A stretch of 64,000 bases of DNA from Lampris incognitus (lineage: Eukaryota; Chordata; Actinopteri; Lampriformes; Lampridae): positions 27,501 through 91,500 of the forward strand of contig NC_079213.1 in assembly GCF_029633865.1 (NCBI RefSeq). Reading direction: 5' to 3'. Both the position numbers and the translations under genes were made by a program. Numbering within the stretch: position 1 is the first letter of the stretch; each line of letters begins with the position of its first letter. Of the stretch, positions 1 to 64,000 are shown one piece after another. A model generated the notes under the pieces. It made no database searches and had not been told where the DNA came from. It saw nothing but the letters and a program-made list of their open reading frames with translations.

Positions 1-1
1 A

Positions 2-259
2 CTTTATAGACAGGCCAAAATCACCTTCCCAAATGCAGACATTTACTTCCCCATTATAAATTACTCCTCACGGCTCCCGCCAACCCACCGGGACAATTTG
101 AAAATCATTAACAACACCATAGCCACACACCTCCCCTTCCTGGCAGAAATCCCACATGACACCTTCACCACGGAAAAAGATAACCTCCACTGGACAGCGT
201 CCACAGCCCGCAATATCTTCCAACATTGGTGCAAACAATTAAATTTAACGTCGGCCTGA
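2..259 (+). CDS. Neptune-like PLE ORF1, C-terminal end (partial at window edge)
   Basis: The frame starting at base 2 is open for 85 codons and ends at TGA 257-259; the window cuts off its 5' part. The visible protein carries the block FPIINYSSRLPP and later KDNLHWTASTARNIFQHWC. The same blocks, decayed, recur about 15.2-15.4 kb in a second Penelope relic, just downstream of a GDSN motif. From memory, Neptune-type Penelope elements carry such an upstream ORF with a GDSN/SGNH-like start; its role is unknown. It overlaps the RT ORF by 34 bases in a different frame. The family call is by motif recognition and the function is not known. Confidence 0.7.
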   Translation, partial: LYRQAKITFPNADIYFPIINYSSRLPPTHRDNLKIINNTIATHLPFLAEIPHDTFTTEKDNLHWTASTARNIFQHWCKQLNLTSA

Positions 260-2916
260 AGCCTAACCGGGCACGGGACGAGCACACCCCAGAACCACGA
301 CCGGACACACACCGCAATCGGGACCTGGTCTGGAATTCAGAATCACAAATCTGTAATCTGGCAACATTGTTCACTCCCACCACACCACAACGCCATCTCC
401 TGGAGAGGGGGCTCACCTTCATCCCACGCCCCACCAACTTTGACTGGGAGCAACTTCAAAGGGACCTACACAATTACCACAGACGATTAAAACTCAAAAA
501 TTATTTCCATCCCGACTCCCAACAACAACGACAACACAAACAATTCAGCCACCCGTCCACCTGGGAACCGGACAACACCACCCTAGACCCGGAAACACAA
601 CACCTCATCCTCCAAGATAGACTGACTCTACGCCGCTATCGTCCCCCGGCGGATGTCCCAGACAACCTACCGGGGGCCGAACGCGCAGCGCTCAAACAAC
701 TAATCCATCACCCCAACATCATTATCAAACCGGCAGACAAAGGCAGCAAAATTGTAATCATGGACAGACAACAATACTCACTGGAGGCGAACAGACAGCT
801 AAACAACACCACCTACTATAGACCCCTGGACGATACAATACAACCCCAGACCCAAATTCAAATCCGGACCATTATTCAATCGCTACATAACAAAAAATAC
901 ATTTCGGCCAAACAAAAACACTATCTATTCGGACCACAGAACCCACGACCCCGCTATTTTTATCTCCTACCAAAAATCCACAAAGAGCCACAAACTTGGA
1001 CCGTTCCCTTTGAGGTTCCTCCCGGCCGCCCTATAGTCTCGGACTGCAATAGCGCCACCTACCACATTAGCCAATACATCGACCACTTCTTGGGCCCTCT
1101 CTCCACCCGACACCCCAGCTACATTAAAGACACATACCACTTCCTGGAAATCATCCGCTCCATGGCCGTCCCCGCCAACGCGTATTTATTCACAATTGAC
1201 GTTGATAGCCTGTATACCAATATTAACACACAACTGGGTTTACAAGTCATCTCATCCGTTTTTTCTCGCAACCCGGACGACACACGACCGGATGCGGAAA
1301 TCCTTCAACTCCTAGAGTTGTGCCTGAAAAACAACGACTTCCTATTCAATAATCAATATTATCTCCAGGTGACCGGGACGGCCATGGGCCAGAGATTCGC
1401 ACCATCCTATGCCAACCTCTACATGAGTGAATGGGAGCGAGAGGCCTTGGACAAATGCCCCCTAAAACCCACCCTCTACCTTCGGTTTTTAGACGACATT
1501 TTCGGAATCTGGCCACACGACCTGGCACAATTCTCAGACTTTATCCACATTCTCAATAATCATCACCCCTCCATCAAAATCAAACACACCATAGAATCGG
1601 AACAAATCAACTTCCTGGACACCACAGTCTATTTCAGGCCACTCAACTCCACACAGAAAACACTCCAGACCAAAGTTTATTTCAAACCAACGGACACACA
1701 CTCACTATTACACAAATATAGTTACCATCCAAGACACACGTTCAAAGGCATAGTCAAATCACAACTCATCCGTTTCCATCGCATTTGCTCAGACATCTCA
1801 GATTTCCACTCAGCCACCCACATTCTGTTCAAAAGCCTCCGTAAACGAGGCTACTCCAAACGCTTCCTCCGCACCATTAAAAGCAACACCTTGGCTCCTC
1901 CCGTTCCCATTCGCTCATCACCCCCCCATCGGCCCCAGCCCCCGCCAACCCAGGTTCCCAGATCCGAGCTGCCTCCACCCTCTTCCCCCTACCTGAACCA
2001 AGGCCGGGATCCTCTAAACCCCAGCCCTGACACCCCCTCCCACCCTTATCCTGATCTTAACCACCCCCAACCCCATCCTTATCCTAACCATAACCCTAAC
2101 CATAACCCCAACCCTAACCATAACCCTAACCATAACCCCAACCCTAACCATAACCCCAACCCTAATCCTAACCCTAAACTTAACCATGACCCTACCCCCG
2201 GTCCTTATCCTGAACCTAACTCTTCCCCCTTCCCCAATGAAGGCCTGCATCCCAACCCCCCTGTAGCGAGAGGCAGCTCGGGCCCACAACACACCGCCAC
2301 AATTAGTTCACACCTCAACCCTACCCCGCCGCGGCACTTCATACCTCTCATCTCCACCTTTTCACACAAAATAACCGGTCTCCACCATGCCATAAAGAAC
2401 AGTTTCTCCAGTCTACAGTCCCAGCACCCGGCTTTCCACAACAATAAAATCATATCCGCTTACAGAAAAAACAAGAGCCTCCACAACATACTGGTCAAAT
2501 CCCAATTCTCCGATCACAGACCCACACCCCAATTACAATATGCACACCACTACAGAAACAGAAAATACATCCACAACCCACACACCAACACAGCTATGCC
2601 CACCTTGGGCTCATTCTCCGTCAACACCACAAACGTCGTTTACATCATCACATGCACCCTCTGCGACAAACACTACATTGGGGAAACCCGACACTCGATA
2701 CATACACGACTCTCACAACACATACACAACATCATGGTAGGCAAACTTCGTACCCCCCTAATCACACACTTCCAAACGCACCCCTCCTCCCACCTCATCA
2801 TCTCTGGCCTTGAAAACAACGATCACTGGACCGTGGGGCAGAGGAAGAGAGCGGAAAAACAGTGGATCCACAAGCTCCGGACGACCGCACCGGGAGGCCT
2901 CAATGATGACGTTTAA
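226..2916 (+). CDS. Penelope-like element ORF2: reverse transcriptase + GIY-YIG endonuclease
   Basis: An 896-codon open frame. RT blocks in order: RPIVSD (residues 268-273), motif A with D325 in TIDVDSLYTNI, motif B GTAMGQRFAPSYANLYM (384-400), motif C FLDD (D423, D424), motif D/E-like INFLDTTVYF, then a thumb-like stretch to about 560. A proline/asparagine-rich linker (about 565-740) follows, then a GIY-YIG nuclease: VVYIITC...C813...HYIGET (Y817-G819), R828, E877 and N893 as probable catalytic residues. This order is diagnostic of endonuclease-bearing PLEs, which copy RNA into DNA at a nicked target. The frame opens on TTG, and the first in-frame ATG is at 760, inside the RT region. Translation therefore probably enters from ORF1 by frameshifting. 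The copy looks young: no internal stop. Alternatively it is the downstream part of a once-fused polyprotein. Confidence 0.95.
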   Translation: MVQTIKFNVGLKPNRARDEHTPEPRPDTHRNRDLVWNSESQICNLATLFTPTTPQRHLLERGLTFIPRPTNFDWEQLQRDLHNYHRRLKLKNYFHPDSQQQRQHKQFSHPSTWEPDNTTLDPETQHLILQDRLTLRRYRPPADVPDNLPGAERAALKQLIHHPNIIIKPADKGSKIVIMDRQQYSLEANRQLNNTTYYRPLDDTIQPQTQIQIRTIIQSLHNKKYISAKQKHYLFGPQNPRPRYFYLLPKIHKEPQTWTVPFEVPPGRPIVSDCNSATYHISQYIDHFLGPLSTRHPSYIKDTYHFLEIIRSMAVPANAYLFTIDVDSLYTNINTQLGLQVISSVFSRNPDDTRPDAEILQLLELCLKNNDFLFNNQYYLQVTGTAMGQRFAPSYANLYMSEWEREALDKCPLKPTLYLRFLDDIFGIWPHDLAQFSDFIHILNNHHPSIKIKHTIESEQINFLDTTVYFRPLNSTQKTLQTKVYFKPTDTHSLLHKYSYHPRHTFKGIVKSQLIRFHRICSDISDFHSATHILFKSLRKRGYSKRFLRTIKSNTLAPPVPIRSSPPHRPQPPPTQVPRSELPPPSSPYLNQGRDPLNPSPDTPSHPYPDLNHPQPHPYPNHNPNHNPNPNHNPNHNPNPNHNPNPNPNPKLNHDPTPGPYPEPNSSPFPNEGLHPNPPVARGSSGPQHTATISSHLNPTPPRHFIPLISTFSHKITGLHHAIKNSFSSLQSQHPAFHNNKIISAYRKNKSLHNILVKSQFSDHRPTPQLQYAHHYRNRKYIHNPHTNTAMPTLGSFSVNTTNVVYIITCTLCDKHYIGETRHSIHTRLSQHIHNIMVGKLRTPLITHFQTHPSSHLIISGLENNDHWTVGQRKRAEKQWIHKLRTTAPGGLNDDV
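241..247 (+). promoter_or_regulatory. Candidate -1 ribosomal frameshift slippery heptamer
   Basis: AAATTTA lies in the ORF1/ORF2 overlap (226-259) and reads A AAT TTA in the ORF1 frame, matching the X XXY YYZ rule exactly. A -1 slip there enters the RT frame, which has no early ATG. The same heptamer serves as a slip site in Rous sarcoma virus. I did not establish a downstream stimulatory RNA structure. Confidence 0.5.
2086..2190 (+). repeat. Telomere-like hexamer tract inside the ORF2 linker
   Basis: A run of CCTAAC, CATAAC and CCCAAC hexamers, degenerate versions of CCCTAA, read in frame as Asn-Pro/Asn-His dipeptides (about residues 620-655 of ORF2). Hexamers keep the reading frame, so the tract can grow or shrink without breaking the protein. 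It is also the left edge of the 900-bp duplication. Confidence 0.9.
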
Positions 2917-3030
2917 TTACGCCGGCCCCTGTTTGCTCATGTCCATGCATCCGCCAACAACCATCTTTATCCATTGGGGGGACTAGTTCAGACACCGTAG
3001 GCCAGTGCAAATAAAGTCAATTACCGACAC
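2917..3030 (+). other. PLE 3' UTR with AATAAA
   Basis: A short 3' tail follows the ORF2 stop. AATAAA sits at 3010-3015, just after GGCCAGTGCA. The tail then runs straight into telomere-like CCCCAACCCTAACC. GGCCAGTGCA recurs in most of the truncated PLE ends downstream and so marks the element's 3' end. Confidence 0.7.
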
Positions 3031-3495
3031 CCCAAACCCCAACCCTAACCCAACCCTAACCACGACCCTAACCCTAAACTTAACCATGACCCTACCCCCG
3101 GTCCTTATCCTGAACCTAACTCTTCCCCCTTCCCCAATGAAGGCCTGCATCCCAACCCCCCTGTAGCGAGAGGCAGCTCGGGCCCACAACACACCGCCAC
3201 AATTAGTTCACACCTCAACCCTACCCCGCCGCGGCACTTCATACCTCTCATCTCCACCTTTTCACACAAAATAACCGGTCTCCACCATGCCATAAAGAAC
3301 AGTTTCTCCAGTCTACAGTCCCAGCACCCGGCTTTCCACAACAATAAAATCATATCCGCTTACAGAAAAAACAAGAGCCTCCACAACATACTGGTCAAAT
3401 CACAATTCTCCGATCACAGACCCACACCCCAATTACAATATGCACACCACTACAGAAACAGAAAATACATCCACAACCCACACACCAACACAGCT

Positions 3496-3816
3496 ATGCC
3501 CACCTTGGGCTCATTCTCCGTCAACACCACAAACGTCGTTTACATCATCACATGCACCCTCTGCGACAAACACTACATTGGGGAAACCCGACACTCGATA
3601 CATACACGACTCTCACAACACATACACAACATCATGGTAGGCAAACTTCGTACCCCCCTAATCACACACTTCCAAACGCACCCCTCCTCCCACCTCATCA
3701 TCTCTGGCCTTGAAAACAACGATCACTGGACCGTGGGGCAGAGGAAGAGAGCGGAAAAACAGTGGATCCACAAGCTCCGGACGACCGCACCGGGAGGCCT
3801 CAATGATGACGTTTAA
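3496..3816 (+). CDS. Endonuclease-only GIY-YIG ORF in the second copy
   Basis: The duplicate retains the whole GIY-YIG domain without the RT. The frame is open from 3049, just after a stop in the telomere-like joint. The first ATG, at 3496, starts 15 codons before VYIITC, so a 106-residue protein would hold the nuclease core with the Tyr, Arg, Glu and Asn positions kept. There is no visible promoter of its own. It is most likely a by-product of the duplication, though it could be translated if an upstream transcript reads through. Confidence 0.55.
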   Translation: MPTLGSFSVNTTNVVYIITCTLCDKHYIGETRHSIHTRLSQHIHNIMVGKLRTPLITHFQTHPSSHLIISGLENNDHWTVGQRKRAEKQWIHKLRTTAPGGLNDDV

Positions 3817-3929
3817 TTACGCCGGCCCCTGTTTGCTCATGTCCATGCATCCGCCAACAACCATCTTTATCCATTGGGGGGACTAGTTCAGACACCGTAG
3901 GCCAGTGCAAATAAAGTCAATTACCGACA

Positions 3930-4042
3930 CCCCAAACCCCAACCCTAACCCAACCCTAACCCTAACCCCCTAACCCTAACCCTAACCCCCCCTAACCCTA
4001 ACCCCCCTAACCCTAACCCCCTAACCCTAACCCAACCCTAAC
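3930..4042 (+). repeat. Interstitial telomeric tract (CCCTAA)n
   Basis: About 110 bp of CCCTAA mixed with CCCCCTAA and CCCAACCCTAA variants, directly at the 3' end of the second PLE copy. The C-rich strand is the + strand, so a chromosome end built of this tract would lie to the left. Confidence 0.95.
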
Positions 4043-4175
4043 TGGTCTCGCAGTCTTCTCCGACCACGGCTTGGCCATGTTACCCCCTCAGACCTTTAGG
4101 CCAGTGCACCTGAGTATCAATAATAACCCAAAGCCCGAACTCGTACCCAAACCTAACCCTAACCCCCTAACCCAC
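4043..4175 (+). mobile_element. 5'-truncated PLE 3' end, layer 1, with telomeric cap
   Basis: About 100 bp of PLE 3' sequence (CTCAGACCTTTAGGCCAGTG, then GAGTATCAATAATAACCC) ends in CCTAACCCTAACCCCCTAACCC at 4149-4173. It shares GGCCAGTGCA with the 3' UTR of the full element. Confidence 0.75.
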
Positions 4176-4278
4176 GGCTTGCCCATGTTACCCCCTCAGA
4201 CCTTTAGGCCAGCGCACCTGAGTATCAATGATAACCCTAAGCCCGAACCTAACCCTAACCCCTAACCCTAACCCTTTT
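4176..4278 (+). mobile_element. 5'-truncated PLE 3' end, layer 2, with telomeric cap
   Basis: A second copy of the same tail, starting at GGCTTGCCCATGTTACCCCC and differing from layer 1 by a few bases (CCAGCGCACC here). It closes in CCTAACCCTAACCCCTAACCC at 4249-4272. Confidence 0.75.
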
Positions 4279-4954
4279 TGCCCATGTTCACTGTCCAGCT
4301 GTCCACATTCGCCCATACTCACCATCCGGCATTAGATCCCCCCCCTTTTTTATTTGTATTTTTCCTCTTTCAGTTTCTTCCAGTTTAGGATAAAAAACAC
4401 ATTGTTTCCCCCCCCCCTCCTCTTTCCTTTGGCGTCCCTCGCTGCTGCGGATATTGGCAGGGGGGGACGCCACGATTTGCGGAGGAAGTGCCTGCCTACC
4501 GGAAGTGGTGTCCATTTTATAGTTTGAGCCGGAGCTCCGATCGCTCTTTTCGACGGGGTCCGGCCGATAACTATGTCACCCGCTGTTCATTGAGTTGGAC
4601 TAATGTTGGCTATTCTTTTGACGGACCATTATATTATTTTTTGATTTTTACCCCCACTCACGAAAAGGTCTAGCCCACGCCTGAAGAAGGTAAGAAGATA
4701 CCGAAACTTCGCGACATTGGGCTACATTATAGACAGCCCCCCCTGCCCATGGACGATCTAATTCGACCGGTCTTAAGGTCTAGCCCGACCTGCCCTGCTC
4801 ATATTCACTGCCCAGCCCCTGATGTCTAACCCGGCCAATCTCACGGTCTACTCCGACCACGGCTTGCCCATACTACCCGCTCAGACCTTTAGGCTAGTGC
4901 ACTGGAGTATCAATGATAACCCAAAGCCTAAACCCGAACCTAACCCCTAACCCT
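4279..4954 (+). mobile_element. PLE fragment, layer 3: 5' terminal (pLTR-like) region joined to a 3' end
   Basis: Bases 4279-4760 are unlike the coding element. They contain two C-runs, a hammerhead-like fold (4671-4724) and no coding sequence, as expected of the long terminal region of a PLE. From about 4790 the sequence becomes the usual 3' tail (TGATGTCTAACCCGGCCAAT, then CTTTAGGCTAGTGCACTGGA) ending in AACCTAACCCCTAACCC at 4937-4953. A permuted arrangement of terminal region beside 3' end is known for PLEs; here it is an inference. Confidence 0.6.
4671..4724 (+). ncRNA. Hammerhead-ribozyme-like fold of a PLE
   Basis: Stem I TAGCCCA (4671-4677) pairs perfectly with TGGGCTA (4718-4724). 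Between them lie CTGAAGA (4681-4687, matching CUGANGA), stem II GGTA/TACC (4689-4692 with 4699-4702, loop AGAAGA) and GAAA (4703-4706). This is the order of a type I hammerhead, which PLEs are known to carry. Weak points: an extra A at 4688 before stem II, a very short stem III, and GAC where the usual cleavage triplet is NUH. It may be inactive. Confidence 0.6.
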
Positions 4955-5082
4955 GATGTCTAACCCGACCAATCTCACGGTCTACTCCAACCACGGCTTG
5001 CCCATACTACCCCCTCAGACCTTTAGGCCAGTGCACCTGAGTATCAATGATAACCCAAAGCCCAAACCCGAACCCTAACCCA
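4955..5082 (+). mobile_element. 5'-truncated PLE 3' end, layer 4, with telomeric cap
   Basis: Starts at TGATGTCTAACCCGACCAAT, nearly the same as the tail of layer 3, runs through GACCTTTAGGCCAGTGCACC and ends in CCCAAACCCGAACCCTAACCC (split over 5062-5082). The tail grades from AACCCAAAGCCC into true CCCTAACCC. Confidence 0.75.
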
Positions 5083-5500
5083 GAAAAAGCAAGAGCCTTC
5101 AACCATTACTCACTAGATCCCAATTCGCTGACCATAGACCCACACCCCAACTACACTATGGCCACCACTACAAAAACAGAAAATTCAACCAGAATTCACA
5201 TCTTTCCCCACACTAGGCTCTTTTTCCATCACCGCCACCACCAACACTCCGTCACAAACATGACATAGGAGAAACCAAGCACTCCATTCACACTAGCTTA
5301 TCACAACACCTCTACAATATCAGGCAAGGTCGACTCAACACCACCCGGGTCAAACATTTCCAACTTCACCCCCCCACTCACCTCACAGTTTCCGGTCTAG
5401 AAAACAACGACTGCTGGGCCGTTGAGCAGAGAAAGTGAGCGGAGAGAATTTGGATCCACAGGCTTGGGACCACCGTACCAGGAGATCTTGATGATTGAAA
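5083..5500 (+). pseudogene. Decayed PLE GIY-YIG endonuclease fragment (layer 5)
   Basis: Starts abruptly at CAGAAAAAGCAAGAGCC, matching the position of RKNKSLHN in the full ORF2, and follows it to the end of the nuclease: homologues of the HYIGET, QHLYNIR and GLENNDCWAVEQR regions are seen. It is broken by several small changes and is much more diverged than the 2-4 kb copies, so it is an older insertion. It abuts the telomere-like tail of layer 4 on its left. Confidence 0.8.
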
Positions 5501-6170
5501 GATGGCCGACCCACTCCTAGTGTGGTTGTCCCTGGATCTACAATCTGGCTGCACTGATCCCCCTTTCTTAAAGATCTCAGTCTTGTCACGAGATGACAAC
5601 CCCATATTTATTTATTCATCGATTTACCCTTTTAATTCATTGTTATTTATTGTGTTTTATTTATGAAATTTTAGGCAATTTTATTAGACTGGTTTGAGAT
5701 AACTTATTTTTCGGTTTTTTATTAGAGCACTTAATCGCATGGCTTTGAGTTATTCTTTATTATTATTCCTATTTATTATTGTTATGTTTTACTATGCTAG
5801 TGAGTCTTCTAATAGCACTTTTATTTTTAGCACTTATAATTTAACACTTAGCAGTTACTCCTCCTCCAGCTTCTAGATTTTACCTCAGTATTTAACTTAC
5901 AAACTCAACTTAACCCGGGGGACCTTCTCGTCCAGGGATCCGTGTAGCCTCCCCTTTTAACCTAACTCTATTAGACCACTCCTTCCTCTGCTCTTGTACT
6001 CTGTCTGGGAATTTAACCTTCGTCCCTGGCAGGAGGGACCGCAGCCTTCTCCATCACACCATCCCTCAGATCAGGAGGCCAGTGCTACATAAATATAATG
6101 TATAACCCACAACCCCAACCCTTACCCAAAACCCGACCCTAACCCCAACCCCTAAACCTGCCCAATCCCT
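5501..6170 (+). mobile_element. Long AT-rich 3' tail of the layer-5 PLE, with telomere-like end
   Basis: After the nuclease remnant come about 550 bp of AT-rich non-coding DNA. Then come GATCAGGAGGCCAGTGCTAC (the usual 3' end mark) and AACCCACAACCCCAACCCTT with further CCCTAA variants to about 6170. The much longer 3' tail suggests a different PLE subfamily from the 226-2916 element. Confidence 0.55.
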
Positions 6171-6309
6171 CACTTAGAAAATAAATGTCACCCTACCTTA
6201 GTGGGAGTGCTGGCAGTGGGAGGAGGCGGATAGTTTCTTATTCATGGGTTTCACATCATTTGAGTGGTGCATCACACCACCATCTTCAGGACCAATGGAT
6301 ACCAGGATG

Positions 6310-6465
6310 CCTTCGATCTGTGGTGCTGTGGGTTGTGACCACAAAAAGTTACAAACAAATGGATTACAATTTTACAGAATCCCTAAAAACCATGATTGTC
6401 GAAATAAACTGATCGCAGTAATCAAAAAGGACCACTGGATTCCCACAGAACACTCCAGGCTATGA
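6310..6465 (+). pseudogene. Truncated THAP zinc-finger domain
   Basis: Fifty-one codons from ATG 6310 to TGA: MPSICGAVGC supplies the first two cysteines of a C2CH THAP finger, FYRIP the usual aromatic/proline block, and HWIPTEHS the invariant Trp-Pro. The frame stops just where Cys-x2-His should follow, so the finger is incomplete. It could be one exon of a THAP gene or the end of a P-element-like transposase; no partner exon is visible. An in-frame ATG lies upstream at 6244. Confidence 0.6.
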
Positions 6466-6499
6466 ACGTTAGCTAGCTAACTACCGCGTTAACTTCATA

Positions 6500-6530
6500 G
6501 CCTTGTAACAAAACACTCTTGTTGCAAGGC
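6500..6530. repeat. Perfect-length hairpin, 12-bp arms
   Basis: GCCTTGTAACAA and TTGTTGCAAGGC pair over 12 positions with one T-G wobble around a 7-base loop. It is flanked by GCTAGCTA repeats, possibly the end of a small inverted-repeat element. Confidence 0.45.
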
Positions 6531-7029
6531 TAGCTAGCTTCATAGATGTGTCGTGTGCACTGATGCTAATAAGACTTTTCAACAGACCGTCACCCTTCCT
6601 GTAAAGACGAACAGTATTTTCGTTTTTACGTCCTTTACCCATCCTGCGGTGAAATAGCGGTAGCCTTCAGCGCTTTTGAAGGCTTTCAGGGCTTCACCTA
6701 AGTATGGCGAAGGATTGTGGAGAGGTACACGTAAACGTCGTGAAACGGAAAATTAGGAAGATCGATAGCAGACTGAAGTGGGGTTAATTGGTCTTTGGAT
6801 AGAAGGATCCAATTCTCAAAACTCGATTTTTTGCAGATAACGCTGCATCTCCTCCGTGGTTAAGTGAACGATTCTGGACAGTCTTTCTAAACTTCCCGGG
6901 GACCGCGGTCCTCAAGATGGCGGTCATAGCGTGATTGAAACCCATGAATAGGGTTGTAGCAGCTGGTTGCAAGCCTTATACAGGCCACTAGGTTGACATC
7001 TGTCATTGTGGATCTGTACTATCAAGCTG
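6531..7029. other. Unassigned stretch between THAP fragment and hAT relic
   Basis: No domain recognised on either strand. The minus-strand 62-codon frame at 6784-6972 matches nothing I know. This could be the 3' flank of the minus-strand hAT element. Confidence 0.4.
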
Positions 7030-8318
7030 TGCTGTGTCGTTACCCTGACGTTTAAGTCCAGCAGGTCAGCAACGTGTCACAGGTCACTGCGTTACAGCCT
7101 ACTTGACAGCAGTTGGAGCTTGCTATTAAACGCCTTCATTGAGCTGATCATGTTTATCCTTTCCCTATTGTTCTACATTCAGCTCATTTAGCATGCTAGT
7201 GAGATCGGTGAGGAATGCCAAATCCAAAAGCCACTTGTCCTCCAGTTGTGTATTGTCATGTTTAGCGAACCTGAGAAAATCTTTGATTTCAGGTAACTCA
7301 TTGAATCTCTCCTAAAATTTGCCTCAGCTCAGCGACCTTACACCCGTGTGCAGTAACAGTGTGTTCTGCTACCATCTCCACCATGTGTGCACAAAATAGC
7401 CTCCTCGCCCTAACCGAGCACACAATCTTCATAGCTACATCCATTACTTCTTTCATAGTTAAGATCTTCCCACACAGCGCTTGTTGGTGAATTATGCAAT
7501 GATAAAGAAGTCCGGTAAAGAATCACTTTGCTTGCACAATGCCATGAACCCATTAGTACAGCCTACCATAGCAGGTGCGCCATCAGTTGCAAGGGAGATG
7601 AGTTTAAAAAAGGGGAAGTATAGTCTGGTTAACGAATTCCATGAATGCTTGAAAAATATATTCGCCTCTAGTCTGTCCTTTAAGCGGCAAAATGGGGAGT
7701 AGATCTTTTGCGCTCATGTCTTCAAAGAACATTCTAGTGAAAATGCATAACTGTGCCACAACTACCATATCGGTTAACTCGTCAAACTAGAAGGAAAAAC
7801 ACTCGCATGCATCCATGTCATTCAGTTGCTCGTTAAGATTCTCGGCCATTTCCTCACAGCGCCGTTTAACAGTATTCCGGGATAGTTGAAGGTCTTTCAT
7901 GGCAGTCAGTGTCCGTTTTATTCTTGAAATCACCTTAGAGTGCATCCGCAGCCACAACAAACGTCTTTCACAATTTCACTGTCTTGAACGATTGTATGCT
8001 TAACAAGAACGTGACTGATTGTGATACGATATCATCATTGCAGCCTTACCCTTGGAGTTGTCTCGTAAAAATTACTTGCGCTGCCAATTGAGACTTCAAT
8101 TCCTGCTATTTTCTGGTTCATAGAGCCGTTTTCACTGGGAAATCTGTATCATAACTTTTGTGCACCATTTTAAAATGCCGCTCCAAATTACTCTTCGTCG
8201 GCACTATAGCCACACTAGTATTGCAGATCAGACATATGGATTTTGCGTTGGAATAAAAAATAAAAATCTTCCTCCCATTCATTGTGAATGATGTTTTTGA
8301 TCTTTTGGCTTCTGCCAT
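7030..8318 (-). pseudogene. Decayed hAT transposase (GTF2IRD2/ZBED5-like)
   Basis: Read on the minus strand, the protein begins MAEAKRSKTSF with a BED-like finger (CLICNTSVAIV...NLERHFKMVH, 8118-8318). It then shows LSRNTVKRRCEEMAENLNEQ (about 7900), FDELTDMVVVAQLCIFTRM (about 7770), LATDGAPAMVGCTNGFMALC (about 7560), a VMDVAMKIVCSVRARRLFCA-like block (about 7420), and WLLDLAFLTDLTSMLNELN (about 7190). This is the order of hAT transposases domesticated in vertebrates as GTF2IRD2 and ZBED5. Several frame breaks and stops separate the blocks and no continuous ORF remains, so it is a dead DNA transposon. The C-terminal dimerisation region was not found. Confidence 0.85.
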
Positions 8319-8569
8319 TTTTGTTGTCGGTCATCTCCCAACACTCAGAAAATTAAAGACAAGCCAATCTTATTAACATTAGGCACAGCTCTCGTCTCCT
8401 CTTACTCAACGACAGTGAATGTAAGGTTACGCCTTCATTCGTCAGAGCTTGCGAGGGAGATAATTCGCCAATAATATATTGACATTGAATCTGACTAATA
8501 CAGTACTGATGCAGACCTTGCCACTTAATGGTTAGTCAGACCCATTCTTTCACAAATGTTTGTAAATGC

Positions 8570-8680
8570 AGGCTGCATGGCTAGCTGCTTAATTTTATAC
8601 ACCTATGGCAATGAATCTGAATGAAACACCTGAATTCAATGATTAGGAGTTGTGTCCCAATACTTTTGTACATAGCGTAT
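8570..8680. mobile_element. Terminal end of a non-autonomous DNA transposon
   Basis: The last part, GTGTCCCAATACTTTTGTAC followed by ATAGCGTA, resembles a terminal repeat common in teleost genomes (reverse complement near TACACTATATNNACAAAAGT). It is preceded by the CACCTGAATTCAATGATTAG block often seen with it. The matching other end was not found. Family assignment is from memory. Confidence 0.4.
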
Positions 8681-8699
8681 ATTTGTTCTGAGGAATCTT

Positions 8700-9240
8700 C
8701 ACTGGGATCGAAAAGACAACACTAATTCATCCCAGGAAGAAATTGAAGCTCTTAAGCAACTTCAAAACAACAAACACATTGTTATTAAACCCGCAGATAA
8801 AGGTAGTGGGGCGGTTATTTTGGATAGGGAATAATATGTGTCGCAGACAGAATTCAGTAACACCAGACATTACACCAAACTTAGTAGCCCCATTTTCCCA
8901 TACACCATACCAGTAGTACACTAAATATTGGAGGTTTGTTTAATACTAAAAAGAACATATACATACATACATACATACATATATATATTTGAAGGGTAGT
9001 GACAATCCCCACCCTAAAAGATTTTATTTATTACCAAGATCCAAAATCCTGGAGTACACCCTATGAAATTCCTCCCGGTTACACAATTGTTTGACAGCAA
9101 CAGTGATACTTAACAGCAGAATTTACTGAATGTTAACTTAACCCCATTTCTAACAAACATCCTAGCTACATCCAAGATACATAAGATTTCTTGGACAAAA
9201 TGAAAAATCTTTCAATCCCGACATGCAACCTGCTTTTCAA
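8700..9240 (+). pseudogene. PLE reverse transcriptase relic (different lineage)
   Basis: Broken frames read EIEALKQLQNNKHIVIKPAD, then GSGAVILDRE, STPYEIPPGYTIV, LNPISNKHPSYIQDT and FLDKMKNLSIPTCNLLF. They match ORF2 of the 226-2916 element at LKQLIHHPNIIIKPADKGS, VPFEVPPGRPIVSD and RHPSYIKDTYHFLEIIRSM. The copy ends just before motif A. A (TACA)n microsatellite expansion lies inside it. Divergence is high, so it is old. Confidence 0.85.
8950..8990. repeat. (TACA)n/(TA)n microsatellite
   Basis: ATACATACATACATACAT passing into TATATATA; it has expanded inside the PLE relic. Confidence 0.9.
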
Positions 9241-9359
9241 AGCCCTGAGGGACTATAAAAATAGAGAAACATAAGATAGGAGAGGAACGCTACATCAATG
9301 ACGGATTTTTTTCCACGTAGCTACTTCAATTTATTTATTTTTAACATAAAACGTCATAT

Positions 9360-9600
9360 AGGCCGGCCTGAATGTCTCTTAAAAACCGAAACGTTGCAAC
9401 ATTCAACAGCCTGTCTAAGCAGAAACCAAGCCGATAGACGGCGCTCTGGTTTCTGGACAAAATACCCCCCCTCTCTCTCTCTTTAGAAAAAGTCAAAAAA
9501 AAGTTTTTTTTTTGTTTTTTTAGACAGAGCAACATCTCAATGGCCTGTCTAAACAGAAACCAAGCCAATTGACAACGCTTTGGTTTCTGGACAAAATACT
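9360..9600 (+). mobile_element. PLE-like terminal region with 136-bp direct repeat
   Basis: GGCCTGAATG...CCGAAACGTTGCAAC (9368-9400) looks like a decayed hammerhead region of a PLE. Directly after it, CCTGTCTAAGCAGAAACCAA...GGTTTCTGGACAAAATAC (about 9405-9463) recurs at about 9541-9600 with a few changes. The two copies are separated by CT-, A- and T-rich runs. Confidence 0.5.
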
Positions 9601-9693
9601 TAAAAACCCCGAATTATTTATTTATTACCTTTTATCCGGACGAGTCAATCCACAGCATTATGGCGACCTAGGACAGAAGACAAAAAACACTAA

Positions 9694-10233
9694 GTGGATG
9701 AACATCAACTATCGACACGGGCGTCGACAGCAGCAACGACTACGGCTCGCCAGACCAAGACTTCGACGGCCGCGTTGGAAGGGAGTACCAACCACGCAAC
9801 TACCAACACCGCCTTCACCAATAGAGCTACTTTAATCAGTGACGGAACACGTTTTCCTCAACGACAAACCAACACGGGACCCCCTTACAGACGAGATGCG
9901 ACTAACCGAAATGAAGGAGCCACCTACACGGATGACAGACCACGTCTTTTCCATCACCGGCAAACCTACACGGAAGCCACCGAGTGGATGACAGTCAACT
10001 ACCGGCACGGGCGCCCACACCAGCGCAACGGCTCTGGCTCACCAGACCGAGACTCCGACGGACTTGTGCTTCGGGGACCAGAGACGGACGCGTTGGAAAG
10101 CAAGACCAACCACAAAGCTACCAACACCGCTCCCGCCAACGGAGCCACTTACGCCAACGACGGAACACGTTTTCTTCGTCGACGGACCAACGCAGGACCC
10201 AGGAGCAGACGGGATAGAGCTAGCATAAATTAG
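9694..10233 (+). CDS. Unrecognised Arg/Thr-rich ORF with internal repeat
   Basis: A 179-codon ORF from ATG to TAG with no known domain. Two blocks repeat: GTGGATGAACATCAACTATC at 9696 and GTGGATGACAGTCAACTACC at 9984, 288 bp (96 codons) apart. ACCAACCAC...CGGAACACG also recurs with a 318-bp offset. The protein is rich in Arg, Thr, Asn and Asp. It sits just after a PLE-like terminal region, where an upstream PLE ORF would lie, so it may be an ORF1 N-terminus. A second frame (9569-9835) overlaps it, so the true frame is uncertain. Function unknown. Confidence 0.35.
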   Translation: MDEHQLSTRASTAATTTARQTKTSTAALEGSTNHATTNTAFTNRATLISDGTRFPQRQTNTGPPYRRDATNRNEGATYTDDRPRLFHHRQTYTEATEWMTVNYRHGRPHQRNGSGSPDRDSDGLVLRGPETDALESKTNHKATNTAPANGATYANDGTRFLRRRTNAGPRSRRDRASIN

Positions 10234-10687
10234 GTGTAGGTGAGAGTATGTGGTCCAGGTGCGACAGCCGTCACCAATGTGTGTTGATCAAACAGAGGAG
10301 ACAGAACTTCCCTTTACCCGTTTATTGGCAGGTACCAGAGTGGGTGGTCTACAGGAAACACACATGCAAGCGCCATAGAGAATCAGGTTACATGTTGTAT
10401 GTTAATAACACTATGTTGGAAGCATGAAATGTCACCCAAATAACAGTACTAACTTCACATTACCTGCATTCAATGACACTCTTAACACCAAAGTATTCAC
10501 TCATTTGATCCACGCAAACATGTAATCCAAGAGGAATTAACTGCCAATTCAACTAGTAAACTTAGCTTCACTTCCTGGTTTACTGTAGGACCGGTGCTAA
10601 CCGCCTGCGGCCACTCAAGAACACCCCCGGAGGGGGGGGGGGAATAAGCTCATGCAGATCACGTGGTCACAAGCCCGCTGTTACCTT
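10234..10687. other. Unassigned stretch
   Basis: No coding or repeat family recognised. A run of twelve Gs lies at 10631-10642. Confidence 0.4.
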
Positions 10688-10889
10688 AAGTGTCGCCAGG
10701 TAATTGGACGATTTTCGGTTGGATTGTGCGGGTTAAAATGGCCTTGGGCAGGTGGGTGTCGTTTCGGCTGGTTTTCCATGAGTTGGGCAGGTTTTTTGTA
10801 TTACAAGTTACAGTATATTAAAATATATATGGTTAACTAGGCTAAATAACATGTCAGCACAACATTCTGGTGAAAGGAGTTATGGTACT

Positions 10890-12487
10890 ATATGGTACTA
10901 CCTACGAGACAAAAGGCACATTGCAAATTTTGCAAAAGCGGCATTAGGACTAATTTAAAAGACTTAAGATCACGGTGCAACCAGCAAACACAAGGTTCGT
11001 TGCCTGTCTAGTGTGAAACCCTTTACTGTGCCCATGACGAGCAACCAGAACATCAAAGACGACCAGAAACGCCACGAGCTCAGCATAGCAACGTCTATCG
11101 CTCGCCACACTTCTATTAACGCTGTGAACGACTTCTCAGATATACTGCAAGATGAGACCGGAGAATTTAAAACGCACAGAACCAAGTGTACGGCTGTAAT
11201 CAAATCAGTACTGGCACCGCATTTCACACAAGAGCTTAGAGAGGACATCGGTGAGTCCCCTTACTCACTTGACCTGAATGAAACCACCAACATTTCTGTA
11301 AACAAACTGCTTTGCATTTACGTGAAATGTCGCTCCAATAAACAACAACTTTGTCAGCAATTACCTCAGCCTGGCTGAACTTTCACGTTCAGATGCCAAA
11401 GGGATTGTGGAAGCTATCATTAGGTTTTTGGAAGATAGCAGTCTAAAAATTAACAACATGGTGGGAATTGCTCCTGACGGAGCCAGGGTCATGGTTGATA
11501 AACAACATTCAGTTTACACTACTCATAAAACAACCCAGTTTACAGCTAATTGGCTGTGTGCCATTCCCTTGACATCGTTGCTCACAAGGCGATGCAGCAT
11601 CTCCCCAACATCTGGATTACATACGAGTCCTACAACTGGTTCGCTCATTCAGCCAAGCGCCAATCGAGCTATCTACAAGACCATTAACAATGGGGAATGT
11701 CCGCTGAAAATGTTTTCACCAAGTGCTACCCGTTGGTTAGTGACAGCTGACTGCATCGATAGAATACTTGAGCAAGAAAATGAGCTCAAGTTACACTTCA
11801 CTCAGGCAACAAATGATGAGCACTGCTATGCTGTGCGACTCCTGAGTGAGATGTATAGTGACTCGACAAAGTCTTTTCATGCATTTTCTACATCCAATTC
11901 TTCAGGAGATCAAAGTTGTGATCAAGTACTTTCAGCTGGAAACTGGAGACAGCTTAGGCGTTTTCAGGGACCTTAACAGGCTGTTCATGTCAACACAGAT
12001 GAATAATCAAGCAGATCATACGTCGCATGAACACCTATCAACAGATCAGGTAACTGGACCTACAACACCCAAACATTCATTTCACCTCGAAGCAGCTCTG
12101 GTGAGCTCTTTTAGTCAGAAATTAGAGACCAGTACTCTGCCCCTTGAGAAGACGCAGCTCATTACAACATGCTGCATGGAGTTTCTGAAAGAAGTCCTGG
12201 TGCAGCATCAGGTGTGCTTACCTGCCTCTTTGGAAATGCTGCGGAAACTGGAGCTACTGTGCCCGGCTTTTTTTCCATGCTCACTTGACGCACTTGAGAC
12301 CCAGTGGAGAAATATGGCATCAACAAATTTCTCCCATGATCAGCCCATCGATGCCTTTTGGCTGGAGGTGGAAGCCTTTAAAGATGTCGGAGGAAACCAG
12401 TGCTTCCAGGATTTAGCACTAGGTGCAATAACATTTCTGACCCTGCCCATCTCAACTGCGCATGTGGAAAGAACATTTCCCAAGTAA
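10890..12487 (+). pseudogene. Decayed hAT transposase, plus strand
   Basis: Blocks in order: a BED-like AHCKFCKSGIRTNLKDL (about 10915), the 11013-11378 frame (SIATSIARHTSINAVNDFSD, YSLDLNETTNISVNKLLCIY), the 11407-11976 frame (GIVEAIIRFLEDSSLKINNM, VGIAPDGARVMVDKQHSVYT) and the 11846-12487 frame ending in FLTLPISTAHVERTFPK, the hAT C-terminal dimerisation signature. The frames are offset from one another, so the gene is broken by at least two shifts. This is a different hAT family from the minus-strand one at 7-8.3 kb. In a live family member the protein would cut and paste the element in the nucleus. Confidence 0.85.
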
Positions 12488-12742
12488 CACTACAAGGACG
12501 ATGCCAGAAATTGCATGGGATTACTGCTCCTTTCTGCTCTAATGGATGTGCGCACAGGTCTAACACAGATGTACCTCAGCCATGTTCCTACCTCCCCCAC
12601 AGCTGTTGGGGAGGTTTGACTCATCCATGTACTACACAGCTGTGTCAAACTGTACATAGTTCTACAAAGTTAATATGTTTTTTTCACCAGTGTGTTCAAG
12701 TTGCAACCGACAGCCTGTTCTGCATCTAAAGGCAAGATATCA

Positions 12743-12795
<53 letters not shown>

Positions 12796-13255
12796 CTGGA
12801 GTAAAAGCTAATATTGATTACTGTGTATGTTCACATAAACTCTATTTAAATCTACCCTGTAAAAGTGCAATGCCTGTGTGCGCTCGAGCACACTGACCGC
12901 ACTCTGTGCCTGTTTGTGCTTTTGCAAAGAGGGACATAGATTTGATAACATATTGTTGCTGCATTGACATGAAAACGATAATTGTTTGGTTCAGCTCTGT
13001 CTGACTTGCCGCTTCCCGAGGAGTAGAGAGATGCGCAGCACCATGGCGAACCCATTTGATGACTCTCATACAGTATTTATATGTTGTCCAGAGGGTGGCA
13101 GTAGCACCTAAGATCGATATGCTGTGGTTTGCGGTGCTGTAATTTCTCATTATAAGAGTTAGGCTATTTTGTGCGTGCTTCGGCTGTCAGTGTACATTGT
13201 TTTTATGCTGTATAGTATGGCAATTAAATAACATTACTGAACTATATATTGATTT
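12488..13255. other. 3' non-coding part of the hAT element
   Basis: Apart from the (CA)n microsatellite at 12745-12794, no coding sequence is recognised. The open frames here are short and without domains. Confidence 0.45.
12745..12794. repeat. (CA)25 microsatellite
   Basis: Fifty bases of uninterrupted CA inside the hAT 3' region. Confidence 0.98.
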
Positions 13256-13340
13256 TACATTTTGGGCAGTTTTATGTGCCTCCTGGCGGTTTTTGGACAG
13301 CTTTTGGGCTGGAAACTATCAGCTGTATCTGGCAACCACG

Positions 13341-14572
13341 CATTCTCCACCGCCAAACCTAAGCAGAGCCCGGCTACAAACGAGATAAGAATACGTGTGC
13401 TGAACAGAAATGTTAAAAGACAATACAAAAATCCAAGTGTAAACCAATTTTACCTTCAGTTGCCCTTTCCACTTTTCAGTTTCAGCGTTGTGAAGATTTC
13501 TCCTGAGTGGCTGAATCAACTGGGTCGCAAAAAAACGTATCATCCAAAGCACTGTCTGGTTGTGTGGTCAGTTCGTTCTCGCTATCCGGCTGTCTTTTTT
13601 AGTAATGACTGGGGGGCTTTGGCGCTAACTATGGGCAATGCTGGTGTGGATCTGCAGCATTTAACAGAATGATTGAGTTTGCCACAATTATTGCATTGTT
13701 TATTGAATGCATAACATTTACTACGGTCAGGAGCGTGTGTTGTCCATTGCAGTTGCCACAGCGAGTTTTCTGAATAGCGTACATATTCGCTTCTTTCTTT
13801 AACTCCTTGGAGCTCTTTTCTGACTGTTCATGAAGCACAGGTGCTTATCGTTAATTCCAGGGTGAGATTCTTTTCACGGAGTAGCTGCTTACAGACAAAG
13901 TCCCTTTCTATGCCACTGTGGTGATACACATTTGAGGGTAGATTCCCCAGGGGCTGCTGCTCCTTTAAGGCCCTCTACAACAACAAATAGAGCTAAATGA
14001 AATTAAAGACAACGGTCTGATGACAGACTTCGGCTTAAAGACGGCGAATTTTCATAAACTGCTCACAGCAAACCATCTCTCGAAAACTGCATCGGCCTCA
14101 CAGCAGCCCCCAACCAACCGGTTAGTCTGGCCAACAATTTGACTACCACCATTAAACCAGCAGTCCTGAACGAAGACACGGAGAAAGATTGAGGACATTG
14201 CAAAAAAACTGGGCTGCCACAACCATGAGAATAGTACAGCAACACTACACAAACTTGATAAAAGCAGAAATGGATAAATTCACCAACCTATCCACACGGG
14301 ACTAGGATGGCCCGTTCCAGGTAGCCTCATCCTCGGCAAGGAAAGGCCTGGGCTGCCACTTGCAGGAGGAGACGATTGACGACAGACAATATTCATCTCC
14401 AAATTGACAGACTTCGAGGCTGAGGACAGCCAATCAAAGCCACCAAACGCCCAAGTCAATTACCAATGGCGGGGCCATCTGGTACAACGAAGCTTGTGGT
14501 CACCCAAGTCCATGTGCCGCCGAATCGCATCACGGGGGCAGAAAACAGCAAACAACCTCCCCCACGCAAACA
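13341..14572. other. Unassigned stretch, probably old repeats
   Basis: The 13262-13672 frame (136 codons) matches no family I know and begins inside the hAT end. From about 14000 the DNA becomes C/A-rich like the following PLE relic and may be its 5' region. I see no firm feature. Confidence 0.4.
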
Positions 14573-15450
14573 ATGAGTGATCGCCCACAGCCGTCTACGG
14601 CCCCACAGCTGCAACTGAGGACCAGCGAGGCCGCGGAGATCAGGGGAGACTGGTCAGCTGAAAAGCAGGACTATACTCCCCACACCACCACTGCAGGCAC
14701 CATCCCCAAAAGAACAGAGACAGGGAAGGAACCACACTGGAATACCCACCCAACAGACTGATCCATATGGGGATCCAGACCAAATAAACACTCCTACAGG
14801 ACGAGGCGGGACCGTCCCAACAACAACTCACCAAGCCTGACTGGTCTGACCCTCACACCAAATCACACAACAGCTAAACAGAGCTGTCTGGAAGTGGACG
14901 CCGGACAAAAAATAAACCTGACCACTATACCCCAGACTATCTGGCAAACAAACAAAACAAATGCCAAGACTAGAGGTTTAACATAAGCACAAGCAAAACT
15001 ATACTGATAATGGGAGACTCAAATGCTGCCAAATTCCCACCTTTCGACTTGACTAACCTACAAATTGACAGTTATCCGGGAGCCACATTCAGACATGCGG
15101 AGAGCACAACCAACAAAGCCACCCACTCCAACACAATGGAAGAGGTGATTGTGTCCTTTAGGCGAAGTAATAGATCACAAAAACTGAAAAAGACCACCAT
15201 CAAGCAGCTTCAGGGGGCATCAGAGCAGCAAAAAGCAAATTCCCACGGGCCAATGTGCAGATACCCATGATTAACTACTCCATAAGCCTCCTGCTGGGGG
15301 AACAAACAAACCTACAAAAACTGAATGAATACATCAAAGGCAACTCCAACCATGCCACCACTAAATAGGACTCTCTTCAAGACTTATAGAAGGACAACGT
15401 GCACTGGACTCCACAGACGGCAATATAATTACTGACAATACTGGTTGGAG
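14573..15450 (+). pseudogene. Neptune-like PLE ORF1 relic
   Basis: An ATG at 14573 opens a 62-codon piece (MSDRPQPSTAPQLQLRTSEA). From 15001 the sequence reads TILIMGDSNAAKFPPFDLTN and LQIDSYPGATFRH, a GDSN (SGNH-like) start. Later FPRANVQIPMINYS and DNVHWTPQTA match FPNADIYFPIINYS and DNLHWTASTA of the ORF1 end at 2-259. Several breaks interrupt it. This shows the domain order that the window edge hides in the younger copy. Confidence 0.7.
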
Positions 15451-15960
15451 TATTTAAATTAAAAGTCCCCACAAGCCTGCCGATACAGGACGGGAATGAA
15501 AATGTAGTACTAGCGAAAAACTTTCTCCTAACTTCCCCACAATTAACCCTACTTAACAGAGGAATAAAATTCATTCCAACTAAGTAACAAAAAGCATAAT
15601 AGAACAGATCAGAAGGGACATTCAACAATGCCACAGAAGACTGAAACTAGCAGTGTATTACAAGGACAGCACAGATGCAGAGCCCCTGCCATTCACTCCC
15701 AAGTCGGAATAGACTCCTAACAGCACGCTGCTGGCGGAACTCGCGACCCTCAGTGGCCAATTTGAATTATTTCGACAAATTCTTCCGCATACAGCATGTA
15801 GTAAAACCTAATAGTACAAAAGACAGAGCCTTATCAGAACTCCTCGATAACAGATGGATCATTAAACCGGCCGACAAGGAGTGCAATTGTCATGGCCAGA
15901 GAACAGTATCTGTGGAAAGCATAAAGACGACAATTACTACCTAAAACTGAGGAAACCCCA
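15451..15960 (+). pseudogene. Neptune-like PLE ORF2 relic, N-terminal RT part
   Basis: Blocks LTLLNRGIKFIPT (about 15545), LSELLDNRWIIKPADKE (about 15832) and a broken IVMAREQYLWK-like stretch match ERGLTFIPRP, LKQLIHHPNIIIKPADKGS and IVIMDRQQYSLEA of the full ORF2. The relic stops near 15960, before the catalytic RT motifs, and gives way to AT-rich DNA and a (TA)n run. It follows the ORF1 relic directly. Confidence 0.75.
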
Positions 15961-16103
15961 TCTATCTGGACACAGTCCCATTAGTTTGAAGCAAGCAAAA
16001 TTTTATTTACATCATTTGATTTATATCACTGTTAAACACCGTTACAAAGTGCTTTACATTACATACACAAAATGCGAACAAATACATAAAGTGAATGAAA
16101 TCT

Positions 16104-16109
<6 letters not shown>

Positions 16110-16149
<40 letters not shown>
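16110..16149. repeat. (TA)20 microsatellite
   Basis: Forty bases of TA just downstream of the PLE relic. Confidence 0.98.
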
Positions 16150-16151
<2 letters not shown>

Positions 16152-18009
16152 CCGGTAGTAACAGACCAAGCTAAAAAAAACAACAGAAGTCAAACGTGGG
16201 AATCCATTAAAAAGTCATATTTTGTTTTGCAGTTGGAATAAGCAATAGATAAAAGACTGATGCCATCATGTTTAAATAATTTGTAATATTCGTCTACCTT
16301 TTCCAAGACCAATGTTGTGATTGAGAGTTCATTTGAACTGCATGTTATGTATATATCATTTCATTTATTACAAGTAATAGTACTATAACTTTGAAGTCTC
16401 AGCTTAAGGTTATGTACACATACGTATACATCAGGAAGACTTAAGCAGTACCGGCAAGCAATTATTGTATTACATGCAACTATGATTTGTATTGAGACTT
16501 ATTTCGACAGCCGATTTTAATGTTGAGGGGCAAATCCTGTTGGGTTTCTTTCACATAAGTTAGATGAAGGGAAGATCTCCGCAAGCAAGCAACTAATAAG
16601 ACTTCATGTGTAATGAAAGTTTGTCGTATATAGCGAACTTTGAGAAGTTAATATTTACAAACAAGATTTGACGACTTCCCTGTCGTAGCATGCAGCCAAC
16701 GAGGTGTAACCCCCCTGATTTTAGCTGCCCTAGAAAGAGTTAATGCATGTCCATGCAGTCCCCTGTGGAGAGCGCTAGCAGCCTGTCCAAATGGAAAATT
16801 ACCAGGCCTTGTCAGATCAGAACGAAAGTAAAAGATTGACTGCAGACCTTTCTTGAGCTGCAGACGAATGAACCAAAGTCCAACTCGCAGAAGCTGGAAC
16901 AGAGATATAAAATGTATGCCTTTGTTACCCTTACTCATTTAAGTTTACCAGTTTAAATTAATTAATCCCGTTTGGATTGCAGAGGAATGCTTGCTTGGAA
17001 ACCGGTTTTCTTTATTTGCCCGGATTCTTCAGTGAGTTTCTACACTAGCTAACCATGTGCTAGTTTAGCCATGTTTGTCTTTTTTCTATCCATGCACTGT
17101 AGTAGCATAGTAGTGGTCTTATAATGTGTAGGCCTGTTAGGCCTAGAACTGAAGAGAACCTAGAACATTTCATTACAAGAACCAATCAGAGGATTTTCAG
17201 ATAGCCTATATCCTATAGCTTAATATGAATGTGAAATTTATACAATTCCGCTGTGATTTGTACTTGTTAGCTGCAAGGACCTTCACTACCTTCGTTTTGT
17301 TTCCCAATTCTATTATTTGGGAATGTGAAAGATTGATTCAAATATTCTAGAACTGGTGCTTTAGAGAGTAGAGACTTATTTTCTACCCTGCGGTATGCAG
17401 GTTGGTTTTTTTGTGTACTGGATTCCTTCCCCAAGAGAAGGGAGCAGCAAGCCCTGTGACCCACGAGGCGTCGACAGCACGTGGAAGAGTGGCGTCTTGC
17501 TTCTCCATTGAGGACGACCAGGAGAGACAGACAAGACCGTTTTGGAGATCTCCATTTTTGTGAATGAACACTACACACACTACCCAGGTAGCTTCAGACT
17601 TTTATCTTTTCATATTTTCTCTTTTTGACCAGAGCTCTGAGTCTACACACTGAAAAGACATTACAGACAAACCAAAAGGGGTTTGACCCTTATTCTTTTC
17701 CTTATTGACCATTCAAAGTGCACTTATGTTGTTATTAATATGTTTAATAAATGCCGGCCGTTTCTCTTTTATAATATTGTTGGTCTGAATAATATTCTTT
17801 TCCAATGCCTCCTTAGCCAAACCTATTTTAGATTTAGCCCAGTTTGCTTTCTAACCCATTTTCTGGGTCATAGGCATTTTCTTTGTCTGTATGTTACTTC
17901 AATATATGTTACGCAACATGGAGCGTATATCATTTTTTCCATGTGAAGCTATTATGGTCTTCATGGGTCATTAATACTGTCAGTTTTCATGGTGGATTTG
18001 GAGGCGAAG
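16150..18009. other. AT-rich stretch without recognised features
   Basis: Minus-strand frames at 16648-16938 (96 codons) and 17267-17578 (103 codons) have no domain I recognise, and no repeat family is obvious. Nothing here supports a gene. Confidence 0.5.
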
Positions 18010-18480
18010 ACAACTTTCAAATAAACCAGTAGCGAGAAAGCCACTTGTGTCTGTGCTTTGAGGGAAATATAACTGAGGTTTGAGGATCAGAGTGGTCTGA
18101 AAGTGAAATGAGAAGATCGCAAATATAACTGGGGGCAAGATCATGCAGTGCTTTAAATGTAATCAATAAACTCAAGATTATTCTGAACTTCACAGGAGGC
18201 CAATAAAGAGATGCAAGAATAGGGGTAATATGGGACCTACAACTAGTTCTAGTTAGTTTAGCAACTGCATTTTGAACCAACTGTAGATGATTTAAAGTAG
18301 CATAGTTGAGGCCAGAGTAGAGAAAGTTACATTAATCTAGAAGGGAGAAAGTGTGAATTAATTTTTCGATGTCTTTAAAAGGGATTTTTGCAATATTTTG
18401 TAGCTGAAGGAAACAGGATTGGACAACCTTAGTAACATGGTGATCAAAAGACACTGGTCAAAGATGACACCAAATTTTTA
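18010..18480 (-). mobile_element. 5'-truncated L2-like LINE, RT C-terminal end
   Basis: On the minus strand: LNHLQLVQNAVAKLTRTSC, HITPILASLYWPPVKFRI, ITFKALHDLAPSYICDLL. These are the conserved blocks at the C-terminal end of L2/CR1-type LINE reverse transcriptases (usual form QNAAARL...HITPVLxxLHWLPVxxRI...LAPSYLxDLL). The frame is broken upstream of 18280, so it is an old, short 3' fragment. Confidence 0.8.
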
Positions 18481-18589
18481 GCGGTAGGTTTCATGTTTGA
18501 ATGAAGTGGACCAATAAACTGACTTCATATATGTCTGTATAACATTTTGATTGTAAAATTTCAATAAATAACATTTGTGAAAAAAGTAC

Positions 18590-19150
18590 CGGATCAAACA
18601 TCTACTGCTCGTCATTTTACTCAGCCATTACCCGAGTCCATCATAACATCTTCTATTACAGTATTACCGTATGGTACAGCAGCACAGACAGTCAAACACG
18701 AAAAAACTGCAGCGGATTATCAACAAGGCATCCAAAATCATAGGCAACCCATTCCCCTCAGTTGAATCTCTACATACTAACTGGACTGTAAAGCGAGCAA
18801 AGATCACCTGCGACCCCTCACATCCTGCTCATCACCTCTTCCAGCTCCTTCTCTCAGGGAAGCGCTACAGGTCACTGTCAACTAAGACTACACGCTTTGC
18901 AAACAGTTTTTTCTCCCTATCCATCAAGACTCTGAATTCCTCCCTATAGTCCCATCCTCACACACCATTGGCATAAATACCACCATTCACCTGTTATACC
19001 GGATATGTTTATTTCTGCTATTGTGTAACTGTATTGTTCATGATTTGTGGAGTGTCTGTTGTTGTACATGTATATATTGTGCTGCAGAATCAAAATGTAG
19101 CAAAAACTAATTCCACCGGTTTTGCTCGTGTGGCTAATAAAATTATTTAC
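18590..19150 (+). mobile_element. 5'-truncated LINE 3' end with 3' UTR
   Basis: The frame ending at 18949 reads KLQRIINKASKIIGNPFPSV, then CDPSHPAHHLFQLLLSGKRY and STKTTRFANSFFSLSIKTLN. This is the typical C-terminus of a fish non-LTR retrotransposon (usual form RLQRVV..A..IIG, ..HPxHxLFxLLPSGRRYRS). A 3' UTR follows, with AATAAA at 19136-19141. Upstream it is cut off near 18590. The clade is uncertain. Confidence 0.75.
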
Positions 19151-19188
19151 CAAAAAGCATATCTTCAAATCAACTTGTCTCTGCCATG

Positions 19189-19345
19189 TTCTCTGCTCTA
19201 TACTATTATATCCATCGATTATATCTAACTATACTATGTCCTATACTGTAGGTTCTCTGCTCTATACTATCTAACGATTATATTACATCTATACTATGTT
19301 CTATACTCTATGTTCTCTGCTCTATACTCTATTATATCTATCAAA
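19189..19345. repeat. 60-64-bp minisatellite, about 2.5 copies
   Basis: CTCTGCTCTATACTAT occurs at 19191, 19255 and 19315, with TATACTATGTYCTATACT between them. Confidence 0.8.
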
Positions 19346-19499
19346 TACCATGTTGCGCGCGCACACACACACACCCCCAATACAAGTTCCTCTCACAGCT
19401 GGGGAACACAGTTATTAAATAAAGAAGGGGGGCACATCTTTGTTAGGACCTTGGTTTGGTATGGACCCAAGTACAGAAAAAAAATAAATCAGACAGAAA

Positions 19500-19905
19500 C
19501 CAGGCTTCAAACAATAATCCAGTCTTTCACTTGACAAACTCACCAGGAACAAACAATAAACCAGTATTTATGACTTGAAAAACTAAATCAGGGGGAAAAA
19601 AATAATCCAGCCTTTATGACTTGACAAACTAAATCAGGAGCAAATAACCCAGTCTTCATGACTTGAGACCCTAACTCAGGAACATGTGCTTGCACATTGT
19701 TTTTAATGACAATAAAACGGAAAATAATCCAGTCTTTATGACCTGACAAACTAAACCAAGTACAAACAATAATCCAGTCTTTATGACTTGAGAAACTAAA
19801 TCAGGAACAAATAATAATCCAGTCTTTATGACTTGACAAACTAAACCAGGAACAAACAAACCAGTCTTTATGACGAGACAAACTAAATCAGGGACAAAAT
19901 GTCCC
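19500..19905. repeat. About 43-bp minisatellite, about 9 copies
   Basis: Repeats of AATAATCCAGTCTTTATGAC followed by TTGACAAACTAAATCAGGAACAAA, 36-45 bp per copy, with one insertion (about 19683-19720). Read on the minus strand the units keep an open frame (part of the 19671-20426 frame) giving LVCQVIKTGLF-type repeats. I regard this as fortuitous. Confidence 0.9.
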
Positions 19906-19984
19906 CCCAAAGTATTTTTGTTAAAAATTTGTTTGGGCACTATTTGGGTATGTGTAGTGAGGGGAGCTTGTTGCTGGTGGGTAT

Positions 19985-20150
19985 ACTGTAAAATATCACA
20001 ACAACAAAGACGAACTCTTAAGCTAACAATGGCAATGACATTTCTGATGGGAAGTACCAAGCTTCTCGGAGTGACAGTTTTGGATAAAGTGTACAGATGG
20101 CTCTTTCTATATGTTGCGGTTGAGGTATGTTTTGGGTTATAGTGGAGCGG
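19985..20150 (+). repeat. Isolated diverged satellite monomer
   Basis: ATGGCAATGACATTTCTGAT, then GTACCAAGCTTCTCGGAGTG and GATGGCTCTTTCTATATGTT: one monomer of the array that begins 300 bp downstream. It marks the outer edge of the satellite. Confidence 0.85.
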
Positions 20151-20447
20151 ATAAAAGCCAAACTCGAGTGGAATTGTGCAAATTATGATACAAGCGTTAA
20201 ATTTGGTGAATTTCTTCTCCACAGGCTTCCAATCAAATCTATCCGATTGGCCACTTGAAAATCCAAGATGGCCATTTTTCAAGATGGCTGTCAAATTAGC
20301 CTCCAAAAATGGCTTTTTTTTTAATATATATATTTTGTGTCGTTTTTTGGCTTGATTGATCTTGGTGTCAATTCCTATGTTTTCAAGCCTGTTGGGTTGG
20401 ATTTTGGGATTTTTATATAACAACACATTTTATATACCAAATTAATG
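20151..20447. other. Unique-looking gap between the outlier monomer and the array
   Basis: No feature recognised. It contains two AAGATGGC words and a T-rich stretch. Confidence 0.5.
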
Positions 20448-20456
20448 AGTGGGTGT

Positions 20457-20493
<37 letters not shown>

Positions 20494-20870
20494 GTACTTT
20501 TCTGCAATTTCATGTTTTTAGGGTTAGGACTAAGGTTTAGATTTGGATAAAATTGACGAATTCTTGCATTTTTTTCCCTTTTTACCACTCAGAACATGCT
20601 CCTTCCCTTGATGCTCCCATAAAAGGAACACTGAACGGTCACCAAAAGCACAGAGCTTGTGATTAAACCACTTCTCTGTACCTGCTTCGCACTCAGGAAG
20701 AAGCACCCCAGCTCATCATTGTGGGTGGCGGGACTCACACTTTAGAAAAACATTTCTCAATATGAAAACTAAAGAAATTATCCCCGAAATTAGGATGAGG
20801 TGTAGATAAACTTAACGGGTGGCTCTATATCTTTCAGTTAGCGTTGGGATAAGGGTTCTATCTGCTCTGG
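20448..20870 (+). repeat. Array spacer S1, with 32-base T run
   Basis: A T32 run (20458-20489), then GTTTTTAGGGTTAGGACTAA, ACCACTCAGAACATGCTCCT, GCTCCCATAAAAGG and CAGGAAGAAGCACCCCAGCT. The same order of blocks recurs as a spacer throughout the array. The first block holds telomere-like TTAGGGTTAGG. Confidence 0.9.
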
Positions 20871-23800
20871 CAGACAATCCTACAGAGCCACAGCAATACA
20901 GACTAACTCGTCGCGATAGCCAAGCTATCCATGGCAATGGCATTTCTAAAGCAAAGAACCGAGCTTTTCAGAGTAAAAGTTTTGCATAAAATTAACAGAC
21001 AGCGCTTTCTACATGTTTCACTTGAGGTAGGTTTGGGTTAGGGATTATCTGCTCAGTCAGACAATCCCACAAAAAAAATACAACAGAATAACTCTTGACA
21101 GTAGCCAAGCTATCCATGACAAAGTCATTTCTGAGGGAAAGTACTGACCTTTTCTGAGTGAAACATTTGGATAAAATTAAAAGATGGCTCACAGTCATGT
21201 TTTTTCTTCTTTTGTTTGTTTTTTCCTCTTTGTTTTCTTCTTTCATTATTTCAGGATGTCTCTCCTATCTTTTATTTATTTTCGGTCTGGTTGTGCTTGT
21301 TTCGTTCGTATTCTGATTTAATGTCCATGTTATTTCAAACTGAAATACTTGTTTATATGTTTTATTATTGTGAAAAAAAACTATTAATCATAAAAAAGAA
21401 AAAAAAGATGGCTCTTTCTACATCTTTCGGTTAGGGATGAGTTAGGCTAAGAGTTTTATCTGCTCAGGCAGACAATACCTCAGCAACATCGACTAACTCT
21501 TCACAGTTGCCAAACTAACCATGGCAAAGACATTTCTGATGGAAAGTACAGAGCTTCATGGAGTGATAGTTTTGGATAAAATTAACAGATGGCTCTTTCT
21601 ACACGTTTCGGTTGGGTTAGGGTAAGTGTTTTATCGGTTCAGGCAGACCATCCCACAGAGAATACCACAGCAACAGAGATCAACTCTTTGCGAAAGCCAA
21701 ACCAACCACAACAATGGCATTTCTGACAGAAAGTACTGAGCTTCACGGAGTGAAATGAGAATAAAATTAACGGATGGCTCTTTCGACATGTTTTGCTTAG
21801 GGTAGGGGTTTATCAGCTCAGGCAGACAATCGCACAGAACACCACAGAGACCAACTAAGCAGTAGCCAGGCTATGCACAGCAATGTCATTTCTGATGAAA
21901 AGTGCCAAGCTTCTAGGAGTGATAGTTTCTGATAACATTAACGTATGCTTTCTCTACGCATTTCAGTTTGGTTAGGGTGAGGGTTTTACTTACTCAGGCA
22001 GAAAATCCCACAGAGAATACCACAGCAAAAGAGACTAACTCTTCATGGTAGCAAAGCTAACTACGGCAATGGCATTTCTGACGGAAGGTACCGAGCTTCT
22101 CAGAGTGATAGTTTCGGATAAAATTAACATATGCTCTTTGTACATGTTTGGGTTGGGGTAGGGTACGGGTTTTACCTGTTCAGGCAGAAAATCCTACAGA
22201 GAATACCACTGCAAGAGAGAATACCTTCGCATACATAAGCCAACCATGGCAGTGGCATTTCAGAGGAAAAGTACAGCGCTTCTCGGAGTAAAACTTTTGG
22301 ATAAAATTAAGGGTTGGCTCTTTCTACATCTTTTGGTTAGGTTTGGGATAGCGTTACGGTAAGGGTTTTATCAGCTCAGGCAAATCGATCCCACAGAAAA
22401 TACCACAGGAACAGACACCAACTCTTCGTGGTAGCCAAGCTAACCACGGCAATGGCATTTCTGATGAAAAGTACCAAGCTTCTCGGAGTGATAGTTTCAG
22501 TTAAAATTAACGGACAACTCTTTCTACAGGTTTCACTTAAGAGTAATGGGTTTTATCTGCTCAGGCCAAAAATCCTACAGAGAATACCACCGCAACAGAG
22601 AATAACTTCGCTAGACAAGCTAACCACGTAAATGGCATTTCAGATGGAAAGTACCGAGCTTCTCGGAGGAACAGTTTCAGATAAAATTAACGGACGGCTT
22701 TTTCTACATGTTTGTCTTAGTTGTAAGGGTTTTATCTGCTCTAGCAGACGATCCTACAAAGAACAATACAGCAATAGAGACAAACTCTTCGCAGTAGCCA
22801 AGCTAACCACGGCAATTGCATTTCTGAAGGAAAGAACCAGCTTTTCAAAGTAAAAGGTTTGCGTAAAATTAACGGACAGCGCTTTCTACATGTTTCGCTT
22901 GAGGTAGGGTTTGGGCTCATCTATTCAGTCATACCTTCTCACAACAAAATACCACAACAACAGAGAACAACTCTTAGCAGTAGCCAGGCTATCTATGGCA
23001 AAGTCATTTCTGAAAGAAAGAACCAAGCTTCTTAGAGTGAAAGTTTTGGATAAAATTAATGGAGGACTCTTTCTACATCTTTCGGTTAGGGATGAGTTAG
23101 GCTAAGATTTTTGTCTGCTCGGGCAAACAATCCAACACACAATACCACAGCAACAGAGAATAATTCTTCGCAGTAGCATTTCTGAACATGGAACGATAGT
23201 TTCAGATAAAACTAATGGATTGCTCTTTCTACATGTTTCGGTTGGGATAGGGTAAGGGTTTTACCTGCTCAGGCAGACAATCTCACAGCTACAGAGGCTA
23301 ACTCTTCGCAGTAGCAAAGCTCACCATGGCCATGACATTTCTGATGGAAAGTACCAAGCTTCTCGGAGTGACAGTTTTTCGATCTTATTAATGTATGCAC
23401 TTTCTACAATGTTTCGGTTTGGTTGACGCAAGGGATTTACCTGCTCAGGCAAACAATCCCACAGCAACAGAGAATTACTTCATCGTAGACAAGCTAACCA
23501 CAGCAATGGCACTGCTCTTCTCAAGTACCAAGCTTCTGAGTGATACTTTCGGGGCAAAAAATTGACAGAGGCCGTTTCTACATGTTTCACTTAGGGTAAG
23601 GGTTTTATCAGCTCAGGCACACAATCGCACAGAGACAACCACAGCAACAGAGACTAACTCTTCGCAGTAGCCAAGCTCATTACGGCAATGGCATTTCTGA
23701 TGAAAAGTACCAAGCTTCTCGGAGTGAAAGTTTTGGATAACATTAATGGACGGCACTGTCTACATGTTTCACTTATGGTAAGGGTTTCATCTGTTCAGTC

Positions 23801-25590
23801 GGACAATCCCGCAAAAATACAACAGCAACAGAGAGACTCTTCATGGTAGCCAAGCTAACTACGGCAATGGCATTCCTGATGGAATGTACCAAGCTTCTCG
23901 GAGTTAAAGTTTTGGAAAAAATTGCTGGACAGCTCTTTCTACATATTTCGCTTAGTGTAAGGGTTTTATCAGGCAGACAATCGCACAGAAAATACCACAG
24001 CAACAGAGACCAACTATTCGTAGTAGCCAAGCTAACTACGGCAATGGCATTCCTGATGGGAAGTATAAAGTTTCTTGCAGTGAAAGTTTTGGATAAAATT
24101 AATGGACAGCTATTCTACATATTTCACTTATAGTAAGGGTTTTATCTGTTCAGTCAGACAATCCCGCAGAAATACAATAGCAACAGAGACTAACTCTTCG
24201 TGGTAGCCAAGCAAACCAGGGCAATGTCATTACTGAGGGTAAGTACCAAGATTCTCGGAGTGAAAGTTTTGGATAAAATTAATGGACGGCTCTTTCTACA
24301 TGTTTCGCTTAGATCTAAGGGTTTTATCGGCTCAGACAGACAATCGCACAGAGAATACCACAGCAACAGAGACTAACTCTTCGCAGTAGCCAAGCTAACT
24401 ACGGCAACGGCATTTCTAATGGAAAGTACCAAGCTTCTCGGAGTGCAAGTTTTGGATGAAATTACTGGACAGCCATTTCTACATATTTCGCTTAGTGTAA
24501 GGATTTTATCAGCTCAGGCAGACAATCACACAGAACATCACAGCAACAGAGTCTAACTCTTCGTAGTAGCCAAGCTAACTACGGCAATGGTATTACTGAT
24601 TGAAAGTACGAAGCTTCTCAGAGTGAAAGTTTTGGATAAAATTAATGGACGGCTCTTTGTACATGTTTCACTTAGCGTTTTATCAGCTCAGGCAGTCAAT
24701 CGCACAGAGAACACCACAGCAACAAAGACTAACTCTTCATTGTAGCCAAGCCAACTACGAAAATGGAATTTCTGATGGAAAGTACCAAGCTACTCGTAAA
24801 AGTTTTGGATAAAATCGCTGGACGGCTTTTGCTATATATTTAGCTTAGTTGTAAGGGCATTATCTGCTCATGCAGACAAATCGCACAGAGAATACCACAG
24901 CAACAGAGACTAACTCTTCGCAGTAGCGAAGCTAACAACTGCAATGGCATTTCTGAAGGAAAGAACTGAGCTTCTCGGACTGAAAATGTTGGATGAAATT
25001 AACGGAGTGCTTTCTAAATGTTTCACTTAGAGTAAGGGGTTTATCTGTTTAGGCGGACAATCCCTCAGAAATACAACAGCGACAGAGACTAACTCTTCGT
25101 GGTAGCCAAGGTAACCACGGCAATGGCATTTTTGAAGGAAAAACCGAGCATCTTGGAGTGAAAGTTTTGGACAAAATTAACAGATGGCTCTTCTTACATG
25201 TTTTGGTTGGGTTAGGGTAAGTGTGTTACCTGTTTAAGCAGATAATCGCACAGAGAATACCATAGCAACAGAGACTAACTTCATTGTAGCCAAACTAACC
25301 ACGCTAATGGCATTTATGATGGAAAGTAGAGGTACTCGTAGTCAACATTTTGAATAAAATTACCGAACGGCTCTTTCAACATATTTCACTTAGTATAAGG
25401 GTTTTATCAGCTCAGGCAGTCAATCGCACAGAGAATATCACAGCAATAGAGACTAACTCTTCGCAGTAGCCAAGCTAACCACGCCAATTGCATTCCTGAA
25501 GGAAAGAACCAAGCTTCTCGTAGTAAACCTTTTGGATAAAAATCAACGGATGGTCCTTGCTACATGTTTTGGTTGACGTAGTGTTTGAGT
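20871..25590 (+). repeat. Diverged monomer block 1 (direct, about 27 monomers)
   Basis: Head-to-tail monomers of roughly 150-185 bp. A typical monomer reads AACTCTTCGCAGTAGCCAAG, CTAACCACGGCAATGGCATT, TCTGATGGAAAGTACCAAGC, TTCTCGGAGTGAAAGTTTTG, GATAAAATTAATGGACGGCT, CTTTCTACATGTTTCGCTTA, GGGTAAGGGTTTTATCTGCT, CAGGCAGACAATCCCACAGA. Monomers differ from one another at many sites and by small deletions. A non-satellite insertion (about 21190-21405, T- and A-rich) interrupts one of them. Confidence 0.93.
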
Positions 25591-26095
25591 TTAGGGTCAA
25601 GTTTTTCTGCTCAGGCGGACAGTGCCCAACCGCTGGCTTAGCGATACCCCAATATGAGAGTTATGGAGAGCTTGATGGGTTCAATTTGGATGTTTTTTTC
25701 TTCTTTACAACTGATCTGCCACTGTCCTGTATCTTGATTAGTTTATCCCGTGTTAAACTTGAAAAATTGCTGGTGAGGTTTGGAGCAATATAAGAGATTT
25801 TTTTTTTAGTTGAAGTTCACTGCTATTGCAGTTTAATGTTTTTAGGGTTAGGTTTAAAATAAAAGTAATTGATGGCTTTCTCAATTTTTTTCTTTTACCA
25901 CTCAGAGCACGCTCTCTGCCTCAAAAAGGACAGAGCTTGTAATCAAATCACTTCTCTGTACCTGCTTCATGCTCAGGAAGAAGCACCGTAGCTCATCATC
26001 GTGGGTGGTGGACTCACACTTAAACATTTTTCAAACCAAGAACGACAGAAATGACCGCTGAAAGTGTAGTCTTCTGAATCTTTTGGATAAAATTA
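25591..26095 (+). repeat. Array spacer S2
   Basis: Shares CCCGTGTTAAACTTGAAAAA, TTTTTAGGGTTAGGTTTAAA, ACCACTCAGAGCACGCTC and GGAAGAAGCACCGTAGCTCA with the other spacers. The closest relative by eye is the one at 36.0-36.6 kb. Confidence 0.88.
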
Positions 26096-26202
26096 ATGGC
26101 CGTCTCTTCCTACATCTTTTGGCCAGGGTTGGCGTAGGGTTACAGTGAGGGTTTTTCCTACTCAAAAGTAGTTCCACAAACAATACCACAGCAACAGACA
26201 GT

Positions 26203-26355
26203 CTGCCTGAGCAGATAAAACTCCTACACTAAACCTATCCCAACCCTTACAGAAAGATGTAGAAAGAGCCATCCGTTAATTATATCCAAACCGTAAGCTC
26301 CGTGACATTATTTTCCGTCAAATACCATTGCCGTGGTTAGCTTGACTTCTGCTAA
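26203..26355 (-). repeat. Inverted monomer
   Basis: GTCTGCCTGAGCAGATAAAA...ACCATTGCCGTGGTTAGCTT is the reverse complement of a monomer set among direct ones. It is joined through TGCTAAGAATTAATCCCACA to the next direct monomer. Confidence 0.9.
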
Positions 26356-26639
26356 GAATTAATCCCACAAAGAATACCATAGCAACAGAGACTGTCTTGG
26401 CAGTTGCCAAGCTAACCATTGCAATGGCATTTCTGATGGAAAGTACAGAGCTTCTCGGTGTGAAAGGTTTGGATAAAAATCAACATACGGCTCTTTCAAC
26501 ACGTAAGGGTAGGGTTTGTGTTAAGGTAAAGGTTTTACCTGCTCGGGCAGAAAATCCCACAGCAACAGATTTTAACTCTTCATGTTAGCCACGCCAACCA
26601 TGGCAATGGCATTTTTGATGGGAGATACTAGGCTTCTCC

Positions 26640-27235
26640 GAGTGAAAGGTAAGGGTTAGAATTGAATGCCAGAGCCAACACATGTCAACCAGGCGCCTCA
26701 ACAATGCCCAAATACTGGCTTACAGATACCCCCAGGTTTAGGGTTACGAATTTGGAGAGAGTTTGATGGATTGGGTATGGGATCTATTTGGAGGTTGTTT
26801 ATTCTTTACACTTGATCCCCCATTGTCTTCCCTCTTGTTTATCCCGTTTTAAACTTGAAAAGTTGTTGGTGGGGTTTGCAGCAATACAAGTGGGTTTCTT
26901 TTATTGAATTGCACTTCTACAATCGTCATGTTTTTAGGGTTTGGACTAAGTTTTAGGGGTAGGTTTAAATAAAATTGATGAATTTCTACATTTTTGCCCC
27001 TCCTTTTTACCACACCGAACAGGCTCCTTCCTCTTGATAACTCCATAAAAGCAACACTGAACGGTCACGAAAAGCACAGAGTGAGTGATTAAACCACTTC
27101 TCTGTACCTGCTTCGCGGTCAGGGAGAAGCACCCCAGGCTCATCATGGTGAGTGGCGGGACTCGCACTTTAGAAAAACATTTCTCAAGATAAAAACTAAA
27201 GAAATTATCTCTGAAATTAGTATTAGGCTTTGATA
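26640..27235 (+). repeat. Array spacer S3 (long form)
   Basis: About 600 bp: GAATGCCAGAGCCAACACAT at the left, AAACTTGAAAAGTTGTTGGT in the middle, TCCATAAAAGCAACACTGAA and TTTAGAAAAACATTTCTCAA at the right. Repeated almost unchanged at 37285-37875. Confidence 0.9.
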
Positions 27236-29061
27236 AACTCAATGGATGGCTCTATATCTTTCGGTTACGGTTGGGGTAAGAGTTTTATCTGCTCTGGCAG
27301 ACAATACCACAGCAATAGAGACCAACTCGTCGCAGTAGCCAAGCTAACCACGGCAATGGTATTTCTGATGGAAAGTAGAGAGCTTCTCAGAGTAAAAGCT
27401 TTGCATAAAATTAACGGACAGCGCTTTCTACATATTTCGCTTGAGGTAGGATTTGGGTTAGGGTAAGGGTTTTATCTGCTTAGCCACACAATCGCAAAGA
27501 AAACACTACAGTAACAGAGACAAACTCTTCACAGTAGCCAAACTAACCACAGCAAAGTCATTTCTGATGTTAAGTACCGAGCTTCTCGGAGTGATAGTTC
27601 CGGATGAAATTAACAAACGACTCTTTCTACATGTTTCACGTAAGAGTAAGGGTTTTATCTGCTCAGCCAGATAATCCCAAAAAATACCACAGCAACACAC
27701 AGTCTTGGTGGTAGCCAATGGCATTTCTGATGGAGAGTAGCAAGCTTCTCACAGCGATAGCTTTGGCTAAAATAAACGGATGGCTCTTTCTACATGTTTC
27801 AGTTGGTTTAGTGTAAGTGTTTTACCTGCTCAGGCAGACAATCCCACACAAAATAGCACAGCAACAGAGACTAACACTTCACGGTAGCCAAGCTAAACAC
27901 AGCAAGGAAAATTCAGAAATTAAGTACCAACTTATTCGTACTCGAAATTTTAGATCAAACTAACTGACTTTCTTCATGTTTTGGTTGAGGGTTTTATCAG
28001 CTCAGGAAAACTATCACAGCAACAGAGACTAACCCTTCGCAGTAGCAAAGCTCGCCACGGCAATGGCATTTCTGATGGAAAGTACCCAGCTTCTCGGAGT
28101 GACAGTTTTGGATCTTACTGACGTAAGCTCTTTCTACAACGTTTCGTTTTAGTTAGCATAAGTGTTTTACCTCCTCAGGCAGACAATCCCACAGCAACAG
28201 AGACTAACTTCATCGTAACCAAGCTAAATACAGCAATGGCACTGCTCTTCTCAAGTACCGACTTTCTGAGTGACAGTTTCGGAAAAAAATTTCACGGAGG
28301 CTGTTTCTACATGTTTCACTTAGCGTAAGGGTTTTATCAGCTCAGGCAGACAATCGCACAGAGAATACCACAGCAACAGAGACCAACTCTTCGTAGTAGC
28401 CAAGCTAACTACAGCAAATGGCATTACTGATGGAAATTACCAAGCTTCTCGGAGTGAAAGTTTTGGATAACATTAATGGACGGCTCTTTCTAAATGTTTC
28501 ATTTATAGTAAGGATTTTATCTGTTCAGGCGGACAATCCTGCAGATATTACAATAGCAACAAAGACCAACTCTTCGTGGTAGCCAAGCTAACCATGGCAA
28601 TGGCATTTCTGATGGAAAGTACCAAACCTCTCAGAGTATACGTTTTAGATAAAATTAATGGACGGCTCTTTCTACATTTTTCGCTTAGTTGTAAGGGTTT
28701 TATCAGCCAAACAATCACACAGAGAATACCAGAGCAACAAAGTCAAACTCTTCATTGTAGCCATGGAGTAATAGTTTTGGATGAAATTAATGGACGACTC
28801 CGTCTACATATTTCGCTTAATTGTAAGGGTTTTATCAGCTCAGGCAGTCAATTGCACAGAACATACCACAGCAACAGAGAAAAACTCTTTGTAGTAGCCA
28901 AGCTAACTACGGCAATGGCATTCCTGATGGAAAGTACCAAGCTTCTCGGAGTGAAAGTTTTGGTTAACATTAATGGACGCGTCTTTCTACATGTTTCACT
29001 TATGGTAAGGGTTTTATCTGTTCAGGCGGACAATCTCGCAGAAATACAACAGCAACAGAGA
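27236..29061 (+). repeat. Diverged monomer block 2 (direct)
   Basis: About 11 direct monomers. The block from 25.4 to about 28.4 kb is paired with 35.8-39.1 kb at offsets of 10.36-10.68 kb. Confidence 0.9.
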
Positions 29062-29222
29062 CTGCCTGCCTAAGCAGATAAAACTCTTATACTAAACCTA
29101 TCCCAACCCTTACAAAAACATGTAGAAAGAGCCAGCCGCCAATTATATCCGAACCACAAGCTCCGAAACACTCTATCTTCCACCAGAAATACCATTGCCG
29201 TGGTTAGCTTGGCTCCTGCTAA
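29062..29222 (-). repeat. Inverted monomer
   Basis: The same inverted junction as at 26.2 kb, ending GGTTAGCTTGGCTCCTGCTA. The nearest copy is at 33108-33264. Confidence 0.9.
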
Positions 29223-29524
29223 GAATTAATCCCACAAATAATACCATAGCAACAGAGACTGTCTTGGCGGTTGCCAAACTAATCACTGCAGTGGCATTTC
29301 TGATGCGAAGTAAAGAGCTTCTCGGAATGCAAAATTTGGATAAAATTAACAGACGGCTCTTTCAACACGTTTGGGTTGGGGTTTGTATTAGGGTAGAGGT
29401 TCTACCTGCTCAGGCAGCAAATCCCACAGAAAACCCCACAGCAAGAGACCAACTCTTCGCGGTAGCCAAGCTAACCACGGCTCCGGCATTTCACACTGAA
29501 CATACTAGGTTAGCTTTATGGTTA

Positions 29525-30115
29525 GGGTTGAATGCCAGAGCCAACACATGTCAACTGAGCACCTCCGCCAATGCCCAAGTGCTGGATTAGAAATACCCCC
29601 AGGATTCGGGTTAGGGATATGGATAGAGTTTGATTGGTTAAGTCTGGGGGCAATTTGGGTGTTTATTCATTACAACTGATCTCCCAGTCTTATATCTTGA
29701 TTACTTTATCCCGTTTTAAACTTGAAAAGTTGTTGGTGGGGTTTGGAACAATACAAGTGTTTGTCGTTTGTTTGTTTTGTTTTTTTTTTCAAATTGAACT
29801 TTTCTGCAATTACAATTTAATGTTTTAAGAGTTAAGAGTAAGGTTTAGGGTTAGATCAAATTGATGAATTTCTGCACTTTTTTCCTTTTTACCACTCAGA
29901 ACATGCCCCTTCTCTTGATGCTCCCATAAAAGGAACATTGAACGTCATCTAAAGCACAGAGCTTGTGATTAAACAACTTCTCTGTACCCGCTTAGCGCTC
30001 AGGAAGAAGCACCCCAGCTCATCATGGTGGGTGGCGGGACTCGCACTTTAGAAAAACATTTCTCAAGATAAAAACTAAAGAAATTATCCCCGAACTTCGT
30101 ATTAGATTTTGATAA
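29525..30115 (+). repeat. Array spacer S4 (long form)
   Basis: Begins GGTTGAATGCCAGAGCCAAC and ends AATTATCCCCGAACTTCGTA. Paired with 33545-34110, about 4.0 kb downstream. Confidence 0.9.
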
Positions 30116-33107
30116 ACTCAATGGATGGCTCCATATCTTTCGGTTACGGTTGGGGTAAGAGTTTTATCTGCTCAGCCACACAATCCCAAAGAAAATACCA
30201 CACCAACAGAGACAAACTCTTCATAGTAGCCAAACTAACCACAGCAAAGTCATGTCTGATGGAAAGTACCGAGCTTCTCGGAGTGATAGTTCCGGATGAA
30301 ATTAACAGACGACTCTTTCTACATGTTTCACGTAAGAGTAAGGGTTTTATCTGCTCAGCCAGATAATCCCAAAGAAATACCACGGCAACAGACAGTCTTG
30401 CTGGTAGCCAAGTCAACCATGGCAATGGCATTTCTGATGGAGAGTAGCAAGCTTCTCGCAGCAATAGTTTTGGGTAAAATAAACGGATGGCTCTTTCTAC
30501 ATGTTTCGCTTAGCGTTTTATCAGCTCAGGCAGTCAATCACACAGAGAACACCACAGCAACAGAGACTAACTCTTCGTAGTAGCCAAGCTAACTACGGCA
30601 ATGGCATTCCTGATGGAACGTACCAAGTTTCTTGCAGTGAAAGTTTTGGATACAATTAATGAAAGGCTATTCTACATATTTCACTTATAGTAAGGGTTTT
30701 ATCTATTCAGTCGGACAATCCCGCAGAAACACAATAGAAACCGAGACTAACTCTTCATGGTAGCGAAGCAAACCAAGGCAATGTCATTACTGAGGGAAGG
30801 TACCAAGATTCTCGGAGTGAAAGTTTTGGATAAAATTACTGGACAGTTCTTTCCACATATTTCGCTTAGTGTAAGGGTTATATCAGCTTAGGCAGACAAT
30901 TACACAGAGAACACCACAGCAACAGAGACTAACTCTTCGTAGTTGCCAAGCTCAACACAGCAATGGCATTACTGATGGAAAGTACCAAGCTTCTCAGAGT
31001 CTAAGTTTTGGATAAAATTAATGGACGGCTCTTTCTACATGTTTCGCTTAGCGTAAGGGTTTCATCAGCTCAGGCAGTCAATCGCACAGAGAATACCATA
31101 GCAACAGACACCAACTCTTCGCAGTAGCCAAGCTAACCATGGGAATGGCATTTCAGATGGAAAGTACCAAGCTTCTCGGAGTGAAAGTTTTGGATAACAT
31201 TAATGGACAGCTCATTGTACATGTTTCGCTTAGCATTAGTGTTTTATCAGCTCAGGCAGTCAATCGCACAGAGAACACCACAGCAACAGAGACTAAATCT
31301 TCGTAGTAGCCAAGCTTACTACGGAAATGGCATTCCTGATGGGAAGCACCAAGCTTCTCGAAGTGAAAGTTTTGGATAACATTATTGGACGGCTCTTTCT
31401 TCATGTTTCACTTATGGTAAGGGTTTTATCTGTTCAGTCGGACAATCGCGCAGAAATACAACAGCAACAGAGACTAACTCTTTGTGGTAGCCAAGCAAAC
31501 CAGGACAATGGCATTACTGAAGAAAAGTACCAAGATTCTCGGAGTGAAAGCTTTGGATAAAATTACTGGACAGCTCTTTCTACATGTGTCGCATAGTATA
31601 AGGGTTTTTATCAGCTCAGGCAGACAATCGCACAGAGAACACCACAGCAACAGAGACTAACTCTTCGTAGTAGCCAAGCTAACTACAGCTATGGCATTCC
31701 TGATGGAAAGTACCAAGCTTCTCGGAGTGAACGTTTTGTATAACATTAATGGACGGCTCTTTCTACATGTTTCACTTACGGTAAGGGTTTTATCTGTTCA
31801 GGCGGACAAACCCACAGAAATACAACAACAACAGAGACTAACTCTCTTCGTGGTAGCCAAGCTAACCACAGCAATGGCATTTCTGATGGAAAGTACCAAG
31901 CTTTTTGGAGGGAAAGATTTGGGTAAAATTAATGCCCGGCGTTTTTACATATTTCGCTTAGTGTAAGCGTTTTATCCATTTAGGCGGACAATCCCTCAGA
32001 AATACAACAGCAACAGAGACCAACTCTTCGTGGTAGCCAAGCTAACCACGGCAATGGAATTTCTGAAGCAAAGAACCGAGCTTCTTGGACTGAATGTTTT
32101 GCATAAAATTAACGGACGGCTCTTCCTACATGTTTTGGTTGGGTTAGGGCAAGTATGTTACCTGTGTAAGCAGACAATCGCAGAAATACAACAGCAACAG
32201 AGACTAACTCTTCATTGTAGCCAAGCTAACTACGAAAATGGAATTTCTGATGGAAAGTACCAAGCTACTCGTAGTAAAAGTTTTGGATAAAATTACTGGA
32301 CGGCTTTTTCTATATATTTCGCTTAGTTGTAAGGGCATTATCTGCTCAGGCAGACAATCGCACAGAGGATACCACAGCAACAGAGACCAACTCTTCGCAG
32401 TAGCGAAGCTAACCACCGCAATGGCATTTCTGAAGGAAAGAACCGACCTTCGACTGAACATTTTGGATGAAATAAACGGAGTGCTTTCTATATGTTTCGC
32501 TTAGAGTAATGGGTTTATCTGTTTAGGCGGACAATCCCTCAGAAATAGAACAGCGACAGAGACTTAACTCTTCGTGGTAGCCAAGGTAACCATGGCAATG
32601 GCATTTTTGAAGGAAAAACCGAGCATCTTGGAGTGAAAGTTTTGGACAAAATTAACGGATGGCTCTTACATGTTTTGGTTGGGTTAGGGCAAGTGTGTTA
32701 CCTGTTTAAGCAGATAATCGCACAGAGAATACCATAGCAACAGAGACTAACTCTTCATTGTAGCCAAGCTAACCACAGCAATGGCATTTATGATGGAAAT
32801 TAGAGGTACTCGTAGTAAAAATTTTGAATAAAATTACTGAACGGCTCTCTCAACATATTTCAGTTAGTATAAGGGTTTTATCAGCTCAGGCAGTCAATCA
32901 CACAGAGAACACCACAGCAACAGAGACTAACTCTTTGTCGTACCCAAGCTAACGACGGCAATGGCATTCCTGATGGAAAGTACCAAGCTTCTCGGAGTGA
33001 CAGTTTTGGATAACATTAATGGACGGCTCTTTCTAAATGTTTCACTTATGGTAAGGGTTTTATCTGTTCAGGCAGACAATCCCGCAGAAATACAACAGCA
33101 ATAGAGA
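30116..33107 (+). repeat. Diverged monomer block 3 (direct, about 17 monomers)
   Basis: Direct monomers, several with GTTCAGTCGGACAATCCCGC or TTTAGGCGGACAATCCCTCA variants. Bases 30600-33103 are the partner of the distal duplicate at 61497-64000. Confidence 0.92.
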
Positions 33108-33264
33108 CTGTCTGCCTAAGCAGATAAAACCCTTATACTAAACCTATCCCAACCCTTACAAAAACATGTAGAAAGAGCCAGCCGCTAATTATATCTGAAC
33201 CAAACGCTCCGAATATTCCACCAGAAATGCCATTGCCGTGGTTAGCTTGGCTCCTGCTAAGACT
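33108..33264 (-). repeat. Inverted monomer
   Basis: GTCTGCCTAAGCAGATAAAA...GGTTAGCTTGGCTCCTGCTA, nearly the same as at 29.06 kb. Confidence 0.9.
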
Positions 33265-33544
33265 TAATCCCACAAATAATACCATAGCAACAGAGACTGT
33301 CTTGGAGGTTGCCAAGCCAACAATAGCATTTCTGATGGAAAGTACAGAGCTTCTCGGTATGCAAGATTTGGATAAAACTAACAGACGGCTCTTTCAACAC
33401 ATTTGGGTTGGGTTTGTATTAGGGTAAAGGCTTTATCTGCTCAGGCAGCAAATCCCACAGAAAACCCCTCAGCAACAGAGACCAACTCTTGGCAGTAGCC
33501 AAGCTAACCACAGCAACAGCATTTCAGATTGAAAATACTAGGTT

Positions 33545-34115
33545 AACTTTATGGTTAGGATTGAATGCCAGAGCCAACACATGTCAACTGAGCACCTCTG
33601 CCAATGCCCAAGTGCTGGATTAGAAATACACCCAGGATTAGGGATATGGATAGATTGGTTAAGTCTAGGAGCAAATTGGGTGTTTATTCGTTATAACTGA
33701 TCTCCCTTTGTCTTATATCTTGATTACTTTATCCCGTTTTAAACTTGAAAAGTTGTTGGTGGGGTTTGAAACAATGCAAGTGTTTTTTGTTTGTTTTTTT
33801 TTTAATTGAACTTTTCTGCAATTGCAATTTAATGTTTTAAGAGTTAAGACTAAGGTTTAGATCAAATTGATGATTTTCTGCACTTTTTTCCTTTTTACCA
33901 TTCAGAACATGCCCCTTCTCTTGATGCTCCCATGAAAGGAACATTGAACATCATCTAAAGCACAGAGCGTGTGACTAAACCACGTCTCTGTACCCGCTTA
34001 GCGCTCAGGAAGAAGTACCCCAGCTCATCGTCGTGGGTGGCGGGACTCACTTAAGAAAAACATTTCTTACGATAAAACTAAAGAACCTATCCCTGAAAAT
34101 AGGATTAGGTTTGGC
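33545..34115 (+). repeat. Array spacer S5
   Basis: Same block order as S4, with T-run length changes and small deletions. Confidence 0.9.
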
Positions 34116-35945
34116 TAAACGTAACGGATGGCTCTATATCTTTGGGTTAGGGTAGGGGTTTCATCTGCTCTGGCACACAATCCTACAGAGAATACCACAG
34201 GAAGACACCAACTCGTCGCAGTAGCCAAGCTAACCATGGCAATGGCATTTCTGATGGAAAGTACTGAGCTTTTCAGAGTAAAAGATTTGCATAAAATGAA
34301 CAAAGAGAGCTTTCTACATGTTTCACTTGAGATAAGGTTTGGGTTAGGGCTTATCTGCTCAGTCAGACAATCCCACAAAAAAATACGACAACAGAGAATA
34401 ACTCTTAGCAGTAGCCAAGCTATCCATGACAGTCATTTCTGATGGAAATACTGAGATTTTCCAACTGAAAGGTTTGGATAAAATTAACAGATTGCCCTTT
34501 CTACATCTTTCGTTTAGGGATGAGTTAGGCTAAGAGTATTGTCTGCTCAGGCAAACAATACAACAGACAATACCACATCAACAGCGACTACCTCTTCGCA
34601 GTAACATTTCTGAACATGGAGTGATAGTTTCAGATAAAATTAATGGATTGCTCTTTCTAGATGTTTCGGTTGGGATAGGGTTAGGGTTTCACCTGCTAAA
34701 GCAGAAAATCTTACAGAGAATACCACTGCAACAGAGAATAACTTCGATAGACAAGCTAACCACGGTAATGGTATTTCTGATGGAATGTACCAAGCTGCTC
34801 AGAATAAAATCTTGTGATAAAATTAATGGACGGCTCCTTCTACATGTTTCGCTTAGGGTAAGTGTTTTATCAGCTCAGGTAGACAATCAAACAGAGAATA
34901 CCACAGCAACAGAGTCTAACTCTTCATAGTAGCCAAACTAACCACAACAAAGTCATTTCTGATGTAAAGTACCGAGCTTCTCGGAGTGATAGTTCCGGAT
35001 GAAATTAACAGATGACTCTTTCTACATGTTTCACTTAAGAGAAAGGGTTTTATCTGCTCAGCCGGATAATCCCATAGAAGTACCACAGTACCAGACAGTG
35101 TTGGTGGTAGCCAAGCCAACCACGGCAATGGCATTTCTGACGGAGAGCAGCGAGCTTGTCGCAGCGATAGTTTTGGGTAAAATAAACGGATGGTTCTTTC
35201 TACATACATGTTTGGGTTGGGTTAGGGTCAGTGTTTTACCTGCTCAGGCAGACAATCCCACAGCGACAGAGACTACCACTTCGCGGTAGCCAAGCTAAAC
35301 ACAGAAATGACAATTTTGAAATAAAGTACCGAATTCTCGTAGTCAATTTTGGATCAAATTAACTGATGACTTTCTTCATGTTTTGGTTGACGTAGGGTTT
35401 GGGATTGGTTAAGGGTTTTATCTACTCAGGCAAACAATCTCAGAGCAACAGAGACTAACTCTTCGCAGTAGCCAGGCTAACCACGGCAATCGGATTTCTG
35501 ATGGAAAGTACCAAGCTTCTCGGAGTGAAAGTCTTGGATAAAATTAACGGACGGCTCCTTCCATGTTTCGCTTAGTTTAAGGGTTTTATCAGCTCAGGCA
35601 GACAATCGCACAGAGAATACCACAGCAACAGAGACTAACTCTTCGCAGTAGCCAAGGTAACCACGGCAATGGCATTTCTGACAGAAAGTACCAAGCTTCT
35701 CGGAGTGAAAGTCTTGGATAAAATTAACTGACAGCTCTTTCTATATCTTTCGCTTAGTGTAAGGGTTTTATCAGCTCAGGCAGACAATCGCACAGAGAAT
35801 ACCACAGCAATAGAGACTAACTCTTCGCAGTAGCCAAGCTAACCACGCCAATTGCATTCCTGAAGGAAAGAACCAAGCTTCTCGTAGTAAAAGTTTTGGA
35901 AATAAATCAACGGATGGTCCTTGCTACATGTTTCGGTTGACATAG
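34116..35945 (+). repeat. Diverged monomer block 4 (direct)
   Basis: About 11 direct monomers. The last four, from 35.4 kb, already approach the consensus of the homogenised block (AGTGAAAGTCTTGGATAAAA). Confidence 0.9.
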
Positions 35946-36640
35946 TGTTTGAGTTTAGTGTCAAGTGTTTCTGCTCAGGCGGACAGTGCCCAAACACTGG
36001 CTCAGCGATACCCCAATATGAGAGTTATGGAGAGATTGATGGGTTCAATTTGGATATTTTTTGTTCTTTACAACTGATCTGCCACTGTCCTGTATTTTGA
36101 TTAGTTTATCCCGTGTTAAACTTGAAAAATTGCTGGTGAGGTTTGGAGCATTATAAATCTTTTTTTTTTTTTTAAATTGAAGTTCTCTGCTATGGCAGTT
36201 TGTTGTTAGAGTTATGTTTCAATAAAATAGATAGATTTCTCCATTTTACCAATCAGAGGATGCATCTTGCCTCAAAAGCACACAGCTTGAGATTATCCAC
36301 CGTTTATCCTGATTTAAACTTGAAAAGTTGTTGATGGGGTTTGGAGCATAAGTGATTTTTTTTTTAATTGAAATTCACTGCTATTGCAGGTTAATGTTTT
36401 TAGAGTTAGGTTTAAAATAAAAGTAATTGATGGCTTTCTCAATTTTTTTCTTTTACCACTCAGAGCACACTCTGCCTCAAAAGCAGAGCTTGTAATCAAA
36501 TCACTTCGCTGTACCTGCTTCATGCTCAGGAAGAAGCACCGCAGCTCATCATCGTGGGTGGCGGACTCACACTTAGAAACATTTTTCAAGCCAAGAACGA
36601 CAGAAATGACCGCTGAAAGTGTAGTCTTCTGAATCTTTTG
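35946..36640 (+). repeat. Two partial spacers in tandem (S6, S7)
   Basis: AAACTTGAAAAATTGCTGGT (36120) and AAACTTGAAAAGTTGTTGAT (36317) show that a truncated spacer is followed directly by a second one. Without this extra roughly 270 bp the segment would align with 25.6-26.1 kb at a constant offset. Confidence 0.85.
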
Positions 36641-36834
36641 GTTAGGATTAGGTTGGCATAATTTGATGGAAATGGCATTTCTGATGGAAAGTACCGAGCT
36701 TCTCGAAATGAAAGTTTTGGATAAAATTAATGGAGGTCTCTTTCTACATCTTTTGGCCAGGGTTGGCGTAGGGTTACAATGAGGGTTTTTCCTACTCAAA
36801 AGTAGTTCCACAGAGAATACCACAGCAGCAGACA

Positions 36835-36992
36835 CTGTCTGCCTGAGCAGATAAAACTCTTATACTAAACCTATCCCAACCCTTACAGAAAGATGTAGAA
36901 AGAGCCATCCATTAATTATATCCAAACCTTAAGCTCCGTGACATTATTTTCCGTCAAATACCATTGCCGTGGTTAGCTTGACTTCTGCTAAG
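36835..36992 (-). repeat. Inverted monomer
   Basis: Partner of 26203-26355, about 10.63 kb away. It uses the same TAAGAATTAATCCCACAAAG joint. Confidence 0.9.
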
Positions 36993-37284
36993 AATTAATC
37001 CCACAAAGAATACCATAGCAACAGAGACTGTCTTGGCGGTTGCCAAGCTAACCATTGCAATGGCATTTCTGATGGAAAGTACAGAGCTTCTCGGTGTGAA
37101 AGGTTTGGATAAAAATCAACATACGGCTCTTTCAACACGTAAGGGTAGGGTTTGTGTTAAGGTAAAGGTTTTACCTGCTCAGGCAGAAAATCCCACAGCA
37201 ACAGAGATGAACTCTTCATGTTAGCCACGCCAACCATGGCAATGGCATTTTTGATGGGAAATACTAGGCTTCTCCGAGTGAAAG

Positions 37285-37880
37285 GTAAGGGTTAGAGAAT
37301 TGAATGCCAGAGCCAACACATGTCAACCAGGCGCCTCAACAATGCCCAAATACTGGCTTACAGATACCCCCAGGTTTAGGGTTACGAATTTGGAGAGAGT
37401 TTGATCGATTGAGTATAGGATCTATTTGGAGGTTGTTTATTCTTTACACTTGATCCCCCATTGTCTTCCCTCTTGATTAGTTTATCCCGTTTTAAACTTG
37501 AAAAGTTGTTGGTGGGGTTTGCAGCAATACAAGTGGATTTCTTTTATTGAATTGCACTTCTACAATGTTCATGTTTTTAGGGTTAGGACTAAGTTTTAGG
37601 GGTAGGTTTAGATAAAATTGATGAATTTCTACATTTTGCCCCTCCTTTTTACCACACCGAACAGGCTCCTTCCTCTTGATAACTCCTTAAAAGCAACACT
37701 GAACGGTCACCAAAAGCCCAGAGTGAGTGATTAAACCACTTCTCTGTACCTGCTTCGCGGTCAGGGAGAAGCACCCCAGGCTCATCGTGGTGAGTGGCGA
37801 GACTCGCACTTTAGAAAAACATTTCTCAAGATAAAAACTAAAGAAATTATCCCCGAAATTACTGTTGGGTTTTGATAAAC
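37285..37880 (+). repeat. Array spacer S8 (long form)
   Basis: Partner of 26640-27235, with few differences. Confidence 0.9.
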
Positions 37881-39690
37881 TCAATGGATGGCTCTATACC
37901 TTTCGGTTACGGTTGGGGTAAGAGTTTTATATGCTCTGGCAGACAATCCTACAGACAATACCACAGCAATAGAGACCAACTCGTCGCAGTAGCCAAGCTA
38001 ACCACGACAATGGTATTTCTGATGGAAAGTAGAGAGCTTCTCAGAGTAAAAGTTTCGCATAAAATTAACGGACAGCGCTTTCTACATGTTTGCTTGAGGT
38101 AGGATTTGGGTTAGGTTAAGGGTTTTATCTGCTCAGCCACACAAACCCAAAGAAAATACCACACCAACAGAGACCAACTCTTCAGAGTAGCCTAACTAAC
38201 CACAGCAAAGTCATTTCTGATGGAAAGTACCGAGCTTCTCGGAGTGATAGTTCCGGATGAAATTAACAGACGACTCTTTCTACATGTTTCACGTAAGAGT
38301 AAGGGTTTTATCTGCTCAGCGAGATAATCCCAAAGAAATACCACGGCAACAGACAGTCTTGGTGGTAGCCAAGCCAACCATGGCAATGGCATTTCTGATG
38401 GAGAGTAGCAAGCTTCTCGCAGCGATAGTTTTGGGTAAAATAAACGGATGGCTCTTTCTACACGTTTCGGTTGGTTTAGGGTAATTGTTTTACCTGCTCA
38501 GGCAGACAATCCCACACAGAATATCAAAGCAACAGAGACTAACACTTCACGGTAGCCAAGCTAAACACAGCAATGAAAATTCTGAAATAAAGTACCGACT
38601 TTCTCGTACTCAAAATTTTGGATCAAACTAACTGACTTCATGTTTTGGTTGAGGTAGGGTTTGGGATTGGTTAAGGGTTTTATGTGCTCAGGCAAACAAT
38701 CTCACAGCAACAGAGACTAACCCTTCGCAGGAGCAAGCTCACCACGGCAATGGCATTTCGGATGGAAAGTACCCAGCTTCTCGGAGTGACAGTTTTGGAT
38801 CTTATTGACGTATGCTCTTGCTACAATGTTCCGATTAGGTTAGCGCAAGTGTTTTACCTGCTCAGACAGACAATCCCACAGCAACAGAGACTAACTTCGT
38901 CGTAGCCAAGCTAACCACAGCAATGGCACTGCTCTTTTCAAGTACCGGGTTTGGAAAAAGCTTCGGAAAAAAAATTTCACGGAGGCCGTTTCTACGTTTC
39001 ACTTAGGGTAAGGGTTTTATCAGCTCAGGCAGGCAATCGCACAGAGAATACCACAGCAATAGAGACTAACTCTTCGTAGTAGCCAAGCTAACTACGGCAA
39101 TGGCAGTACTGATGGAAAGTACCAAGCTTCTCGGAGTGAAAATTTTGGGTAAAATTAATAGACGGCTCTATCTACATGTTTCGCTTAGCTTTTTATCAGC
39201 TCAAGCAGTCAGTCACACAGAAAACACCACAGCAACAAAAACTAACTCTTCGTAGTAGCCAAGCTAACTACGGCAATGGCATTCCTGATGTAAAGTACCA
39301 AGCTTCTCGGAGTAAAAGTCTTGGATAAAATTAATGGACGGCTCTTTCTATGTTTCGCTTAGTGTAAGGGTTTTATCAGCTCAGACAGACAATCGCACAG
39401 AGAATACCACAGCAACAGAGACTAACTCTTCGTAGTAGCCAAGCTAACCACAGCAATGGCATTTCTGATGTTAAGTACCAAGCTTCTCGGAGTGAAAGTC
39501 TTGGATAAAATTAATGGACGTTTCTTTTTATATGTTTCGCTTAGTGTAAGGATTTTATCAGCTCAGGCAGATCATCGCGCAGAGAATACCACAGCAACAG
39601 AGAACAAGTCTTCGCAGTAGCCAAGCTAACCACGGCAATGGCATTTCTGATGGATAATATTGAGCTTCTCGGAGTGAAAGTTAAGGGTTG
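37881..39690 (+). repeat. Diverged monomer block 5 (direct)
   Basis: About 11 monomers. The left part pairs with 27.2-28.4 kb. From about 39.2 kb the monomers resemble those of the homogenised block. Confidence 0.9.
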
Positions 39691-40094
39691 AATGCTGGGC
39701 CAGCGCGTGTCACCAGAGTGCCTCCGCCAGTGCTGGCTTAGAGATATCCCCAGAAATAGGGTTAGGGATGTGGATAGAGTTTGATGGATTAAGGATACGG
39801 TAAATTTGGATGTTTCTTCTTTACAATTCACCTCCCATCTTGATTAGTTTATACTGCTTTAATTTTGAAAAGTTATTGATGGGGTTTAGAGTAATATTAG
39901 CTTCTTCTCTTTTTTTTGAAGTAGTCTGCTATTGCAATTTAATGTTTTTAGGGTAAGGGTTAGGACTAAGGTTTAGGTCTGGATAAAACTGGTGGATTTC
40001 TGAAATGTTCCCCCTTTTTAACCCCTCAGAATGCGCTCCTTCCTCGAAGCTCCCATAAAGTAGCAAAAAAAAAAAAACCCAAAAAAAACAACAA
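39691..40094 (+). repeat. Array spacer S9 (short form)
   Basis: GGGTTGAATGCTGGGCCAGC to GCTCCCATAAAG followed by an A-rich joint. It is the prototype of the roughly 380-bp spacer found in every higher-order unit to the right. Confidence 0.9.
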
Positions 40095-40247
40095 ATGTAG
40101 AATGAGCTATCCGTTAATTTTATCCAGTCCTTTCACACCAAGAAGCTATGTACTTTCCATCAGAAACGCCACTGCAGTGGTTAGCTTGACAACCGCCAAG
40201 ACAGTCTCTGTTACTATGGTATTCTTTGTGGGATTAATTCTTAGGAG
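40095..40247 (-). repeat. Inverted monomer with flipped joint
   Basis: AATGTAGAATGAGCTATCCG...GTGGGATTAATTCTTA. Here even the joint is reversed compared with 26.3 kb (GGATTAATTCTTA against TAAGAATTAATCC), so a segment containing an inverted junction was itself inverted. Confidence 0.85.
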
Positions 40248-41707
40248 TCAAGCTAACCATGGCAATGGCATTTCTGATGGGAAATACTGAGTGTCTTGGC
40301 GCTTTAGGTTGGTATACAATTAACAGATGGCTCTTTCTACATTTTAAAGGGTTGGGATAGGTTTAGTATAAGGGTTTTATCTGCACAGGCAGACAGTCTC
40401 TGTTGCTGACCAATAACCCTACACCAACCCTGACTGAAAAATGTAGAACAAGATGGCTCTTTCTACATATTTCGCTTAGAGTATGGGTTTTATCAGCTCG
40501 GGCAGACAATCGCAAAGAGAATACCACAGCAACAGAGACCAAGTCTTCGCAGTAGCCAAGCTAATCACGGCAATGGCATTTCTGATGGAAAGCACCAAGC
40601 TTCTCGGAGTGAAAGTCTTGGATAAAATTAAGGGACGGCCCTTTATGTTTCGCTTAGTGCAAGGGTTTTATCAGCTCAGGCAGACAATGGCACAGAGAAT
40701 ACCACAGCAACAGAAACTAACTCTTCGCAGTAGCCAAGCTAACCACAGCAATGGCATTTCTGATGGAAGGACCAAGCTTCTCGAAGCGAAAGTTTTAGAT
40801 AAAATTACTGGACGGCTCTTTCTATGTTTCGCTTAGGGTAAGGGTTTTATCAGCTCAGGCAGACAATCACACAAAGAATATCACAGCAACAGAGACGAAC
40901 TCTTCGCAGTAGCCAAGCTAACCACGGCAATAGTATTTCTGATGGAAAGTACTAAGCTTCTCGGAGTGAAAGTCTTGGATAAAATTAATGGACGTTTCTT
41001 TCTATATGTTTCGCTTAGTGTAAGGGTTTTATCAGCTCAGGCAGACAATCGCACCGAGAATACCACAGCAACAGAGACGAACTCTTCGCAGTAGCCAAGC
41101 TAACCACAGCAGTGGCATTTCTGATGGAAGGACCAAGCTTCTCGAAGCGAAAGTTTTAGATAAAATTACTGGACGGCTCTTTCTATGTTTCGCTAAGGGT
41201 AAGGGTTTTATCAGCTCAGGCAGACAATCGCACAGAGAATACCACAGCAACAGAGACCAACTCTCTGCAGTAGCCAAGCTAACCACGCCAATAGTATTTC
41301 TGATGGAAAGTACCAAGCTTCTCGGAGTGAAAGTCTTGGATAGAATTAATGGACGGCTCTTTTTATATGTTTCGCTTAGTGTAAGGGTTTTATCAGCTCA
41401 GGCAGACAATCGCACAGCAACAGAGACTAACTCTTCGCAGTAGCCAAGCTAACCACGGCAATGGCATTTCTGATGGAAAGTACCACGCTTCTCAGAGTGA
41501 AAGTCATGGATAAAATTAAGGGACGGCTCTTTCTATGTTTCGCTTAGTGTAAGGGTTTTATCAGCTCAGGCAGACAATCGCACAGAGAATAACTCTTTGC
41601 AGTAGCCAAGCTAACGACGGCAATGGCATTTCTGATGGAAAGTACCAAGCTTCTCGGAGTGAAAGTCTTGGATAAAATTAATGGATGTTTCTTTCTATAT
41701 GTTTCGC
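40248..41707 (+). repeat. Monomers leading into the homogenised block
   Basis: Direct monomers close to consensus, with one short inverted piece at about 40395-40450. Bases 41030-41707 are repeated at about 1789-bp steps downstream. Confidence 0.9.
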
Positions 41708-43496
41708 TTAGTGTAAGGGTTTTATCAGCTCAGGCAGACAATCGCACAGAGAATACCACAGCAACAGAGACGAACTCTTCGCAGTAGCCAAGCTAACCAC
41801 GGCAATGGCATTTCTGATGGATAATATTGAGCTTCTCGGAGTGAAGGTTGAATGCCCGGGCCAGCGCGTGTCACCAGAATGCCTCCGCCAGTGCTGGTTT
41901 AGAGATATCCCCAGAATTAGGGATGTGGATAGAGTTTGATGGATTAAGGATACGGTAAATTTGGATGTTTCTTCTTTACAATTCACCTCCCATCTTGATT
42001 AGTTTACCCTGCTTTAAGCTTGAAAAGTTCTTGGTGGGGTTTAGAGTAATATAAGCTTCTTCTCTTTTTTTTGAAGTAGTCTGCTATTGCAATTTAATGT
42101 TTTTAGGGTAAGGGTTAGGACTAAGGTTTAGGTCTGGTTAAAACTGGTGGATTTCTGAATGTTCCCCCTTTTTAACCCCTCAGAATGCACTCCTTCCTCG
42201 AAGCTCCCATAAAGGATAAAAAAAAAAAAAACAACAAATGTAGAATGAGCTATCTGTTAATTTTATCCAAACCTTTCACACCGAGAAGCTCTGTACTTTC
42301 CATCAGAAACGCCACTACAGTGGTTAGCTTGGCAACCGCCAAGACAGTCTCTGTTACTATGGTATTCTTTGTGGGATTAATTCTTAGCATGAGTCAAGCT
42401 AACCACGGCAATGGCATTTCTGATGGGAAATACTGAGTGTCTTGGAGCTTTAGGTTTGTATACAATTAACAGATGGCTCTTTCTACATTTTAAAGGGTTG
42501 GGATAGGTTTAGTATAAGGGTTTTATCTGCACAAGCAAACAGTCTCTGTTGCTGACCAATAACCCTACACAAACCCTGACTGAAAAATGTAGAACAAGAT
42601 GGCTCTTTCTACATGTTTCGCTTAAGGTATGGGTTTTATCAGCTCAGGCAGACAATCGCACAGAGAATACCAGAGCAACAGAGACTAACTCTTCGCAGTA
42701 GCCAAGCTAACAAGGGCAATGGCATTTCTGATGGAAAGTACCAAGCTCCTCGGAGTGAAAGTCTTGGATAAAATTAATGGACGTTTCTTTCTATATGTTT
42801 CGCTTAGTGTAAGGGTTTTATCAGCTCAGGCAGACAATCGCACCGAGAATACCACAGCAACAGAGACGAACTCTTCGCAGTAGCCAAGCTAACCACAGCA
42901 GTGGCATTTCTGATGGAAGGACCAAGCTTCTCGAAGCGAAAGTTTTAGATAAAATTACTGGACGGCTCTTTCTATGTTTCGCTAAGGGTAAGGGTTTTAT
43001 CAGCTCAGGCAGACAATCGCACAGAGAATACCACAGCAACAGAGACCAACTCTCTGCAGTAGCCAAGCTAACCACGCCAATAGTATTTCTGATGGAAAGT
43101 ACCAAGCTTCTCGGAGTGAAAGTCTTGGATAGAATTAATGGACGGCTCTTTTTATATGTTTCGCTTAGTGTAAGGGTTTTATCAGCTCAGGCAGACAATC
43201 GCACAGCAACAGAGACTAACTCTTCGCAGTAGCCAAGCTAACCACGGCAATGGCATTTCTGATGGAAAGTACCACGCTTCTCAGAGTGAAAGTCATGGAT
43301 AAAATTAAGGGACGGCTCTTTCTATGTTTCGCTTAGTGTAAGGGTTTTATCAGCTCAGGCAGACAATCGCACAGAGAATAACTCTTTGCAGTAGCCAAGC
43401 TAACGACGGCAATGGCATTTCTGATGGAAAGTACCAAGCTTCTCGGAGTGAAAGTCTTGGATAAAATTAATGGATGTTTCTTTCTATATGTTTCGC
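41708..43496 (+). repeat. Higher-order repeat A, copy 1 (1789 bp)
   Basis: Order: one monomer end, short spacer (41846-42225), inverted monomer (42237-42390), part monomer, short inverted piece (about 42541-42600), five direct monomers. Successive copies start at 41708, 43497 and 45285. Confidence 0.95.
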
Positions 43497-45284
43497 TTAG
43501 TGTAAGGGTTTTATCAGCTCAGGCAGACAATCGCACAGAGAATACCACAGCAACAGAGACGAACTCTTCGCAGTAGCCAAGCTAACCACGGCAATGGCAT
43601 TTCTGATGGATAATATTGAGCTTCTCGGAGTGAAGGTTGAATGCCCGGGCCAGCGCGTGTCACCAGAATGCCTCCGCCAGTGCTGGTTTAGAGATATCCC
43701 CAGAATTAGGGATGTGGATAGAGTTTGATGGATTAAGGATACGGTAAATTTGGATGTTTCTTCTTTACAATTCACCTCCCATCTTGATTAGTTTACCCTG
43801 CTTTAAGCTTGAAAAGTTCTTGGTGGGGTTTAGAGTAATATAAGCTTCTTCTCTTTTTTTTGAAGTAGTCTGCTATTGCAATTTAATGTTTTTAGGGTAA
43901 GGGTTAGGACTAAGGTTTAGGTCTGGTTAAAACTGGTGGATTTCTGAATGTTCCCCCTTTTTAACCCCTCAGAATGCACTCCTTCCTCGAAGCTCCCATA
44001 AAGGATAAAAAAAAAAAAACAACAAATGTAGAATGAGCTATCTGTTAATTTTATCCAAACCTTTCACACCGAGAAGCTCTGTACTTTCCATCAGAAACGC
44101 CACTACAGTGGTTAGCTTGGCAACCGCCAAGACAGTCTCTGTTACTATGGTATTCTTTGTGGGATTAATTCTTAGCATGAGTCAAGCTAACCACGGCAAT
44201 GGCATTTCTGATGGGAAATACTGAGTGTCTTGGAGCTTTAGGTTTGTATACAATTAACAGATGGCTCTTTCTACATTTTAAAGGGTTGGGATAGGTTTAG
44301 TATAAGGGTTTTATCTGCACAAGCAAACAGTCTCTGTTGCTGACCAATAACCCTACACAAACCCTGACTGAAAAATGTAGAACAAGATGGCTCTTTCTAC
44401 ATGTTTCGCTTAAGGTATGGGTTTTATCAGCTCAGGCAGACAATCGCACAGAGAATACCAGAGCAACAGAGACTAACTCTTCGCAGTAGCCAAGCTAACA
44501 AGGGCAATGGCATTTCTGATGGAAAGTACCAAGCTCCTCGGAGTGAAAGTCTTGGATAAAATTAATGGACGTTTCTTTCTATATGTTTCGCTTAGTGTAA
44601 GGGTTTTATCAGCTCAGGCAGACAATCGCACCGAGAATACCACAGCAACAGAGACGAACTCTTCGCAGTAGCCAAGCTAACCACAGCAGTGGCATTTCTG
44701 ATGGAAGGACCAAGCTTCTCGAAGCGAAAGTTTTAGATAAAATTACTGGACGGCTCTTTCTATGTTTCGCTAAGGGTAAGGGTTTTATCAGCTCAGGCAG
44801 ACAATCGCACAGAGAATACCACAGCAACAGAGACCAACTCTCTGCAGTAGCCAAGCTAACCACGCCAATAGTATTTCTGATGGAAAGTACCAAGCTTCTC
44901 GGAGTGAAAGTCTTGGATAGAATTAATGGACGGCTCTTTTTATATGTTTCGCTTAGTGTAAGGGTTTTATCAGCTCAGGCAGACAATCGCACAGCAACAG
45001 AGACCAACTCTTCGCAGTAGCCAAGCTAACCACGGCAATGGCATTTCTGATGGAAAGTACCACGCTTCTCAGAGTGAAAGTCATGGATAAAATTAAGGGA
45101 CGGCTCTTTCTATGTTTCGCTTAGTGTAAGGGTTTTATCAGCTCAGGCAGACAATCGCACAGAGAATAACTCTTTGCAGTAGCCAAGCTAACGACGGCAA
45201 TGGCATTTCTGATGGAAAGTACCAAGCTTCTCGGAGTGAAAGTCTTGGATAAAATTAATGGATGTTTCTTTCTATATGTTTCGC
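43497..45284 (+). repeat. Higher-order repeat A, copy 2 (1788 bp)
   Basis: Spacer 43635-44010, inverted monomer about 44025-44178. The 1-bp length change is in the A-run after the spacer. I found almost no substitutions against copy 1 (for example AGACC at 45001 for AGACT). Confidence 0.95.
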
Positions 45285-47070
45285 TTAGTGTAAGGGTTTT
45301 ATCAGCTCAGGCAGACAATCGCACAGAGAATACCACAGCAACAGAGACGAACTCTTCGCAGTAGCCAAGCTAACCACGGCAATGGCATTTCTGATGGATA
45401 ATATTGAGCTTCTCGGAGTGAAGGTTGAATGCCCGGGCCAGCGCGTGTCACCAGAATGCCTCCGCCAGTGCTGGTTTAGAGATATCCCCAGAATTAGGGA
45501 TGTGGATAGAGTTTGATGGATTAAGGATACGGTAAATTTGGATGTTTCTTCTTTACAATTCACCTCCCATCTTGATTAGTTTACCCTGCTTTAAGCTTGA
45601 AAAGTTCTTGGTGGGGTTTAGAGTAATATAAGCTTCTTCTCTTTTTTTTGAAGTAGTCTGCTATTGCAATTTAATGTTTTTAGGGTAAGGGTTAGGACTA
45701 AGGTTTAGGTCTGGTTAAAACTGGTGGATTTCTGAATGTTCCCCCTTTTTAACCCCTCAGAATGCACTCCTTCCTCGAAGCTCCCATAAAGGATAAAAAA
45801 AAAAAAACAACAAATGTAGAATGAGCTATCTGTTAATTTTATCCAAACCTTTCACACCGAGAAGCTCTGTACTTTCCATCAGAAACGCCACTACAGTGGT
45901 TAGCTTGGCAACCGCCAAGACAGTCTGTTACTATGGTATTCTTTGTGGGATTAATTCTTAGCATGAGTCAAGCTAACCACGGCAATGGCATTTCTGATGG
46001 GAAATACTGAGTGTCTTGGAGCTTTAGGTTTGTATACAATTAACAGATGGCTCTTTCTACATTTTAAAGGGTTGGGATAGGTTTAGTATAAGGGTTTTAT
46101 CTGCACAAGCAAACAGTCTCTGTTGCTGACCAATAACCCTACACAAACCCTGACTGAAAAATGTAGAACAAGATGGCTCTTTCTACATGTTTCGCTTAAG
46201 GTATGGGTTTTATCAGCTCAGGCAGACAATCGCACAGAGAATACCAGAGCAACAGAGACTAACTCTTCGCAGTAGCCAAGCTAACAAGGGCAATGGCATT
46301 TCTGATGGAAAGTACCAAGCTCCTCGGAGTGAAAGTCTTGGATAAAATTAATGGACGTTTCTTTCTATATGTTTCGCTTAGTGTAAGGGTTTTATCAGCT
46401 CAGGCAGACAATCGCACCGAGAATACCACAGCAACAGAGACGAACTCTTCGCAGTAGCCAAGCTAACCACAGCAGTGGCATTTCTGATGGAAGGACCAAG
46501 CTTCTCGAAGCGAAAGTTTTAGATAAAATTACTGGACGGCTCTTTCTATGTTTCGCTAAGGGTAAGGGTTTTATCAGCTCAGGCAGACAATCGCACAGAG
46601 AATACCACAGCAACAGAGACCAACTCTCTGCAGTAGCCAAGCTAACCACGCCAATAGTATTTCTGATGGAAAGTACCAAGCTTCTCGGAGTGAAAGTCTT
46701 GGATAGAATTAATGGACGGCTCTTTTTATATGTTTCGCTTAGTGTAAGGGTTTTATCAGCTCAGGCAGACAATCGCACAGCAACAGAGACTAACTCTTCG
46801 CAGTAGCCAAGCTAACCACGGCAATGGCATTTCTGATGGAAAGTACCACGCTTCTCAGAGTGAAAGTCATGGATAAAATTAAGGGACGGCTCTTTCTATG
46901 TTTCGCTTAGTGTAAGGGTTTTATCAGCTCAGGCAGACAATCGCACAGAGAATAACTCTTTGCAGTAGCCAAGCTAACGACGGCAATGGCATTTCTGATG
47001 GAAAGTACCAAGCTTCTCGGAGTGAAAGTCTTGGATAAAATTAATGGATGTTTCTTTCTATATGTTTCGC
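45285..47070 (+). repeat. Higher-order repeat A, copy 3 (1786 bp)
   Basis: Spacer 45422-45800, inverted monomer about 45814-45966. A 2-bp loss (GTCTGTTAC for GTCTCTGTTAC) accounts for most of the length change. Confidence 0.95.
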
Positions 47071-49787
47071 TTAGTGTAAGGGTTTTATCAGCTCAGGCAG
47101 ACAATCGCACAGAGAATACCACAGCAACAGAGACGAACTCTTCGCAGTAGCCAAGCTAACCACGGCAATGGCATTTCTGATGGATAATATTGAGCTTCTC
47201 GGAGTGAAGGTTGAATGCCCGGGCCAGCGCGTGTCACCAGAATGCCTCCGCCAGTGCTGGTTTAGAGATATCCCCAGAATTAGGGATGTGGATAGAGTTT
47301 GATGGATTAAGGATACGGTAAATTTGGATGTTTCTTCTTTACAATTCACCTCCCATCTTGATTAGTTTACCCTGCTTTAAGCTTGAAAAGTTCTTGGTGG
47401 GGTTTAGAGTAATATAAGCTTCTTCTCTTTTTTTTGAAGTAGTCTGCTATTGCAATTTAATGTTTTTAGGGTAAGGGTTAGGACTAAGGTTTAGGTCTGG
47501 TTAAAACTGGTGGATTTCTGAATGTTCCCCCTTTTTAACCCCTCAGAATGCACTCCTTCCTCGAAGCTCCCATAAAGGATAAAAAAAAAAAAAACAACAA
47601 ATGTAGAATGAGCTATCTGTTAATTTTATCCAAACCTTTCACACCGAGAAGCTCTGTACTTTCCATCAGAAACGCCACTACAGTGTTTAGCTTGGCAACC
47701 GCCAAGACAGTCTCTGTTACTATGGTATTCTTTGTGGGATTAATTCTTAGCATGAGTCAAGCTAACCACGGCAATGGCATTTCTGATGGGAAATACTGAG
47801 TGTCTTGGAGCTTTAGGTTTGTATACAATTAACAGATGGCTCTTTCTACATTTTAAAGGGTTGGGATAGGTTTAGTATAAGGGTTTTATCTGCACAAGCA
47901 AACAGTCTCTGTTGCTGACCAATAACCCTACACAAACCCTGACTGAAAAATGTAGAACATGATGGCTCTTTCTACATGTTTCGCTTAAGGTATGGGTTTT
48001 ATCAGCTCAGGCAGACAATCGCACAGAGAATACCAGAGCAACAGAGACTAACTCTTCGCAGTAGCCAAGCTAACAAGGGCAATGGCATTTCTGATGGAAA
48101 GTACCAAGCTCCTCGGAGTGAAAGTCTTGGATAAAATTAATGGACGTTTCTTTTTATATGTTTCGCTTAGTGTAAGGGTTTTATCAGCTCAGGCAGACAA
48201 TCGCAAAGAGAATACCACAGCAACAGAGAACAAGTCTTCGCAGTAGCCAGCTAATCACGGCAATGGCATTTCTGATGGAAAGCACCAAGCTTCTCGGAGT
48301 GAAAGTCTTGGATAAAATTAATGGACGTTTCTTTCTATATGTTTCGCTTAGTGTAAGGGTTTTATCAGCTCAGGCAGACAATCGCACAGCAACAGAGACG
48401 AATTCTTCGCAGTAGCCAAGCTAACCACGGCAATGGCATTTCTGATGGAAAGTACCAAGCTTCTCAGAGTGAAAGTCTTGGATAAAATTAAGGGACGGCC
48501 CTATGTTTCGCTTAGTGCAAGGGTTTTATCAGCTCAGGCAGACAATCGCACAGAGAATACCACAGCAACAGAAACTAACTCTTCGCAGTAGCCAAGCTAA
48601 CCACAGCAATGGCATTTCTGATGGAAGGACCAAGCTTCTCGAAGCGAAAGTTTTAGATAAAATTACTGGACGGCTCTTTCTATGTTTCGCTTAGGGTAAG
48701 GGTTTTATCAGCTCAGGCAGACAATCGCACAAAGAATACCACAGCAACAGAGACGAACTCTTCGCAGTAGCCAAGCTAAGCACGGCAATAGTATTTCTGA
48801 TGGAAAGTACTAAGCTTCTCGGAGTGAAAGTTTTGGATAAAATTAATGGACGTTTCTTTCTATAGGTTTCGCTTAGTGTAAGGGTTTTATCAGCTCAGGC
48901 AGACAAATCGCACAGAGAATACCACAGCAACAGAGACGAACTCTTCGCAGTAGCCAAGCTAACCACGGCAATGGCATTTCTGATGGAAGGACCAAGCTTC
49001 TCGAAGCGAAAGTTTTAGATAAAATTACTGGACGGCTCTTTCTATAGGTTTCGCTTAGTGTAAGGGTTTTATCAGCTCAGGCAGACAATCGCACAGAGAA
49101 TACCACAGCAACAGAGACGAACTCTTCGCAGTAGCCAAGCTAACCACAGCAATGGCATTTCTGATGGAAGGACCAAGCTTCTCGAAGCGAAAGTTTTAGA
49201 TAAAATTACTGGACGGCTCTTTCTATGTTTCGCTTAGGGTAAGGGTTTTATCAGCTGAGGCAGACAATCGCACAGAGAATACCACAGCAACAGAGACTAA
49301 CTCTCTGCAGTAGCCAAGCTAACCACGCCAATAGTATTTCTGATGGAAAGTACCAAGCTTCTCGGAGTGAAAGTCTTGGATAGAATTAATGGACGGCTCT
49401 TTTTATATGTTTCGCTTAGTGTAAGGGTTTCATCAGCTCAGGCAGACAATCGCACAGCAACAGAGATTAACTCTTCGCAGTAGCCAATGCTAACCACGGC
49501 AATGGCATTTCTGATGGAAAGTACCAAGCTTCTCAGAGTGAAAGTCTTGGATAAAATTAAGGGACGGCCCTTTCTATGTTTCGCTTAGTGCAAGGGTTTT
49601 ATCAGCTCAGGCAGACAATCGCACAGAGAATACCACAGCAACAGAAACTAACTCTTCGCAGTAGCCAAGCTAACCACGGCAATGGAATTCTGATGTAAAG
49701 TACCAAGCTTCTCGGAGTGAAAGTCTTGGATAAAATTAATGGACGGCTCTTTCGATATGTTTCGCTTAGTGTAAGGGTTTTATCAGC
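47071..49787 (+). repeat. Higher-order repeat B, unit 1 (2717 bp)
   Basis: Starts like repeat A (spacer 47210-47580, inverted monomer 47600-47755, with GTGTTTAGC for GTGGTTAGC) but carries about ten direct monomers instead of five. Confidence 0.93.
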
Positions 49788-52442
49788 TCAGGCAGACAAT
49801 CGCACAGAGAATACCACAGTAATAGAGCCAAACTCTTCACAGCAGCCAAGCCAACCACGGTAATGGCATTTCTGATGGATAATATTGAGCTTCTCGGAGT
49901 GAAAGTTAAGGGTTGAATGCCCTGGCCAGCGCGTGTCACTAGAGTGCCTACGCCAGTCCTGGCTTAGATATATCCCCAGAATTAGGGTTATGGATGTGGA
50001 TAGAGTTTGATGGATTAAGGATATGGTAAATTTGGATGTTTCTTCTTTACAATTCACCTCCCATCTTGATTAGTTTACCCTGCTTTAAGCTTGGAAAGTT
50101 ATTGGTGGGGTTTAGAGTAATAGAAGCTTTTTTTTGAAGTAGTCTGCTATTGCAATTTAATGTTTTTGGGGTAAGGGTTAGGACTAAGGTTTAGGTCTGG
50201 ATAAAACTGGTGGATTTCTCAAATGTTCCCCCTTTTTAACCCCTCAGAATGCGCTCCTTCCTCGAAGCTCCCATAAAGAAGCAAAAAAAAAACAAAAACA
50301 AATGTTGAATGAGCTATCCGTTAATTTTATCCAAACCTTTCACACCGAGAAGCTCTGTACTTTCCATCAGAAATGCCTGCAGTGGTTAGCTTGGCAACCG
50401 CCAAGACAGTCTCTGTTACTATGGTATTCTTTGTGGGATTAATTCTTAGCATGAGTCAAGCTAACCACGGCAATGGCATTTCTGATGGGAAATACTGAGT
50501 GTCTTGGAGCTTTAGGTTTGTATACAATTAACAGATGGCTCTTTCTACATTTTAAAGGGTTGGGATAGGTTTAGTATAAGGGTTTTATCTGCACAAGCAA
50601 ACAGTCTCTGTTGCTGACCAATAACCCTACACAAACCCTGACTGAAAAATGTAGAACAAGATGGCTCTTTCTACATGTTTCGCTTAAGGTATGGGTTTTA
50701 TCAGCTCAGGCAGACAATCGCACAGAGAATACCAGAGCAACAGAGACTAACTCTTCGCAGTAGCCAAGCTAACAAGGGCAATGGCATTTCTGATGGAAAG
50801 TACCAAGCTCCTCGGAGTGAAAGTCTTGGATAAAATTAATGGACGTTTCTTTTTATATGTTTCGCTTAGTGTAAGGGTTTTATCAGCTCAGGCAGACAAT
50901 CGCAAAGAGAATACCACAGCAACAGAGAACAAGTCTTCGCAGTAGCCAGCTAATCACGGCAATGGCATTTCTGATGGAAAGCACCAAGCTTCTCGGAGTG
51001 AAAGTCTTGGATAAAATTAATGGACGTTTCTTTCTATATGTTTCGCTTAGTGTAAGGGTTTTATCAGCTCAGGCAGACAATCGCACAGCAACAGAGACGA
51101 ATTCTTCGCAGTAGCCAAGCTAACCACGGCAATGGCATTTCTGATGGAAAGTACCAAGCTTCTCAGAGTGAAAGTCTTGGATAAAATTAAGGGACGGCCC
51201 TATGTTTCGCTTAGTGCAACGGTTTTATCAGCTCAGGCAGACAATCGCACAGAGAATACCACAGCAACAGAAACTAACTCTTCGCAGTAGCCAAGCTAAC
51301 CACAGCAATGGCATTTCTGATGGAAGGACCAAGCTTCTCGAAGCGAAAGTTTTAGATAAAATTACTGGACGGCTCTTTCTATGTTTCGCTTAGGGTAAGG
51401 GTTTTATCAGCTCAGGCAGACAATCGCACAAAGAATACCACAGCAACAGAGACGAACTCTTCGCAGTAGCCAAGCTAAGCACGGCAATAGTATTTCTGAT
51501 GGAAAGTACTAAGCTTCTCGGAGTGAAAGTTTTGGATAAAATTAATGGACGTTTCTTTCTATAGGTTTCGCTTAGTGTAAGGGTTTTATCAGCTCAGGCA
51601 GACAAATCGCACAGAGAATACCACAGCAACAGAGACGAACTCTTCGCAGTAGCCAAGCTAACCACGGCAATGGCATTTCTGATGGAAGGACCAAGCTTCT
51701 CGAAGCGAAAGTTTTAGATAAAATTACTGGACGGCTCTTTCTATAGGTTTCGCTTAGTGTAAGGGTTTTATCAGCTCAGGCAGACAATCGCACAGAGAAT
51801 ACCACAGCAACAGAGACGAACTCTTCGCAGTAGCCAAGCTAACCACAGCAATGGCATTTCTGATGGAAGGACCAAGCTTCTCGAAGCGAAAGTTTTAGAT
51901 AAAATTACTGGACGGCTCTATGTTTCGCTTAGGGTAAGGGTTTTATCAGCTGAGGCAGACAATCGCACAGAGAATACCACAGCAACAGAGACTAACTCTC
52001 TGCAGTAGCCAAGCTAACCACGCCAATAGTATTTCTGATGGAAAGTACCAAGCTTCTCGGAGTGAAAGTCTTGGATAGAATTAATGGACGGCTCTTTTTA
52101 TATGTTTCGCTTAGTGTAAGGGTTTCATCAGCTCAGGCAGACAATCGCACAGCAACAGAGACTAACTCTTCGCAGTAGCCAAGCTAACCACGGCAATGGC
52201 ATTTCTGATGGAAAGTACCACGCTTCTCAGAGTGAAAGTCATGGATAAAATTAAGGGACGGCTCTTTCTATGTTTCGCTTAGTGTAAGGGTTTTATCAGC
52301 TCAGGCAGACAATCGCACAGAGAATAACTCTTTGCAGTAGCCAAGCTAACGACGGCAATGGCATTTCTGATGGAAAGTACCAAGCTTCTCGGAGTGAAAG
52401 TCTTGGATAAAATTAATGGATGTTTCTTTCTATATGTTTCGC
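49788..52442 (+). repeat. Higher-order repeat B, unit 2 (2655 bp), spacer variant
   Basis: The spacer (49910-50285) is a distinct variant: GAATGCCCTGGCCAGCGCGT with ACTAGAGTGCCTACGCC, and a shorter T run. Confidence 0.93.
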
Positions 52443-54977
52443 TTAGTGTAAGGGTTTTATCAGCTCAGGCAGACAATCGCACAGAGAATACCACAGCAAC
52501 AGAGACGAACTCTTCGCAGTAGCCAAGCTAACCACGGCAATGGCATTTCTGATGGATAATATTAAGCTTCTCGGAGTGAAGGTTGAATGCCCGGGCCAGC
52601 GCGTGTCACCAGAATGCCTCCGCCAGTGCTGGTTTAGAGATATCCCCAGAATTAGGGATGTGGATAGAGTTTGATGGATTAAGGATACGGTAAATTTGGA
52701 TGTTTCTTCTTTACAATTCACCTCCCATCTTGATTAGTTTACCCTGCTTTAAGCTTGAAAAGTTCTTGGTGGGGTTTAGAGTAATATAAGCTTCTTCTCT
52801 TTTTTTTGAAGTAGTCTGCTATTGCAATTTAATGTTTTTAGGGTAAGGGTTAGGACTAAGGTTTAGGTCTGGTTAAAACTGGTGGATTTCTGAATGTTCC
52901 CCCTTTTTAACCCCTCAGAATGCACTCCTTCCTCGAAGCTCCCATAAAGGATAAAAAAAAAAAAACAACAAATGTAGAATGAGCTATCTGTTAATTTTAT
53001 CCAAACCTTTCACACCGAGAAGCTCTGTACTTTCCATCAGAAACGCCACTACAGTGTTTAGCTTGGCAACCGCCAAGACAGTCTCTGTTACTATGGTATT
53101 CTTTGTGGGATTAATTCTTAGCATGAGTCAAGCTAACCACGGCAATGGCATTTCTGATGGGAAATACTGAGTGTCTTGGAGCTTTAGGTTTGTATACAAT
53201 TAACAGATGGCTCTTTCTACATTTTAAAGGGTTGGGATAGGTTTAGTATAAGGGTTTTATCTGCACAAGCAAACAGTCTCTGTTGCTGACCAATAACCCT
53301 ACACAAACCCTGACTGAAAAATGTAGAACATGATGGCTCTTTCTACATGTTTCGCTTAAGGTATGGGTTTTATCAGCTCAGGCAGACAATCGCACAGAGA
53401 ATACCAGAGCAACAGAGACTAACTCTTCGCAGTAGCCAAGCTAACAAGGGCAATGGCATTTCTGATGGAAAGTACCAAGCTCCTCGGAGTGAAAGTCTTG
53501 GATAAAATTAATGGACGTTTCTTTTTATATGTTTCGCTTAGTGTAAGGGTTTTATCAGCTCAGGCAGACAATCGCAAAGAGAATACCACAGCAACAGAGA
53601 ACAAGTCTTCGCAGTAGCCAGCTAATCACGGCAATGGCATTTCTGATGGAAAGCACCAAGCTTCTCGGAGTGAAAGTCTTGGATAAAATTAATGGACGTT
53701 TCTTTCTATATGTTTCGCTTAGTGTAAGGGTTTTATCAGCTCAGGCAGACAATCGCACAGCAACAGAGACGAATTCTTCGCAGTAGCCAAGCTAACCACG
53801 GCAATGGCATTTCTGATGGAAAGTACCAAGCTTCTCAGAGTGAAAGTCTTGGATAAAATTAAGGGACGGCCCTATGTTTCGCTTAGTGCAAGGGTTTTAT
53901 CAGCTCAGGCAGACAATCGCACAGAGAATACCACAGCAACAGAAACTAACTCTTCGCAGTAGCCAAGCTAACCACAGCAATGGCATTTCTGATGGAAGGA
54001 CCAAGCTTCTCGAAGCGAAAGTTTTAGATAAAATTACTGGACGGCTCTTTCTATGTTTCGCTTAGGGTAAGGGTTTTATCAGCTCAGGCAGACAATCGCA
54101 CAAAGAATACCACAGCAACAGAGACGAACTCTTCGCAGTAGCCAAGCTAAGCACGGCAATAGTATTTCTGATGGAAAGTACTAAGCTTCTCGGAGTGAAA
54201 GTTTTGGATAAAATTAATGGACGTTTCTTTCTATAGGTTTCGCTTAGTGTAAGGGTTTTATCAGCTCAGGCAGACAAATCGCACAGAGAATACCACAGCA
54301 ACAGAGACGAACTCTTCGCAGTAGCCAAGCTAACCACGGCAATGGCATTTCTGATGGAAGGACCAAGCTTCTCGAAGCGAAAGTTTTAGATAAAATTACT
54401 GGACGGCTCTTTCTATGTTTCGCTTAGGGTAAGGGTTTTATCAGCTGAGGCAGACAATCGCACAGAGAATACCACAGCAACAGAGACTAACTCTCTGCAG
54501 TAGCCAAGCTAACCACGCCAATAGTATTTCTGATGGAAAGTACCAAGCTTCTCGGAGTGAAAGTCTTGGATAGAATTAATGGACGGCTCTTTTTATATGT
54601 TTCGCTTAGTGTAAGGGTTTCATCAGCTCAGGCAGACAATCGCACAGCAACAGAGATTAACTCTTCGCAGTAGCCAATGCTAACCACGGCAATGGCATTT
54701 CTGATGGAAAGTACCAAGCTTCTCAGAGTGAAAGTCTTGGATAAAATTAAGGGACGGCCCTTTCTATGTTTCGCTTAGTGCAAGGGTTTTATCAGCTCAG
54801 GCAGACAATCGCACAGAGAATACCACAGCAACAGAAACTAACTCTTCGCAGTAGCCAAGCTAACCACGGCAATGGAATTCTGATGTAAAGTACCAAGCTT
54901 CTCGGAGTGAAAGTCTTGGATAAAATTAATGGACGGCTCTTTCGATATGTTTCGCTTAGTGTAAGGGTTTTATCAGC
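52443..54977 (+). repeat. Higher-order repeat B, unit 3 (2535 bp)
   Basis: Returns to the common spacer type (52585-52960). It is 182 bp shorter than unit 1 because one monomer with CTATAGGTTTCGC is absent (compare 49040-49220 with 54400). Confidence 0.93.
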
Positions 54978-57633
54978 TCAGGCAGACAATCGCACAGAGA
55001 ATACCACAGTAATAGAGCCAAACTCTTCACAGCAGCCAAGCCAACCACGGTAATGGCATTTCTGATGGATAATATTGAGCTTCTCGGAGTGAAAGTTAAG
55101 GGTTGAATGCCCTGGCCAGCGCGTGTCACTAGAGTGCCTACGCCAGTCCTGGCTTAGATATATCCCCAGAATTAGGGTTATGGATGTGGATAGAGTTTGA
55201 TGGATTAAGGATACGGTAAATTTGGATGTTTCTTCTTTACAATTCACCTCCCATCTTGATTAGTTTACCCTGCTTTAAGCTTGGAAAGTTATTGGTGGGG
55301 TTTAGAGTAATAGAAGCTTTTTTTTGAAGTAGTCTGCTATTGCAATTTAATGTTTTTGGGGTAAGGGTTAGGACTAAGGTTTAGGTCTGGATAAAACTGG
55401 TGGATTTCTCAAATGTTCCCCCTTTTTAACCCCTCAGAATGCGCTCCTTCCTCGAAGCTCCCATAAAGAAGCAAAAAAAAAAACAAAAACAAATGTTGAA
55501 TGAGCTATCCGTTAATTTTATCCAAACCTTTCACACCGAGAAGCTCTGTACTTTCCATCAGAAATGCCTGCAGTGGTTAGCTTGGCAACCGCCAAGACAG
55601 TCTCTGTTACTATGGTATTCTTTGTGGGATTAATTCTTAGCATGAGTCAAGCTAACCACGGCAATGGCATTTCTGATGGGAAATACTGAGTGTCTTGGAG
55701 CTTTAGGTTTGTATACAATTAACAGATGGCTCTTTCTACATTTTAAAGGGTTGGGATAGGTTTAGTATAAGGGTTTTATCTGCACAAGCAAACAGTCTCT
55801 GTTGCTGACCAATAACCCTACACAAACCCTGACTGAAAAATGTAGAACAAGATGGCTCTTTCTACATGTTTCGCTTAAGGTATGGGTTTTATCAGCTCAG
55901 GCAGACAATCGCACAGAGAATACCAGAGCAACAGAGACTAACTCTTCGCAGTAGCCAAGCTAACAAGGGCAATGGCATTTCTGATGGAAAGTACCAAGCT
56001 CCTCGGAGTGAAAGTCTTGGATAAAATTAATGGACGTTTCTTTTTATATGTTTCGCTTAGTGTAAGGGTTTTATCAGCTCAGGCAGACAATCGCAAAGAG
56101 AATACCACAGCAACAGAGAACAAGTCTTCGCAGTAGCCAGCTAATCACGGCAATGGCATTTCTGATGGAAAGCACCAAGCTTCTCGGAGTGAAAGTCTTG
56201 GATAAAATTAATGGACGTTTCTTTCTATATGTTTCGCTTAGTGTAAGGGTTTTATCAGCTCAGGCAGACAATCGCACAGCAACAGAGACGAATTCTTCGC
56301 AGTAGCCAAGCTAACCACGGCAATGGCATTTCTGATGGAAAGTACCAAGCTTCTCAGAGTGAAAGTCTTGGATAAAATTAAGGGACGGCCCTATGTTTCG
56401 CTTAGTGCAACGGTTTTATCAGCTCAGGCAGACAATCGCACAGAGAATACCACAGCAACAGAAACTAACTCTTCGCAGTAGCCAAGCTAACCACAGCAAT
56501 GGCATTTCTGATGGAAGGACCAAGCTTCTCGAAGCGAAAGTTTTAGATAAAATTACTGGACGGCTCTTTCTATGTTTCGCTTAGGGTAAGGGTTTTATCA
56601 GCTCAGGCAGACAATCGCACAAAGAATACCACAGCAACAGAGACGAACTCTTCGCAGTAGCCAAGCTAAGCACGGCAATAGTATTTCTGATGGAAAGTAC
56701 TAAGCTTCTCGGAGTGAAAGTTTTGGATAAAATTAATGGACGTTTCTTTCTATAGGTTTCGCTTAGTGTAAGGGTTTTATCAGCTCAGGCAGACAAATCG
56801 CACAGAGAATACCACAGCAACAGAGACGAACTCTTCGCAGTAGCCAAGCTAACCACGGCAATGGCATTTCTGATGGAAGGACCAAGCTTCTCGAAGCGAA
56901 AGTTTTAGATAAAATTACTGGACGGCTCTTTCTATAGGTTTCGCTTAGTGTAAGGGTTTTATCAGCTCAGGCAGACAATCGCACAGAGAATACCACAGCA
57001 ACAGAGACGAACTCTTCGCAGTAGCCAAGCTAACCACAGCAATGGCATTTCTGATGGAAGGACCAAGCTTCTCGAAGCGAAAGTTTTAGATAAAATTACT
57101 GGACGGCTCTATGTTTCGCTTAGGGTAAGGGTTTTATCAGCTGAGGCAGACAATCGCACAGAGAATACCACAGCAACAGAGACTAACTCTCTGCAGTAGC
57201 CAAGCTAACCACGCCAATAGTATTTCTGATGGAAAGTACCAAGCTTCTCGGAGTGAAAGTCTTGGATAGAATTAATGGACGGCTCTTTTTATATGTTTCG
57301 CTTAGTGTAAGGGTTTCATCAGCTCAGGCAGACAATCGCACAGCAACAGAGACTAACTCTTCGCAGTAGCCAAGCTAACCACGGCAATGGCATTTCTGAT
57401 GGAAAGTACCACGCTTCTCAGAGTGAAAGTCATGGATAAAATTAAGGGACGGCTCTTTCTATGTTTCGCTTAGTGTAAGGGTTTTATCAGCTCAGGCAGA
57501 CAATCGCACAGAGAATAACTCTTTGCAGTAGCCAAGCTAACGACGGCAATGGCATTTCTGATGGAAAGTACCAAGCTTCTCGGAGTGAAAGTCTTGGATA
57601 AAATTAATGGATGTTTCTTTCTATATGTTTCGC
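54978..57633 (+). repeat. Higher-order repeat B, unit 4 (2656 bp), spacer variant
   Basis: Nearly identical to unit 2 at an offset of 5190 bp, with the same variant spacer (55100-55475). It has one extra A in the A-run. Confidence 0.93.
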
Positions 57634-60305
57634 TTAGTGTAAGGGTTTTATCAGCTCAGGCAGACAATCGCACAGAGAATACCACAGCAACAGAGACGAA
57701 CTCTTCGCAGTAGCCAAGCTAACCACGGCAATGGCATTTCTGATGGATAATATTAAGCTTCTCGGAGTGAAGGTTGAATGCCCGGGCCAGCGCGTGTCAC
57801 CAGAATGCCTCCGCCAGTGCTGGTTTAGAGATATCCCCAGAATTAGGGATGTGGATAGAGTTTGATGGATTAAGGATACGGTAAATTTGGATGTTTCTTC
57901 TTTACAATTCACCTCCCATCTTGATTAGTTTACCCTGCTTTAAGCTTGAAAAGTTCTTGGTGGGGTTTAGAGTAATATAAGCTTCTTCTCTTTTTTTTGA
58001 AGTAGTCTGCTATTGCAATTTAATGTTTTTAGGGTAAGGGTTAGGACTAAGGTTTAGGTCTGGTTAAAACTGGTGGATTTCTGAATGTTCCCCCTTTTTA
58101 ACCCCTCAGAATGCACTCCTTCCTCGAAGCTCCCATAAAGGATAAAAAAAAAAAAACAACAAATGTAGAATGAGCTATCTGTTAATTTTATCCAAACCTT
58201 TCACACCGAGAAGCTCTGTACTTTCCATCAGAAACGCCACTACAGTGTTTAGCTTGGCAACCGCCAAGACAGTCTCTGTTACTATGGTATTCTTTGTGGG
58301 ATTAATTCTTAGCATGAGTCAAGCTAACCACGGCAATGGCATTTCTGATGGGAAATACTGAGTGTCTTGGAGCTTTAGGTTTGTATACAATTAACAGATG
58401 GCTCTTTCTACATTTTAAAGGGTTGGGATAGGTTTAGTATAAGGGTTTTATCTGCACAAGCAAACAGTCTCTGTTGCTGACCAATAACCCTACACAAACC
58501 CTGACTGAAAAATGTAGAACATGATGGCTCTTTCTACATGTTTCGCTTAAGGTATGGGTTTTATCAGCTCAGGCAGACAATCGCACAGAGAATACCAGAG
58601 CAACAGAGACTAACTCTTCGCAGTAGCCAAGCTAACAAGGGCAATGGCATTTCTGATGGAAAGTACCAAGCTCCTCGGAGTGAAAGTCTTGGATAAAATT
58701 AATGGACGTTTCTTTTTATATGTTTCGCTTAGTGTAAGGGTTTTATCAGCTCAGGCAGACAATCGCAAAGAGAATACCACAGCAACAGAGAACAAGTCTT
58801 CGCAGTAGCCAGCTAATCACGGCAATGGCATTTCTGATGGAAAGCACCAAGCTTCTCGGAGTGAAAGTCTTGGATAAAATTAATGGACGTTTCTTTCTAT
58901 ATGTTTCGCTTAGTGTAAGGGTTTTATCAGCTCAGGCAGACAATCGCACAGCAACAGAGACGAATTCTTCGCAGTAGCCAAGCTAACCACGGCAATGGCA
59001 TTTCTGATGGAAAGTACCAAGCTTCTCAGAGTGAAAGTCTTGGATAAAATTAAGGGACGGCCCTATGTTTCGCTTAGTGCAAGGGTTTTATCAGCTCAGG
59101 CAGACAATCGCACAGAGAATACCACAGCAACAGAAACTAACTCTTCGCAGTAGCCAAGCTAACCACAGCAATGGCATTTCTGATGGAAGGACCAAGCTTC
59201 TCGAAGCGAAAGTTTTAGATAAAATTACTGGACGGCTCTTTCTATGTTTCGCTTAGGGTAAGGGTTTTATCAGCTCAGGCAGACAATCGCACAAAGAATA
59301 CCACAGCAACAGAGACGAACTCTTCGCAGTAGCCAAGCTAAGCACGGCAATAGTATTTCTGATGGAAAGTACTAAGCTTCTCGGAGTGAAAGTTTTGGAT
59401 AAAATTAATGGACGTTTCTTTCTATAGGTTTCGCTTAGTGTAAGGGTTTTATCAGCTCAGGCAGACAAATCGCACAGAGAATACCACAGCAACAGAGACG
59501 AACTCTTCGCAGTAGCCAAGCTAACCACGGCAATGGCATTTCTGATGGAAGGACCAAGCTTCTCGAAGCGAAAGTTTTAGATAAAATTACTGGACGGCTC
59601 TTTCTATAGGTTTCGCTTAGTGTAAGGGTTTTATCAGCTCAGGCAGACAATCGCACAGAGAATACCACAGCAACAGAGACGAACTCTTCGCAGTAGCCAA
59701 GCTAACCACAGCAATGGCATTTCTGATGGAAGGACCAAGCTTCTCGAAGCGAAAGTTTTAGATAAAATTACTGGACGGCTCTATGTTTCGCTTAGGGTAA
59801 GGGTTTTATCAGCTGAGGCAGACAATCGCACAGAGAATACCACAGCAACAGAGACTAACTCTCTGCAGTAGCCAAGCTAACCACGCCAATAGTATTTCTG
59901 ATGGAAAGTACCAAGCTTCTCGGAGTGAAAGTCTTGGATAGAATTAATGGACGGCTCTTTTTATATGTTTCGCTTAGTGTAAGGGTTTCATCAGCTCAGG
60001 CAGACAATCGCACAGCAACAGAGACTAACTCTTCGCAGTAGCCAAGCTAACCACGGCAATGGCATTTCTGATGGAAAGTACCACGCTTCTCAGAGTGAAA
60101 GTCATGGATAAAATTAAGGGACGGCTCTTTCTATGTTTCGCTTAGTGTAAGGGTTTTATCAGCTCAGGCAGACAATCGCACAGAGAATAACTCTTTGCAG
60201 TAGCCAAGCTAACGACGGCAATGGCATTTCTGATGGAAAGTACCAAGCTTCTCGGAGTGAAAGTCTTGGATAAAATTAATGGATGTTTCTTTCTATATGT
60301 TTCGC
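57634..60305 (+). repeat. Higher-order repeat B, unit 5 (2672 bp), mosaic
   Basis: The left part matches unit 3 at 5191 bp offset (common spacer, 57775-58145). The right part keeps the monomer that unit 3 lacks and follows units 2 and 4 (GGACGGCTCTATGTTTCGC at 59770). It is therefore a mosaic of the two unit types. Confidence 0.9.
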
Positions 60306-61496
60306 TTAGTGTAAGGGTTTTATCAGCTCAGGCAGACAATCGCACAGAGAATACCACAGCAACAGAGACGAACTCTTCGCAGTAGCCAAGCTAACCACGG
60401 CAATGGCATTTCTGATGGATAATATTAAGCTTCTCGGAGTGAAGGTTGAATGCCCGGGCCAGCGCGTGTCACCAGAATGCCTCCGCCAGTGCTGGTTTAG
60501 AGATATCCCCAGAATTAGGGATGTGGATAGAGTTTGATGGATTAAGGATACGGTAAATTTGGATGTTTCTTCTTTACAATTCACCTCCCATCTTGATTAG
60601 TTTACCCTGCTTTAAGCTTGAAAAGTTCTTGGTGGGGTTTAGAGTAATATAAGCTTCTTCTCTTTTTTTTTGAAGTAGTCTGCTATTGCAATTTAATGTT
60701 TTTAGGGTAAGGGTTAGGACTAAGGTTTAGGTCTGGTTAAAACTGGTGGATTTCTGAATGTTCCCCCTTTTTAACCCCTCAGAATGCACTCCTTCCTCGA
60801 AGCTCCCATAAAGGATAAAAAAAAAAAAACAACAAATGTAGAATGAGCTATCTGTTAATTTTATCCAAACCTTTCACACCGAGAAGCTCTGTACTTTCCA
60901 TCAGAAACGCCACTACAGTGTTTAGCTTGGCAACCGCCAAGACAGTCTCTGTTACTATGGTATTCTTTGTGGGATTAATTCTTAGCATGAGTCAAGCTAA
61001 CCACGGCAATGGCATTTCTGATGGGAAATACTGAGTGTCTTGGAGCTTTAGGTTTGTATACAATTAACAGATGGCTCTTTCTACATTTTAAAGGGTTGGG
61101 ATAGGTTTAGTATAAGGGTTTTATCTGCACAAGCAAACAGTCTCTGTTGCTGACCAATAACCCTACACAAACCCTGACTGAAAAATGTAGAACATGATGG
61201 CTCTTTCTACATGTTTCGCTTAAGGTATGGGTTTTATCAGCTCAGGCAGACAATCGCACAGAGAATACCAGAGCAACAGAGACTAACTCTTCGCAGTAGC
61301 CAAGCTAACAAGGGCAATGGCATTTCTGATGGAAAGTACCAAGCTCCTCGGAGTGAAAGTCTTGGATAAAATTAATGGACGTTTCTTTTTATATGTTTCG
61401 CTTAGTGTAAGGGTTTTATCAGCTCAGGCAGACAATCGCAAAGAGAATACCACAGCAACAGAGAACAAGTCTTCGCAGTAGCCAGCTAATCACGGC
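60306..61496 (+). repeat. Higher-order repeat B, unit 6, truncated
   Basis: Common spacer (60445-60825) and inverted monomer (60836-60988), then about three direct monomers up to AGCCAGCTAATCACGGCAAT, where the sequence switches to the diverged block. Confidence 0.92.
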
Positions 61497-64000
61497 AATG
61501 GCATTCCTGATGGAACGTACCAAGTTTCTTGCAGTGAAAGTTTTGGATACAATTAATGAAAGGCTATTCTACATATTTCACTTATAGTAAGGGTTTTATC
61601 TATTCAGTCGGACAATCCCGCAGAAACACAATAGAAACCGAGACTAACTCTTCATGGTAGCGAAGCAAACCAAGGCAATGTCATTACTGAGGGAAGGTAC
61701 CAAGATTCTCGGAGTGAAAGTTTTGGATAAAATTACTGGACAGTTCTTTCCACATATTTCGCTTAGTGTAAGGGTTATATCAGCTTAGGCAGACAATTAC
61801 ACAGAGAACACCACAGCAACAGAGACTAACTCTTCGTAGTTGCCAAGCTCAACACAGCAATGGCATTACTGATGGAAAGTACCAAGCTTCTCAGAGTCTA
61901 AGTTTTGGATAAAATTAATGGACGGCTCTTTCTACATGTTTCGCTTAGCGTAAGGGTTTCATCAGCTCAGGCAGTCAATCGCACAGAGAATACCATAGCA
62001 ACAGACACCAACTCTTCGCAGTAGCCAAGCTAACCATGGGAATGGCATTTCAGATGGAAAGTACCAAGCTTCTCGGAGTGAAAGTTTTGGATAACATTAA
62101 TGGACAGCTCATTGTACATGTTTCGCTTAGCATTAGTGTTTTATCAGCTCAGGCAGTCAATCGCACAGAGAACACCACAGCAACAGAGACTAAATCTTCG
62201 TAGTAGCCAAGCTTACTACGGAAATGGCATTCCTGATGGGAAGCACCAAGCTTCTCGAAGTGAAAGTTTTGGATAACATTATTGGACGGCTCTTTCTTCA
62301 TGTTTCACTTATGGTAAGGGTTTTATCTGTTCAGTCGGACAATCGCGCAGAAATACAACAGCAACAGAGACTAACTCTTTGTGGTAGCCAAGCAAACCAG
62401 GACAATGGCATTACTGAAGAAAAGTACCAAGATTCTCGGAGTGAAAGCTTTGGATAAAATTACTGGACAGCTCTTTCTACATGTGTCGCATAGTATAAGG
62501 GTTTTTATCAGCTCAGGCAGACAATCGCACAGAGAACACCACAGCAACAGAGACTAACTCTTCGTAGTAGCCAAGCTAACTACAGCTATGGCATTCCTGA
62601 TGGAAAGTACCAAGCTTCTCGGAGTGAACGTTTTGTATAACATTAATGGACGGCTCTTTCTAAATGTTTCACTTACGGTAAGGGTTTTATCTGTTCAGGC
62701 GGACAAACCCACAGAAATACAACAACAACAGAGACTAACTCTCTTCGTGGTAGCCAAGCTAACCACAGCAATGGCATTTCTGATGGAAAGTACCAAGCTT
62801 TTTGGAGGGAAAGATTTGGGTAAAATTAATGCCCGGCGTTTTTACATATTTCGCTTAGTGTAAGCGTTTTATCCATTTAGGCGGACAATCCCTCAGAAAT
62901 ACAACAGCAACAGAGACCAACTCTTCGTGGTAGCCAAGCTAACCACGGCAATGGAATTTCTGAAGCAAAGAACCGAGCTTCTTGGACTGAATGTTTTGCA
63001 TAAAATTAACGGACGGCTCTTCCTACATGTTTTGGTTGGGTTAGGGCAAGTATGTTACCTGTGTAAGCAGACAATCGCAGAAATACAACAGCAACAGAGA
63101 CTAACTCTTCATTGTAGCCAAGCTAACTACGAAAATGGAATTTCTGATGGAAAGTACCAAGCTACTCGTAGTAAAAGTTTTGGATAAAATTACTGGACGG
63201 CTTTTTCTATATATTTCGCTTAGTTGTAAGGGCATTATCTGCTCAGGCAGACAATCGCACAGAGGATACCACAGCAACAGAGACCAACTCTTCGCAGTAG
63301 CGAAGCTAACCACCGCAATGGCATTTCTGAAGGAAAGAACCGACCTTCGACTGAACATTTTGGATGAAATAAACGGAGTGCTTTCTATATGTTTCGCTTA
63401 GAGTAATGGGTTTATCTGTTTAGGCGGACAATCCCTCAGAAATAGAACAGCGACAGAGACTTAACTCTTCGTGGTAGCCAAGGTAACCATGGCAATGGCA
63501 TTTTTGAAGGAAAAACCGAGCATCTTGGAGTGAAAGTTTTGGACAAAATTAACGGATGGCTCTTACATGTTTTGGTTGGGTTAGGGCAAGTGTGTTACCT
63601 GTTTAAGCAGATAATCGCACAGAGAATACCATAGCAACAGAGACTAACTCTTCATTGTAGCCAAGCTAACCACAGCAATGGCATTTATGATGGAAATTAG
63701 AGGTACTCGTAGTAAAAATTTTGAATAAAATTACTGAACGGCTCTCTCAACATATTTCAGTTAGTATAAGGGTTTTATCAGCTCAGGCAGTCAATCACAC
63801 AGAGAACACCACAGCAACAGAGACTAACTCTTTGTCGTACCCAAGCTAACGACGGCAATGGCATTCCTGATGGAAAGTACCAAGCTTCTCGGAGTGACAG
63901 TTTTGGATAACATTAATGGACGGCTCTTTCTAAATGTTTCACTTATGGTAAGGGTTTTATCTGTTCAGGCAGACAATCCCGCAGAAATACAACAGCAATA
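61497..64000 (+). repeat. Near-identical distal copy of 30600-33103
   Basis: From GCATTCCTGATGGAACGTAC onward the sequence follows 30600-33103 at a constant offset of 30,897 bp to the window end. I noticed one change (CTAAATG at 62660 for CTACATG at 31763). The join is within a monomer and in register with it. Confidence 0.95.

Follow-up and report, generated by a model that had tools for sequence, protein, structure and literature searches.

The genome of Lampris incognitus holds many near-identical copies of a GIY-YIG-bearing Penelope-like element (PLE), arranged head-to-tail at the chromosome ends, facing inward and joined to telomere repeats. With a probability of about 0.7, we conclude that this element targets telomeric repeats and that its arrays have been further amplified by recombination. 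The copies apparently stand at the ends in this orientation because copying starts at a built-in sequence matching the telomere. The analysis started from a window of 64,000 nucleotides, whose first position lies 27.5 kb in from one end of the 118-Mb contig NC_079213.1, and was extended to the genome assembly, in which the PLE 3' end is matched 408 times.

Layers of the element in the window

A sequence-only reading of this DNA had described, between positions 3930 and 6170, a train of at least five mostly truncated PLE tails, each running into CCCTAA-type DNA. The train is real but starts earlier, the window opening inside a young copy whose left part falls outside, beside a stretch of N in the genome (Table 1). 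The tails do run into such DNA: all seven plus-strand ends of GGCCAGTGCA type (at most one mismatch; 3000, 3900, 4099, 4207, 4892, 5026 and 6077) are followed by it, and the pattern extends well beyond the window. The truncation placed at about 4790 was not borne out, positions 4817-5081 being a two-unit tandem repeat of 134 bp. As had been proposed, the layers are older towards the right, with an identity to the terminal unit that drops from 99.7% (1-3059) to 68% at the DNA level in the relic (5081-5495; 53% for the protein). The 10-mer GGCCAGTGCA alone is a weak signal, because the 10 matches found in the whole window (3.4 expected; the remaining three on the minus strand, past 15 kb) were also reached in 2 of 100 shuffles. 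For CCCTAACCC, 36 matches were found versus 0.44 expected, with 22 to the left of 6.2 kb, on the plus strand only, and 14 to the right of 20 kb, on the minus strand only, in a satellite stretch of ~180-bp units. The linker at 2083-2199 is itself telomere-like and the 900-bp copy starts inside it. Positions 3084-3948 repeat 2184-3048.

Table 1. Features of the left 6.2 kb of the window
Feature	Position	Strand	Remark
Young PLE copy (unit positions 2904 to tail)	1..3059	+	99.7% to the C3 terminal unit
ORF1 3' end including stop	2..259	+	Complete ORF1 read at C3 left
Slippery heptamer A_AAT_TTA ahead of ORF1 stop	241..247	+	Kept in four copies
ORF2 frame: reverse transcriptase, telomere-like linker, GIY-YIG	184..2916	+	
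Coding linker of telomere-like sequence (CCTAAC = Pro-Asn), separating RT from endonuclease	2083..2199	+	
GIY-YIG endonuclease domain	2635..2883	+	PF01541, 25.3 bits
3' UTR containing GGCCAGTGCAAATAAAG	2917..3025	+	
Element-encoded telomere-like tail, proposed RT start site	3026..3059	+	
900-bp copy, 5'-truncated within the linker, own tail at ~3926-3959	3060..3959	+	1 mismatch in 865
Telomeric (CCCTAA)n tract including variant units	3960..4042	+	
Two short 5'-truncated tails of an older subfamily, both ending in CCCTAA repeats	4043..4275	+	
Stretch like the pseudo-LTR satellite of the C1 and C5 left ends	4276..4816	+	By eye
Hammerhead-like core within the 4276..4816 stretch	near 4680-4713	+	By eye; no Rfam match
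Older tail as 134-bp tandem duplication	4817..5081	+	Two units
Relic of an old 5'-truncated PLE with a decayed GIY-YIG region, a long 3' UTR and a telomere-like tail	5081..6160	+	

The unit is built of a promoter region, ORF1, the RT/linker/GIY-YIG frame, the 3' UTR and the telomere-like tail, which lies in a nearly invariant pseudo-LTR immediately upstream of the promoter region. The tail-promoter junction is nearly invariant as well (241 versus 244 matches, counted with mismatch limits of 2 and 1, respectively), and the head-to-tail units sharing it form the tandem, pseudo-LTR arrangement typical of PLEs. A TATA box at unit position 548 predicts a transcription start at 577-581. Downstream of this start, a hammerhead-like core (CTGATGA...GAAAC) was recognized by eye; Rfam searches gave no hammerhead match in the pseudo-LTR up to an E value of 5, and an Rfam-supported hammerhead was therefore rejected.

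The GIY-YIG nuclease attributed to the element by the sequence-only reading was recovered in ORF2 (PF01541, aa 818-900, 25.3 bits for a cut-off of 22.6), C-terminal to the reverse transcriptase in one frame, as in endonuclease-bearing PLEs. The RVT_1 match in ORF2 (19.7 bits, E 7e-4) is below its cut-off of 29.6, and so is a weak GDSL/SGNH signal in ORF1 (PF13472, E 0.0036) below its own. No LINE-type endonuclease was present among the Pfam matches. Membership of Neptune was rejected on the Cys-rich domain, no Cys being seen by eye in the translated ORF2 linker. Long open frames and the GIY-YIG domain are kept in young copies. The AAATTTA heptamer, kept in four copies that are ~68% identical and probably form a single lineage, would shift translation by -1 from ORF1 into ORF2.

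Chromosome ends, junctions and interior copies

Position and orientation were scored among the matches listed (100 each of 408, 244, 241, 110 and 292), the yardsticks being the 0.3% share of sequence near the ends, which is the chance expectation, and the interior minisatellite family. Among the matches listed for the 3' end, 93 of 100 (408 in total) lie less than 130 kb from a chromosome end and all 93 point inward; the same holds for the unit starts listed, with 60 of the 65 chromosomal ones terminal and 60 of 60 inward, the 35 on small contigs all coming from four contigs. For one search of the genome, the 55 chromosomal matches were scored and small contigs left out. The strand of the PLE is consistent at 17 of 17 ends among the matches listed. 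These counts agree with the chromosome-end location, 3' end inward, expected from the window. Of 42 chromosome termini read, 8 show near-perfect (TTAGGG)n and 7 stop within a young element; at the right ends of C3, C6, C9, C10 and C12, young copies lie 12-33 kb inside near-perfect telomere. Exons of the telomerase RBD were found in the genome and, together with the TTAGGG termini, they speak against a telomerase loss of the HeT-A/TART type. On C2, at 232-261 kb, the orientation expected of a left end is reversed in three young copies, in one old tail and in the fossil block described below; inversion or misorientation of a terminal block might account for this.

The telomere-like tract following the 3' end is bipartite: its first ~34 nt belong to the element, and the remainder is telomeric and variable in length. 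The sequence-only reading, which took the whole CCCTAA cap as telomeric, was right for the perfect stretches of variable length, which are not UTR, but not for these first nucleotides. At the 30 loci read (taken from the top of the 40 matches scored, with 100% identity to the query throughout), the telomeric stretch past the tail ranges from none to ~1 kb, and at least 40 of the 43 nt of the tail stretch are shared by 26 loci. No tail among the 30 runs straight into DNA other than telomere-like sequence or the following unit, contrary to the possibility that most copies end in non-telomeric DNA, and the varying length of the long perfect repeats excludes that the tracts are all UTR.

Copies whose tail is followed by telomeric or telomere-like DNA either have their 5' end at the TATA-predicted start, as in C6 (unit 577) and at 7.98 Mb of C2 (unit 581), or are truncated. 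Nine distinct truncation points are joined to CCCTAA repeats, in a set restricted to matches of at least 90% and 80 nt and without short linker matches; their mean microhomology is 2.4 nt versus 0.87 by chance (p ~0.003; junction L028 counted as 1 nt by eye, interior C2 junction left out). At C3 right, a copy gives way distally, at unit 3585, to perfect telomere (6 of 6 probes).

The C2 copy at 7.98 Mb extends from the predicted start through to the tail and is flanked on either side by telomere-like minisatellite, and another at 55.86 Mb of C5 is also inside such a minisatellite, of a family spread through chromosome interiors on both strands. The C2 copy therefore indicates that, even away from a chromosome end, insertion can follow telomere-like sequence. 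At 54.16 Mb of C16, a partial 3' UTR has non-telomeric DNA on its 5' side, and no tail was found at full-length distance there or at 30.6 Mb of C22; insertion or rearrangement elsewhere therefore occurs, a point against telomere targeting.

A proposed mechanism and its alternatives

In the mechanism we propose, the RNA would start ~30 nt past the TATA box and might span several units. The endonuclease would nick the G-strand where duplex DNA is telomere-like, unless a free 3' end of a telomere served instead, and the CCCUAA-like tail within the RNA would pair with the TTAGGG primer, where copying would start. From a transcript of one unit, a copy reaching from start to tail would result, and from transcripts of several units, head-to-tail arrays; where copying stopped early, the copies would be truncated and joined through short microhomology. 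The ends would then be re-capped by telomerase, and recombination among units, tails and linkers would homogenize and multiply the arrays. The earlier proposal of priming by a telomeric G-strand end followed by regrowth is compatible with these data, although unproven; since the interior C2 and C5 copies lie in telomere-like minisatellites, no G-overhang at a chromosome terminus is needed. More tentatively, the ends could be hybrid telomeres: with an internal RT start that has become complementary to the telomere, the PLE would go on adding units head-to-tail, both at the ends and within telomere-like minisatellites of the interior, and retrotransposition and telomerase would jointly build and lengthen the chromosome ends.

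Constant unit spacings, a higher-order pattern and adjacent C3 units with 100% identity across 5,956 bp imply that much of the copy number arose through DNA-level amplification. Moreover, the fossil of another, older PLE at 8690-8900 of the window, chosen as a positional control, turned out to lie in a subtelomeric block common to many ends, with 92-100% identity, one orientation and 21 of 25 matches less than 130 kb from a chromosome end; this block proves exchange between ends, which could alone give the shared orientation. Together with the 900-bp linker-to-tail duplications, these features would suit a PLE turned into a subtelomeric repeat bounded by telomere-like DNA, which spreads in the manner of yeast Y' elements by telomerase healing of broken ends and by break-induced replication that carries units from one end to another between telomere-like tracts, with no present retrotransposition. 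We regard this as unlikely, the 5' ends at the start site (C6 and C2 7.98 Mb) and the interior insertions in a dispersed minisatellite family being unexpected under end-to-end exchange. Somewhat less unlikely is an endonuclease-independent attachment as proposed for Athena, in which the tail of the RNA pairs with the G-overhang of the terminus, copying is primed by the chromosome end and telomerase later restores the telomere: it accounts for the uniform orientation at the ends, the repeat-capped truncations with microhomology and the C3 right copy replaced by telomere, but the interior insertions need no chromosome end and young copies retain the endonuclease domain. End attachment may also operate alongside the nick-primed route.

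Two other explanations appear highly improbable. A PLE of the ordinary kind, whose 3' UTR includes a telomere-like microsatellite and whose end location is incidental, would agree with an element-encoded start of the tail and with interior copies having other DNA 5' (C16); it is disfavoured by the terminal location of 93 of 100 3' ends among the matches listed and by the variable telomeric stretch. Unplaced repeats heaped at contig ends by the assembly might explain the 7 termini ending within the element and the perfect identity of neighbouring C3 units, yet a pure artefact is disfavoured by the young copies internal to near-perfect telomere at five right ends, and the strand agreement at all 17 ends among the matches listed also argues against it. 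Telomere targeting by the GIY-YIG PLE, with amplification by recombination, is thus the reading we retain.

Relation to known telomeric elements

Searching the open literature, we found no report of a telomere-targeting GIY-YIG Penelope element. In the parts of this literature accessible to us, telomere-dwelling PLEs are without endonuclease, and for endonuclease-bearing PLEs a wide insertion at AT-rich sites is described. Athena and the Terminons are reportedly the subject of Gladyshev and Arkhipova 2007 and of a 2017 Terminon paper. The accessible parts of PMC3846280, PMC12477314 and PMC4522978 present them as endonuclease-deficient telomeric PLEs, with C-rich repeats at the RNA 3' end of Athena-type elements said to aid attachment to G-rich overhangs. 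The Lampris element resembles Athena, as described there, in being a PLE at chromosome ends with its 3' end away from the telomere and telomeric repeats at the junctions, but it has a GIY-YIG domain and also inserts into interior telomere-like DNA. With Poseidon of Anolis (PAc; PMC11167929) it shares the GIY-YIG domain, tandem units, a pseudo-LTR and, as we infer for Lampris, RT that starts inside the RNA; the hammerhead motif of PAc has a candidate counterpart here, recognized by eye. In PAc, the DNA that is cut is AT-rich and the start site has no homology to it, whereas the start inferred here matches the target. Fish GIY-YIG PLEs bounded by telomere-like repeats also occur at AciHV-3 integration sites of lake sturgeon (PMC12031113); they are described there as degraded, and the accessible part of that article, whose authors say that such PLEs insert at random, describes no genome-wide telomere targeting for them.

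Like TRAS/SART, the Lampris element lies within telomeric repeats in a fixed orientation; unlike them, it carries GIY-YIG and is not a LINE. TRAS/SART belong to the non-LTR (LINE) class, bear a LINE-type endonuclease and reside in fixed orientation inside telomerase-type telomeric repeats. Yeast Y' elements are subtelomeric units beside internal telomeric tracts, amplified through recombination; to our knowledge they are not retroelements and have no counterpart to interior start-to-tail insertions. TRAS/SART are described as telomeric non-LTR elements of the silkworm in the accessible part of PMC10088271. From what is accessible of that article and of PMC12477314, head-to-tail retroelement arrays at chromosome ends are shared with HeT-A/TART/TAHRE of Drosophila, in which the elements alone constitute the telomere, unlike here, where telomerase exons and TTAGGG ends exist.

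The Lampris element suggests a simple route to site-specificity, in which the internal RT start site becomes a copy of the target, so that the primer picks the location. The reverse transcriptases of PLEs are related to telomerase, and an endonuclease-bearing telomeric PLE in a telomerase-bearing animal would thus open the cooperation of retroelement and telomerase at the ends to direct tests. The Lampris PLE crosses the divide between endonuclease and telomere seen in the PLEs of the literature accessible to us: it has kept its endonuclease and lives in a telomeric habitat.

Element architecture and coding potential

At the left end of chromosome C3, the young GIY-YIG Penelope-like element (PLE) is organized in head-to-tail repeats of a 5,956-bp unit at 100% identity, whose positions are used as reference below. 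The GDSL/SGNH signal in ORF1 is weak and falls below cut-off (E 0.0036). ORF2, in which the first Met comes late (unit 3663), carries a GIY-YIG match above cut-off and an RT match below its cut-off (E 7e-4), with a telomere-like Pro-Asn linker between the two, and is followed by a short 3' UTR and by the element-encoded tail GACACCCCAAACCCCAACCCTAACCCAACCCTAA. The linker reads each telomere hexamer as two codons, so that gain or loss of repeats between the RT and endonuclease domains preserves the frame; its length does vary among copies.

ORF2 lies in the -1 frame relative to ORF1, and the two overlap at an A_AAT_TTA heptamer. This arrangement is reminiscent of gag-pol, and the phase of the two frames suggests that ORF2 would be reached from ORF1 by a -1 frameshift at this site. 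The heptamer is retained in four copies about 68% identical over that stretch, with the ORF1 stop immediately after it; these copies look alike and probably constitute one lineage. The RNA fold downstream of the heptamer was not unusual (-26.1 versus -23.9 +/- 3.6 for shuffles). A hammerhead-like core (CTGATGA-stem-GAAAC, with complementary flanks) lies just past the predicted start site and has no match in Rfam.

Coordinates of features of the PLE, the window and the interior loci
Feature	Position	Remark
TATA box	unit 548	
ORF1	unit 712 to 3162	Met to stop
ORF2	open up to unit 5813	RT, linker, GIY-YIG
Slippery heptamer A_AAT_TTA	window 241-247	directly before ORF1 stop; phase fits -1 shift into ORF2
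Linker	window 2083-2199	
Hammerhead-like cores	unit 588-615; window about 4680-4713; L015	
5' ends	unit 577 (C6); 581 (C2 7.98 Mb); 628; 1499; 2622; 3877; 4608; 5469; 5613; 5649	also inside linker
Non-terminal 3' ends	C2 246-261 kb (three); C2 7.98 Mb; C2 45.16 Mb; C5 55.86 Mb (two)	seven, among matches listed
Non-terminal chromosomal unit starts	C2 252 kb, 261 kb, 45.16 Mb; C16 54.16 Mb; C22 30.6 Mb	five, among matches listed
Older PLE fossil	window 8690-8900	in subtelomeric block common to many chromosome ends
Satellite, ~180 bp, 362-bp higher order	window about 21862-63998	large; TTAGGG-like motifs oriented opposite to PLE tails
U3 snoRNA-like matches	window 20584-37866, minus strand	seven, 63-108 bits, inside satellite region

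Position and orientation at chromosome ends

The sequence-only reading had described PLE 3' ends running into CCCTAA-type DNA in an element with a GIY-YIG domain; both points were borne out, and seven tails were counted. The window corresponds to C3:27501-91500, which places these tails about 31-34 kb from the left end of C3. The first two belong to the young subfamily (the copy at window 1-3059 is 99.7% identical to the terminal unit), the subsequent ones to an older subfamily, and the last is a relic with 68% identity.

Searching the whole genome (1.48 Gb, 537 contigs; C3 of 118,132,594 bp) with the 26-nt PLE 3' end at up to one mismatch gave 408 matches (130 + 278), against none for the reversed pattern. 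Among the matches listed, 93 of 100 lay less than 130 kb from a chromosome end, where 0.3% would be expected by length; they were spread over 17 ends, and all 93 faced inward, away from the nearest terminus. Unit starts numbered 244 (81 + 163): among the 100 listed, 65 were chromosomal, 60 of these terminal and all 60 inward, and the other 35, on four small contigs, had the strand expected for the nearer end. The older subfamily's 3' end gave 17 matches, with eight terminal in the expected orientation, one at C2 237 kb and eight on small contigs, orientation being scored on the chromosomal matches. From the matches listed, young copies are present at 23 or more of the 42 chromosome ends, some stretches reading N.

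At C2 237-261 kb, the copies have the wrong orientation for a left end and run from old to young with rising coordinate, an order that would resemble an inverted terminal block. The reversed terminal-type block itself spans C2:232-261 kb and is either a real inversion or a misoriented piece.

We also read the outermost 1.2 kb of the 42 chromosome ends, together with seven small-contig starts. Near-perfect (TTAGGG)n occupied eight termini (191-199 hexamers per 1.2 kb), seven ended within the young element (93-100% identity), three within a 70-74% relative, five read N and the remaining 19 were other DNA, some ending in a tail-bearing 1.15-kb satellite. On the right of C3, a copy is still present at 118,116,000 (unit 3585); distal to it, all six 24-nt probes placed between 118,118,500 and 118,130,000 were perfect telomere, and the terminus at 118,132,594 is telomere. 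Two adjacent matches to telomerase RBD exons, without stops, lie at 21.80 Mb on C24, and one telomerase exon from C24 matched best the PDB chains 4o26 (6e-29) and 4lmo (8e-29), and much less well 7qxa (3e-14), which we take to be medaka, pufferfish and human telomerase, respectively. The host is accordingly taken to be, probably, a ray-finned fish.

Junctions, interior copies and the origin of the arrays

In the 30 loci read after the tail, the next unit followed directly in 11 and telomere-like DNA in 19 (four entering the telomere-like linker of a 5'-truncated copy, two degenerate interior repeats), and none ran straight into other DNA. The telomeric stretch past the tail could be absent or as long as about 1.07 kb (170 perfect hexamers), and a tail plus a further CCCTAA-like hexamer occurs 110 times genome-wide (30 + 80; at most one mismatch over the pattern). 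Tail-to-unit-start junctions number 241 (82 + 159; at most two mismatches) versus 244 unit starts (at most one), which means that unit position 1 does not represent a free 5' end and that the tail is internal to a pseudo-LTR. A tandem satellite with a unit of about 1.15 kb, read at L015 (C5:1-10000) and L012 (C1:1-7500), contains the PLE 3' end, a telomere-like tail and promoter-like DNA, with no long ORFs seen, and is apparently the pseudo-LTR only. Every 5' end in the table adjoins telomeric or telomere-like DNA; those at units 577 and 581 fall where transcription would be expected to begin, about 30 nt past the TATA box. At nine telomere-joined 5' ends, microhomology with the repeat was 3, 3, 4, 3, 2, 1, 4, 1 and 1 nt, a mean of 2.4 nt versus 0.87 for random joins (p about 0.003).

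The C2 7.98 Mb copy extends from unit 581 to the tail, with eight probes matching the unit in order, and is flanked on either side by a telomere-like minisatellite. At C5 55.86 Mb, two copies with 5' ends at unit 3877 lie inside another such minisatellite, which runs on into non-telomere-like DNA; the pair is read as a single insertion, later duplicated. At these loci the element has inserted into telomere-like duplex DNA away from chromosome ends. The minisatellite motif has 292 matches on both strands (118 + 174); of the 100 listed, none comes closer than 130 kb to a chromosome end of known length; a single one sits on a small contig, and another coincides with the flank of the C2 copy. This interior family is dispersed (e.g., C2:7988383 and C16:45817601-45818054). 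Beside the C2 7.98 Mb and C5 55.86 Mb copies it adjoins similar ACTTGTGGGG-type DNA, and the two are perhaps part of a larger repeat. Tails followed by CCCTAA-like DNA also occur at C5 7.79, C9 7.82, C12 58.1 and C18 15.27 Mb, in a search whose pattern selects that context, and the C2 45.16 Mb locus is a tandem including a linker-truncated copy. Against a strict telomere-like-target rule count C16 54.16 Mb, a partial 3' UTR with non-telomeric DNA on its 5' side, and C22 30.6 Mb; no tail was found at full-length distance at either.

Exchange between ends and amplification could alone be the source of the shared orientation. The older fossil has 25 matches: 21 less than 130 kb from a chromosome end (the window included), all inward, one on a small contig, one within the reversed block (C2 232 kb) and two interior (86% and 78%), the 23 non-interior ones being 92-100% identical. 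At any one end the units keep a constant spacing (5858 on C14, 5849 on C16), and C16:6015-86113 repeats a higher-order spacing of 5849, 5849, 8093 and 8095, which points to segmental duplication within the array. The fossil block common to many ends, the constant spacings and the C16 pattern together indicate that such exchange and amplification occur. Retrotransposition is kept as the origin because of the start-site 5' ends, the scattered truncation points and the interior insertions; recombination is regarded as an amplifier.

Proposed priming and known systems

We propose that the tail in the RNA would pair with the G-strand and that synthesis would be nick-primed (or end-primed), the chromosome-end G-overhang being a possible additional primer. 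Such priming would account for the fixed orientation, the invariant tail, the variable repeat length and the use of interior telomere-like DNA. PLE biochemistry has shown AT-rich targets and an RT start that is internal to the RNA and lacks homology to the cut DNA, and a multi-unit mRNA was proposed (PMC11167929); in contrast to that PLE, the start site inferred here is complementary to the TTAGGG strand.

In the open full-text literature, screened by title and abstract start and with most subscription papers outside it, no description of a telomere-targeting PLE that bears an endonuclease was recognised. Published work describes telomeric PLEs without endonuclease in rotifers and other groups (PMC3846280, PMC12477314), telomeric retrotransposons including one vertebrate LINE (a 2023 paper, PMC10088271) and, in a chaetognath EST study, telomeric transcripts in which no retrotransposon was found (PMC2678813). 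In the lake sturgeon, GIY-YIG PLEs bounded by telomere-like repeats have been noted and are considered random inserters (PMC12031113). Finally, a fungal family is called a telomere-localised PLE, and its geometry is the same as the one described here (PMC4522978).
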